The position numbers and the translations under genes were made by a program. The notes below the pieces were generated by a model. That model saw only the letters and a list, made by a program, of their open reading frames with translations. It did not search any database and had not been told where the DNA came from. A stretch of 44,445 bases of DNA from Deltaproteobacteria bacterium. GTDB lineage: Bacteria; Myxococcota_A; Polyangia; JAAYKL01. Below are positions 1-44,445 of the stretch, one piece after another. The DNA lies in contig JAUXHN010000011.1 of NCBI GenBank assembly GCA_030621515.1, forward strand, positions 1 to 44,445, read 5' to 3'. Every line of letters begins with the position of its first letter. Position 1 is the first letter of the stretch.

Positions 1-1338
1 GTGGTGCTCAATGACGATCAGGTCCAGGATTTTCAAAAGTATCTTATCTACAACCACGCTGCGGGTATCGGCGAACCATGCCCCATCGATCACGTGCGCG
101 GCGCCATGCTCCTGCGCGCCAATGTTCACGCCAACGGGCACTCGGGATGTCGTCCGGAGATCACGGGCACCCTCCTGGCCATGCTCAACAAGGGAGTCAC
201 TCCGGTTGTGTGCGAAAAGGGATCCGTGGGCGCATGCGGAGATCTTGCGCCCATGAGCCAGATCGCGCTGCTCATGATGGGCGAGGGCGAAGCTTTCCAC
301 ATGGGGGAGAGACTGCCCGGAGACAGGGCCCTCGAAAAGGCCGGCATCCCGATCCCCGGCCTTCAGGCACGCGACGGGCTGGCCGTCATCAACGGTTCAA
401 ACCTGATCTGCTCAATGGGTTGTCTCACCGTGTGGGACGTGGAGCGTTTGCTCAAGCAGGCCGAGATCGCCGCCGCCATGAGCCTGGAGTCTCTGAAGGC
501 CAATATGAAGCCCTACGACACGCGCCTCCACGAACTGCGCGGGTTCAGGGGAGCCGTGACCAGCGCCCGCAACCTTCGCAAGGTAGTAGACGGCTCCGAT
601 CTCGTAACGGGCAAGGAGAAGGTCAAGGTTCAGGACGCCTACAGCATGCGCTCAACACCGCAGGTGATCGGCGCGGCGAGGGATCAACTCCGCTGGACCC
701 GAAGCCAGATGGAGATCGAGGCCAACGGAGTGGGCGACAATCCGATCTTTCTGCCCGAGGACAAGATAGTGCTCACCGGCGCGAACTTTCAGGGAACGCC
801 CATCAGCCTGCCGCTGGACAGCCTCGGCGCCGCCGTGACAATGGTCTGCGTCATGTCGGAGCGCCGTCTGAACCGCCTCACGAATCCGGCGCTCAGCGTC
901 GGGCTCCCCTCGTTTCTGACCAGGGGCGCGGGTATGTTCTCCGGCTTGATGCTCAGCCAGTACACGGCGGATATGCAGATTGTCGAGCAGCGCATACTGT
1001 CCGCCCCGGCGTTCATTCAGTCCATCCCCGCGGCGGCGGATCAGGAGGACTTCGTCTCCATGGGCATGAACACCGCCCTCAAGACCCGGCAGATCCTGGA
1101 TCTGGCAAGTGGCGTGCTCGGTATCGAGTTCATCGCTTCGACCCAGGCGTTGGATTTCCGCGATTACACTCCGGGCAGGGGCACCCTCGCCGCAAAGGGC
1201 GTCGTCCGAAAGCATGTGGAGTTTCTCGACGTGGACCGGCCCCTCTACCCGGACCACAACGCAATGAAGGCGGTGGTGGCGAGCCTGGAGATCCTCGAGG
1301 CCGTGGAGGCGGAGGTCGGCGAACTGGACACGTATTAA
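1..1338 (+). CDS. MIO-type histidine/aromatic amino acid ammonia-lyase, 5'-truncated by window edge
   Basis: This is the C-terminal ~445 residues of a lyase of the HutH/PAL/TAL family, which eliminates ammonia from histidine or an aromatic amino acid using a self-formed MIO cofactor. Family members are ~500-520 residues, so roughly 70 N-terminal residues, including the usual catalytic Tyr region, lie left of base 1; the GTG at base 1 is probably not the start. The cofactor loop GSVGACGDLAP (residues 74-84 of this fragment) is clear, but the MIO triad is Ala-Cys-Gly rather than Ala-Ser-Gly. NHAAGIG (18-24) keeps the His that in HutH contacts the imidazole, and QEDFVSMG keeps the HutH-type Glu. 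YSMRSTPQ and EANGVGDNP are the other conserved blocks. The selectivity residues lean to histidine, but tyrosine or phenylalanine cannot be excluded. The stop overlaps the convergent exporter gene by 4 bp. Confidence 0.9.
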   Translation: MVLNDDQVQDFQKYLIYNHAAGIGEPCPIDHVRGAMLLRANVHANGHSGCRPEITGTLLAMLNKGVTPVVCEKGSVGACGDLAPMSQIALLMMGEGEAFHMGERLPGDRALEKAGIPIPGLQARDGLAVINGSNLICSMGCLTVWDVERLLKQAEIAAAMSLESLKANMKPYDTRLHELRGFRGAVTSARNLRKVVDGSDLVTGKEKVKVQDAYSMRSTPQVIGAARDQLRWTRSQMEIEANGVGDNPIFLPEDKIVLTGANFQGTPISLPLDSLGAAVTMVCVMSERRLNRLTNPALSVGLPSFLTRGAGMFSGLMLSQYTADMQIVEQRILSAPAFIQSIPAAADQEDFVSMGMNTALKTRQILDLASGVLGIEFIASTQALDFRDYTPGRGTLAAKGVVRKHVEFLDVDRPLYPDHNAMKAVVASLEILEAVEAEVGELDTY

Positions 1339-3857
1339 CGTGTTCTTTTTTCCTTTTTGCTTGCTCGGGATTCCATGAACGACAGGCTCAGGGGGAGAAC
1401 GATCAGTGTAGAGAGGAGAATGGTTGCGATACCTATAATGGCCAGGATGCCGATGGTCTTCAGGCCCGCGTGGGAAACTACCAACATGCCGGCAAAGCCC
1501 ACAGCGGTGGTAGCCGCCGCGATCGCGATGGCTACGCCGGTGGTGCGGAGAACGTAGGGCAGGGAGCCCGGTCCGTGCTCCTTGTAGGCGTGGTAGAGAT
1601 GGACCGAGGAGTCGATCCCGATGCCCAGCAAGGTAGGCAGCACCAGCATATTGTAAAGACCGATACGAATATCGAAAAAGGCCATGATGGAGACCATCCA
1701 AGTGGCTCCAATGATGATGGGAGCAAAGACGACAAGGGCCTTTTTGGGTGAGCGCAGGTCGATCAACAGCAAGAGGAAAACCACCACGATGGCGGCCAGG
1801 GTCATGCGCAGTCCATCCTGTTGCACGGCTCTCACCACTTCCACCATGATGAAACCGGAAGCCGCAGGACGGATCGCCCCCTTGCCCGGCACATCGATGG
1901 TGCCGTAGACCTCGTAGAACTTTTCCATCTGGTCTATCTTCCACTCGTCGACGCGCGGGTAGATGTAAACCATGCGGCCGATCGTACCGTCTTTTTCCGT
2001 GAAGTTCTGAAGAACCCAGCTGGGCAGTTCATCGATGGGGCTCGCGCCGGTTTCGGTCCAGCGCCGGATCTCTTCGAGCCTGCTTTGCGTGGATTTTTTC
2101 AGCTTCCCGAGCTCGAGCGCCTTGTCCACGTGGCCGCGTAGCTGGGTGAGCAGGGCCAGCTTCTCTTCCTGCTCATCGGGAATCAACGAAAACAGAGAGT
2201 AGGCGCGTCGGAGCAGATTGGTGTCTTGCTCGTCTTTGTCGATGATTTCTTCCAGATGGCGGGTGAGCGTCTTGGCATCGTCTGGCGTGGGCATCACCGC
2301 CACGATCGGCGAGTTGTGCTGGCCCAAAGACTTGCCGTAGCGGATTGAAGCGCTGACTTTTTTCCCGCGCAGGTTTTTGAAATTGTATTCAAAGGAAACC
2401 TGAGGAATGAGCGCGAGTCCCAATGCGGCCAGGCCGAATACAACAACAAACCCCAGACCGAGTTTCCAGGGATGGGTAGAGCAGGGCGGGCCGATTTCCT
2501 GGCGGCTGTCTCCTGCGCGTTTGCGCCAGGGCTTGGGCACGCTGGCGCGTTCGAACAGGGCGGCCATAGCTGGAAGTAGCAGGATATATACAAGGAGGCA
2601 GGTACAGATCCCCATCGTGGCGATGATTCCGAACTCGGCAAAACCCTTGAATTGGGCCAGAATCAGCACCGCCAACCCTCCGGCTGTAGTCAGGCCCGCA
2701 GTGACGATGGCGCGGCCGGTCTTGATGATCGCCAGCGCAAGAGAATCATACAGGCTCTTGCCGCGGGCACGTTCATCCAGATAGCGAACCGACATATGGA
2801 CGCCGAAGTCGATCCCCAGGCCGAGCAACACGGCGAAGATAAGGGCCGTGGTCATGTTGAGGCGTCCCAGGGTAAGCGCGGTGAGGGCCACTGTGAATAT
2901 GATGCCGATGATCAGGGGAATGAAAATCAGCGCAGCAGAGCGCACCCGGCGGAAAAAGACGATGATTATAAGAAGGATCAGGGAGACAGCCAGGCCCAGA
3001 GACGAGTAGATGTCCCCGACCACATTCTCATACTCCCGGTAGCGGTTGCGGTATGCACCGGCCACCTGGACTTTCATCTCGGGGTTGCGGTGGGGGTTGT
3101 TTTCATTAATCAGTTTTTGGGTTTTTTCAACCAGCGCGCGACCGAACTCCATGTCCAGGGCCGGCTTTGAGGGACGGGCGATCACGGACATGATCCGGCC
3201 GCCGTTCGTGGACATCCGATCGGTCAGATCTACCGCAGGCTCGGAGTGGTCCTTCGCGTCGGACTTTGTTGTCCCCTTGTGGGGCGTCGCCGGCTCGCTA
3301 TCCTTTGGCTTGATTATGCCGTGAGCGCCTCGTTTTTCATAAAGCAGACGATACTTTTCCATGATATCGGCAAAGTCGATATCCGGTGGTTGTTCGTCGT
3401 CCAGGGAAATGTAGAAAGGATTGCGAATTTTCTTTTCGTAGTCCAACCGCGCTTGCGCCCGTTTGACTATCTGTTTCAGGTCTTCCTTGTCCATGTATAG
3501 CAGGCGACGGTCACGGAAGTAGGACCGATCCTGCTTTACAGAGACCCATTCCAGCTCGGGGAGGGTGGCGAGTTTCCTGGCCATGTCGTCGATAAAGGCC
3601 AGGTTGTCTTCCACGTTCGGAGAGTCAACGGCCACTATAAGGTAATCCGTGGAGCCTATCAGCTTGGAGACCCGGCGGGATTCGATGACGCAGGGAAGAT
3701 CGTCCGGGAGGAGCGTGGTGAAGTCGGTATCCAGCTTGAGAGGCGAATAGGCAAAGAGCCAGTAGCCCGCAACAGCGGCAAGCAGAACGAAGGCCAGAGT
3801 GATCGTCCAGGCGCGCCGTATCGCGAGGGAGATATAGCGTTTGAGCAGTTGTTCCAT
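1335..3857 (-). CDS. MMPL/HpnN-like RND-superfamily exporter
   Basis: An 840-residue inner-membrane protein with the two-fold RND layout: TM1 at about 17-36, a periplasmic loop, TM2-6 at about 285-435, TM7 at about 464-483, a second loop, and TM8-12 at about 684-826. Each half has the GxGID-S/F-xVH signature (GLGIDFGVH at 346-354, GIGIDSSVH at 745-753), typical of MMPL and hopanoid-associated HpnN-like transporters. The post-TM1 motif LDTDFTTLLPDDLP also fits. Such proteins are thought to move lipids or lipid-linked molecules from the inner membrane using the proton gradient. It lies 51 bp downstream of the glycan operon on the same strand, so it could be co-transcribed and move a lipid-linked product, but its substrate is not shown. 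ATG start. Confidence 0.85.
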   Translation of the reverse strand: MEQLLKRYISLAIRRAWTITLAFVLLAAVAGYWLFAYSPLKLDTDFTTLLPDDLPCVIESRRVSKLIGSTDYLIVAVDSPNVEDNLAFIDDMARKLATLPELEWVSVKQDRSYFRDRRLLYMDKEDLKQIVKRAQARLDYEKKIRNPFYISLDDEQPPDIDFADIMEKYRLLYEKRGAHGIIKPKDSEPATPHKGTTKSDAKDHSEPAVDLTDRMSTNGGRIMSVIARPSKPALDMEFGRALVEKTQKLINENNPHRNPEMKVQVAGAYRNRYREYENVVGDIYSSLGLAVSLILLIIIVFFRRVRSAALIFIPLIIGIIFTVALTALTLGRLNMTTALIFAVLLGLGIDFGVHMSVRYLDERARGKSLYDSLALAIIKTGRAIVTAGLTTAGGLAVLILAQFKGFAEFGIIATMGICTCLLVYILLLPAMAALFERASVPKPWRKRAGDSRQEIGPPCSTHPWKLGLGFVVVFGLAALGLALIPQVSFEYNFKNLRGKKVSASIRYGKSLGQHNSPIVAVMPTPDDAKTLTRHLEEIIDKDEQDTNLLRRAYSLFSLIPDEQEEKLALLTQLRGHVDKALELGKLKKSTQSRLEEIRRWTETGASPIDELPSWVLQNFTEKDGTIGRMVYIYPRVDEWKIDQMEKFYEVYGTIDVPGKGAIRPAASGFIMVEVVRAVQQDGLRMTLAAIVVVFLLLLIDLRSPKKALVVFAPIIIGATWMVSIMAFFDIRIGLYNMLVLPTLLGIGIDSSVHLYHAYKEHGPGSLPYVLRTTGVAIAIAAATTAVGFAGMLVVSHAGLKTIGILAIIGIATILLSTLIVLPLSLSFMESRASKKEKRTR

Positions 3858-3908
3858 AACGTTGGGCAGCTATCCTAGCGCCTTTTTACTTCGGGCGAAA
3901 CAGCTCAG

Positions 3909-5291
3909 TTACGGTTCTTTCACCTGAGCAAATATGAAGTTGCTATTGAACGGCTCCGGTTTGTCATCAGCGAAAATCCGATCTGCAATTTCCGGGGCGC
4001 CGGAAACCTTGAACACCATGTTTTTTTTCACCAGATAATCCATGTACTCGACCCCGGGCAAGTCCACGACAAAAGTGGTACATCCAAAGGCAAGACCCTC
4101 GTAAATGGCGGTGGAAAAGACACCCACCAGGTACTGACTGTGTGCGAAATGGGCGTAAAGAATGGATTTGTTGTTATCCAGAACTTCCACGTTCGGCAGC
4201 CTGGATGCCTCCACCAGATCCGGATAGTCTGTTCTCCAGAGGTCGTATTCCCCCGGGTGGAGTTTGTACCTGATCTGATGTTCGGGTAGCTTTTTCGCCA
4301 GTGCTCTAATAATGGTTGAGAGCTGCTTTCCAATAACCCCCTGGGAGATCACCAGAATACGCCCCGGGATTTTTTCCTCCGCAGCGAACTTGTTTTTCTG
4401 TGCGTGAAAATGCGCAAAGCCGTACGTCTTGATTTTGTCTGCCGCGACAGGCAACGCTGCAAGCTCGTTCCAGTAATCGCCAAAAGTGTAGAAGCTGTCC
4501 GGGAAACACTCTATGCCTGTTTTTACACCGGGAAAGTTGTAGCCCAGGTGATAGGGACTGAAGGTGCCATGTTGAAGTTCCACCGTTTCAATCCCGAGCT
4601 TCTTCGCTGCACAGATGAGAGCTCGCTTGTACCAGGAATAGGAGACAACCAGAAAAATCTTTTTCGGGCGTCTTTGCTCAAGCAAACGAGTGTAGTATTT
4701 CAGGCTGTACTTGTGGTGCCTGATCTCCTTTTTGAACTGTTTCAGCAGCGGAATGTCCACTCCGAAATCCCGCCGGAACCGCGCTTCGAGTTTTTCTATG
4801 AAGTCCTTTTCAGCCTTCGATGGGAGAACGGGAATAGCACTGATTATACCGGCTCCCACTGAAAGAGAATCCAGATAGGTACGGGAAGAAGTTTTTCTGG
4901 TGAGGTGGCGTCCCAAGTACCAGTTTTCAAAAACCTCCGTTTCATCCGAGGGAAGAGAATCGACAAGGTTCCTGGTGTAGATATCCACGTATTCTCCCTC
5001 GATCGGCATTTTTCGAGGGTGATCAAAAACCAGGTATTCCCTTGTTCTCCTTTTGGCAAACGGGCTGGTAAACGGCGCCTTGATAGTATTCCAGGCTGCC
5101 TCCAGGATACCGGTCCAGGAAAGTCTCTCACTGTGAGGTGTGGAGAAAACGCCCGTTGCCTGACATATCCTGTAATATATGGTCATGCGAGTAAGAGGCC
5201 ATACTTTGACGTTACAGATCTGCTTTTCAAATAGCCCCAGTTCTTCCTCGGCAGCCCAGATCTTTTCACATATATCCCTCGAAGACAGCAT
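3909..5291 (-). CDS. Capsule/surface-polysaccharide transferase-like protein
   Basis: A 460-residue soluble protein resembling capsule-polysaccharide biosynthesis proteins with a GT-B-like C-terminal half. The block IETVELQHGTFSPYHLGY (central) and the later KLHPGEYDLW and YLVGVFSTAIYEGLAFGC look like the nucleotide-sugar-binding HG, HP and S/T..E elements seen in GT-B capsule and sialyl-type transferases. No signal peptide or TM segment is visible. Its ATG overlaps the stop of the upstream flippase gene by one base (TGATG), indicating translational coupling within the operon. Placed after a nonulosonic acid synthase and cytidylyltransferase, it is a reasonable candidate for the transferase that uses the CMP-sugar. 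That is inference, and donor and acceptor are unknown. The sequence here is AT-richer than the flanking genes. Confidence 0.65.
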   Translation of the reverse strand: MLSSRDICEKIWAAEEELGLFEKQICNVKVWPLTRMTIYYRICQATGVFSTPHSERLSWTGILEAAWNTIKAPFTSPFAKRRTREYLVFDHPRKMPIEGEYVDIYTRNLVDSLPSDETEVFENWYLGRHLTRKTSSRTYLDSLSVGAGIISAIPVLPSKAEKDFIEKLEARFRRDFGVDIPLLKQFKKEIRHHKYSLKYYTRLLEQRRPKKIFLVVSYSWYKRALICAAKKLGIETVELQHGTFSPYHLGYNFPGVKTGIECFPDSFYTFGDYWNELAALPVAADKIKTYGFAHFHAQKNKFAAEEKIPGRILVISQGVIGKQLSTIIRALAKKLPEHQIRYKLHPGEYDLWRTDYPDLVEASRLPNVEVLDNNKSILYAHFAHSQYLVGVFSTAIYEGLAFGCTTFVVDLPGVEYMDYLVKKNMVFKVSGAPEIADRIFADDKPEPFNSNFIFAQVKEP

Positions 5292-6736
5292 CAGCTTTTC
5301 TTCGTTCCTCTGGCTATTTTTACAATGAAATAATAGAACGCTCCAATGGAAAGCGCGATCCTGGCGGCCAGAAATGTCATGGCATTCAGCTCAAGTCTAT
5401 CAGAATAAATATACCCCGCTGCCAGCGCGGCAAGAAGGCAGAAGTTTGGTAGCAGCAGCGAAACTTTGAGAACTTTTGCCCGCAAGATAAATCGGGCATT
5501 TGAATAATGAAGAATGAACAGAAGTGCAAACGAAGCGGTAGTGGTGTAAGCAGCTGCCTCGTAACCGTAAATCGGAATGAATCGATAATTGAGGATAATA
5601 TTGGCTCCAGCCGCAAGCAATGTACTGAGCGATATCAGCTCTGTCTTTTTTGCGTAGGACGCGTACTGGAAAAAAAGGGTGTACAGAAAAACGAAGACGT
5701 ACCCAATTACCAGTATCGGAATCAGGTGCAGCCCCCCGAAATAGGTCTCCGGTACGATCAGGCGTGCCGCATCAGCGCCGAATAGAATTATGATCACTGC
5801 GGCGAAATAGATGTAACCGGAATAGGCGTATGCCATCCTGTTGATTTTTTCGAAATTGCCTTTCCTGTATTCATCAAAGAATATCGGTTGCCAGGCCTTG
5901 ACGGTAGCCATCACAATCACATCCATTGACATGGCCACATCGTAGGCCAGCGAGTACAGACCGGTGGCAGCGGATGTTGTAAGTTGCTGAATGATTATTC
6001 TGTCGAAGTAGCCAAGAATGTATCTCGATACGGCATGGGGGATAAGGGGAATGGAAAACCTGCAAGTGTACTTGATGTACTTTGAATCAAACGAAAAGCG
6101 GGCCAACCGGATCATTGCGATGACTGCGTACACGGCAAAGACGCCGGTGAGTATGAGTTCCGCATAGATTTTCCCCAGATACTTTTTTTCATCGAGAAAG
6201 AGTATCAAGACGATCGCGGCGCCGAGAATCGATCCTGTTCGCAGTACAACGAGTATCGAGTATTTCTTGCTTTGCTTGCTTCCCCGCAGATACGAAAGAT
6301 ATATTTCCAGTATGCCGGAAAAGACTGCGGTTGCCATGGCCAGTTGAAACACCGCTGTTTCAACACCCACCCATTGCGCCAGCTGCGATGAAAGAGGAAG
6401 CATGAAAGCAAGGAGAGCCATGCCGAACAATCCGACAAACAGCAGGTTGGTCCCCAGCGCCCGGTCAAAATCGTCAGATTTTTCCAGATAATACCTTACC
6501 ACGCCGGAGCGCAGATTCAGGCTGAACAGTATCGAAAGCAGCGCGTACAGTGATGCGAAGACGGAAAGAACGCCATACTCATCCGGCAGGAGAAGCTGGG
6601 TGAGGATTGGGATTGCAAGAGCGACCAGTATGCTCTGCAGCACCGTGGCTGATAGATAATTTCTGGTATGAGTCAGAAACTCCAGATTCTCCCGGCCGAT
6701 TTTTTCGGCAAACCAGGTTTTTAATCGATTACCCAT
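5291..6736 (-). CDS. Wzx-like polysaccharide flippase (MATE/MOP superfamily)
   Basis: A 481-residue polytopic membrane protein with about 12-14 predicted hydrophobic helices. Its N-terminal region (SATVLQSILVALAIPILTQL followed by LPDEYGVLSVF) has the layout of the 'polysaccharide biosynthesis protein / Wzx' family. These proteins flip lipid-linked oligosaccharide units across the inner membrane. A basic/amphipathic stretch precedes TM1. The gene starts 5 bp after the pyruvyltransferase-like gene and overlaps the next gene by one base. One sampled 60-bp line inside it (5461-5520) is 35% GC, against 70% in a line of the permease gene (12481-12540). The exact repeat unit transported is unknown. 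Confidence 0.85.
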   Translation of the reverse strand: MGNRLKTWFAEKIGRENLEFLTHTRNYLSATVLQSILVALAIPILTQLLLPDEYGVLSVFASLYALLSILFSLNLRSGVVRYYLEKSDDFDRALGTNLLFVGLFGMALLAFMLPLSSQLAQWVGVETAVFQLAMATAVFSGILEIYLSYLRGSKQSKKYSILVVLRTGSILGAAIVLILFLDEKKYLGKIYAELILTGVFAVYAVIAMIRLARFSFDSKYIKYTCRFSIPLIPHAVSRYILGYFDRIIIQQLTTSAATGLYSLAYDVAMSMDVIVMATVKAWQPIFFDEYRKGNFEKINRMAYAYSGYIYFAAVIIILFGADAARLIVPETYFGGLHLIPILVIGYVFVFLYTLFFQYASYAKKTELISLSTLLAAGANIILNYRFIPIYGYEAAAYTTTASFALLFILHYSNARFILRAKVLKVSLLLPNFCLLAALAAGYIYSDRLELNAMTFLAARIALSIGAFYYFIVKIARGTKKS

Positions 6737-6741
6737 GAAAT

Positions 6742-7824
6742 TCAGGCTTCGGGCAGGCTTCGGATGAACTGTTTCATGATTTCATATTGCTCATCAATGA
6801 TTTTTCCGAAGCCTGCAAATCTGGAAAAACCGTTTTCCAGTTCGGACAGAAGATAGGTCTTCACCTGTTCCACCGCATATTTGCTGGGGCGTATCTTCCG
6901 CAGTATCCCCGTGCGCCCGGCGTGAAAGGCGTCCACTCCGAGTACGTTCAGCGCTTCGGATACCCCCCTGCCACGACCGTCCTCGTGTAGCAGGATTGAA
7001 GGCTTGCGGGAGCTGAGAAAGTGCAGATGTGTGTGTACCCGGTATCCCACATGGATATCGCATTCATCGTAAAAACCGATTTTATCGGTTCCAAAAGAGG
7101 TATCCACCACCTCATATCCAAGTGACTTCGCCGCATCGGATATTGCGGCGTTGTTTCTTCGATCCGCAGTTGGTATCAGTGGATGGTCCTGGCTGATGCC
7201 CCGGTTGAATGAACAGTACCTGGCCGCCGCCGGAAAAATATTGGAAATTTCGCGGAGTAATTCGATGGATTGTTTCTGGTAAATGGATCTCTGGGCCGGT
7301 GTTACCGTCAGACTCGTTACTTTCCGCGGGCGTACCGGTGATTTCCCGATGGCATCAAGGCGATACCAGACAGGACAGCCGGTCATCAGCGGGTTCTCAA
7401 TGCCGTTGCGTCTGAGGGCCTCGCAGGTCAGGTAGTCCCTGCAGCCCAGGTACTTTGTCTCGGTACTGATTCGCTTCAAAGCCGTCATGGATGACGATGT
7501 GAAACGATAGTTCCTGAGTGTGTTGAAATCACCGGGAACGCCCTTCCAGCCAAGTCCCATGGGAACTATGGGAACCCTGATATGGTTGAGATCATCTGTG
7601 AGTTTGTAGACTCCTGGATAAAAACCTGGCTGGAAACCCGGTCCTCCCATGATGATGATCGCCTTGCCGGAGTTGATCTTGTCCAGGTGAGCATCCAGCG
7701 GTTCAAAGTGGGGAAGTACGAACAGTTCCTCTTCGGGTAGATGTTCTTTCAGCAACGCCGTGCAACGCTCTTCTATCAGAAAATCGCCCATGTTGATTTT
7801 GGCGCCTGTCAGTACCGTGTACAC
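6742..7824 (-). CDS. Polysaccharide pyruvyltransferase-family protein
   Basis: A 360-residue protein with the general plan of the polysaccharide pyruvyltransferase (PS_pyruv_trans) family. It has an N-terminal TGAKINMGDFLIEE segment, a central IIIMGGPGFQPGF block, and a C-terminal DECDIHVGYRVHTHLHFLS motif followed by KPSILLHEDGRG. Members transfer pyruvate from phosphoenolpyruvate to form ketals on surface sugars, although several relatives have other or unknown activities. The start is GTG, preceded by AAGAGG at a 6-base spacing. It sits 16 bp after neuB and 5 bp before the flippase gene, so it is part of the surface-glycan operon and may decorate the same polymer. The family assignment is fairly secure, the reaction less so. 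Confidence 0.7.
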   Translation of the reverse strand: MYTVLTGAKINMGDFLIEERCTALLKEHLPEEELFVLPHFEPLDAHLDKINSGKAIIIMGGPGFQPGFYPGVYKLTDDLNHIRVPIVPMGLGWKGVPGDFNTLRNYRFTSSSMTALKRISTETKYLGCRDYLTCEALRRNGIENPLMTGCPVWYRLDAIGKSPVRPRKVTSLTVTPAQRSIYQKQSIELLREISNIFPAAARYCSFNRGISQDHPLIPTADRRNNAAISDAAKSLGYEVVDTSFGTDKIGFYDECDIHVGYRVHTHLHFLSSRKPSILLHEDGRGRGVSEALNVLGVDAFHAGRTGILRKIRPSKYAVEQVKTYLLSELENGFSRFAGFGKIIDEQYEIMKQFIRSLPEA

Positions 7825-7840
7825 TTGAACCTCTTACCCT

Positions 7841-8905
7841 TTACAGATCCTTCCATGTGATAATGTGATCCGCTTCTATTCGGTGACGAAGCCGCAGCCC
7901 GGCAACCTTGTGAAAATCCGCAGGAGAAATACCTGTCCCCGGACGTTTGAACTCCACATTTTCGAGACAGAGCGCTTCCCCCTCCTCAATGGCTCTTCTC
8001 GAAACCAGGCTGCGACGGGCCTGCTTTCGCGCTTCCAGTTCACAGTCGAGTGGCTGCTTGATCCCGCCTCCCCTAACCTTATCAATCAGTTCAATGTTGG
8101 CGACCAGTCTGTTGAGGTCTGCCGGGTCCATGGCGTGGTAGTGATCGTTCCCCTTCAGTGATTTGTCGAGAGTGAAGTGTTTTTCTATGACCTTCGCTCC
8201 CAGCATGTAAGAGACACACAGGGTCATCATGGACGGATCCGGTCTTGTGTGGTCGGAGAAACCGAGCAGCATCCCCGGGTAAATCTGCGCAAGATGCGAA
8301 AGCATGTTCAAGTTTGCATCCTCGTAATTGGTTGGATAATCGAGCACGCAATGCATCAGGCAGATCTCCTCATTTCCCGTCTTTTTGATGGTCTGCACAG
8401 CATCATCAATTTCGCCTATTGTGGCGGCACCTGTTGATAGGAATATGGGTTTTCCATTTCTCGCAATATGCTCAATAAAGGGCAGGTTTGTGAGATCAGA
8501 TGAGGAAATCTTGAACAATGGCATGAGGGGTGCAAGGTAGTCCGCCGCTTCAAAATCAAACGGAGTGGAAATGAAAATGGCGCCTTTTTTTTTGCAGTGT
8601 GCCGCCAGTCGCTCGTATTCCTCCACACCGAAGTGGTCGAATTTCTTGAACAGCTCGAACTGGGACGTGGTCGGTTCCTCTCTGGTATCCCAGTACGCCG
8701 GCGAGTGCACAGATACAATCTTTTCCGCCTTGTAGGTCTGGAACTTCACCGCATCGGCGCCGGCACCGGCGGCTTCGTCTATCATTTGACATGCGGCCTC
8801 AAACGGAGAGATGTTGTGCGCGCTTGCGATATCGTAATAGTTTACGCCGACTTCAGCGATAATGAATGCCTTTTTCCTGACTCCAATATCTGCGATTAAC
8901 GTCAT
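7841..8905 (-). CDS. NeuB-family nonulosonic acid synthase
   Basis: A 354-residue enzyme of the NeuB/PseI/LegI/SpsE family, which condenses phosphoenolpyruvate with a 6-carbon amino sugar to give a 9-carbon nonulosonic acid. The TIM-barrel part has AEVGVNY (17-23), VKFQTYKAEKIVS (53-65), and the metal-ligand histidines in GFSDH (His219) and EKHFTLD (His243). The C-terminal antifreeze-like SAF domain (about 294-354) has the conserved KRPGTGISP. Whether the product is sialic, pseudaminic, legionaminic or another acid cannot be read from motifs. The PseG-like domain encoded just upstream argues for a pseudaminic- or legionaminic-type route. Its ATG overlaps the stop of that upstream gene by 4 bp (ATGA), a sign of translational coupling. 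Confidence 0.9.
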   Translation of the reverse strand: MTLIADIGVRKKAFIIAEVGVNYYDIASAHNISPFEAACQMIDEAAGAGADAVKFQTYKAEKIVSVHSPAYWDTREEPTTSQFELFKKFDHFGVEEYERLAAHCKKKGAIFISTPFDFEAADYLAPLMPLFKISSSDLTNLPFIEHIARNGKPIFLSTGAATIGEIDDAVQTIKKTGNEEICLMHCVLDYPTNYEDANLNMLSHLAQIYPGMLLGFSDHTRPDPSMMTLCVSYMLGAKVIEKHFTLDKSLKGNDHYHAMDPADLNRLVANIELIDKVRGGGIKQPLDCELEARKQARRSLVSRRAIEEGEALCLENVEFKRPGTGISPADFHKVAGLRLRHRIEADHIITWKDL

Positions 8906-10569
8906 TTTTCCATTTGCCTGTCATGTTTTTCGAATTTTTCGAAGATAAGTTTCAAAACATTGTCCATACCCTGCCTGAGATTGTGGCCAAGCATGATTCG
9001 ACTGTACTTCCTTCTCAGCGCCGCGTCCCCGGCCAATTTGCTGAAGGCTCTCTCGATCTCTTCGTCGGAGACTTCGTGTCCGAGCCCAAGATTCACAATG
9101 CCGTTATCCTCTCTTGCGAAGGTATGACTCAGCTCCCGTTCGTTCTGAGCCATGACAATGATGGGTGTTCCAAGAGACGCAACCTCAAAAACCGTACGTC
9201 CTGCGGAAGTAAACACCAGGTCCGCCCGGCGCATGTACTTGCTGATAGTGCGGATGTCCGCAAGCAGCTCAATATTTATGTTCAGGCTCTCGATCTGGCT
9301 CTTCAGAGAATCCAGGTCCCGGTACCCAAGACCGGTTACCACGGTAATCTTGAAACCCACAGACGGTAGACGACTCAGTACAAAAAGAACTCGTCTGGTA
9401 TAATTGCTGGAGTCCGCACCTCCAAAAGTAATGAGGACTTCGTTTATCTGCTCGCCGGTCGCCCTGGGCTCCAGCAGCAAAAACTCATCTCTCAGACAGT
9501 AGTAATCCTTACCGAAGTAATAGTTGTCAGCGGTATGTTTCCCTTCGTACAATGCATTGATCACCAGATCCGCCCGGGCTGCCCCCCCGCCCAGATCCTC
9601 AAAGTTTACTACAAAACGGCCGTTATCCTTGAGGTCGTTGATGTACTGTGCATCTGTGTCGAGAATGTCGTTGATAACGATATGTGGATTGAACTCCGTG
9701 AGTATTTCCTTGAACTCCGTTTCGTTTTCGAAGAGGCGGTAACGGTAAAAGCTGCCTGCAATTTTTTGTGCACCAAGAGTGTGCTGCTTTTTCGCAACGA
9801 GCAATAGGTCGTGGTCTATCAATTTGGAAGCCAGCATCAGGGAACGGTATATGTGTCCAAGACCGATTTCCCTGTACCCGTCGGTTCGAAACAGAATTCG
9901 CTTTCGGCCCAGCAGTTTGTCTGCCAGCCACCAGTCCATGTAGCTGTCAATATCAACAGCCTCCGTATTGCTCACCACGAATAAATCAATATCCGGCCCA
10001 AATCTACTGGTATTGGTGACGTGTTGCCTTCTGGTAATTACGAAACCGCCGGTTTCTCGATAATTGGCCGGCAGGTACTGACGATTGACCCGCTTTTCAT
10101 ACAGGGGAACATATTTGCCACCCTTCATTGTCCAGGACAGATGCCTGTCGTCGACTACGGAAATCAAGGTGTCTGCACTGCTGTCGAAGAAACGCTCCAA
10201 CGCTCTGTCCACCGAGCGAAAGGAGAGCAGAGGGCTTGTCGGCTGCATGGTGATCACCACATCATATCGGTTTTTCCCCTGCTGCTCGATGGCTGAAATG
10301 GCGTGATGGATCACCGGATCGAGAGGGACATCATCCGCCGCGAGGTGAACAGGTCGCATCACCACAGCGCAGCCGGTGACCTCGGCCGCATGCCCGATTT
10401 CCTCATCATCGGTCGAAACGATGACCTTATCTATCAATCTGCATTTCAGGGCTGTTTCAATAGTGTGGAAAATCAGAGGCTTGCCGTGAAGAAATCGAAT
10501 GTTTTTACGTGGAATCCCCTTTGAGCCTCCCCTTGCAGGAATAATTGCTATCGTTGAAGGCTTTGTCAC
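8902..10569 (-). CDS. Fusion of CMP-nonulosonate cytidylyltransferase (NeuA-like) and PseG/SpsG-like nucleotide-sugar hydrolase
   Basis: A 555-residue two-domain enzyme. Residues 1-222 are a NeuA/PseF/SpsF-type cytidylyltransferase with the nucleotide-binding IPARGGSKGIPRKN (10-23), MQPTSPLL (108-115) and the metal-binding acidic cluster DIDSYMD (206-212). Residues ~224-550 are a GT-B-fold PseG/SpsG-like domain beginning ILFRTDGYREIGLGHIYR, where His239 matches the catalytic His of PseG. TFGGADSSNYT and the later FTSAGRTVFEVASLGTP complete the fold. PseG removes UDP from a 2,4-diacetamido sugar before NeuB acts, and NeuA activates the NeuB product with CMP, so the fusion joins the steps on either side of NeuB. 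Start is GTG with a poor Shine-Dalgarno. It is the first gene of the operon. Confidence 0.88.
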   Translation of the reverse strand: MTKPSTIAIIPARGGSKGIPRKNIRFLHGKPLIFHTIETALKCRLIDKVIVSTDDEEIGHAAEVTGCAVVMRPVHLAADDVPLDPVIHHAISAIEQQGKNRYDVVITMQPTSPLLSFRSVDRALERFFDSSADTLISVVDDRHLSWTMKGGKYVPLYEKRVNRQYLPANYRETGGFVITRRQHVTNTSRFGPDIDLFVVSNTEAVDIDSYMDWWLADKLLGRKRILFRTDGYREIGLGHIYRSLMLASKLIDHDLLLVAKKQHTLGAQKIAGSFYRYRLFENETEFKEILTEFNPHIVINDILDTDAQYINDLKDNGRFVVNFEDLGGGAARADLVINALYEGKHTADNYYFGKDYYCLRDEFLLLEPRATGEQINEVLITFGGADSSNYTRRVLFVLSRLPSVGFKITVVTGLGYRDLDSLKSQIESLNINIELLADIRTISKYMRRADLVFTSAGRTVFEVASLGTPIIVMAQNERELSHTFAREDNGIVNLGLGHEVSDEEIERAFSKLAGDAALRRKYSRIMLGHNLRQGMDNVLKLIFEKFEKHDRQMEK

Positions 10570-10619
10570 AATTGATGTCCACTTGCAGGTCGTTGCAAAA
10601 AAAACGCAATAATTTCTTA

Positions 10620-10648
10620 TGTCTAGTTGAGCGCATGGGGAGTGTCAA
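10620..10648 (-). promoter_or_regulatory. Predicted sigma70-type promoter of the glycan operon
   Basis: Read on the minus strand there is a perfect -35 TTGACA (10643-10648), a 17-base spacer, and a weak -10 TAGACA (10620-10625). The site is ~50 bp upstream of the GTG of the cytidylyltransferase-PseG gene, and the sequence between is AT-rich. It could drive the whole block down to the exporter. The -10 matches the consensus at only three of six positions. Confidence 0.45.
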
Positions 10649-10681
10649 GCCCGGGGGAATTCTGTATGGGTGTGGACGGCG

Positions 10682-11851
10682 TCAGGAATTGAGCCGCTCG
10701 GCAATGAATTCGAGCAGTCGTTCGGCCCGTTTTCCCCATGTAAACCCCTGGGCGTCCAGACGCGCATTTTGGGACAGTTTTTCGGCCAGGGTCTTGTCCT
10801 CAAACAGTCGTTTCAGCGACTGTGCTGCCGCCTGCCGATCGTCCGGTTCCACCCTCAGAGAATTGTGTTCGTGTTTCAACACTTCGGAGGTGTCGGGTAG
10901 ATCAGGCGCCAAAATGGCCCTTCCGGCGGCGAGATAGGTAAAGACCTTCATCGGCAAAACTGTGCGACCGCCTACTTTGAGCGGCTGTGCCGTGGGTGGA
11001 ATGAGCAGGACATCGGCAGCGGTCAAATAAAGAGGCACGTCCTTTATTGCTACGCGTCCGGTAAGCAATACGTTGTCCAATTGCCTTGCCCTGGCGTTCG
11101 CCGCCAACTCGGCCGTCTCCTGTTCATTGCCACCGACCAGGACGAAGAGCGTGTCAGGCAGATCCTCGGCCAGTTCGAGTATGGAATCCATGCCCTTGTC
11201 TTTGCGAATGTGGCCGGCGTAAAGAGCAATATTTCGGTCTGGTGACCACGACAGCTTTTTCCTGACTTCTGATTTGCCTGGAACAGAGTCGAAGTCAGAC
11301 GGATCATACCCATTGGGGATAGCTCCGATGAGCTCTGGCGTAACTCCCGAGTCGACCATCACCTGTTTCGCATAGGCGGAATGGGTCGATATCCCCAAAA
11401 AACGCTTGCCCCGGAGCGCAAAGCGCACAACGCCCCAGGCTCGCGGATCGGAAATCGGCAGAGCGCGATAGGTTTCGAATAAAACGGGCAGGCCCAATTG
11501 AGAGGTGGCCACAAGGGGCAATAGATTGCGCGTGTAGACCACATCGTAATCGCCGAGCGCAGCCTTGAGCGGCGCTGCCAGGCCATGGAAAAATTTTTCA
11601 ACACGGAGGTCCGAGGCAGGCCACAAGAGAATATCGCGGAGCTCAAACCTACCCTCGACATTGAAATAATCGCAGATACGTGCCTTTCTTTGCTCCTTTG
11701 AAACGAAAAGATGCCTGGCCAAACGGGGCTGGATGAGATGCACTGTGGCCCCCAAGCCGCCAAGCGCGTCGATGGTCTTGACAACCTGCTGAACGTCCGT
11801 GTGCAGGGAAGGAAATCGTTCATCTGAAATGTAAGCGATTTTCAGAGTCAT
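10682..11851 (-). CDS. Family GT4 glycosyltransferase
   Basis: A 389-residue GT-B glycosyltransferase of the GT4 (RfaB/WecA-partner type) class. The N-terminal MTLKIAYISDERFPSLHTDV is the usual acceptor-side Rossmann start, and the C-terminal half has NIALYAGHIRKDKGMDSIL, LLTGRVAIKDVPLYLTAADV and the PLKVFTYLAAGRAI-type E/K segment used for sugar-nucleotide binding. I chose the ATG at 11851; an in-frame TTG ten codons upstream adds residues unlike the family. It lies upstream of the nonulosonic acid operon on the same strand, separated by ~110 bp that contain the predicted operon promoter. It may add a sugar to the same glycan. Donor and acceptor are unknown. Confidence 0.82.
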   Translation of the reverse strand: MTLKIAYISDERFPSLHTDVQQVVKTIDALGGLGATVHLIQPRLARHLFVSKEQRKARICDYFNVEGRFELRDILLWPASDLRVEKFFHGLAAPLKAALGDYDVVYTRNLLPLVATSQLGLPVLFETYRALPISDPRAWGVVRFALRGKRFLGISTHSAYAKQVMVDSGVTPELIGAIPNGYDPSDFDSVPGKSEVRKKLSWSPDRNIALYAGHIRKDKGMDSILELAEDLPDTLFVLVGGNEQETAELAANARARQLDNVLLTGRVAIKDVPLYLTAADVLLIPPTAQPLKVGGRTVLPMKVFTYLAAGRAILAPDLPDTSEVLKHEHNSLRVEPDDRQAAAQSLKRLFEDKTLAEKLSQNARLDAQGFTWGKRAERLLEFIAERLNS

Positions 11852-11912
11852 GGGAGCTGTTTCTAGCACCAGCCGGCACAACGAGCAACAGTGGTCTACC
11901 TTTTAGTCTGGA

Positions 11913-13223
11913 TCACACCCCGGCGCCGAATGCAAAGAAAGCGATGAAAGCGGCGGCGATCACGTAGGCGGTGACCTTGATGTCTCTGAAACGTCGGGAT
12001 GCCAGGTGGGTGACGACGAAGAGGATGAAGCCGATCCCGAGGCCGTTGGAAATGTTGTAGGTGGCGGTCATGGTCAGGATCGTGCCGAGGGCGGGGATGG
12101 CGATTACCGGGTCCTTCCAGTTGATGTCGGCGGCGCCGGAGAACATGAGCGCGCCCACGACGATGAGCGCGGGAGCCGTGGCGATTGCGGGGACCGCCCC
12201 GACGAGCGGGAAGAAGAAGAGGGTTAGCAGGAACAGACCCGCCGTGACCAGCGCAGTGCGCCCGGTCTTGCCCCCGGCCACGACCCCGGACGCGGATTCG
12301 ATGTAAGTGGTGACGGTGCTCGTCCCGAGGAGGGCGCCGGTAATTGTGCCGATGGCGTCGGCGGCGAAGGCCCTTCCGGCCCGGGGCAATACGCCGTCCC
12401 TTGTAATGTGACCGGTTGTGTAGCCGAGGGCCACCAGGGTTCCCATGGTGTCGAATAGATCGAGAAAGAGCATGGTGAACACGACAAGGATGATCTCCGG
12501 GCGGATCAGGTCGGCCAGGGCCGGGATTGCGGCGCCCAGGGTTTCGGTGGGAAGGGAGGGGAGCGCGACGACGCCGTCCGGCGGAGGCGAGGCCCCGGCG
12601 ACGATGGCGATCGTCGTCGTTACTGCTATGCCGATGAGAATGGCCCCCGGAACGCGCGCGGCGAGCAAACCGGCGGTGAGCAGGAGACCGGCGACCGCGA
12701 TCATGGTGGCGGGGTCGGTGAGATCTCCCAGGGTGATCATCGTCTCCGGGTGCCGGACGACCACCCCGGCGTGCTGGAGACCGATAAATGCGATGAATAG
12801 CCCGATGCCGGCGGCGATGGCGCATACCAGGCTTCTGGGGATCGCCGAGATGATCTTTTCGCGCAGCCCCACCAGGGAGAGCACCAGGAAGACCGTGCCG
12901 GAGACAAGCACTGCGGCGAGGGCCGTGGGCCAGGGGATCTCCAGCTGGCCGCAGACGGTGAACGCGAAAAAGGCGTTGAGGCCCATTCCCGGCGCCAGGG
13001 CGAACGGGTAGCGCGCCCACAGACCCATGACGATCGTGGCCACCGCCGCGCTCAGGCAGGTTGCGAAAAAGACATCGGTTCGAGGCATCCCGGACGCAGA
13101 GAGGATGGCCGGGTTGACGACGACGATGTACGCCATGGTGAGGAAAGTGGTGGCGCCGGCCCCGATCTCACGTCGCCATGTATATTCCCTGGGTTCGGAT
13201 CTCAATTCGTGGGCGGTGGTCAT
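11913..13223 (-). CDS. NCS2-family purine permease (AzgA/PbuG-like)
   Basis: A 436-residue inner-membrane permease of the NCS2 family, AzgA-like branch, which imports hypoxanthine, guanine or adenine with protons. The signature PGMGLNAFFAF (78-88) after TM3 and LDLFDTMGTLVALGY in the middle are diagnostic. The hydrophobicity pattern suggests 12-14 membrane segments. The ATG shares one base with the stop of the upstream MshEN/GAF-type gene (TAATG), so the two are probably translated together although no functional link is obvious. This is a GC-rich gene (about 70% in a sampled line), in clear contrast to the glycan operon. The exact purine is not deducible. Confidence 0.9.
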   Translation of the reverse strand: MTTAHELRSEPREYTWRREIGAGATTFLTMAYIVVVNPAILSASGMPRTDVFFATCLSAAVATIVMGLWARYPFALAPGMGLNAFFAFTVCGQLEIPWPTALAAVLVSGTVFLVLSLVGLREKIISAIPRSLVCAIAAGIGLFIAFIGLQHAGVVVRHPETMITLGDLTDPATMIAVAGLLLTAGLLAARVPGAILIGIAVTTTIAIVAGASPPPDGVVALPSLPTETLGAAIPALADLIRPEIILVVFTMLFLDLFDTMGTLVALGYTTGHITRDGVLPRAGRAFAADAIGTITGALLGTSTVTTYIESASGVVAGGKTGRTALVTAGLFLLTLFFFPLVGAVPAIATAPALIVVGALMFSGAADINWKDPVIAIPALGTILTMTATYNISNGLGIGFILFVVTHLASRRFRDIKVTAYVIAAAFIAFFAFGAGV

Positions 13224-14638
13224 TATTTCTTTTTCTTTTGAAGTAGCCTGGACAGATTATCCGTGGTGATCTCGGCCAGCCGCTTGAGACGTTGCTTTGG
13301 CGGGACTTCCTCTTCGATTCTATCGGCGTAAAGGATGCCGATGTTCTTGTCGTGGATGGCCAGTGGAATGATGACCGCTCGATCGGGTCGTCCTCCGAGG
13401 GACGCCGCCAGCACCGAATCGGCCGGGTTGCGCGCGAGAGGGCCAATGTGGATCTGCCCGTCCTTGACCGCCTTCGACAGCGTGGAGGGCGTGGACACGG
13501 GCACCCAGAAGGAGCGAGCGGCCTCGATGCTCGTGAAATCTCCCACGATGCTGAAGCCCCGAATCTCCGAGCGCCTGACCGTGAAGAAGACGGCCCGTTT
13601 CGCGAATCTGGTGAGAGCCTCCAGGGCCAGGGAGATGATCTCGTCGCGCTCCTTCGCCCGGCCTATTGCCGCTATGATCTCTCCCTCGGTGCGCTTGCGC
13701 TGTGCGGGTGTCGAAGGCGCGCTCGGCGGCTCCGATGCCGCTGCGCCGTACAGCCCCGGGGATTTGTCGCCGTTGATTTTTCCTCTGGGCCACATGTCCT
13801 TCGGCGGGGGCGGATCGGATTTTCTGGTGGAGTGGTCCGGTTTCGGGGCGGGAGGGGCAGCGGGCTTGCTCCATGAATCGTACGCGGGTATGCTCCGCTG
13901 AAGCTTGGCCTCCACCGGCTCCTCGACCTTGCCCGAAGCCCTCATTCTTTCCCTGGTGATGGAGTATGCCCCCGAGGGCGTCGATTCGATCTTCGGCTTC
14001 GAGGGGATCCGATTGACCAGCGGGATCGCTCTCACGGCGTCCTCGATCGAATGCCCCGAGATCTCGTCGCTCGTGGATAGTGGGGCTGCCTCCATGTGTT
14101 GATCCCTGACGGGGGTTTTACCGGGCTTCGAGAACTCCCGGGTGATTCGCTTGAAGAGCGGTATTGGCTGCTCGTCCGGTTGCGCCGGTTCGAGGGGTGT
14201 GGATGGTTGTGCGTAGTAGATGTCGAACGCCCAAGAGATATCGAGTTCGGACACCAGGGCGGGGATGACGGCGCGTCCCGTGTGGTGGGCCGCCTCCTGC
14301 ACCACGTGGTTGTCGGACGGGTCGGTCATCCCCAGCACGAGCTTGTCCCCCTGGAAATCAAGGGGGAGGATCCTCAAGGACCTGGCGAGCTTCGGCGTGA
14401 TCATGGCGATGGCGTCGGGGTGTATGTTCGCGAGCCTGTTTTTGGGCCAGTGGGCCACGGGGAAACGGCGGGCGAGAAATCGCGCCAACTCCCCGTCCGG
14501 CAGGATCCCCTCGGTCACCAGATAGTGTCCGATGGTGCCGCCGTGGGACGCCTGGTGCAGCGTGGCCCTGTCGAACTGGTCATGTGAGATCAGTCCCTCG
14601 GCGAGAAGCATCCTGATGGCCTGTGTCATTGACGCCAT
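13223..14638 (-). CDS. MshEN (GspE N-terminal-like) protein with C-terminal GAF-like domain
   Basis: About 471 residues from the preferred ATG at 14638. The first ~150 residues (MLLAEGLISHDQFDRA, then GTIGHYLVTEGILPDGELARFLARRF) match the MshEN/T2SSE N-terminal domain found on type II secretion and type IV pilus ATPases and on regulators; some MshEN domains bind c-di-GMP. A long Pro/Ser-rich linker follows. The last ~150 residues (ALTRFAKRAVFFTVRR to DKNIGILYADRI) look like a GAF domain, ending in a Lys tail. There is no Walker ATPase domain, so it is not a secretion ATPase but more likely a regulator or scaffold. Starts at 14767 or 14731 are open but would overlap or crowd the divergent lipoprotein gene; ATG 14629 is another option. 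Start choice is uncertain. Confidence 0.65.
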   Translation of the reverse strand: MASMTQAIRMLLAEGLISHDQFDRATLHQASHGGTIGHYLVTEGILPDGELARFLARRFPVAHWPKNRLANIHPDAIAMITPKLARSLRILPLDFQGDKLVLGMTDPSDNHVVQEAAHHTGRAVIPALVSELDISWAFDIYYAQPSTPLEPAQPDEQPIPLFKRITREFSKPGKTPVRDQHMEAAPLSTSDEISGHSIEDAVRAIPLVNRIPSKPKIESTPSGAYSITRERMRASGKVEEPVEAKLQRSIPAYDSWSKPAAPPAPKPDHSTRKSDPPPPKDMWPRGKINGDKSPGLYGAAASEPPSAPSTPAQRKRTEGEIIAAIGRAKERDEIISLALEALTRFAKRAVFFTVRRSEIRGFSIVGDFTSIEAARSFWVPVSTPSTLSKAVKDGQIHIGPLARNPADSVLAASLGGRPDRAVIIPLAIHDKNIGILYADRIEEEVPPKQRLKRLAEITTDNLSRLLQKKKK

Positions 14639-14749
14639 CTTAGCAGGGAGGGCGTAGGTCGGAAAGGGGGCTTGTGGAGGACGAAAGTAGATGCTGGACG
14701 CGGACGGTCCGATGCATTTAGGATTGTCCATGAAGCCAAAGGATAAAAA

Positions 14750-16204
14750 ATGAGATCGTCGATTCACGCGGTTGTGTTTTTATTGTTCGCCCTGAGCGCA
14801 GCTGCGTGCTGGGGAGAGGTAAAGGACATCTATCCGACGGACGGTGGCACCGATACGAACACGGACACGGGAGAGGAGCCGGTGGAGCCCGAGATGTTCC
14901 CCGGGGGCGGAACCGGTGGAGGTCCCATCGCGGGGCGCATCAACGTATACGTTCTGGGGGAGGTCGGCGGGTTGGTTTTGCCCGACGCGAAGGTGATGGT
15001 CGAGAGTTCGGAAGGGATTCTTATCGGGGAGACGGACGATACCGGTCTGGCCCAGCTTGATCAAGAAGGGCTCGAAGGGCCCGTGAACATCCATGTGCTT
15101 TGCGACGGCTTTGTGCTGGAGTCGCTTATAGGAGTGAACGCCTCCAACGTTACGATGGTGGCGCGCCCCCTGTCGTTTGCCACTCCGGAAACAGTCACGA
15201 TATCCGGGACGCTTCTCGGCGTCGATCTTCTCCCGCCTCCGGAGGCGGACAAGCATCGGGTAGTTCTTGTTCGTTTCGGGATACCCTCGCAGGAGATGCT
15301 TTCCGCCAGGAACGGACGGTTCGATCCCCTGGGCCCGGGCGAGGACTGGGTGCTCACGGATACGGAGGATCACGAGTTCGAGTTGGAGGTGCTCCGCAAG
15401 CCGGGGATCCTGTACGCGGTTGGAGGTCTGGTCTGGACTTACAACACACCGGATCCGGACGACGACACCATCGAGTGGTTCCGCATGGGGATGGTCAAGG
15501 GGCTGGATACCAGCGGCGGCGACCCGCTCGACAACGTAAACCTTTCCCTGGACACCGGCCTTATCGGCAATCTACTCGTTGATTTTTCACCGAACGATGT
15601 GCCTGTCGCATACACGATCACGAACGCCTATCTGGGTCTGGACTTCGCGGCGCAGGGGACCGTCTGGTTCGAGTACGCCTCCACCGGTGGCTCGTTCCTG
15701 TTCGCCGTTCCCCTGTACGACGGTGACATCGCCGAGGCCGACATCCTGCTTGTGGGATCCGGCGGGCAGCTGGTTGAACCGGGGGATGAGGATATTCCCG
15801 GGATCGACATGCCCATGGCGTTCAGATTCGATCGCGGGCTCGACAATTTCGAGGGATTTTCCGAGGTGGCCCTGCCCATGCTGGCCATTCCCTCCCCCAC
15901 GCTCGGCATCAACTGGGACGGAAACGCCCTCGGTTCGCTTCCACCGCCGGTCATCTCCATGGGGCTGGTCGTGTGGGACGACCCGGACGGACCGGAGTTC
16001 TGGCGACTCGTGTCCGCGGGTGCGCTTCCCATGAGCATTTCGCCCCCGGACCTGCCGTCCGACTGGGACTGGAGCGGGGTGCCCGCCACCGGAGTGAATA
16101 TCAGCATCATGGTCTCGGATTTCGAGGTGGACATGAACGACATGCTCTTTTCCGACTATCCCGGGATCGTGGACAGTCTGGCCGTGAACGAGGAGCTCTT
16201 CTAG
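14750..16204 (+). CDS. Predicted lipoprotein with carboxypeptidase-regulatory-like domain
   Basis: A 484-residue secreted protein of unknown function. It has a lipoprotein signal peptide with the lipobox SAAAC (Cys20), then a low-complexity Asp/Thr/Gly/Pro linker (about 28-62). A segment of about 64-130 (GRINVYVLGEVGGLVLPDAKVMV followed by GETDDTGLAQLD) resembles the carboxypeptidase-regulatory-like beta-sandwich common in surface proteins. The remainder is acidic and beta-rich without a recognised domain. AAGGA lies 7 bases before the ATG. An 11-bp odd palindrome CGGAC-G-GTCCG (14701-14711) sits in the divergent upstream gap and could be an operator. The gene is 12 bp from dapF, so they may be co-transcribed. 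Confidence 0.75.
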   Translation: MRSSIHAVVFLLFALSAAACWGEVKDIYPTDGGTDTNTDTGEEPVEPEMFPGGGTGGGPIAGRINVYVLGEVGGLVLPDAKVMVESSEGILIGETDDTGLAQLDQEGLEGPVNIHVLCDGFVLESLIGVNASNVTMVARPLSFATPETVTISGTLLGVDLLPPPEADKHRVVLVRFGIPSQEMLSARNGRFDPLGPGEDWVLTDTEDHEFELEVLRKPGILYAVGGLVWTYNTPDPDDDTIEWFRMGMVKGLDTSGGDPLDNVNLSLDTGLIGNLLVDFSPNDVPVAYTITNAYLGLDFAAQGTVWFEYASTGGSFLFAVPLYDGDIAEADILLVGSGGQLVEPGDEDIPGIDMPMAFRFDRGLDNFEGFSEVALPMLAIPSPTLGINWDGNALGSLPPPVISMGLVVWDDPDGPEFWRLVSAGALPMSISPPDLPSDWDWSGVPATGVNISIMVSDFEVDMNDMLFSDYPGIVDSLAVNEELF

Positions 16205-16216
16205 GAGATCTTTGGG

Positions 16217-17062
16217 ATGAAATTCACCTTCACCAAGATGCACGGTCTGGGAAACAGTTTCATACTGATGGACGATCGGGGCGATCGGATATCGGGGGGG
16301 CTGAAGATTTCGGATCTGGCCATTGCGGTTTGCTCCCGCGATTTCGGTATCGGTGCGGATGGGCTCATCCTGATCCGCGAGTCTTCCAACGCCGACTTCC
16401 AGATGGTCATTATCAACGAGGACGGCTCCACGGCGGAGATGTGTGGCAACGGTATCCGCTGTTTTGCGCGCTTTGTGGTGGAAGAGGGGATCACAGATGA
16501 GACCGGACTCTCCATCGAGACAGGAGCGGGAATCATTCGCACGGAGCTGCTCGACGGCGGCCTTGTCCGGGTGGACATGGGAGAGCCCGTGTATGACCGC
16601 GCGAGCGTCACGGTCCGGGGCAGGAGGTTCACGAACGTGTCCATGGGCAATCCTCACGCGGTGGCGTTTGTCGAGGATTACGGCTTTGACTGGCGCGTGG
16701 AAGGTTCCGCAGTGGAGACGGACGAGGTATTTCCCCAGAAGACCAACGTGGAGTACGTCAAGGTGATCGGGCCCGCCGAGGCGGATATGAAGGTGTGGGA
16801 GCGCGGGTGCGGCGAGACGATGGCGTGCGGCACGGGGGCGTGCGCGGTGGCAGTGGCGGGGGCGATCGACGGGAAGCTCGAGCGCGTTCCGGTGACCATA
16901 CATCTGCCCGGGGGCGATCTCCTGATCCACTGGAACGAGGACAACCGCGTCATGATGACCGGCCCTGTTGTCAGGGTGTGCGACGGCACCTTTTTTCGAT
17001 CAGCTCGGACAGGGAAAGGTCGTCCGATTCGAACCGGTCGGCGACAATCTCGAAAGGACTGA
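16217..17062 (+). CDS. dapF: Diaminopimelate epimerase
   Basis: A 281-residue DapF, which interconverts LL- and meso-diaminopimelate for lysine and peptidoglycan synthesis in the cytoplasm. The N-terminal KMHGLGNSFILMD and the two catalytic cysteines in AEMCGNGIRC (Cys76) and MACGTGAC (Cys204) are intact. AGGAG precedes the ATG at good spacing. DapF normally ends soon after the segment here reading VVRVCDGTFF (to residue 260); this one continues for about 20 basic residues. The extension is encoded in a 92-bp overlap with the convergent TPR-type gene. The enzyme itself is certain; whether the tail is functional is open. Confidence 0.95.
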   Translation: MKFTFTKMHGLGNSFILMDDRGDRISGGLKISDLAIAVCSRDFGIGADGLILIRESSNADFQMVIINEDGSTAEMCGNGIRCFARFVVEEGITDETGLSIETGAGIIRTELLDGGLVRVDMGEPVYDRASVTVRGRRFTNVSMGNPHAVAFVEDYGFDWRVEGSAVETDEVFPQKTNVEYVKVIGPAEADMKVWERGCGETMACGTGACAVAVAGAIDGKLERVPVTIHLPGGDLLIHWNEDNRVMMTGPVVRVCDGTFFRSARTGKGRPIRTGRRQSRKD

Positions 17063-17741
17063 TTTCGTTTCCGTGTTCGTAGACGATCACTGAGCGGTCG
17101 ATGGACAGGCTCACCTTCCATGAACCGCCCTTCGCGACCTCCGATTGCCCCACGAGCAGGGCGATCTCGTCGAAGAGCTCCCTCGCGGCGTCCGGGTCCT
17201 TCGAGATCCACCAATCGAGGATCTCCAGATCTGGAGGGAACCCGGGAGGGGTGCCGCTCTCGCCGATATTCTTTTTTGCCATTTGAAGAGCGCGTTTCTC
17301 AAACTCCATGCCGCGCTTGCCGGAGGTCACCTGCGCAAGGAGGGAGCGGATGCCGTTCGCCTGCTCCTGAATTTCGGCGTCGTCCTTCTCCTTGAGGCGG
17401 TCCAGCCATTGTGCGCATTCATCGAAGCGAAACCCCTTGCCGCACAGGATGGCCAGCTCCAGGTCAGCCCTGGCGTTTTCGGGATCGGCGAGCACTACCA
17501 ATCTGAAGGATTCTTGAGCCTCGTCCTCGCGACCGAGGGCGTCGAGGATCTTGCCTCTGGTAAATGCGTAGATGGGAAGCAGGGACTGGTGGAGGCTTGC
17601 GCCGGTTTTTTCCAGCAGGACGAGGGCTTTTTGGGGATTGCCGTCCGTCAGCAGTTGTCCGGCCACGCCGATCTTTTTCGCGGCGCGAAAACGGCGAAAG
17701 TAGAACAGCCGGATGACGGCTTCGAAGATCTTCCAGAACAC
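16971..17741 (-). CDS. TPR-like protein of unknown function, last gene of the recA operon
   Basis: A 256-residue cytoplasmic protein starting with GTG directly after the recA stop (TAAGTG). Residues ~25-110 (GQLLTDGNPQKALVLLEKTG, then YAFTRGKILDALGREDEAQESFRLVV and DPENARADLELAIL) form two to three degenerate tetratricopeptide repeats, a protein-interaction fold. The C-terminal half contains no motif I recognise. The start of the protein is amphipathic with aromatic residues and may touch the membrane. The gene follows cinA-thpR-recA with no gap and overlaps dapF at its 3' end. A DNA-repair role is possible from position alone. Confidence 0.65.
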   Translation of the reverse strand: MFWKIFEAVIRLFYFRRFRAAKKIGVAGQLLTDGNPQKALVLLEKTGASLHQSLLPIYAFTRGKILDALGREDEAQESFRLVVLADPENARADLELAILCGKGFRFDECAQWLDRLKEKDDAEIQEQANGIRSLLAQVTSGKRGMEFEKRALQMAKKNIGESGTPPGFPPDLEILDWWISKDPDAARELFDEIALLVGQSEVAKGGSWKVSLSIDRSVIVYEHGNEISPFEIVADRFESDDLSLSELIEKRCRRTP

Positions 17742-18815
17742 TTATTTCTTCTTGCCGGGCTTCTCGTCGGCTTTTTCCTCGGGCTGTTCCGGCTCTGCGC
17801 CCTTCTTTTTCTTGAGCCCGTTTTTCTCGCGAACGAGGTCTTCGATCTTCGCCGCGATGTCCTTGTTGTCCTTCATGAACTCCTTGGCGTTCTCCCGACC
17901 CTGGCCGATGCGGGTGCCCTGGAACGAGTACCATGCGCCGCTCTTTTCGATGATGTCGCCCGACACGCCCATGTCGACGAGGCAACCCTCCGCGCTTATC
18001 CCCTCGCCGTACATGATGTCGAACTCGGCCTCGCGAAAAGGCGGGGCCATTTTGTTTTTGACCACCTTTACCCGTGTGCGGTTGCCCACCGCCTGGTCGC
18101 TTTGCTTGATGGCTCCGATCCGTCGAATATCCAGCCGCTGGGACGCGTAGAACTTGAGCGCGTTTCCGCCGGTAGTGGTCTCCGGGCTACCGAACATGAC
18201 CCCGATCTTCATGCGGATCTGGTTGATGAACATGATGCACGTTTTCGACTTGGCCAGGTTCCCGGTGAGCTTTCGCAGGGCCTGGCTCATGAGACGCGCC
18301 TGCAGCCCCACGTGGGAGTCTCCCATGTCTCCCTCGAGTTCTGCGCGCGGCGTGAGGGCCGCAACCGAGTCGATGACAATCAGGTCCACCGCCGACGACT
18401 TGACGAGCATGTCGGTGATCTCGAGGGCATGCTCGCCGCAGTCCGGCTGGGAGATGAGCAGCTCCGAGGTCTTCACGCCGAGCCTGCGGGCGTAGCTGAT
18501 GTCGAGGGCGTGCTCCGCGTCGATGAAGGCGCAGATCCCGTCCTGGAGCTGGGCCTGGGCAATCGCGTGGAGGGTGAGGGTGGTCTTGCCCGAGGCTTCC
18601 GGTCCGTAGACCTCGACGATTCTTCCCCTGGGATATCCTCCCACGCCGAGAGCCACATCCAGATTGACGGCCCCGGTCGGGATCACCTCCACGCCGTCCA
18701 TGAGCGTCTGCCCGTCGCCGAGGCGCATGATGGCGCCCTTGCCGTAGTTCTTTTCTATGGCGCTGATGGTGAGCCCCAGATCCCGATCCCGGTTCTTGTT
18801 CTGGTTTGCTGACAT
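17742..18815 (-). CDS. recA: Recombinase RecA
   Basis: A 357-residue RecA, the DNA-dependent ATPase for strand exchange that also triggers LexA self-cleavage. The Walker A GPEASGKT (71-78), the loop region [20 protein letters not shown] and the polymerisation core are intact. It ends in a Lys/Glu-rich tail longer and more basic than in E. coli. I chose ATG 18815, which has AAGGAG upstream inside the end of thpR; an upstream in-frame start would add 40 residues unlike RecA. It lies 7 bp after thpR in the cinA-thpR-recA-TPR operon, behind an SOS box at 20717-20736. Confidence 0.98.
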
Positions 18816-18822
18816 CTGTCGA

Positions 18823-19461
18823 TTACTCCTTGGTCTCACCGCCTGGGCCGGCGGACTGTGTTTCGCTGGTCGGTCGAGGTGCCCGGCCGAGCAGGGGAAG
18901 GCTCCACAGTAAGTGGTAGTCCGCTCCGGCCGCATGCAGGGTACTACGATAGCATACGAGATTGCGTATTTTCGAGCGTCCGAACACCGCCTTGTCGCTT
19001 TCTTCGAGGCACCCGATCACGGCGGCGGCGTCGCCGCTCTTGATCCTTCCGATGGTCACGTGCGATTTGAAGGGCCTGTTGTCTGTTTTGAATCCCGTTT
19101 CCTCGAGGACCCTGGAGAGCGCCGTGTACAGGCGCTCCAGGTGCGAGTCGTCGCTGTGGATCCCCGCCCATATGACCCGGGGGTTCCTGGTGTCCGGGAA
19201 CACCCCCAACCCCGCGGTCTCCATCTCGAAGGGCGGAAATGAGCGCGTCACTTGTTCCACGGTGTCCTTGAGAGCCCGTATCATGGACTCGGTGATCTCG
19301 CCGAGAAAACGCATGGTCAGATGCATGTTCTGAGGAGGTACCCATTTGACCGTGATGCCCGCTTCCTCACACTTGCCTCGCAGGATCCGCTGTTCCCGGT
19401 CAATCGAACGCACGGTATGCAGGTCGATGTTGAGGGCGAGGAAACTCCGTATTGCCTTCAT
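18823..19461 (-). CDS. thpR: RNA 2',3'-cyclic phosphodiesterase (LigT/2H family)
   Basis: A 212-residue 2H phosphoesterase with both HxT motifs, HLTMRFLG (from residue 47) and HVTIGRIK (from residue 134). These enzymes open 2',3'-cyclic phosphates on RNA; cellular substrates are poorly defined. I chose ATG 19461, which has GGAGAAGAG just upstream and overlaps the cinA stop by 4 bp (ATGA); the longer reading adds 15 unconserved residues. The C-terminal ~25 residues are Pro/Gly-rich and probably disordered. The cinA-thpR-recA order is common in bacteria, so the grouping supports the call. Confidence 0.92.
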
Positions 19462-20678
19462 CTCTTCTCCGATATGATATTCAGCGCCATTTGCATGGCA
19501 ATCCACGCGGCCGCCTTCTTGACCCTCGCTCGATCGTAGCCCTTGAACAGGTGCTCACGATGCTCGATCCCGCCTTCGTGAGCCACGGCGATGTGCACCA
19601 GGCCGACGGGCTTTTCTTCCGTTCCACCGTCCGGTCCCGCCACGCCCGAGGTCGCCAGAGCTATATCGCTGTGCAGGAGTGTCCTCGCACGCTTTGCCAT
19701 GGCGGTCGCCACCTGTGCGCTGACGGCGCCGTGGTCGAGGATGAGTTGCCTGTCGACACCGAGCAAGTCGATCTTCACATTATTGTCATAGGATACAATT
19801 GCGCCCTTGAAATATGCCGAGGAACCAGGCACCTGAGTGATCTCGTGTCCGATGAGCCCACCGGTGCAAGATTCGGCGACGGCCATGGTGAACTGTTTGT
19901 CAAGGAGTGCGCGGCCCAGGGCGGTGGGAATGTCGATATCTTCCCACGCAAAAACAGTCCCCTTCAGGATCTGTCGAGCATGCGCCAGGGCCGCGTCGAG
20001 GGTGGCTGCGTTTTGAGCCCTGAATGTGATGGATATCTCGGGAAACGACGGTCGAAAAGCCAATTCGATACCCGGGTGAGATGCCGGAAACTCGGCCAGA
20101 GCCGCCTGGATATCGGATTCGCCCATGCCGTAGCATTTGAATGTGGAGGTATGTTGCCCGGATCTCCGGTCTTCCAGGGTTGGAAGAATGCAATTCTCAA
20201 ACATGGGCTTCATTTCCACGGGAACCCCCGGAAGAAAGAAAGCGTGTGCGCGTCCGGTTTGCAGGGCGAAACCCGGGGCGGTGCCGACGGGGTTGTCGAT
20301 GATCTCGCAGCCCTGTGGTAGATCCGCCTGCTTGAGGTTTATCTCGTTCATGTGCTTGCCGAGGCGTTCGAAGACGGCGAAGATCCGGCGGACCGCGTCA
20401 TCGGAACGGACCAGAGGGAGATCGGCTGCCGCAGCTGCGGCGCGGGCGGTCATGTCGTCGATGGTGGGTCCCAACCCCCCCCCGACTATCAGCAGATCAA
20501 ACGAATTGTACGCCTGTCGAAAAACAGAAATCAACTCGTCATGATCGTCGGGTGCTACGATGATTCTGGATACCTGGAGGCCTCGTTCGTGCAGGCGAGA
20601 AGCAATCCATGCGGCGTTGGTGTCTGCGATGGCGCCGCGCAGTAGCTCGTTTCCCGTGCTGATGATAGCTATCTCCAT
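19458..20678 (-). CDS. cinA: CinA-like nicotinamide-nucleotide amidase
   Basis: A 406-residue two-domain CinA. Residues 1-170 are the molybdopterin-binding-like (COG1058) domain with GGGLGPTIDD (66-75), linked in studied proteins to ADP-ribose pyrophosphatase activity. The C-terminal PncC domain has AESCTGG (268-274) and SGVAGPDGGT and deamidates NMN in pyridine-nucleotide recycling. The length is normal. AGGA is 9 bases from the ATG. It leads the operon, with a predicted promoter and a LexA-type box immediately upstream, so it should be damage-inducible together with recA. Confidence 0.95.
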   Translation of the reverse strand: MEIAIISTGNELLRGAIADTNAAWIASRLHERGLQVSRIIVAPDDHDELISVFRQAYNSFDLLIVGGGLGPTIDDMTARAAAAAADLPLVRSDDAVRRIFAVFERLGKHMNEINLKQADLPQGCEIIDNPVGTAPGFALQTGRAHAFFLPGVPVEMKPMFENCILPTLEDRRSGQHTSTFKCYGMGESDIQAALAEFPASHPGIELAFRPSFPEISITFRAQNAATLDAALAHARQILKGTVFAWEDIDIPTALGRALLDKQFTMAVAESCTGGLIGHEITQVPGSSAYFKGAIVSYDNNVKIDLLGVDRQLILDHGAVSAQVATAMAKRARTLLHSDIALATSGVAGPDGGTEEKPVGLVHIAVAHEGGIEHREHLFKGYDRARVKKAAAWIAMQMALNIISEKR

Positions 20679-20716
20679 GTGTCCGATTCCTGATACATCT
20701 CATCGCCTTTGCAGAC

Positions 20717-20736
20717 TACTGAACAAAAGAGCAGTA
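20717..20736. promoter_or_regulatory. SOS box (LexA-binding site) upstream of cinA-thpR-recA
   Basis: The site has the exact form TACTG-N10-CAGTA, matching the gammaproteobacterial LexA consensus arms at all ten positions. It starts 38 bp upstream of the cinA ATG and lies just downstream of the predicted -10, so bound LexA would cover the transcription start. No lexA gene is in the window. The read also fits part of the GTTCAG-containing site described for Myxococcus LexA, but the symmetric CTG-N10-CAG form is the clearer match. Confidence 0.75.
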
Positions 20737-20741
20737 ATGGG

Positions 20742-20770
20742 TGTTTAGCGGGTCCGGCCCCAGGGGTCAA
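20742..20770 (-). promoter_or_regulatory. Predicted promoter of the cinA-thpR-recA operon
   Basis: On the minus strand, TTGACC (20765-20770), a 17-base spacer and TAAACA (20742-20747) form a plausible sigma70 promoter. The -10 is weak (three of six), but the predicted start point falls inside the SOS box, the geometry expected for LexA repression. The -10 resembles the TAGACA proposed for the glycan operon. Confidence 0.45.
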
Positions 20771-20822
20771 GAAAAACCTGTTATTGTGGATGCGAGGATT
20801 TCCTGGGAAAATACCTGTTGAA

Positions 20823-20880
20823 GTGGTTGCCATCAACTTCCCCTTCCCCACGCAGGGGATGGCCGGGATGGGGTAACCAC
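20823..20880 (+). repeat. Nested inverted repeat, possible structured leader
   Basis: Outer arms GTGGTTGCC (20823-20831) and GGTAACCAC (20872-20880) can pair over 9 bp with one G-U. Inside, TCCCC (20845-20849) and GGGGA (20855-20859) flank a 5-base loop, and two more C-G pairs extend that stem past a mismatch. The element ends at the Shine-Dalgarno region of the gene starting at 20897. There is no T-tract, so it is not a simple terminator. It could be a leader hairpin or a REP-like remnant. Confidence 0.4.
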
Positions 20881-20896
20881 AAGGAAAGGAATTGAG

Positions 20897-21556
20897 ATGA
20901 GCTCCAGTGGAACCGGCGGAAAATGGGTGATGATCGCTGTGGCCGTGTTGTTGTGCGGAGGCGCGATTGCGGTCTTCCTGATTTTTGGCGACGACGGGGA
21001 TCCTCCGGTGGAGCCGAAGCTCAAGGGCACCATTATGGAAGCGGCCAGCGGAGAGGACGCAAAAAAACTTCGAGTCATGAAGAAGAAGCTGGAGCGTTTC
21101 ACGCACGCCATGCGCAAGAAACAGACGGAGGCGGAAGAGCGTATACAGGCGGCGGGCGAATCGAAATTGAACCTCGATCCCCGTGAAAAAATGGCTCTCA
21201 AGGCGGCCATCGGTGGATGTTACGATCCGCGCGCCATCCAGCGGGCGCTCGAAGAGAAGCGAACGTCCGAGTACGCCTCCGAGGTCATCGAAATGTGCGA
21301 CGGGATTCGAAGAGCCGAAACCCTCGACACACCCACGGGATCGGTTCCGATGACGAATGAGATGAAGGAGGTCATCAAGCGATCCTCCTGGTTGAAGAAC
21401 TACGCGCTCGATCTCATCAAGACGCAGAAACCTTCGGAGCAAGAGGACGAGCAGTGGAAGGAAATAAAGCAGATAAACGACAGGTTCGAGCACAAGCTCC
21501 AGTCGGTGGTTGACCTGTTCCCGTTTCTGGAGATCGAAATGATGCAGGTACAGTAA
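20897..21556 (+). CDS. Single-pass membrane protein with coiled-coil region, unknown function
   Basis: A 219-residue protein with one N-terminal TM segment (about residues 9-30) preceded by a short Ser/Gly-rich tail. An acidic/Pro linker follows, then a strongly helical, charged region of about 50-90 (EDAKKLRVMKKKLERF) likely to form a coiled coil. Two cysteines (in GGCYDPR and EMCDG) lie in the exported part and could pair. No family is recognised. GGAAAGGA precedes the ATG at suitable spacing, favouring this frame over the open frame on the other strand. The gene is alone on its strand, convergent with the SppA fusion gene (4 bp between stops). Confidence 0.7.
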   Translation: MSSSGTGGKWVMIAVAVLLCGGAIAVFLIFGDDGDPPVEPKLKGTIMEAASGEDAKKLRVMKKKLERFTHAMRKKQTEAEERIQAAGESKLNLDPREKMALKAAIGGCYDPRAIQRALEEKRTSEYASEVIEMCDGIRRAETLDTPTGSVPMTNEMKEVIKRSSWLKNYALDLIKTQKPSEQEDEQWKEIKQINDRFEHKLQSVVDLFPFLEIEMMQVQ

Positions 21557-21560
21557 GTAT

Positions 21561-24170
21561 CTATTCGTCGAGGATCGCGAACGGCAGCCTTGCCTGGGGC
21601 GCTCCGTGATCCGACACTGCGAACGGCAGCAATACCTTCAGAGTGCTCTTCATTTCCGTGCTTCCAAGAAGCGCATCCAGTGGAGTAGTGGTGTCTGTTG
21701 ACGCCTTCATCAGGCCGATGAGCCGTCGCAGGAGACCCTTTTTTGCTTTTGGAACGTGGAAGACCCTGGTGCTCTTGCTCACAAAGCCGACATTGCGAGC
21801 GTAGTTCAACGCTTCGGGATAACCTCCGAGTTCGTCTACCAGGAGATGGTGCTTGGCGTCGGCTCCTGACCAGATCCGACCACGCCCGCGTTTGTCCACG
21901 ATCTCGCGGGTGAAACCGTTACCGCGACCCTCGACCACGCGATCCAGGAACAGGTTGTAGTACTCGCGAATCTGGCCGAGCAGTTTGCGTCGCTCTTCCG
22001 GGGTATACAGCCGGGTCCAGGACTCCATATCCGAGTGAGGGCCCCGCTTGAAGGTCGTGGTGTCGATGCCGATCTTTCCGAGGAGCCCGGACACGTCGGC
22101 CTTGCCGTAAAAGATGCCTATGGATCCTGTCAGGGTGGTGGGTTCCGCGTAGATGACGTCGGCGGCGGACGCGATGTAGTAGCCCCCCGAGGCCGCCACC
22201 GCCCCCAGAGAGGCGATCACCGGTTTCTTCTCTCTCAGGGCCATGACCTCGCGCCAGATCATGTCCGAGGCGAGCGCCGATCCTCCCGGGCTGTTGATCT
22301 TGAGAACGACCGCGGCGATGTCCGGATTTTCGGCGAGCTTTCGCAGCTCCTTTGTCATCGTCTTGGCGCCGGTCATCCGGATGTTGAAGAAGGGAACATC
22401 CACGCTTTCGCCGTCTACAATATCCCCGTCGATGTGAACCACCGCGACGGCCGGAGCGTCGATGTAGGATCTGTGTCTCAGGCGATCCTTGCCGTATTCG
22501 TCGTTCACCGCCACCGGTCCGTCGGACAGAGTCTGCAGTTCTTCAACCAGCTTGTCTGCGGGTACCACCCGATCCACAAGGCCGGCCGCCAGCGCCTCCG
22601 ACGAGGTGTAGGGCCCGTCCTCGATCACATTCCTCGTCGCGTCATGATCGGCAAATCCCCGGTCTCTCTCCAGGTTGGCGATCACGTGAGCGTAGACCGA
22701 ATCCAGGTAACGGTCGGTAGCCTGGACGGAGGGATCCGTCGGGGATGTTCTCGTGAAGGTTTCAGGAGCGCTCTTGTACTCCCCGATGCGAACGATGTCC
22801 GCCTGAACCCCGATCTTGTCGAACAGGTTCTTGAAGTGAATGGATCTCATGGACATCCCCGCGAGGCGGATGCCTCCTGCCGGGTTGATCCATACTTCTC
22901 TGGCAGGGGCGCAGGCCAGATAGACCGAGGATGTCGCCTCCGTGAGGTAACAGACCGTCCTTTTTCCCGCCGCGTTCATCTCGCGAATTCGCCGCCTGAT
23001 GTCCAGCGCCTGATCGAGATCAATGGTTTTCGCGTCGGGCCGAAGCACGAAGATATCCACTGCCTTGTCGTCCGTGATGCGATCCATCAGGGCCATCAAC
23101 CTGGCCTCGCCGTAGGAATCGATGCGCTTTTCGATTTCGAAGAGCACCGCGCGGGTGGGAGGAAGATGGAAGGGCAGCGATGGAGCCTCGTCGCCGGAGA
23201 TGCGCACGGCCCAGGACAGGGCCTCGAAGCCGCGCCCGTCCTTTGGAGATAGTTTGAAGTGGCTGCCCGCCCGGATACCGAGGGGGAAACGCCGGGAGTC
23301 TATGGAGAGCGCGAAATCGAGGAAATAGCCGTTGTCGATGTCGTCGTCGCGGAGTCCCTCGGCGCCGAAACGGGTGCGGAGCATGAGGCCGTCCACGAGC
23401 ATCCACGAGAGGAGGGCGTTCACGTCGGTGCGCCGAAAAGGTCTGTCATCGAAGGTTCCGGTGCTGCTGTCGAAGACCTTGCTTTCGCCGTACAGGTAGT
23501 TCAGCTCACCGCCGATGGCCAGGCGGTCCGTACCCAACGGGCGAATCGTGAGGGCAACGCCGAAGCGTCTGGGGGCGTTCTCGATCCGCGACGGGATCCG
23601 TATTCCGGTACTTGATTCGGTAGCGTTGAAGGCGACCTCTGGCCTGTTGGCGTCACCCAGAGTGACGGCCATGGCCAGGTGGTTTACCGGGCGAACGGTC
23701 AGGGAGAAGTCGAAGGTGTCAATATCGCCGAGGTCGTAATTGAAAAATGTTCTGTAAGCGAAGCCGAAACCGAGAGCGCGGATCGGGTTGAGCGAAAGTC
23801 CCATGGAGAAACGCATCCTGTTGTCCAGGCCTTGCCACTCCTCGATATTGTCCGGTGGTGTCAGGAACTCGGTGGAAAGGGCGAGGCCGAGAGGGCCGAT
23901 GGGAAGGGCGAGGAAGAGTCCGTGTCCCTGTCCGGCGAGATGTCGCTGATCGGCCAGCCAGGAGCCGGCATACACGAAGCTCCAGGAATCGAGGAATCCG
24001 ATGTTCGCCGGGTTCACGGACAGGGCGGTTGCGTCGTTCACCTCGGTTGTGGATGACACGGGAAGCACGATACCCTCCGTTGCACGGGTGCTGACGACAT
24101 CCTGTGCCGAGGCACCGCTCGCGATCGCCGTGATCACCAGCAGGAGTGCCACAAAAACAAAACGAGCCAT
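21561..24170 (-). CDS. Outer-membrane beta-barrel-like domain fused to signal peptide peptidase SppA (67K type)
   Basis: An 869-residue exported protein. A signal peptide (1-22, cleavage likely after ASA) is followed by ~300 residues of alternating-hydrophobicity beta-strands. The start, DATALSVNPANIGFL (46-60), is like that of OmpP1/PorV-type outer-membrane barrels. Residues ~335-869 are a complete tandem-repeat S49 peptidase. Lys466 in RIGEYKSAPE matches the general-base Lys of E. coli SppA, and Ser661 in AASGGYYIAS is the nucleophile. SppA usually sits on the inner membrane and clears cleaved signal peptides; a barrel would place this one at the outer membrane, which is inference. GGAGG precedes the ATG. 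Confidence 0.85.
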   Translation of the reverse strand: MARFVFVALLLVITAIASGASAQDVVSTRATEGIVLPVSSTTEVNDATALSVNPANIGFLDSWSFVYAGSWLADQRHLAGQGHGLFLALPIGPLGLALSTEFLTPPDNIEEWQGLDNRMRFSMGLSLNPIRALGFGFAYRTFFNYDLGDIDTFDFSLTVRPVNHLAMAVTLGDANRPEVAFNATESSTGIRIPSRIENAPRRFGVALTIRPLGTDRLAIGGELNYLYGESKVFDSSTGTFDDRPFRRTDVNALLSWMLVDGLMLRTRFGAEGLRDDDIDNGYFLDFALSIDSRRFPLGIRAGSHFKLSPKDGRGFEALSWAVRISGDEAPSLPFHLPPTRAVLFEIEKRIDSYGEARLMALMDRITDDKAVDIFVLRPDAKTIDLDQALDIRRRIREMNAAGKRTVCYLTEATSSVYLACAPAREVWINPAGGIRLAGMSMRSIHFKNLFDKIGVQADIVRIGEYKSAPETFTRTSPTDPSVQATDRYLDSVYAHVIANLERDRGFADHDATRNVIEDGPYTSSEALAAGLVDRVVPADKLVEELQTLSDGPVAVNDEYGKDRLRHRSYIDAPAVAVVHIDGDIVDGESVDVPFFNIRMTGAKTMTKELRKLAENPDIAAVVLKINSPGGSALASDMIWREVMALREKKPVIASLGAVAASGGYYIASAADVIYAEPTTLTGSIGIFYGKADVSGLLGKIGIDTTTFKRGPHSDMESWTRLYTPEERRKLLGQIREYYNLFLDRVVEGRGNGFTREIVDKRGRGRIWSGADAKHHLLVDELGGYPEALNYARNVGFVSKSTRVFHVPKAKKGLLRRLIGLMKASTDTTTPLDALLGSTEMKSTLKVLLPFAVSDHGAPQARLPFAILDE

Positions 24171-24340
24171 TTTATCCCTCCTCGCATGTTTGAAAACGAA
24201 CTGAAAGAAACCCTATCATTTAATATAATGTGTTGCACCTCATCGTCGATAAACGTTTTTTTTGTCTTTTCATTGTTGGAAATGTGCACTACATACTAGG
24301 CCATACAGGATTTGCCATATGTTGGTCCGGCAATATGTCA

Positions 24341-24369
24341 TTGACCATGCATGTATGGTGATGGATAGT
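24341..24369 (+). promoter_or_regulatory. Predicted smc promoter with near-palindromic spacer
   Basis: TTGACC (24341-24346), 17 bases, then GATAGT (24364-24369) form a moderate sigma70 match ~35 bp before the smc ATG. A 14-bp near-palindrome (24345-24358, CCATGCATGTATGG, 12 of 14 symmetric positions) lies in the spacer and could bind a regulator. The 234-bp gap also serves the divergent SppA gene and is AT-rich; no other element was recognised there. Confidence 0.4.
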
Positions 24370-24404
24370 ATTGTGGTGCCGTGGAGAATTTAGAGGGGTC
24401 TTGA

Positions 24405-27400
24405 ATGAAGATCAAGCGTTTGGATGTGTCCGGTTTCAAATCGTTTTGCGATCAGACACGCATATTGTTCGATAGCTCGCTCACCGCGGTTGTGGGCCCC
24501 AACGGTTGCGGGAAGAGCAACATCGTCGACGCCATCAGGTGGGCTCTGGGAGAGCAGTCCGCGATGAACCTTCGCGGCAAGGGAATGGAAGATGTCATCT
24601 TCAACGGTACGGAAACCCGCGGGCCAAAGTCCATGGCCGAGGTTACCCTCACCTTCGATAACGACGACGGCCTTTCGCACCCCACTTATGTAGAATACCC
24701 GGAGATCACGGTGACGCGACGTCTGCACAGGGACAGCACCAGCGATTACCTGATCAACAAGGCTCCATGTCGCCTGAAGGACATCACCGATCTCTTTCTG
24801 GGCACCGGCGGCGGCACCAAGGCATATTCGATCATCGAGCAGGGCCGAATCGAGCTCATAGTGAGCTCCCGTTCGGAGGATCGACGGGCCATGATCGAGG
24901 AGGCTGCCGGGATCACGCGATTCAAGAAAGCCCGTCAGACGGCGTCGCGCAAGATGGACAAGACCCGCCAGAACCTGCTTCGGATAACCGACGTGGTGGC
25001 CGAGATGGAGAGAAACCTGTCGGTACTCAAGCGACAGGCCAAAAAGGCCGAGCGTTTCACGCGATACGCCACGGAGCAGCGCGACCTCGAGAGCTACATC
25101 GCGAGCCACAAATACCTGGAGCTTTGCGCCGTCAAGAAGTCGGTCGTCGCGAACCTCGCGCAGGCCGAAGCTCACGCGGACGAATCCAGGAGCGATCTCG
25201 AAAACAAGGAGGCTGGAGTTGCGAGCCTCAGGCTCGAGGAAGCGACTGCGAGGAACACTCTGGAGGAGGGCAAGACGCGGGCTTACGCGGTGGACGGCGA
25301 GATTCACATTATTGAATCGGAGATCAAGCATCTCATTGAAACCATGGAGCGCCTGAAGTTGGAGGAACAAGGCAGCGTGGAGCAGGAGGCGACCGCCGAG
25401 TTGAAGAAAGCGTCCCTCGATGAGGAACGAGGGGTTCTGTTCGCGCGAATCGACGCCATCAAGCAGGACGCGGTGACGACCTCCGCCCAGAGGGAGGAGG
25501 CCGAGCGGTTGGCGAGCGAGGCGAGGGAGCAGTTATCCGTGCTCGGCAAGAATTTCGATGCCAGGCGCGATGATATGTCTCGCGCCCGGGCGCGCGTCGC
25601 CGCATCCATGAGCGCGCTCGAAAACCTCGGACCCCGTGTCGATGAGGCGGAGGCCAGGCTCACGACCACATGCTCGCAGCGCGGCGACCTCGAGAAAAGG
25701 ATCGCCGAGTTGTCGATCATGCTGTCGGATCTCAGGGGACGATCCGAACTCATGGAGGGGTCGCTCGAGAGTACGGTGGCCGTGGTAGAGTCCGAGAGCA
25801 CTGCGTTCGAACAGCTCAGATTGAGCCTGGACGAGTGCGATGAGGAAAGACAGACGGTGCGGGACGATCTGCAGTCCAGGGTGTCGCGTCTCGCTTCTCT
25901 CGAAGAGGTGAATACCGGGCTCGAGCGCCACGATCGGTCCGTTCGGGAAGCGGTTGAGGCGTTGCGCGAAGAGGACGGCATGGCGTTCTCCGGTCTCCTG
26001 ATAGATTTTATCGAATGTCCGGCGCAGTACGAGGTGGCCCTCGCCGCAGTCCTTTCGGACAGGCTGCAAGCGCTGGTTACCGATAACCACGAGACGGGCA
26101 TGATGATGCTGGACTGGTTGGCGCAACGGGACCTCGGCAGGGTTACGGCGCTTCCCCTGGCCGGCACTGTCGACAGCGAGTCGGCGTCCGTATTCAGAGA
26201 TGGCTCCGGGGTTGTCGGAAAGCTGACCGATTTCATCCATGTGGATCCGATAGTCGGTGAGATCGCCGACTGCCTGCTTGGCGGTGTGTACATCGTGGAG
26301 AGCATCGACGATGCCAGGCGCATATGGGAATCTGACGGAGGTCACGCGACAGTTGTCACCCGTGATGGGCAGCTGCTCGATGCGAACGGTGTCATGCGCG
26401 GCGGACGGGCCAACTCCCCCGGAGCGGATCTCCTGGGCCAGAAGCGGGAAATCCGGGATCTCGAAAAAGAAGCATCTACCTTGAGGGCCCTTTACGATGA
26501 TCTCGATTCCCGTTTCGGGACCACCAAGGAGGAGCTCCTGAGGCGCAGAGATGCTGCCGAGAATGCCAGGCAGGAGGCGCAACAGCAGGAGGTCGTGCTG
26601 GCGGAGGTTCGAAAGGACACCCTGAGGGCAAAGGAGGATCTGGAGGCGGATCGACAGCGGCTGGACGGGCTCGATCGAGAGATCACTCATCAGAAGACGC
26701 TGGTTCGCGAGGCCGTCGAGGACAGGGATCTGGCGCAAAAAGAGATGACCTCGGCGAGCGAGGAGATCGAGGTGCTCGACAAGATAATCTCCGAGTACAC
26801 GACGACCATCGAGGGGTGCAGGGGCGAGGCAGATCGGCTGGCGGCGGCGGCGATAGACGCTCGAGTTAAGGAGGCGCGGTTCGATCAACAGCACCAGGCT
26901 GCGCTCGATCGGGAGAATCAGATATTGGCGTCGGTCCTGGAGATCAACGAACAGATGGAGCAGCTCGCTGCGAAGAAAGCCTCCGCCGCCAGGGAAATGG
27001 GAAGAGCGGCGGGCAAGGTGGTTCAATTGAAGGAGAGCCTCTATGTCACCCTTGGGGAAGTCGATTGTCTCGACGGTCAGATGAAGGATCTGAACCGAGC
27101 CCTCGATTACTCGTCCCGGGCGCTCCTGGAGGCCGAGGCATCGCTCAAGGATCAACGCAAGGTCGTGGAAGAGACCCGGGCGAATGTTTCCGAGCTTCAC
27201 ATGAGCGAGCAACAGGCGCAGATGGATGTTTCACACCTTCTCGAGAGCGTCGCCGAGCGATTCAATGAGAATCTGCTCCAGATCGTAGGGGACTACCACA
27301 TGCGGCCGGTTCCGGGGCAGGACGTGCGCCTTCGCATCGAGGATCTGAAGCGCCTGATAGAGAGGATGGGGGCCATCAACCCGGCGGCCATCGAGGACTA

Positions 27401-27986
27401 TAAGAATACCGCAGAGCGCTACGAGGACAAGGTGGAGCACAAGGCCGACGTGGAGCAGGCCCTCGAAGATCTCGAGGCAGCCATCGCCCGGATGGACAAG
27501 GACTCACGTCGCCTGTTCAGGGAAACCTTTGCCTCCGTGAACGAAAAATTCCAGCAGATTTTCCCGCGGTTGTTTGAAGGAGGCCAGGCAAGGCTGGTGC
27601 TCACGAATCCCGATGACATGCTGGAAACCGGGGTAGACATCATCGCCCAGCCTCAGGGAAAGAACCTGCTCAGCATCGAGCTGATGAGCGGAGGAGAGAA
27701 GGCGCTCACTGCGGTGAGCCTGTTGTTCGCGCTCTTCCTGCACCGTCCAAGTCCGTTCTGCTTGCTGGACGAGGTGGATGCTCCCCTCGACGAGGCGAAT
27801 GTGGGCAGGTTCGTGGAGCTGGTCCGGGAGTTGACCGATCGCTCCCAGTTCATCGTCATCACGCACTCCAAGGTCACCATGGAGGGAGCCGATGCCCTGT
27901 ACGGCGTGACAATGCAAGAGCCGGGTATTTCCAAAATGGTTTCGGTTCGACTGGTGCACAGTGACGCGATCGCAGTAAACGAATAA
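24405..27986 (+). CDS. smc: Chromosome partition protein Smc
   Basis: A 1193-residue SMC ATPase that organises and segregates the chromosome with ScpA/ScpB. The N-terminal head has Walker A GPNGCGKS (31-38). Long coiled coils surround the hinge at about 520-670, including the conserved NGVMRGG near its end. The C-terminal head has the ABC signature LMSGGEKAL (1093-1101) and Walker B FCLLDEVDAPLDEANV with Asp1122. Length and order are normal for bacteria. GAGGGG is 6 bases before the ATG. No scpA or scpB lies nearby. Confidence 0.97.
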   Translation: MKIKRLDVSGFKSFCDQTRILFDSSLTAVVGPNGCGKSNIVDAIRWALGEQSAMNLRGKGMEDVIFNGTETRGPKSMAEVTLTFDNDDGLSHPTYVEYPEITVTRRLHRDSTSDYLINKAPCRLKDITDLFLGTGGGTKAYSIIEQGRIELIVSSRSEDRRAMIEEAAGITRFKKARQTASRKMDKTRQNLLRITDVVAEMERNLSVLKRQAKKAERFTRYATEQRDLESYIASHKYLELCAVKKSVVANLAQAEAHADESRSDLENKEAGVASLRLEEATARNTLEEGKTRAYAVDGEIHIIESEIKHLIETMERLKLEEQGSVEQEATAELKKASLDEERGVLFARIDAIKQDAVTTSAQREEAERLASEAREQLSVLGKNFDARRDDMSRARARVAASMSALENLGPRVDEAEARLTTTCSQRGDLEKRIAELSIMLSDLRGRSELMEGSLESTVAVVESESTAFEQLRLSLDECDEERQTVRDDLQSRVSRLASLEEVNTGLERHDRSVREAVEALREEDGMAFSGLLIDFIECPAQYEVALAAVLSDRLQALVTDNHETGMMMLDWLAQRDLGRVTALPLAGTVDSESASVFRDGSGVVGKLTDFIHVDPIVGEIADCLLGGVYIVESIDDARRIWESDGGHATVVTRDGQLLDANGVMRGGRANSPGADLLGQKREIRDLEKEASTLRALYDDLDSRFGTTKEELLRRRDAAENARQEAQQQEVVLAEVRKDTLRAKEDLEADRQRLDGLDREITHQKTLVREAVEDRDLAQKEMTSASEEIEVLDKIISEYTTTIEGCRGEADRLAAAAIDARVKEARFDQQHQAALDRENQILASVLEINEQMEQLAAKKASAAREMGRAAGKVVQLKESLYVTLGEVDCLDGQMKDLNRALDYSSRALLEAEASLKDQRKVVEETRANVSELHMSEQQAQMDVSHLLESVAERFNENLLQIVGDYHMRPVPGQDVRLRIEDLKRLIERMGAINPAAIEDYKNTAERYEDKVEHKADVEQALEDLEAAIARMDKDSRRLFRETFASVNEKFQQIFPRLFEGGQARLVLTNPDDMLETGVDIIAQPQGKNLLSIELMSGGEKALTAVSLLFALFLHRPSPFCLLDEVDAPLDEANVGRFVELVRELTDRSQFIVITHSKVTMEGADALYGVTMQEPGISKMVSVRLVHSDAIAVNE

Positions 27987-28105
27987 TACCAGCCATTTTT
28001 TTTGACAACATATCGCGGCTCATACGTCAAATAATGGAGAGAAACAGAGTTGTTGTTTCGATTTCCAGAGAATGTTAGTTTCAGGTCTGGAAAAAGGTGA
28101 CGTAA

Positions 28106-29629
28106 ATGGCTGATAAAACCGGCATTGTACTCGATGGAAAGTACGAACTCATACGCAAGATTGGCGAGGGCGGGATGGGATCCGTCTACGAGGCCAATCA
28201 CAAGCTCATCGGAAGGAAACTGGCGGTCAAGTTCCTTCACCCGCAGTACGCATCCAGCGAAGAAGTCGTCACCAGGTTCCAGCGCGAGGCGCAGGCCGCG
28301 GCCCAGATAGGTCACGAGAACATCATCGAGGTGACGGACATGGGCACCGACGATGACGATTCACCATACCTGGTGATGGAGTTCCTGAAGGGTTGCGATG
28401 TCAAGCAGCTCATCGAGGCAGAGGGCGTTCAGCCCCCCAAACGAGCCGCGCATATCATGGTTCAGGCCCTCAGTGCGCTCCAGGCGGCTCACGATGTGGG
28501 GATCATTCACAGGGATCTCAAGCCGGAAAACATCTACCTCATAGAAAAGGGGGGCAACCCCGATTATGTCAAGCTGCTCGATTTTGGGATTTCAAAGTTC
28601 AGAGCTCTCGAGACCGATGGGGTCAAGGGATTGACGCAGACCGGGACCGTTCTGGGAACGCCCCACTACATGTCTCCCGAGCAGGCGAGGGGAGAACAGG
28701 ATCTGACGCCCAGGTCGGACATCTATGCCATGGGTATAATTCTATACCAGATGCTGACCGGGGAGCTGCCCTTCGACGCCCCCAACTACAACGCCCTGCT
28801 CATCAAGATCCTGACGGAGGAGCCCGATCCGCCCAACCACCTCAACCCGGATATTCCAGAAGATCTAGTACAAACGATTGAAACAGCCATGGCCCGGAAC
28901 CCGCAGGACAGGTTCGAGTCTTGCGACGATTTTCGGGGTCATCTCATCCCGTTCGCTCCGGAGTCGTCCAGCATCGGTCGTATGTCCACGGCTTCCCGCA
29001 CGGTCATCCGGAAGGCGCTGTACAGCAGCAAGACGCCTTTCGAGATGACCCAGAGCGGCATCGAGGGGCAAAAGAGCAAAAAGATCCCCATCATCATCGG
29101 TGGTGCTGTCGCCGCTATCGCCGCACTGGTGGTAGGCGGAATCCTCATCTTTGGTGGAGAGCCAAAGATCGATCCCGTGCCGGCGAATATTCCGGTCGTG
29201 GTTACCGAGCCGATCGTCCAGGATGAAATCGTGAAAGACGATGGAGGAGCCGAGGAGACCGGGGAATCTCCGAGTGCCGTCGCCACTGTTCAGCTCAAGA
29301 TATCGGCTGTCCCACCCGATGCGGTCATCAAGATTGACGGAGCCGGCGTCGGAGCCAATCCGTTCGAGGGACCCTTCGCAAAAAACGATATAATGCGAAG
29401 TGTCGAGGTAACGGCGCTGGGGTACGAGCCCGTGAAGGAACTCGTGAGATTCAACACCGATCTCGTGCTTTCGTACGAACTCGAGAAAATTCCGAACGTG
29501 AAGAATAAAAAGGGCGGCGGAAAATCGAAGCACAAGGCAAAAGAGGTCGGCGCATCTCCCGACAAGCCCACAAAGAGCGGGAAAAAGAAAACCAGAAAGA
29601 TCGATTACGACGATCCGTGGAATCAGTGA
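28106..29629 (+). CDS. Membrane-anchored PknB-type Ser/Thr protein kinase with PEGA-like domain
   Basis: A 507-residue Hanks-type kinase. The kinase domain (about 13-285) has the Gly-loop IGEGGMGSVYEA, Lys42, HRDLKPEN with catalytic Asp137, and DFG (159-161), so it should be active. A juxtamembrane segment leads to one TM helix (about 327-349). The exported part contains a PEGA-like beta-sandwich (about 392-468; KISAVPPDAVIKIDG) and a Lys-rich tail. AAGGTGA precedes the ATG. A perfect TTGACA occurs upstream (28002-28007) but without a convincing -10 at 17 bases. Its position before two giant surface lipoprotein genes suggests, but does not prove, a role in envelope signalling. Confidence 0.93.
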   Translation: MADKTGIVLDGKYELIRKIGEGGMGSVYEANHKLIGRKLAVKFLHPQYASSEEVVTRFQREAQAAAQIGHENIIEVTDMGTDDDDSPYLVMEFLKGCDVKQLIEAEGVQPPKRAAHIMVQALSALQAAHDVGIIHRDLKPENIYLIEKGGNPDYVKLLDFGISKFRALETDGVKGLTQTGTVLGTPHYMSPEQARGEQDLTPRSDIYAMGIILYQMLTGELPFDAPNYNALLIKILTEEPDPPNHLNPDIPEDLVQTIETAMARNPQDRFESCDDFRGHLIPFAPESSSIGRMSTASRTVIRKALYSSKTPFEMTQSGIEGQKSKKIPIIIGGAVAAIAALVVGGILIFGGEPKIDPVPANIPVVVTEPIVQDEIVKDDGGAEETGESPSAVATVQLKISAVPPDAVIKIDGAGVGANPFEGPFAKNDIMRSVEVTALGYEPVKELVRFNTDLVLSYELEKIPNVKNKKGGGKSKHKAKEVGASPDKPTKSGKKKTRKIDYDDPWNQ

Positions 29630-30053
29630 CATTTTTTCCTTCTCATGTGGGCGCCAGGGCCGAATCGGGGCCACAGTGTGTCAAACTTTCATTTCTGAAA
29701 AGTGAACCCTGAGTCTGAAAAACTTTTCCCATTATAAAAAAAATGCATAGTAGTGGTACGCGTCGTGCGTTTTTTCCTGTTTGGCGAAAAAGCCTCGTAC
29801 TCCGAAGTTGATGATTGCTTGTCTATTCAATTTGGTAACTCAATTACGCGTACATAAAGGCCGAATCGTTTTTTCGAGTTCGAGCGTAAACCAATACAAT
29901 GCATTTCAAGTTGAGTTGACTTTTTTTACTTAGATAAGAAAGCGCAATGGTACATGATTTGCTATAATTTGGTTTCTGGCGGGAAGAGATGGAAAGAAAT
30001 CCATCGGGTTGCAAACTAGCTCGATCGCTGTCGGGCACGGAAAAGGTAGAAAC
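29630..30053 (+). promoter_or_regulatory. 424-bp AT-rich intergenic region with extended -10 promoter
   Basis: No coding sequence is convincing here. The best signal is an extended -10, TG-C-TATAAT (29960-29968), with no good -35, about 86 bp upstream of the lipoprotein ATG. Other items are a GTACG/CGTAC pair enclosing an imperfect GCGTTTTTTC/GAAAAAGC hairpin (about 29757-29803), a repeated GGCCGAATCG 10-mer, and several T-tracts. No clear terminator for the kinase gene was found. Confidence 0.5.
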
Positions 30054-33000
30054 ATGATGGTTTCCACGTCGCGAATAACTCGAATCCTTGTTTTTCTGGC
30101 TGCATTTGTCGTAATCGGATGCGATGGCCAGGACGACGAGGCAAGGGACACAAGCATAGAGGCAGGTGCTTCTTCGGCCGCATTACCCTCCGAGGAGACC
30201 CCGACATCCGGACATCCACTGTACAAGGACGGGACGCCTCCGGAAATGCCGGACATGGATGACATCAAGGAAATAAGCGACGAATGCTGCACGCAAGTGG
30301 GGCAGGCCGACGAATGCTGGATGGAGGACGCGACCAATGACGGCATCATCTGCCCGACATGGTTCGAGGCGCCGTCCGGGTATGCGCTGAGCTGTCTTTC
30401 CTCCCATGGTTGTAACGGCACGAGCTCTCCCTCGTATCCCAGCGTGCCCGCCGGGATCCTCTGCGAGTGCGAGGACAACGACGACTGTTACGACGGCAGC
30501 GATCGTTTTGGGATATGCATTGTCCAGCCCGGGGATACTGTCGGACTCTGCGGTCCTTCCTGGTGCAATGGCTTCAAGATCTGCTCCTGCTTCGGGGGCT
30601 GCACCGATGCGACTATTGGAACCACGCCGGCGGCCACATGCACGAACGCAGGGCAGTTTTGTTGCGAGGGTGAATACCCGCAGCACCCGGAGTTGAACAC
30701 CGTAACTGGAATCGTGGGTTTTGGCTATTGCTCCGATGACGTGACGTGCGGGGAGGGCTGCAACAACGACGGAGACTGCGACGACGGCGACGAGTGCACC
30801 CAGGATGTTTGTGTTCTGGCTACGGGTCAGTGCACGTACGGTGACATACTGGCGATGGGCCTTTGCGACGACGGTAACGTCTGCACCGACGAATCCTGCG
30901 ACTCGCTCGTCCCGGGTGGTTGTGTCTGGACGAATAATACGGATCCCTGTTCGGATGGTGACGCGTGCACGGAGAACGACGTATGCGCGGGTGGATCCTG
31001 CCAGCCAGGCCCACCCCTGAACTGCGATGACGGCAACCCCTGCACCGATAACTCCTGCGACTCGATTTTGGGATGCCAGACCGTCAACAACACCGATCTC
31101 TGCGACGACGGCGACGCTTGCACCACCGGGGATATCTGTACGGCCGGCGCATGTGTTCCGACGGGTACGCTCGTCTGCGACGACACCAACCTGTGTACCG
31201 ATGATTCTTGCAACCCGGCTTCGGGATGTGTCTTTACCAATAACTCCCTTGCTTGCGATGACGGGGATGCCTGTACGACAGGCGATACCTGCACCGGAGG
31301 ATCGTGCGTCCCCACCGGCATACTCACCTGCGATGACGGAAATCCGTGCACGGACGACACATGTGACTCGGTGACCGGCTGTTCATTTGTCAACAACACC
31401 AATGCCTGCGATGACGGCAACGCGTGCACCGGCGGTGATGTCTGCGGCGGTGGGATTTGCGCAGGCGCCCCCATAACCTGTGATGATCTAAATGACTGCA
31501 CTGATGATACGTGTCATCCGATCACCGGCTGCCTGTTCACACCCAACTCGGATCCCTGCGACGACGGCGACGCCTGTACGACCGGCGACACGTGCATGGG
31601 CACTGTTTGTACACCTACCGGGACGCTGACCTGTGACGACAGCAACATCTGCACGGACGACTCCTGCAACTCGGCTACGGGCTGCGTGTTCACGAACAAC
31701 TCGGTTGCGTGTGACGACGGCGACGCATGCACCACCGGTGACATCTGCTCCGGCGGCGCCTGTACTTCTACCGGGACGCTGACCTGTGACGACAGCAACA
31801 TCTGCACGGACGATACCTGCGATTCGGTGTTGGGCTGCGTGCATACGAACAACTCGGCTGCGTGTGACGATGGCGATATCTGCACAACCGGCGATATCTG
31901 CTCCGGCGGCTCCTGCATTACCACCGGAATACTTGATTGCGACGACAGTAACATCTGCACCGACGACTCGTGTATTCCCGCCTCGGGTTGTTTCCACAGC
32001 AACAACAGCGATCCGTGTGACGACCTTGATGCGTGCACGACCGGCGATATATGTTCGGGCGGTTCCTGCGTCGGCGCAGCGGTGGATTGCAACGATAGCG
32101 ATGTCTGCACTATCGATACATGTCTGCCTGCCACCGGATGTGTAAACACAGTGATTCCCCTTTGTTGTCTCAACGACGCGATGTGCGTGGGGACGTGCCC
32201 CGGCGGCGCTTCTCCTCCCCCCGTCGGATGCAAAACCGATAGATGCGATATAGTTACCCACTTGTGCTACTGCGAAGTCGAGGCTGCCGGTACTCTCTGC
32301 ACGGATTACGACTCTACCGTGTATCCCCCCAACTGCTTCGAGGGCAGGTGCGGTGAGGTGGTCGATCCGACCGTGTGGCCACCTTCGTACCTGGCGGCGG
32401 ACGGCCAGTGCACTCCGGTGCAGCACCCCGCTTACAACAACCTGTGCAGCGACGTGTTCATTCAGCCGGCCGGGACCGTCCTCGACGTGACTCACGATGC
32501 CTACATGGGTTCCTTCGCCAACACCGGCGCCATCACCACCGGGCCCGACGCGGCCGTCTCGGGAAATCTCTTGAGCATCGGGGGCAGCACAACCTGCGCG
32601 GGCAACAACTACGAATCGGTCGGAGCGGACTGCCTCGAGATGGACGGCGACAACATCGGCATCGACGGCCTCGACTTGGTATATGTTTTTGAGTATCAGA
32701 CCAACTCTCCCACGCAATTCGACCTGCATTCTTATCTGATCAAGTTGGAAGGCGATTTCGATCTGGGCATGTACATAATGACCGATGTGGATATCGCTAC
32801 GGATTGTCCCGAGGGCAACGATCCTGGCAACCCGCTGGTGAGCGTGACCGTGGACTCTTCGCGGTGCAACTACCCGTTCGCCGACGCGCCGCCACCGCCG
32901 GTCGTGGAGGACCAGTGCGACGACAGTGGAAATACCAGCGCGGGCCAGGAGTGCTGCGATCCCTGCGCGAGCCCGGCGTGCTACACCAATGGTTACTACT

Positions 33001-34448
33001 GGTGCGAGCGCGGCTACCCCGACGGTTGCGACATGTGCGGCGGCGGTTGTGTCGGGATCTGGACGTACCCGGAGGATCCCTTCAACTGCATCGCCGAGAC
33101 AGCGTACCCGGTTGCGAACATGGCCAGCACCATCATCTTCCCGGAGGGCGACACGGACGGATCCTGGAGAAGGGTCTTCATTTTCGTGGACGGCGTGACG
33201 GTGGTTCCGGGTAACTTCGAGATCACCATCGAACGGCGCAAGTGGTACGCGAGTCCGTGCGACCGTATAAACGATGACGCTCGTGTGTTCGATCTCACGC
33301 ACCCCGAAGCAGGAGGCGCCACATACCTCGGCTCGCTGGACAATGTGGTCAACTCCTTCCACTCCGGCTTTGGGGCTTGCGGTGGATATAACTGCTCACC
33401 CACCGCATGGACTGGGGCTTTCTTCGGATGCCACGACGGCTCAACCCCGAACCAGTTCTGGCCCAATGCCGAGTATTTCAAGATTCACAGGCAGACCGGT
33501 GAAGGCGCCTCTGCATACTGCATCGTGACGGACGAATCCGTTGCAAGTGGCGCCGACCTTGTGGTGGAGGTGTACAAGCGCTCCAATGCGACGGCTCTGA
33601 CAATTTGTGATGAATCTTACGGGGGCTTCGGATGCGAGCGCGACAATTTCGGGAACAATATCAAGTACACATTGAATGCTGCGGAAGGAGAACTCTACTT
33701 GATAGGCTTCTCTCAATACGCGGGCACCGATCGACCGTGCACCTCGGGAGCGCCCTACTTTGACAATTGCAACTACAAGATTACCGTATACGAGGGAACA
33801 TGCCCGGCTATTTGCCAGCCCGCCCTGGAGGGCGCGGCGGGATCCGCGATCAATATCACCGCGGCCAACTGGTCGACCTACAATATTCAGACCAGGAACG
33901 GTTCACTTTACAACACCGATGGCGACGAATACGTTATTAACGGTTCTGATGACGAAGACGACATGTATGTCATCAACAATACATCCGGAAACACGGTTCA
34001 GATTTTCGTCGAGATGTGCGGCGCGGATGGCGATCCCATGCTCGCGCTCTACAATTGCGATCAGGTCACACCGATGATCGCCGCCGATTCCTTCGGTAGT
34101 CCTGGTGTTTGTGAAACATTCACCTACTCCCTGCCGTCTTCTACCGATCCCTATTATCTCACGGCGCAAACATGGGGCGCCGCTGACATCACTTCCTACA
34201 CGATGACCATCGAGTGGGGCTGGTCTTGCGGCGACGGTTCGTGCGATGGGGCGGAGACTGCGGCCACCTGCCCGGCCGACTGTGGGTCGGCATCGGGGAA
34301 CTGTTGCAGTACGGGTCATGGCGCCGGCTGCTCCATCCCGGCGATTGAGGCCTGTGTTTGTGTCATTGATGTGTTTTGTTGCATTTCGAATTGGGACGGG
34401 TTCTGTGTAAATGAGGTGACCTCCTTCGGTTGTGGTGTCTGTCCCTAG
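30054..34448 (+). CDS. Giant Cys-rich lipoprotein with CTDC-type repeats
   Basis: About 1464 residues from ATG 30054, with AAGGT upstream (an in-frame TTG at 30009 is less likely). It has a lipoprotein signal peptide ending VVIGC (Cys23) followed by Asp, then a short Cys-rich region (about 80-260). Eight ~51-residue repeats follow (271-678), alternating CDDxNxCTDDSCxxxxGC and CDDGDACTTGDxCxGGxC halves, like Dictyostelium CTDC repeats and similar repeats in Myxococcota. The second half is beta-rich with paired cysteines and resembles PPC/adhesin-type domains. The last ~50 residues carry a dense Cys block (GNCCSTGHGAGC to GCGVCP). The product is presumably an outer-surface protein stabilised by many disulfides; binding partner unknown. 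The next gene is 33 bp away. Confidence 0.85.
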   Translation: MMVSTSRITRILVFLAAFVVIGCDGQDDEARDTSIEAGASSAALPSEETPTSGHPLYKDGTPPEMPDMDDIKEISDECCTQVGQADECWMEDATNDGIICPTWFEAPSGYALSCLSSHGCNGTSSPSYPSVPAGILCECEDNDDCYDGSDRFGICIVQPGDTVGLCGPSWCNGFKICSCFGGCTDATIGTTPAATCTNAGQFCCEGEYPQHPELNTVTGIVGFGYCSDDVTCGEGCNNDGDCDDGDECTQDVCVLATGQCTYGDILAMGLCDDGNVCTDESCDSLVPGGCVWTNNTDPCSDGDACTENDVCAGGSCQPGPPLNCDDGNPCTDNSCDSILGCQTVNNTDLCDDGDACTTGDICTAGACVPTGTLVCDDTNLCTDDSCNPASGCVFTNNSLACDDGDACTTGDTCTGGSCVPTGILTCDDGNPCTDDTCDSVTGCSFVNNTNACDDGNACTGGDVCGGGICAGAPITCDDLNDCTDDTCHPITGCLFTPNSDPCDDGDACTTGDTCMGTVCTPTGTLTCDDSNICTDDSCNSATGCVFTNNSVACDDGDACTTGDICSGGACTSTGTLTCDDSNICTDDTCDSVLGCVHTNNSAACDDGDICTTGDICSGGSCITTGILDCDDSNICTDDSCIPASGCFHSNNSDPCDDLDACTTGDICSGGSCVGAAVDCNDSDVCTIDTCLPATGCVNTVIPLCCLNDAMCVGTCPGGASPPPVGCKTDRCDIVTHLCYCEVEAAGTLCTDYDSTVYPPNCFEGRCGEVVDPTVWPPSYLAADGQCTPVQHPAYNNLCSDVFIQPAGTVLDVTHDAYMGSFANTGAITTGPDAAVSGNLLSIGGSTTCAGNNYESVGADCLEMDGDNIGIDGLDLVYVFEYQTNSPTQFDLHSYLIKLEGDFDLGMYIMTDVDIATDCPEGNDPGNPLVSVTVDSSRCNYPFADAPPPPVVEDQCDDSGNTSAGQECCDPCASPACYTNGYYWCERGYPDGCDMCGGGCVGIWTYPEDPFNCIAETAYPVANMASTIIFPEGDTDGSWRRVFIFVDGVTVVPGNFEITIERRKWYASPCDRINDDARVFDLTHPEAGGATYLGSLDNVVNSFHSGFGACGGYNCSPTAWTGAFFGCHDGSTPNQFWPNAEYFKIHRQTGEGASAYCIVTDESVASGADLVVEVYKRSNATALTICDESYGGFGCERDNFGNNIKYTLNAAEGELYLIGFSQYAGTDRPCTSGAPYFDNCNYKITVYEGTCPAICQPALEGAAGSAINITAANWSTYNIQTRNGSLYNTDGDEYVINGSDDEDDMYVINNTSGNTVQIFVEMCGADGDPMLALYNCDQVTPMIAADSFGSPGVCETFTYSLPSSTDPYYLTAQTWGAADITSYTMTIEWGWSCGDGSCDGAETAATCPADCGSASGNCCSTGHGAGCSIPAIEACVCVIDVFCCISNWDGFCVNEVTSFGCGVCP
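30864..32087 (+). repeat. Eight tandem ~153-bp coding repeats
   Basis: The 1224-bp tract encodes eight units averaging 51 residues, flanked by half-units on each side. Units 6 and 7 (from about 31618 and 31771) are the most alike, sharing an identical run of at least 40 bases, which suggests recent duplication or gene conversion. The repeats stay in frame, so this is protein repetition and not a CRISPR array. Confidence 0.85.
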
Positions 34449-34481
34449 GTCGAGCAAAGAAAAATTAACTGGAGACAAAAT

Positions 34482-37400
34482 ATGACAATTTTCCAGAAGA
34501 TCATTTCCGGTATCGTTGGGCAAAAGGTAGCCTGCCTGGCCCTGTCGGTCGTGTTCGGCTTCGTGTTGTCCGGTTGTGACGAGTGCAAGACGTCCGCCGA
34601 CTGCTCCGTCGGTGAGGTCTGCATCTCCGGCGAATGCAAGACCGTGTCTTCGGATCTGGACACGGATACCGATACCGATGCGGATACTGACGCCGACACC
34701 GATTCGGATACCGACACCGATTCGGACACCGACACCGATTCGGATACTGATACCGACACCGATACCGACACCGATACCGGTCAGGGGACAACGATAAACG
34801 GGGATCCGTGCAGCAACGACAACGAGTGCCTGTCGGACCACTGCGGCGACGGGTTCTGCTGCGTGTCCGCGGATGAGTGTTGCGAGGCTGCGGGAGATCC
34901 GGCGCAATGCGACGACTACCTGTGCAACGTTCGGTTCTGCGACGGCAACTACGGCTGCTACTACAACGCCAAGATATGCGGAGTCCAGGACGCTGACATC
35001 GGAGATCCTACCCACTGCACCGGCAACGACAGGTGTAACGGGTTGGGGGGGTGTATCACTGTTACCACCTGCGAGGATCAGGGCTCCACTTACGACCACG
35101 AGACGGGCCAGTACACGTGTACCGCAACGACGGTGACGGAAATCTGCATGACTTCGTGCACCGCGGACGACGACTGTACCACCGGCAATCGGTGCGAGGG
35201 AACGTCATGCGTTCCCAAGATCGCCAACGGCGTCGACGGATGTCTCGACAACTACGACTGCCTCTCCGGGTACTGTTACGTGGGCACCGGGGTTTGCTGC
35301 GATTCCGGCTTGTGCTGTTCGGACAGCAGCCAGTGCAGCCCGTTCGGTTGTGACTCGACGACCGACAGTTGTGCGACCACGTGCCTGAACGGTATCATCG
35401 AGGACGATTCGTTGTGCGACTACTTCAACGATTTCCACTGTACAATTTCAGGGCTCTGTCAGCCGGATATGGTGAACGGATCCTATTACTGCTTCGAAGC
35501 TTCTGATTGTCTGTCGAACAATTGTGATCCCGGCACCGGAATCTGCTGCGCCGGAACGGGTGATTGCTGCCTCAGTGACGCGGATTGTGGTGGATACGCG
35601 TGCAACGTGGCGGGCGGCTATTACTGTGAAGATGTTTGCGATCCCATGGGTTTCGACGACGATTCGTACTGCGAGACCGGGTATTACTGTAGCGGGGGAA
35701 CATGCGTGCCCAAACAGCCGGACGGTGGTCTGTGCTCTGATGACGTGCACTGTGAATCGGGTCATTGCGAGGGCGGCGTATGCTGCATGGTCGGGGAGTG
35801 TTGCCTCATCGCGAATGACTGTGACTTTTCCCAGTGTGTTGCGCGATACTGCGACGGCAACTACGAGTGCGCTTACTACGACCACACTTGTGGGCAGCAG
35901 GATCTGGCTGACGGACTGACCTGCGTGGGAGCGGACCGGTGCGACGGCTATGGAAGCTGCGAGACCGTGACCGGCTGCACCGCAGGGTACGAGGTGTCCG
36001 GCGGGTACGTCTGCTCGGCGGGCAGCGTCTCCGCGAGTTGCTACACTTCCTGCACCAGCGATACGGAATGTACAGAGGCTTATCACTGTGAGAGTCCGAC
36101 ATGTGAGCCTGATCTTCTGAACGGCGAGTCCGTGTGCGACAGCAACGGCGACTGCGACTCGGGCAATTGCAACGGCCTCACGGGCGTCTGTTGCGCGTTG
36201 GGATATTGTTGCGACAATGACCTCCAGTGCCCCATACTGTGCAATATGGTGAGCTATTCCTGCCTGACCACCTGCACTACGGACGCCCAGTGTGTCGCCA
36301 GTTTCGGAGCCAACTATCACTGTGACTCCGGAGTCTGTGAGGAGAATATCCCCAACGGCCAGGGTGTGTGTGACGAGGCGTCGGATTGTGAATCCGGATA
36401 CTGCGACGTTGTCTCCGGGCTGTGTTGCACCGGCGGCACCTGCTGTCCCGACGACAGTGTGTGCGGCGGGTTCTTGTGCAATGCGGGCTTCAGCTGCGAG
36501 ACGGACTGCAGCCCCGCAGCGGTAGAGGACGACACCCTGTGCGCCCCCGACTACCACTGTTCCGGCAGCCTCTGTATTTACGACATTCCCAACGGAGGGA
36601 GCGGCTGCACCGAGGACTCTGATTGCATGTCGGGCAACTGCTCGTTGATAACCGGCGTGTGCTGCAGCCTGGGACCGTCCGGGGAGTGTTGCAATGCCGG
36701 CAGTCAGTGCAACGACGGTAACGCGTGCACGAGCGATTACTGTGGCGGAGATTTCCATTGCAACAACCTGCAGGTGGTTGACTTCACGTCCTGTGACGAC
36801 GGCACCTTCTGCAATGGCCTGGAGTACTGCCTGACCGGTGTGTGCCAATCCGGCGTTGTGCCGTGCTCCGGAATGAGCACGTTCTGCAAGAACGTCGCCT
36901 GTGCGGAAGTTACTCAGTCGTGTGTCTCGACGCCCATCAACACCGGCTCGGCTTGCACCGCTGTGCTGTTCTGCATCGGAAATATCCCGATGGAATGCCA
37001 GGGCGGACTCTGTGTGAATCCAGGGACCGGCACGGATCCGTGCGCCGGAAGCACGGGCAATCCATGTACAGTGTTCTCGTGCAACGAGACCACTGACACC
37101 TGTCCGGAGGTGTCGTTCGCAGAAGGCACGAATTGCGACGATGGTGACAATTGCACTCAGAACACAACTTGTGTGGGCGGATTCTGTGCCGATGGAGACA
37201 ACCCGTGCGACACCAACCCGGATCCCTGCATAGACGGGCTGTGTACGGATACGGGTTCCGGGTACAGTTGCGGCGGCGACACTCCTATTGCGGACTACGG
37301 CCTGTGTGACAACGGAGTATGCGCCGGTGACGACGCGTACTGCCTGGGCGGATTCTGTGTCGAGGGTGAGAACAGACCGTGCAACGACTTGGATGCCTGT

Positions 37401-37817
37401 ACTCTCGAACAGTGCGCGGATGTCGGTGGATCGCCGTCCTGTGACAACAGCGTGGTGACGGTGGCGGTTCTCCTTTCGTGCGGCCTGAATTCGGTGGTCA
37501 AGGGTGACTTCATGTCCCGGGACTATTACGACTACAACGTCGCCTGCAACGTGGCCGCTCCCTATCCCGGCGAGGAGGTGGTGCTCCTTCACAACGGCAG
37601 CACTGCGGGTGTGCATACCGTGACGGTCAGCAATGTCACCCCGGCGGGAACAGTGTATGTCATGCAGATGAACGACGAGTGTGACGAGACCACGTGCGCC
37701 CAGACCGCCTCCATGGTTCTCACCACCACATTACCGGTGGGAAGAACTGCGTTTATCCTGGAGGCGCCCGACGGAGAAGCGCCGGACAGCCTTGACGTGA
37801 CTCTGACCTGTCCGTAG
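34482..37817 (+). CDS. Second giant Cys-rich lipoprotein with Asp-Thr linker
   Basis: An 1111-residue lipoprotein: signal peptide ending FVLSGC (Cys32), a small Cys motif (DECKTSADCSVGEVC), then a ~40-residue Asp/Thr linker. About 850 residues of short Cys modules follow, of the type DCxSGxCxxxTGVCCxxGxCC. At least one large module is duplicated: CDGNYGCYY (about 34930-35075) recurs as CDGNYECAYY (about 35840-35980) with the following RCxGxGSC block. The C-terminal ~110 residues form a Cys-poor beta-sandwich resembling a PPC-type domain. GGAG precedes the ATG. It probably shares a transcript with the preceding lipoprotein gene. A surface or matrix role is inferred; the function is unknown. 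Confidence 0.82.
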   Translation: MTIFQKIISGIVGQKVACLALSVVFGFVLSGCDECKTSADCSVGEVCISGECKTVSSDLDTDTDTDADTDADTDSDTDTDSDTDTDSDTDTDTDTDTDTGQGTTINGDPCSNDNECLSDHCGDGFCCVSADECCEAAGDPAQCDDYLCNVRFCDGNYGCYYNAKICGVQDADIGDPTHCTGNDRCNGLGGCITVTTCEDQGSTYDHETGQYTCTATTVTEICMTSCTADDDCTTGNRCEGTSCVPKIANGVDGCLDNYDCLSGYCYVGTGVCCDSGLCCSDSSQCSPFGCDSTTDSCATTCLNGIIEDDSLCDYFNDFHCTISGLCQPDMVNGSYYCFEASDCLSNNCDPGTGICCAGTGDCCLSDADCGGYACNVAGGYYCEDVCDPMGFDDDSYCETGYYCSGGTCVPKQPDGGLCSDDVHCESGHCEGGVCCMVGECCLIANDCDFSQCVARYCDGNYECAYYDHTCGQQDLADGLTCVGADRCDGYGSCETVTGCTAGYEVSGGYVCSAGSVSASCYTSCTSDTECTEAYHCESPTCEPDLLNGESVCDSNGDCDSGNCNGLTGVCCALGYCCDNDLQCPILCNMVSYSCLTTCTTDAQCVASFGANYHCDSGVCEENIPNGQGVCDEASDCESGYCDVVSGLCCTGGTCCPDDSVCGGFLCNAGFSCETDCSPAAVEDDTLCAPDYHCSGSLCIYDIPNGGSGCTEDSDCMSGNCSLITGVCCSLGPSGECCNAGSQCNDGNACTSDYCGGDFHCNNLQVVDFTSCDDGTFCNGLEYCLTGVCQSGVVPCSGMSTFCKNVACAEVTQSCVSTPINTGSACTAVLFCIGNIPMECQGGLCVNPGTGTDPCAGSTGNPCTVFSCNETTDTCPEVSFAEGTNCDDGDNCTQNTTCVGGFCADGDNPCDTNPDPCIDGLCTDTGSGYSCGGDTPIADYGLCDNGVCAGDDAYCLGGFCVEGENRPCNDLDACTLEQCADVGGSPSCDNSVVTVAVLLSCGLNSVVKGDFMSRDYYDYNVACNVAAPYPGEEVVLLHNGSTAGVHTVTVSNVTPAGTVYVMQMNDECDETTCAQTASMVLTTTLPVGRTAFILEAPDGEAPDSLDVTLTCP
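34659..34779 (+). repeat. Asp-Thr coding microsatellite
   Basis: Imperfect GAYACC-type hexanucleotide repeats encode an acidic (Asp-Thr/Ala/Ser)n linker just after the lipoprotein Cys region. Gain or loss of whole units would stay in frame, so linker length could vary between strains. The alternating Asp could bind divalent cations. Confidence 0.75.
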
Positions 37818-37865
37818 TTCCGACCCGTAGCTCCGAATCCTTAAGAATTCGCAGGTGGCCAAAAT

Positions 37866-37914
37866 GGAGCAAGGTGCAAAATAGCCTTGACTGTTTTGGA
37901 GTACAGTGCAAAAT
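37866..37914 (+). repeat. 17-bp direct repeat upstream of the AAA/DUF4143 ATPase gene
   Basis: GGAGCAAGGTGCAAAAT (37866-37882) recurs as GGAGTACAGTGCAAAAT (37898-37914), 14 of 17 identical, with a 32-bp period (about three helical turns). The second copy ends 6 bp before the ATG at 37921 and includes a TTTTG/CAAAA inverted pair. A TTGACT lies between them at 37887-37892. This may be a regulator site or the edge of a mobile unit. Confidence 0.55.
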
Positions 37915-37920
37915 GGACAC

Positions 37921-39045
37921 ATGAGATACATTTCGAAATATCTCGCGCAGGACCTGAAGAAGAAGATGGTCTTCATGGGTGGTCCGAGGCAGGTGGGCAA
38001 GACGACCACGGCGCTGCGCTTGATGAAAGAGGTCTTTGATAACGGGCGGTATTTCAATTGGGATCTGGACGAAGATCGTCAGGACATACTGCGCAAGAGG
38101 TGGAGCGACGATCATGACCTCCTGGTTTTCGACGAACTGCACAAGATGCGTCGCTGGAAGAGCTGGATAAAGGGTGTGTGGGACGTTTCGGGCAAGGAGC
38201 GCTCTTTCATGGTGACAGGGTCGGCCCGGCTGGACGTATATCGACGCGGAGGCGACTCGCTGATGGGTCGCTACCACTACTGGCGCCTTCATCCCTTCAC
38301 CATCGACGAGCGCCCGCACGGGATTGACAACAAGGATGCGTTTCGCAGGCTCATGACGGTGGGAGGGTTTCCCGAACCGTTCCTCGATCATGACGAGCGG
38401 TCGGCAAGGCGATGGCGGAGAGAGCGCTTCGACCGTGTTCTGCGGGAGGATGTGCGCGACCTGGAGCCCATCAGGGATATCGGGAGCATGAGCCTCTTTC
38501 TGGATCTTCTCAGACGGCGCGTCGGTGGTCTGGTGGCCGTATCCAACCTCGCAGGCGACCTGCAAGTCTCGCCAAAGACTACCGGGCATTGGCTCGAGGT
38601 GCTGGAGAAGATGTACCTGGTTTTCATTGTGCGACCGTATACACGATCCCTTCCCCGTGCCGTGAGGAAGGCTCCAAAGATCTACTTCTTCGACAACGCC
38701 GATGTCATTGGCGACGAGGGAGCGCGATTCGAGAATCTGGTGGCGTCGAGCCTCCTGAAGAGGGTGCATTTCCTGGAGGACCGGGATGGCTATCGGTACG
38801 AACTCAAATATATCAGGGACAAGGAAGGGCGCGAGGTGGACTTCGCCATCCTCAAGGAGGGCGTGCTCGAAGAGTTGATCGAGGTAAAGCTGTCGGACGA
38901 GAAAGTATCTCGGCCCCTGCGCTATTACGCGGAGCGTCTGAAGCCCAGGGTGGCAACCCAGATAGTTGCGCACCTGAAGCGGCCGTTCACCGAGAATCGG
39001 CTGAGGGTCGTAGATCCGTTCTCGTATTTCTCACAAGGCTGGTAG
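37921..39045 (+). CDS. AAA_14/DUF4143-family ATPase with PD-(D/E)XK-like C-terminus
   Basis: A 374-residue cytoplasmic protein of the widespread but poorly understood AAA_14-DUF4143 family. Walker A is GGPRQVGKTT near the N-terminus, Walker B is LLVFDELHK, and VTGSARLD is the sensor segment. The DUF4143 part holds a winged-helix-like region, and near the end REVDFAILK then ELIEVKLSD gives the VD...ExK spacing of PD-(D/E)XK nuclease-like folds. I chose ATG 37921 (MRYISKYL), the family-like start; an ATG five codons upstream is also in frame. It stands alone between secreted-protein and metabolic genes, and such genes often move between genomes. Function unknown. Confidence 0.85.
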   Translation: MRYISKYLAQDLKKKMVFMGGPRQVGKTTTALRLMKEVFDNGRYFNWDLDEDRQDILRKRWSDDHDLLVFDELHKMRRWKSWIKGVWDVSGKERSFMVTGSARLDVYRRGGDSLMGRYHYWRLHPFTIDERPHGIDNKDAFRRLMTVGGFPEPFLDHDERSARRWRRERFDRVLREDVRDLEPIRDIGSMSLFLDLLRRRVGGLVAVSNLAGDLQVSPKTTGHWLEVLEKMYLVFIVRPYTRSLPRAVRKAPKIYFFDNADVIGDEGARFENLVASSLLKRVHFLEDRDGYRYELKYIRDKEGREVDFAILKEGVLEELIEVKLSDEKVSRPLRYYAERLKPRVATQIVAHLKRPFTENRLRVVDPFSYFSQGW

Positions 39046-39101
39046 CCGGTAAATGGTGCGCCCTGGTTGTCTTCGTGTGGTTTCCCTGATACCGGGTTTG
39101 C

Positions 39102-40499
39102 ATGGGCCGAGATAACGCAACAATTGATGATAGAGCCCTGATGCTTGCGGGGCCGCTCTCCCGCCGTATCGGCGATCACAAGGTCATCGACGATCGCGAT
39201 CTGCTGGAGGGACTGGCCGGAGACGAATCCCACTGTGAGCCCAGGATGCCGGATCTGGCGGTGAGGGCGGATTGTACCGACGACGTTCGTGCCCTGCTGG
39301 AGCTGGCAGACAAATTCGACGTTCCCGTTACTCCTCGTGGTGGGGGGACCGGCAAGTCGGGGGGGGCGATTCCTGTTTTGGGGGGCGTCGTTCTGGATAT
39401 GACCGGGCTCAAAAAGATCGTGGAAATAGATCGCCAAAATCTCCTGGCCGTGGTGGAGCCGGGGATCGTTACGGGGGTGTTCCAGGAGGCGGTCGAGGAC
39501 GAGGGGCTCTTTTACCCGCCGGATCCCAACAGCCTGGAGACCTGCACAATGGGTGGAAATGCCGCCCACAACGCCGGCGGACCCCGGGCGTTCAAATACG
39601 GTGTGACCAGGGAGTACATACTGGGCACCAGGACCGTGCTGATGGGCGGGAAGATTCTCAAGACCGGGCGCAGGACCGTCAAGGGAGTGGCGGGCTACGA
39701 CGTGACCGCGCTGCTGGTGGGCTCAGAGGGGACCATGGGCGTTTTCACCGAGCTTACCGTCAAGTTGATGAGAAAACCGCCGAGCCTGGCCACCTTGCTG
39801 GTGCGGCTCCCGGACGAGATCGCCGGGGGCAGGGCGGTGGCGCGGATTGTCGAGGCCGGGCTGGTTCCGAGGGTGCTGGAGTTCATGGACGGCATTATGG
39901 TGGATGTACTCAGGCACACCGGGGCGGGTGGCATCGAGGAGGGCACCGGCGCGCTCCTGCTGGCGGAGTTTGACGGAGCGGATGATGAGCGTGTGGAGGC
40001 GGATGCCGTGAGGTTGGCGGAGCTGTGCGAGAACGAGGGGGCAGTAGAAGTGCTCATGGCCCGTCACGGGGGCGAACGCGAGAAGCTCTGGGCGGCGAGA
40101 CGGATTCTCTCCGATTCGATCAAGGAGCGCTCCGCGTTCAAGGTGTCCGAGGATATCGTGGTTCCCCGTTCCGAGGCGCCCCGTCTGCTGGAGGGATTGA
40201 GAACCATTGCAAAGAAGTACGGTGTGATGGTTCCTTCGTACGGTCACGCGGGGGACGGCAACTATCACACCAATATCCTCTGGGACGATCCCGATTTCGA
40301 TCCGGTCCCGGCCGTTTGCGATCTGTTCGATCTCACACTGGCGCTGGGTGGCACCATCACGGGCGAACACGGGATCGGGATGGCAAAACGGGAGTGGCTT
40401 TCCAAGGAGATAGACGGGGACACCCTGGCGCTCATGAGGGACCTGAAAAAAGTTTTTGATCCACGAGGATTGATGAATCCGGGCAAGATCTTCGTCTGA
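39102..40499 (+). CDS. GlcD-like FAD-linked oxidase (glycolate/D-lactate dehydrogenase type)
   Basis: A 465-residue flavoprotein with an N-terminal FAD_binding_4 (PCMH) domain: TPRGGGTGKSGGAIP, PPDPNSLETCTMGGNAAHNAGG and GSEGTMGVFTEL bind FAD. The C-terminal FAD-oxidase_C domain has the active-site histidines in YGHAGDGNYHTNI and GGTITGEHGIG. Members oxidise 2-hydroxy acids such as glycolate or D-lactate and pass electrons to quinone or partner Fe-S subunits. No glcE/glcF partner is adjacent, so D-lactate or another hydroxy acid is as likely as glycolate. The ATG at 39102 lacks a strong Shine-Dalgarno; ATG 39141 is an alternative. Confidence 0.9.
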   Translation: MGRDNATIDDRALMLAGPLSRRIGDHKVIDDRDLLEGLAGDESHCEPRMPDLAVRADCTDDVRALLELADKFDVPVTPRGGGTGKSGGAIPVLGGVVLDMTGLKKIVEIDRQNLLAVVEPGIVTGVFQEAVEDEGLFYPPDPNSLETCTMGGNAAHNAGGPRAFKYGVTREYILGTRTVLMGGKILKTGRRTVKGVAGYDVTALLVGSEGTMGVFTELTVKLMRKPPSLATLLVRLPDEIAGGRAVARIVEAGLVPRVLEFMDGIMVDVLRHTGAGGIEEGTGALLLAEFDGADDERVEADAVRLAELCENEGAVEVLMARHGGEREKLWAARRILSDSIKERSAFKVSEDIVVPRSEAPRLLEGLRTIAKKYGVMVPSYGHAGDGNYHTNILWDDPDFDPVPAVCDLFDLTLALGGTITGEHGIGMAKREWLSKEIDGDTLALMRDLKKVFDPRGLMNPGKIFV

Positions 40500-40531
40500 G
40501 TTTTCGAACAACAACGAAAGGGGAGGTTTTT

Positions 40532-41710
40532 ATGTCACAAAGAACAGTATTGGGGATTGTCCTGGCGTTCGCGATGGTGGCGGCGCTGTCATTTGTGGGT
40601 TGTACGGTGTTCAAGAAGATGTTCGGGCGGGACACGATCGATCTGGCCGAGTACGAGGTCCTGGCGATGGCTGTCGATATCAGGAAAGAGCAAAAAACAA
40701 TCTGTCCGCTCGAGGGTACCCAGATGGCCGTGTTCGTGCAGGTCACGGACCCCGAGGATTCGGCAAAGAAGCTGGATCTGGAAACCTGGCAGGGTGGATC
40801 CGGCACACGTCGCAACGGGAAGCTGGATTTCAGCAACTTCGCGTTTCATTCGGAGCAGGGGACTTTCGATGAATTCGGAACTCTCCATCCGTCAGGTGGA
40901 GTGCTGACCACCGTCGCCAGGGAGTTCGAGATCGATTACGTGCTCAAGAAGCAGCCTGACAAGTTTTCATTCAAAATGAACTACAAGCCGGATTATCGAT
41001 GCGTTGGCGGATCGAGACACGATGGTGTGAGCGGAGGGGCGGGCATGAGTGGCCAGTCCGGCGCGGCGGGGATCGCCGGAACCTATGGCGGTGAACAAAT
41101 GGGAGGCAACGGAACGGACGGAGGCGACGGCGGCGCGGGAGGCGACGGTCAGCCCGGGCAGGACGGAGAGGATCTGGAGTTGTGGGCCACCTTTGTAAAG
41201 ACGCCGTTCTACGATCGCCTGCTGATGGTTAGGGGACGTGCCGTGAGCGGGGAGTTCTTTCTTTTGTCTCACCCGGAGCAGACGCTCGCATTCACGGTCG
41301 ATGGCGGAGCAGGGGGCTCGGGCGGTAGTGGCGGCAGCGGCGGGTCAGGTGGAGCGGGCGGCACGGGCAAGCCGGGCGGAAACGGGGGAAGTGGCGGAAA
41401 CGGCGCTGCGGGAGGAAATGGCGGGATGGGCGGCAACGGCGGGTCGGTGAAGCTGGCCTTCGATGGTCGGTTCCCGGAGATCCAGGGGATGATAACGTTG
41501 ACAGCAGGCAGCGGTCCGGGGGGAGCGCCGGGATCGGGAGGTTACGGAGGCTCGGCGGGCATGTCAGGCACCGGCGGCGTGAGCGGCCAGCGGGGGACGG
41601 ATGGGATGGGCGGCCAGGGTGGACCATCCGGTCGAGCGGGAATGGTCGACGCAAGGGCAGGAGAGGTTGTGCAACAGTTCACCGGCATCGCCGGCGTTGA
41701 GGTTCTGTGA
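40532..41710 (+). CDS. Gly-rich (collagen/PGRS-like) lipoprotein
   Basis: A 392-residue lipoprotein with lipobox SFVGC (Cys24). Residues ~30-160 are a mixed alpha/beta region without a recognised family. Two Gly-rich tracts follow, at about 167-211 (SGGAGMSGQSGAAGIAG, GGDGGAGGDG) and 254-305 and beyond, interrupted by a beta segment (DLELWATFVK). The GGxGGx pattern resembles glycine-rich surface repeats of Myxococcota and mycobacterial PGRS proteins, not true Gly-X-Y collagen. AGGGGAGG precedes the ATG. The stop overlaps or abuts the next lipoprotein gene, so they are translationally linked and probably act together. Function unknown. Confidence 0.75.
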   Translation: MSQRTVLGIVLAFAMVAALSFVGCTVFKKMFGRDTIDLAEYEVLAMAVDIRKEQKTICPLEGTQMAVFVQVTDPEDSAKKLDLETWQGGSGTRRNGKLDFSNFAFHSEQGTFDEFGTLHPSGGVLTTVAREFEIDYVLKKQPDKFSFKMNYKPDYRCVGGSRHDGVSGGAGMSGQSGAAGIAGTYGGEQMGGNGTDGGDGGAGGDGQPGQDGEDLELWATFVKTPFYDRLLMVRGRAVSGEFFLLSHPEQTLAFTVDGGAGGSGGSGGSGGSGGAGGTGKPGGNGGSGGNGAAGGNGGMGGNGGSVKLAFDGRFPEIQGMITLTAGSGPGGAPGSGGYGGSAGMSGTGGVSGQRGTDGMGGQGGPSGRAGMVDARAGEVVQQFTGIAGVEVL

Positions 41711-41712
41711 TC

Positions 41713-43032
41713 ATGGCCAGGTTGTTGAGCGCGGGTCTGGGAGCGGTGTGTCTATGTATGCTCTTTTCCGGCGGGTGCGCACATCGGAGCAAGACGCCGT
41801 TTGACCACCTGTACGGCCCGCAGTGGTGCCAGGGTGTTTACAAGGGATACGCAGAGCAGTGGGATGGGCTCCGAATGGGAACCGAGATCGCGGTGCGCGA
41901 GTCTTACGGGGTTCTGACCCGCGAGGGGGTGAGCGCCCTCGATCGCCTCCAGTCCAGAAGTACTCCGTTCTACGTGCTGGCAGATCCGGTGTCAGATCGA
42001 TTTGTCATTCGCCGTGAGGTGCCCGATCGGTTGATGTTCACCGCGGATATGTCCGTGCAGGACAGAGAAAGGGCCCAGACCGAATTCGACGCATCGAGGG
42101 AACACATCGCTTCGGACTACTCCGACGTGAAGCGACTTGAGTGGGCCCTGAACGGCCTCCTGGATCAGCTGGTGAGAGTCGGCAGCGCAATGCAGAGCGC
42201 AAACAGGGAGATGTTCAATATCGTACAGATTCGCCAGTCGTTGCGGGAGGGGGAGTTGCCTTTCGAGTTGCCCTACCAGGTGACCGTGAAGCAATACGAC
42301 GATGTGTTGTTGCTCGTCTTGGGCCGCCTCGAAAAAGATGTGAACGATCTGAGGAATCTCGAATCGGGGATCATGGCGGTTGTCCTTGCAGTGCGGGCGA
42401 CGGGCGACGGTGGCGGAAGTTTGACCGGAAACATCGAGGCGGCGGTGCTGGCGGCGGTGTTGGATGGGGACAACGCGGCGGCAAACAGGTATCCCCCGGT
42501 CATGCCGGAGGGAGAGCAGTGGATCGCATTGAGATTGCGGGGGGATCAGGGGTTTGCGAGGATCCTGGCCGATCCGACTTACGGAGAGTACGTGGCGGCA
42601 AAGGGAAGCATCGGACCGGATCCCCTGGGAATGGTCCTCTCCATCGTGGACAGTGTAGCGGGCACGCGATTGGGGAGCGTTGCGCGACAAGTGCGGAGCA
42701 TCATGGAGGGTGAAAAACCGGATTTCTTCGAGCTGCTCAAGTCTGCGGCGTCGTTCGTTCCGAGGGGCACCATGGTAGGTCAGATGCTCGGGAAGGCGGT
42801 CGACCTGACCGACACCTTCAGAAAGACCGTCAAGAAGGTGGAGGAGGTCAGGGTCGCCGTAGGCAAGGTCAGGACCGCCGGTGAGGCGTTGAAGAGCGGG
42901 AACGTGGACCCCGGAGCGCTGTTCAATGTCGATGTCTCAATCCAGGATGCGGGCAAACAGATTGTGTTCATGAAGGACATGAATGCTCGCGTGGAAATCC
43001 AAAATCAATTGAAAGGCCTGGGGCTGTTCTAG
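41713..43032 (+). CDS. Predicted lipoprotein with helical C-terminal half, unknown function
   Basis: A 440-residue lipoprotein, signal peptide ending FSGGC (Cys22 from the ATG). The start may be ATG 41713 or GTG 41707, which overlaps the stop of the Gly-rich gene; GAGG at 41699-41702 suits either poorly. The mature protein is mainly helical and charged, with a heptad-like C-terminal region (SFVPRGTMVGQMLGKAVDL, then FRKTVKKVEEVRVAVGKVRT). No domain is recognised. Coupling to the Gly-rich gene suggests a two-component envelope structure. Confidence 0.7.
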   Translation: MARLLSAGLGAVCLCMLFSGGCAHRSKTPFDHLYGPQWCQGVYKGYAEQWDGLRMGTEIAVRESYGVLTREGVSALDRLQSRSTPFYVLADPVSDRFVIRREVPDRLMFTADMSVQDRERAQTEFDASREHIASDYSDVKRLEWALNGLLDQLVRVGSAMQSANREMFNIVQIRQSLREGELPFELPYQVTVKQYDDVLLLVLGRLEKDVNDLRNLESGIMAVVLAVRATGDGGGSLTGNIEAAVLAAVLDGDNAAANRYPPVMPEGEQWIALRLRGDQGFARILADPTYGEYVAAKGSIGPDPLGMVLSIVDSVAGTRLGSVARQVRSIMEGEKPDFFELLKSAASFVPRGTMVGQMLGKAVDLTDTFRKTVKKVEEVRVAVGKVRTAGEALKSGNVDPGALFNVDVSIQDAGKQIVFMKDMNARVEIQNQLKGLGLF

Positions 43033-43090
43033 CCTGCCCCTCTACGTGGGGTCAGACACATTGTGTGGGTGTGTGGTATCGTAATCTCAA

Positions 43091-43102
43091 GCAATTAATT
43101 GC
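43091..43102. promoter_or_regulatory. Perfect 12-bp palindrome GCAATTAATTGC
   Basis: The sequence is fully self-complementary and lies 26 bp upstream of the FG-GAP gene start, in an AT-rich patch of otherwise GC-rich DNA. It could be an operator for a dimeric regulator. No convincing -35/-10 pair was found around it. Confidence 0.35.
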
Positions 43103-43128
43103 CGCTTAACATCCAGGGGGAGGGCGGG

Positions 43129-44445
43129 ATGAATCACCTGAAGTTGTGTAGTTTCAAGCGCGGTGCAGTTGTTCTTGGGTTGACTGTTTCGCCGGTCGTG
43201 GTCGCCTTTTTGGTGTCGTCTGGAGGTTGCGACGAGACTATCGAAGGTTCTTCTCCTGAAATGAGCCCCGGTCTGCGGGCGGCGTTCATCTCGTCGGTGC
43301 AAGAGGGCGCTGGTCCGGATTATGCGTTTATTAAGTCTGGCGGTTTCGTCTTTGCAGCAAATGGGGCGCAGGGTTTTCGGGCAGAACTGGAGGACGCAAC
43401 GCTGCTCGTAGAGCCGGACAGTGACAATCCGGCTTGGGCCATGCGGATGCGGTGGTCCGGGATCGGTTGCGGTGAGCGGATCGAGCCGGTCGAGGCTCCA
43501 CTGGATGCAGCCGAGATCGAGGGGAACCGCGCGACCTACCGTCGGCGCGACGGTGGCGAAGAATGGTACCTCAACGGCCCTCTCGGCATCGAGCAGGGGT
43601 TCGTGATTGACGAGAGGCCCGAAGGGGACGGGGGCGAACTCGTTCTACAGATGGCCGTCGTGGGTCTCGAGCCTACGCTATCGGCCGGGGGCCGTGGGGT
43701 GTCGCTTCACAACGCAAACGGCGAGGAAGTGCTTCAATACACGGACCTGTACGCGCGAGGAGCGGACGGGGCCGTTCTCGACACCTTCATGAGCGTGTCG
43801 GACGGAGCGATCCTGCTGCACGTGGACGACGATGGCGCGCGCTACCCGATCACCGTGGACCCGCTGGTGTGGTCGGAAGTAAAGAAGCTGATGGCGAGCG
43901 ATGCTGAGGAGGATGATTTGTTCGGATACGTTGCCGTCAGCGGCGACACGGCCGTCGTCGGGGCCCAGGGGGAAGACACGGGAGGGTCGCTTGCCGGAGC
44001 GGCGTACGTGTTCCAGCGGGACCAGGGCGGAACCGACAACTGGGGAGAGGTGAAAAAACTCACCGCTAGCGATGCCCAGGCAGATAACTTCTTCGGCGTC
44101 TTCGTTGCCATCGGCGGTGACATTGTCATCGTTGGGGCTTTTGGGGAAAACACGGGAGGGTCATTTTCCGGCGCGGCGTATATTTTCTACCGGAACGAGG
44201 GCGGGGCCGACAACTGGGGAGAGGTGAAGAAGCTCACCGCGAGTGACGCACAGGTGTACGACGTGTTCGGCGGCTCCGTTGCCATCAGCGGCGACACGGC
44301 AGTCGTCGGGGCATTCGGGGAAGACGCGGGAGGCTCGGACGCCGGAGCGGTGTACGTGTTCTACCGTGACCAGGGCGGTGCCGACAACTGGGGAGAGGTA
44401 AAGAAGCTCACCGCGAGCGACGCCCAGGCGGATGACTGCTTCGGC
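43129..44445 (+). CDS. FG-GAP repeat lipoprotein, truncated by the right window edge
   Basis: The frame is open from ATG 43129 to the last base (439 codons, no stop), so the 3' end lies outside. GGGGGAGGG precedes the ATG. A hydrophobic signal segment ends at SSGGC (Cys34), an SGG-C lipobox like that of the preceding gene. Residues ~45-240 form an N-terminal beta-rich domain ending ARYPITVDPLVW. From Trp248, repeats of 57-58 residues begin with W(G/S)EVKKLxASDA, then FG, GDTAVVGA, and AGAxYVF. These are FG-GAP/integrin-alpha-like blades, so a seven-bladed propeller is expected beyond the edge. Probably a surface adhesion or binding protein; the ligand is unknown. Confidence 0.85.
   Translation, partial: MNHLKLCSFKRGAVVLGLTVSPVVVAFLVSSGGCDETIEGSSPEMSPGLRAAFISSVQEGAGPDYAFIKSGGFVFAANGAQGFRAELEDATLLVEPDSDNPAWAMRMRWSGIGCGERIEPVEAPLDAAEIEGNRATYRRRDGGEEWYLNGPLGIEQGFVIDERPEGDGGELVLQMAVVGLEPTLSAGGRGVSLHNANGEEVLQYTDLYARGADGAVLDTFMSVSDGAILLHVDDDGARYPITVDPLVWSEVKKLMASDAEEDDLFGYVAVSGDTAVVGAQGEDTGGSLAGAAYVFQRDQGGTDNWGEVKKLTASDAQADNFFGVFVAIGGDIVIVGAFGENTGGSFSGAAYIFYRNEGGADNWGEVKKLTASDAQVYDVFGGSVAISGDTAVVGAFGEDAGGSDAGAVYVFYRDQGGADNWGEVKKLTASDAQADDCFG
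43870..44445 (+). repeat. Tandem FG-GAP repeats, three complete plus one cut
   Basis: Units start at Trp codons 43870, 44041, 44215 and 44389, with spacings of 171, 174 and 174 bp. The units are very similar in both protein and DNA, so they probably arose by recent tandem duplication. The last is cut after 57 bp by the window end. Confidence 0.9.

Follow-up and report, generated by a model that had tools for sequence, protein, structure and literature searches.

An SppA-type peptidase joined to a predicted FadL-like outer-membrane barrel recurs across a bacterial phylum

The window analysed here, that is the whole stretch of 44,445 nucleotides, encodes an SppA peptidase which is, in all likelihood, located in the outer membrane and oriented with its catalytic part on the periplasmic side. 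It would be one outer-membrane protein, with a closed 14-stranded FadL/OmpP1-like barrel in place of the inner-membrane anchor of SppA. The gene is complete (869 residues, minus strand, 21561–24170), with its ATG at 24170 and its stop at 21561. The start codon is the first in-frame start past the upstream stop, and two relatives (L001 and L002), which share 93–94% identity with the fusion protein, are full-length. The first-pass annotation had read this gene as an SppA fused behind a barrel, and the fusion holds with exact coordinates on the minus strand. A chance fusion is rejected, since the same domain order recurs among relatives.

The protein starts with a predicted signal peptide (residues 1–22; 24105–24170; all protein features are on the minus strand), read from the sequence. 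It has a hydrophobic core of KD 2.36 and a cleavage site read at ASA/QD, and lacks a lipobox cysteine; it is conserved among relatives, and AxA-type cleavage sites are present in them. A hatch-like segment follows (residues 23–61; 23988–24104), which contains DATALSVNPANIGFL and an N53-P54 motif as in FadL/OmpP1. Next comes the putative antiparallel barrel of 14 strands (residues 62–326; 23193–23987), delineated by strand anatomy, alternation, profile comparison and covariation. A short linker (residues 327–340; 23151–23192) separates the end of b14 from the start of the S49 homology, and the end of the barrel coincides with the position of the membrane anchor in other SppA proteins. S49 homology then defines an N-terminal domain with the general-base lysine (residues 341–572; 22455–23150) and a C-terminal domain with the nucleophile (residues 573–803; 21762–22454). 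The C-terminal tail (residues 804–869 plus the stop; 21561–21761) ends in ARLPFAILDE, an ARLPF-type ending common among relatives; this conserved ARLPF-like motif (residues 858–869; 21564–21600) is preceded by a variable stretch. The fusion protein has no further membrane-spanning hydrophobic segment.

Residues 341–803 form a complete tandem S49 SppA. Pfam S49 (PF01343) matches in two stretches with 200.6 bits (cut-off 24.9; E = 1.8e-59), and the domain model TIGR00706 is exceeded (227.8 bits for a cut-off of 155.45), whereas the NCBIfam SppA_67K equivalog TIGR00705 stays below its cut-off (268.3 against 311.45 bits). The enzyme is thus an S49/SppA-type peptidase and not an SppA_67K equivalog. 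The catalytic residues had been given as Lys466 and Ser661, and both are indeed there: the codon of Lys466, the catalytic base, lies at 22773–22775 and that of Ser661, the nucleophile within AASGGYY, at 22188–22190. Both residues lie in regions that align with E. coli SppA (PDB entry 3bez), and this Ser/Lys dyad is unchanged in 55 of 55 fused relatives and in 21 of 21 lone SppA proteins. Such conservation supports a fused SppA that would be catalytically intact. The N-terminal inner-membrane anchor of SppA is absent: only the signal peptide and the barrel domain precede the S49 region.

The 14 strands were assigned by eye first, and their limits were fixed before covariation was considered: b1 (62–74), b2 (82–91), b3 (93–105), b4 (119–130), b5 (132–144), b6 (153–162), b7 (164–175), b8 (201–211), b9 (216–227), b10 (246–258), b11 (261–272), b12 (281–291), b13 (296–308) and b14 (315–326). 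Across 28 relatives, linkers 2–3, 4–5, 6–7, 8–9, 10–11 and 12–13 comprise 1–4 residues and change in length by 0–1, and the remaining seven linkers (the loops) differ in length. As read from the sequence, this alternation of turns and loops is the pattern of an outer-membrane barrel whose two ends both lie in the periplasm. The period-two hydrophobic alternation reaches 34.4, compared with 14.9 ± 2.9 in shuffles (6.7 sd above).

Covariation was measured as direct couplings in 170 homologue rows (128 effective), with 100 N-domain regions added; some of the rows repeat one gene and were down-weighted. Antiparallel coupling is stronger between neighbouring strands than between other pairs (3.60 versus 1.94, p = 2e-5), and the best register lies within 3 of the value set by the turn in 11 of 13 hairpins. 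Across all windows of the domain, the best partner of b1 is b14 and vice versa, with a score of 4.41 that random window pairs reach at a frequency of 0.0009 (0.09%). Between the fixed strands, b3–b14 scores 5.0, above b1–b14, so some couplings are noise or indirect, and the approach is limited by the few effective sequences and by strand limits preset by eye. For the segment carrying the NPA motif, coupling is strongest to strands 2 and 4, and strand 5 also has strong single couplings with it; a hatch inside the barrel would behave in this way. The N-terminal domain is thereby supported as a closed 14-stranded FadL/OmpP1-like barrel. A BAM β-signal motif at the end of b14 is found in many relatives, not in all, and b14 of the fusion protein itself lacks it in strict form.

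At the family level, the N-terminal 300 or so residues match no Pfam or NCBIfam family above cut-off, and no PorV-type NCBIfam match was obtained. Searches of PDB sequences with N-domain profiles gave nothing significant, FadL included. The gathering score of Pfam FadL/OmpP1 (PF03349) is not reached, with a best E of 0.066 among 28 members, which makes the domain a distant FadL relative that is not filed as a member. Sub-threshold Pfam hits among the members are to Toluene_X/FadL (four), MtrB/PioB (three) and a TonB receptor barrel (one). Profile comparison was then made with hhalign against a FadL alignment built from relatives of the source organism: the probability is 93.5% with 28 rows and 96.7% (E = 4.7e-10) with 57 phylum-wide rows. 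The reversed control gives 20.8% and the SppA domain 0.4%, but 40 block-shuffles of FadL reach up to 93.5%, so part of the signal comes from generic barrel composition and the NPA motif; without this motif, the 28-row profile drops to 69%. The N-domain profile also matches ordinary FadL proteins (among them L195; E = 1.3e-7, with a Pfam Toluene_X E of 4.6e-17) from another family, where most sampled genomes have no S49 gene. Within the NPA motif, P54 is invariant and N53 is kept in at least 90% of the 28 relatives, in agreement with a hatch; the N-terminus of the relatives reads as a signal peptide and then a stretch resembling PTxGV...DAxAxxxNPAxLGFL. These comparisons argue for profile-level homology of the domain to FadL proteins. 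The PorV/OmpP1-type barrel of about 300 residues put forward in the first-pass annotation is therefore sustained by strand anatomy, alternation, FadL profile similarity and covariation.

The annotation had also named structure prediction of this domain as a check, and a model without a closed barrel as the outcome that would count against it. The prediction was run and, at low confidence, neither shows nor excludes the barrel; closure is supported by the b1–b14 covariation and not by a confident 3D model. AlphaFold2 gave a pLDDT of 45 for the full-length protein (about 22 for the N-domain; alignment of six sequences) and of 31 for the isolated N-domain (alignment of three sequences). It is uninformative on the barrel because the supplied alignments were too shallow. 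Of the 14 strands assigned by eye, 11 agree with the isolated-domain model, and a Foldseek search with this low-confidence model gave no match at E ≤ 0.001; at a pLDDT of 31, neither result is taken as evidence. We may wonder at this stage whether the N-terminal part is instead a periplasmic β domain, in a protein that is soluble or stays at the inner membrane through an uncleaved signal peptide. The lack of a confident model and family matches that are all below cut-off would fit this arrangement, but it accounts poorly for the closure and hairpin registers in the covariation, the alternation, the loop/turn pattern, the similarity to FadL and the AxA-type cleavage sites among relatives, and we regard it as decidedly unlikely.

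The barrel–SppA architecture is phylum-wide. A relative of the fusion protein is present in 39 of the 39 close and class-level genomes searched, most of them full-length, and the alignment used here comprises 28 full-length proteins, including the one under study. Of 284 genomes from the phylum, 179 carry the barrel domain according to the N-domain profile; among the matches listed, all but 13 are in open frames 780 residues long or longer. SppA follows the barrel domain in the same frame at 29 of the 30 loci checked, the 30th running into a contig end, and ten regions from distant genomes (some re-taken) are all fused, single-contig genomes included. A search across the phylum, presumably Myxococcota, was also suggested beforehand and bears out the architecture. 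An assembly or gene-calling artefact that merged two adjacent genes was rejected, since the same frame and order are found in independent assemblies, many families and single-contig genomes; we found no point in its favour and consider it vanishingly improbable. The maximum-likelihood tree covers 76 SppA domains, and one branch (SH-aLRT 98) parts its 55 fused from its 21 lone proteins. This unrooted tree is consistent with one old fusion that would have been inherited vertically. The viral contigs read carry ordinary lone S49 proteins, and the barrel domain is absent from them; a search of plasmids returned none.

Two groups depart from the general pattern. In family f29, an S49 match is absent from six of seven sampled genomes (G048, G067, G072, G076, G105 and G118) and G100 has one, unlike most relatives, which have two to six. 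In genus g28 of family f14, from the same class as the source organism, none of G033, G054, G165, G202 and G212 has a barrel-domain match, and G033 and G054 retain S49 genes; this genus has apparently lost the fused form.

The strand count also bears on the side of the membrane on which the enzyme lies. Fourteen being even, and the short invariant turns lying on the side of the termini, the SppA domain is predicted to be periplasmic. The protein would be exported by Sec and inserted by BAM; the source genome carries Omp85/BamA-type proteins. Both ends of the barrel would then lie in the periplasm, and the SppA domain, which probably forms a tetramer like that of E. coli, would hang off the inner face of the outer membrane. 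In E. coli, an N-terminal segment anchors SppA in the inner membrane and the catalytic domain is periplasmic (PMC9360617). The barrel sits at the position of this anchor, so the enzyme would be attached through the same end, but to the outer instead of the inner membrane. Its activity would be SppA-like, only at the other membrane, where its substrates may be hydrophobic peptides, signal peptides after their release, and pieces of lipoproteins or outer-membrane proteins that have failed. Such clean-up on the periplasmic side of the outer membrane, directed at hydrophobic peptides and at envelope proteins that have failed, is its likeliest task, and we give it an even chance.

The barrel as an outer-membrane anchor for SppA, as first proposed, is supported by the signal peptide, the barrel anatomy and the closure. 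The accompanying suggestion of surface proteolysis fares differently. Predatory lifestyles occur in the phylum, and they would suit an SppA displayed on the surface of cells or vesicles to digest external proteins, all the more as the barrel and the active-site residues are real. Yet the even strand number and the invariant short turns on the termini side point to a periplasmic SppA, and SppA is otherwise a periplasmic enzyme (PMC9360617); surface display is, in our view, very improbable. Activity in the lumen of vesicles is possible because vesicles carry periplasm.

The barrel could also do more than anchor. It may act as a FadL-type lateral channel joined to the SppA bowl, letting hydrophobic peptides in from outside, straight to the bowl, or fragments out. 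The conserved NPA hatch, which co-varies with barrel strands 2, 4 and 5, and the phylum-wide persistence of the link between barrel and protease speak for such a channel. Against it, the barrel is short (about 300 residues, where the FadL model has 421 positions), and different roles have been proposed for PorV and BamG, two FadL homologues (PMC12578637). We therefore hold a working channel to be unlikely, and grant the same low likelihood to the wider idea of an outer-membrane peptide gate, ancestral to most of the phylum, with hydrophobic peptides degraded on the periplasmic side.

The surroundings of the gene give no functional clue: it is flanked by CinA on one side and a divergent SMC on the other, an arrangement shared by the genus and, in part, by the family. 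Promoter and terminator scans returned only weak consensus matches. Convergent with the fusion gene, a frame on the plus strand (20897–21556) encodes a 219-residue protein with one N-terminal membrane segment and no Pfam match. Antisense open frames across the fusion gene were handled as frame shadows. One of them, of 405 residues (22035–23252, plus strand), covers the SppA part and has counterparts that are open in many relatives; it is most likely a codon-bias shadow.

Textbooks describe SppA as an inner-membrane enzyme. A phylum-wide SppA tethered to the outer membrane would predict that peptides are cleared at a second place in the envelope. For SppA, an enzyme of still uncertain physiological role, it offers a system that separates location from activity, and it links to FadL a barrel domain that is listed in none of the searched libraries. 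We found no description of the architecture in open-licence papers, although mentions may exist in automatic annotations or in subscription papers. The component parts are known; their combination, predicted location and spread appear to be new.

Among known systems, the closest to the catalytic part is SppA (protease IV) of family S49 and the 67K type, as in E. coli (PDB entries 3bez and 3bf0), which has the same tandem of S49 domains with the lysine base in the first and the serine in the second; homology with 3bez is clear across the whole catalytic part. The difference lies ahead of it: known SppA has an inner-membrane N-terminal segment (PMC9360617), in place of which the fusion protein has a signal peptide and a predicted 14-stranded barrel. 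FadL/OmpP1/TodX (PF03349), PorV and BamG resemble this barrel in their 14 strands, a number documented for FadL homologues (PMC12578637), in the NPA hatch and in profile similarity. Compared with FadL/OmpP1/TodX, the barrel of the fusion protein is shorter, scores under the Pfam cut-off and precedes a protease; the open-licence literature searched yielded no FadL relative that carries an SppA domain. The source genome encodes a second tandem S49 protein, a lone SppA of lipoprotein type (586 residues; L035/L165, G000:C56:24143–25567), which has a lipobox (ITGC) in place of the barrel and groups with the lone SppA proteins in the tree. It has Asp at +2; apart from it and the fusion protein, no full SppA was found in the source genome, and none with an anchor spanning the inner membrane was seen there. 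Finally, OmpA-type proteins also have a barrel first and then a periplasmic globular domain, the same order and topology as predicted for the fusion protein, with an eight-stranded barrel and a peptidoglycan-binding domain where the fusion protein has 14 predicted strands and a protease.

Follow-up and report, generated by a model that had tools for sequence, protein, structure and literature searches.

The TraA/TraB system of myxobacteria is among the closest described counterparts of the locus considered here. TraA carries a PA14 domain, while TraB is an OmpA-type protein. One report describes TraA as having a variable domain, Cys-rich repeats and an operonic partner, TraB (PMC13184517). The two genes described below, termed P1 and P2, resemble TraA/TraB in their putative two-gene operon, in a Cys-rich stalk, in the PA14 domain (found in two P1s of relatives), and in a proposed role at the surface. 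They differ in carrying N-terminal lipid anchors instead of MYXO-CTERM, in the carbohydrate-binding modules (CBMs) that serve as putative heads on P1s of relatives, and in that P2 is a second Cys-rich lipoprotein rather than an OmpA-type protein. Indeed, neither P1 nor P2 matched TIGR03901 (MYXO-CTERM), and Pfam profiles detected no OmpA-type domain in P2.

Other known proteins resemble parts of the pair. In Dictyostelium, proteins with Dicty_CTDC repeats (PF00526) have a matrix role; the rod repeats of P1 score well over the cut-off for this family, but P1 is bacterial, lipid-anchored and paired with P2. The predicted fold of the heads in the window is like that of PPC (PF04151) and collagenase collagen-binding domains, and weak PF04151 matches occur in P2s of relatives. 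However, the window's heads sit on lipid-anchored disulfide rods, with neither a PF04151 match nor a protease domain. The Asp-Thr stalk of P2 weakly matches the SD stalk of the MSCRAMMs SdrC and SdrD, likewise an acidic spacer, but P2 is a lipoprotein with its stalk close to the N-terminal anchor; the matches, at 19.8 and 18.7 bits where the cut-offs are 1700 and 2500, were rejected as low-complexity likeness. For Bacteroidetes, one study describes an acidic lipoprotein export signal near the lipid Cys (PMC5080379). In the literature searched, no description of the P1/P2 pair, of its repeats or of the Asp-Thr repeats was found.

Two giant Cys-rich lipoproteins in one locus

The window, i.e., the whole stretch of 44,445 nucleotides that was analyzed, belongs to an assembly of 4.64 Mb in 346 contigs. 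ORF calling places P1 at 30054-34448 (ATG start, 1464 aa) and P2 at 34482-37817 (1111 aa); the genes are consecutive and separated by 33 bp, and both lie on the forward strand, as do their parts listed below and the kinase gene. Cys accounts for 149 residues of P1 (10.2%) and 154 of P2 (13.9%), leaving even numbers in both (148 and 152) once the lipid Cys and, in P2, one signal-peptide Cys are removed. Reading by eye and by script identified a lipobox in each protein, FVVIG before C23 in P1 and FVLSG before C32 in P2, from which lipidation is predicted; residue +2 is Asp in both. The preliminary description had reported two consecutive giant Cys-rich lipoproteins 33 bp apart, and ORFs, lipoboxes and Cys counts agree in confirming it.

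It had also placed a membrane kinase gene ahead of P1. A Ser/Thr kinase is indeed encoded at 28106-29629 (PF00069, E 1.4e-51), its membrane part being a hydrophobic segment spotted by eye. Since 424 bp lie between the kinase and P1, with a terminator-like site inside this gap (29756-29770, a consensus match only), a single operon of kinase, P1 and P2 is not implied. Across the window, the consensus scan found 2 promoters where 3.9 were expected and 11 terminators where 6.2 were expected. The gene downstream of P2 encodes an AAA_14/DUF4143 ATPase according to Pfam.

Architecture of P1 and P2

P1 begins with a signal peptide and lipobox ending at the lipid Cys, residue 23 (30054-30122), followed by an N-terminal module, P1N (aa 76-228, 30279-30737), with the pattern DECC..ECW..CGPS.CNGF..CSCFGGC, which was defined by alignment and is found in 14/14 genomes of the family. 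The rod (approximately aa 236-701, 30759-32156, bounds set by eye) consists of Dicty_CTDC Cys repeats, with six significant stretches of PF00526 (E 2.2e-23, 82.1 bits against a cut-off of 27) that place P1 in this family. Then comes a conserved core (aa 738-1260, 32265-33833), which has no Pfam match, a further domain, and a C-terminal CC..CVC..CC..WD..C module (34218-34445), which other proteins of the class share. Two putative head domains were located in a low-confidence structure model (mean pLDDT 43.7, poor): a beta-sandwich with a collagen-binding/PPC-like fold at aa 1075-1249 (33276-33800) and a PPC-like fold at aa 1257-1389 (33822-34220). Against the collagen-binding domains that 5iku carries in tandem, the two together score Z 10.4 over 204 residues, at an rmsd of 16.7 across both domains. 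The match of the PPC-like domain to 5sv5 has Z 10.6, rmsd 2.2, 100 aligned residues and 21% identity, in the same low-confidence model. The best fold matches stand only about 1 Z above unrelated sandwiches (calpain, PliG), and the PPC/collagen-binding likeness of the P1 heads is thus no more than suggestive.

P2 is built in a comparable order of lipid anchor, Cys module, Asp-Thr stalk, tandem Cys modules and conserved C-terminal region. Its signal peptide and lipobox extend to the lipid Cys at aa 32 (34482-34577). The Asp-Thr stalk covers aa 58-100 (34653-34781) and is matched at about 110 places of the window's genome. The rod of tandem small disulfide modules (approximately aa 106-735, 34797-36686), recognized by alignment and in the structure model, has a pLDDT of 70-85 over model residues 381-630; the mean for the whole model is 61.8. 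Alignment of relatives defines the conserved C-terminal region (aa 737-1111, 36690-37814), which ends in a putative head (aa 993-1111, 37458-37814), modeled as a PPC/collagen-binding-like beta-sandwich. This head matches 5iku with Z 9.3 (rmsd 2.6, 95 aligned residues) and 5sv5 with Z 9.1, unrelated sandwiches scoring about 1 Z lower.

Conservation of the pair among relatives

Searching contigs with a single P1 sequence gave no match, while a P1 alignment as query recovered five P1 loci, all in metagenome-assembled genomes of Myxococcota/Deltaproteobacteria. The relatives were then drawn from a class set of 317 genomes, 14 of which, including the window's own (G000; other G numbers denote other genomes), form the window's family. 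The P1 core profile matched 9/317 class genomes, eight of them in the family, and 2/377 genomes of a phylum-wide sample, both again in the family. The P1N profile matched 15/317, including all 14 of the family and a borderline fifteenth (E 5.8e-5). The class searches scored just 4 or 12 candidates per genome, which makes absences outside the family soft.

A hand tally that started from P1-type genes yielded 31 of them in the family, four of which were excluded because contig ends lie where P2 would follow. At 20 of the 27 assessable loci a P2-type gene follows directly downstream on the same strand, so that the proposed check of whether the pair is conserved in relatives came out positive. One further gene has a P2 after a gap (G009), and six have none, three of these encoding short module-only proteins. 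G005 holds six pairs and G007 two pairs in tandem; outside the family, G042, G026 and G050 have a large Cys-rich gene with a P2-type gene after it. For 17 of 19 pairs, one or more candidate ATG codons of P2 fall between -4 and +81 bp of the P1 stop; automatic choice of the ATG failed for G003b and G004. A lipobox was found by script and read by eye in 20/20 paired P2s and 17/20 paired P1s, which supports P2 as the constant anchor. The exceptions are P1s of G003a, G001 and G002, which by appearance carry a plain signal peptide. The +2 residue after the lipid Cys differs among relatives.

The partners have diverged together. Over 19 pairs, distances of P1N correlate with those of the P2 PPC region (Mantel r 0.53, p 0.0001) and of the P2 C-terminal region (r 0.58, p 0.0001), a correlation that measures joint inheritance, not contact. 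Restricted to the six paralogous G005 pairs, it does not reach significance (66/720 and 85/720 permutations). Trees of P1 and P2 both recover the subgroups G005f/G012b/G004, G001/G002, G013/G005a and G010/G005d but conflict on G007a, which P1N groups with G001/G002 and P2 with the window, G003 and G006; this may reflect error or an exchange of partners. Cys counts of partners correlate across 10 pairs (rho 0.77, p 0.0099), weak evidence given that the rows are related and one P1 is incomplete. Their lengths do not correlate significantly in these 10 related pairs (rho 0.60, p 0.067).

A conserved chromosomal slot

In G001, G002 and G004 the pair occupies the same slot as in the window, behind genes for SMC and the kinase; GlcD lies beyond the pair in G001 and G004, while G002 stops at a contig end. 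The kinase adjoins P1 in five genomes (G000, G001, G002, G004 and G011), with SMC alongside in four, and the P1 next to it in G011 runs off the contig. Elsewhere among the retrieved pair loci, several of them shortened by contig ends, no kinase was found, except for a more distant one on the opposite strand near one G005 pair. The kinase thus seems to belong to a particular chromosomal slot and not to the pair, of which it would be at most a putative member.

Within this slot, the pair differs far more than its surroundings. Relative to two genomes of the same genus, the flanks of the window are 88-98% identical, whereas P1 and P2 reach 36-41% over part of their length. Compared with G001, identity is 98% for SMC (197 aa), 90% for the kinase and 91% for GlcD, but 41% over 394 aa for P1 and 36% over 534 aa for P2; compared with G002, it is 97% for SMC and 88% for the kinase, but 40% for P1 and 37% for P2. 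Between G001 and G002, the values are 97% (SMC), 89% (kinase), 68% (P1) and 75% (P2). Conserved flanks around such dissimilar genes point either to faster divergence of the pair than of its neighbors or to replacement. In AU tests, the grouping of the window, G001 and G002 as a clade could not be rejected (p 0.053 and 0.061), and a putative arrival of the window's pair from another lineage is unproven.

Lgt is the enzyme that lipidates lipoproteins. Four loci have a gene for it behind P2: it follows directly in G001 and G004, lies about 0.9 kb further on in G012, and in G002 is truncated where the contig ends. Family genomes contain 2-6 Lgt matches each, five in G000, some of those in G009 and G013 being fragments.

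Putative ligand-binding heads

Domains recognized by sequence in relatives are firmer evidence for heads than the fold matches in the window. With Pfam profiles, the heads of the window's P1 and P2 gave no PPC (PF04151) match over the cut-off, and no CBM was matched in either protein. Below the PF04151 cut-off of 25.9 bits, weak matches occur in P2s of G009 (E 0.00017, 22.8 bits) and G005 (E 0.0085, 17.4 bits) and in 1/8 members of an alignment of relatives (E 0.038). In contrast to the window's P1, two P1s of G013 with the window-type core, one of them paired and one unpaired, carry CBM60 (E 8.2e-27 and 5.7e-28) and weaker CBM6/35 matches behind the core. A paired P1 of G010 contains CBM6 (E 8.6e-14), CBM35 (E 3.4e-13) and PA14 (E 5.3e-08), and one of G005 contains CBM35 (E 1.5e-08) and PA14 (E 9.2e-06). 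A laminin-G domain in one G007 P1 precedes the core and falls inside the rod, and is therefore not counted as a head. Altogether, the Pfam scan of 20 paired P1s (one in part) found three with CBM or PA14 and one with the internal laminin-G, and no Pfam-named head or lectin domain in the other 16, the window's P1 among these. As judged from these domain matches, the base stays the same, and at least some loci have different heads.

Outside the family, P1s of G042 and G026 matched Disintegrin with 36.8 and 28.2 bits (cut-off 35.1). Comparing the profiles of the P1 and P2 heads with each other gave no match. Sequence searches of solved structures returned nothing useful, the staphostatin and ankyrin rows (E 0.021-0.72) being judged chance.

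A proposed surface receptor and its alternatives

The reading that we favor, with moderate confidence, is that of a two-lipoprotein surface adhesin or receptor with interchangeable ligand-binding heads. P1 and P2 would be partner outer-membrane lipoproteins made from one transcription unit, their N termini fixed by lipid anchors. Disulfide-stapled repeats would form stiff rods in both proteins and hold out the beta-sandwich domains towards the C termini as ligand-binding heads. In P1, the constant N-terminal module would lie beside the anchor while heads vary by locus, being PPC/collagen-binding-like, CBM60 with CBM6/35, or CBM6/35 with PA14. P2 would be the constant partner and may, by direct contact, hold P1s that lack a lipobox on the surface. 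The ligands of the pair might then be glycans or other polymers carried by prey, kin or particles. Counting against this reading are the poor P1 model, the lack of a CBM match in the window, Asp at +2, and the six of 27 P1-type genes that are unpaired.

The preliminary description had suggested that the pair might be one surface machine, which gains support from the 20/27 loci, the joint divergence and the Lgt genes behind P2 at four loci. Its further proposal, a surface layer or fibre linked by intermolecular disulfides, has become distinctly unlikely. Very high Cys content, repeats and two adjacent lipoproteins would suit such a structure, but the even numbers of Cys in the mature proteins fit internal pairing (although two even counts have a one-in-four chance of arising anyway), relatives differ widely in how many CTDC repeats are recognized, and the CBMs and other ligand-binding modules on some relatives' P1s point to ligand binding. 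Those modules also bear on a receptor pair for kin or partner recognition like TraA/TraB, whose variable heads would recognize an identical or matching head on a neighboring cell. The two-gene unit, the Cys-rich stalk, PA14 in two P1s, and divergence in place against conserved flanks are all in line with it; since CBM heads would equally suit non-self glycans and the MYXO-CTERM and OmpA matches of that system are missing from P1/P2 and P2, respectively, we regard this specific role as unlikely.

The surface location itself might be questioned, with P1 and P2 facing the periplasm or being kept in the inner membrane as envelope scaffolds. Asp at +2, present in both proteins of the window, is the E. 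coli retention signal, but in 8/12 M. xanthus inner-membrane lipoproteins examined the +2 residue is reported to be Lys, not Asp (PMC3222651). Moreover, +2 residues vary among relatives, and CBM60, CBM6 and PA14 domains would be expected outside the cell, which makes internal scaffolds improbable. That two unrelated Cys-rich lipoproteins merely became neighbors by chance is conceivable in a genome rich in stalked lipoproteins, but can hardly be reconciled with pairing at 20/27 loci over several genera, with tandem duplication of the pair in G005 and G007, and with the correlated divergence of P1 and P2.

Asp-Thr stalk lipoproteins in the family

In the window's family, a whole class of lipoproteins is marked by an Asp-Thr stalk like that of P2. 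Overlapping matches to an (Asp-Thr)5 pattern number 8 to 2023 in 13/14 family genomes, compared to at most 31 in 8/45 other genomes of the class; the reversed control gave 0-6 matches, apart from one non-family genome with 29. At 19 sampled loci of the window's genome, picked for likeness to P2's stalk, a lipobox stands 7-32 residues before the Asp-Thr run in 23 of the 24 ORFs that contain such a run, two ORFs with a truncated upstream end being left out; a stricter rule gave 13/27.

MYXO-CTERM is described as universal in the phylum and typically found on dozens of proteins per genome (PMC11980579). The 14 genomes of the family have 0-7 matches to it and 25 others have 1-82, ranges that overlap (five of the 25 have no more than eight) and that a divergent motif evading the model could affect. 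The idea of a family devoid of myxosortase was dropped as unsupported, an MrtX-like protein being found in 58/59 genomes, none of the matches exceeding the curated cut-off, with a weak match in G001 and matches in 4/14 control genomes as well. As a speculation that we consider doubtful, the family might have largely swapped MYXO-CTERM display for lipidated Asp-Thr-stalk proteins, helped by extra Lgt enzymes. P1/P2 would then be the flagship of this display: a recognition receptor of two components that is diversifying, keeps a constant base bound to P2, carries sugar-binding heads that can be swapped, is exchanged as a whole at a fixed slot, and serves prey capture or kin recognition.

Implications

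If the favored reading of a surface receptor with interchangeable heads is true, P1/P2 would give myxobacteria, beside TraA/TraB, a second kind of surface receptor that is paired and Cys-stalked, and the sugar targets of its heads could be tested one by one. The locus would also give access to a wider, testable question, namely how surface proteins are displayed in myxobacteria with few MYXO-CTERM proteins.

Chromosomal context of the lipoprotein pair

The gene order SMC, kinase, pair of giant Cys-rich lipoproteins (P1, then P2), GlcD is kept between window positions 24405-40499 and the loci L110, L111 and L151 of three relatives in the same family (G001, G002 and G004; GlcD in G001 and G004, the contig of G002 ending earlier), and within this conserved slot the pair itself shows just 36-41% identity between genomes of the same genus. 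At four loci, P2 is followed on its 3' side by a gene for the prolipoprotein diacylglyceryl transferase Lgt, which lipidates such proteins (L110, 4506-5915; L151, 2631-3617; L150 of G012, 2096-2926; L111, at the left end of the locus); Lgt matches number 2-6 per genome in the family. In the window, the place held by Lgt in G001 and G004 is occupied by an AAA_14/DUF4143 ATPase, located between P2 and GlcD (37906-39045).

Lipoboxes, stalk and modules of P1 and P2

The lipobox is missing from three P1 proteins (L078 of G003, 611-5299; L110, 7735-11529; L111, 2035-5751) and present in the P2 partner of each. P2 carries an Asp-Thr stalk (window 34653-34781); according to genome-wide pattern counts, lipoproteins with such a stalk shortly after the lipid-bearing Cys are very numerous in the window's family, and there are almost none in the remaining families of the class.

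The C-terminal Cys module of P1 (CC..CVC..CC..WD..C; window 34218-34445) also occurs in other proteins of the window's genome (C75, C260) and of G027, a genome from another family of the class, where at least 18 matches were found (18 of 36 candidates scored). In two further genomes from outside the family, P1-like proteins match the Pfam family Disintegrin, one of the two above the family cut-off (G042, L112, 7425-11462; G026, L113, 7636-11661).

Proteins with MYXO-CTERM, a myxobacterial surface-sorting signal, are few in the 14 family genomes, at 0-7 per genome, whereas 25 genomes from elsewhere in the class have 1-82 each; despite this scarcity a protease resembling the myxosortase-type MrtX is retained in the family.
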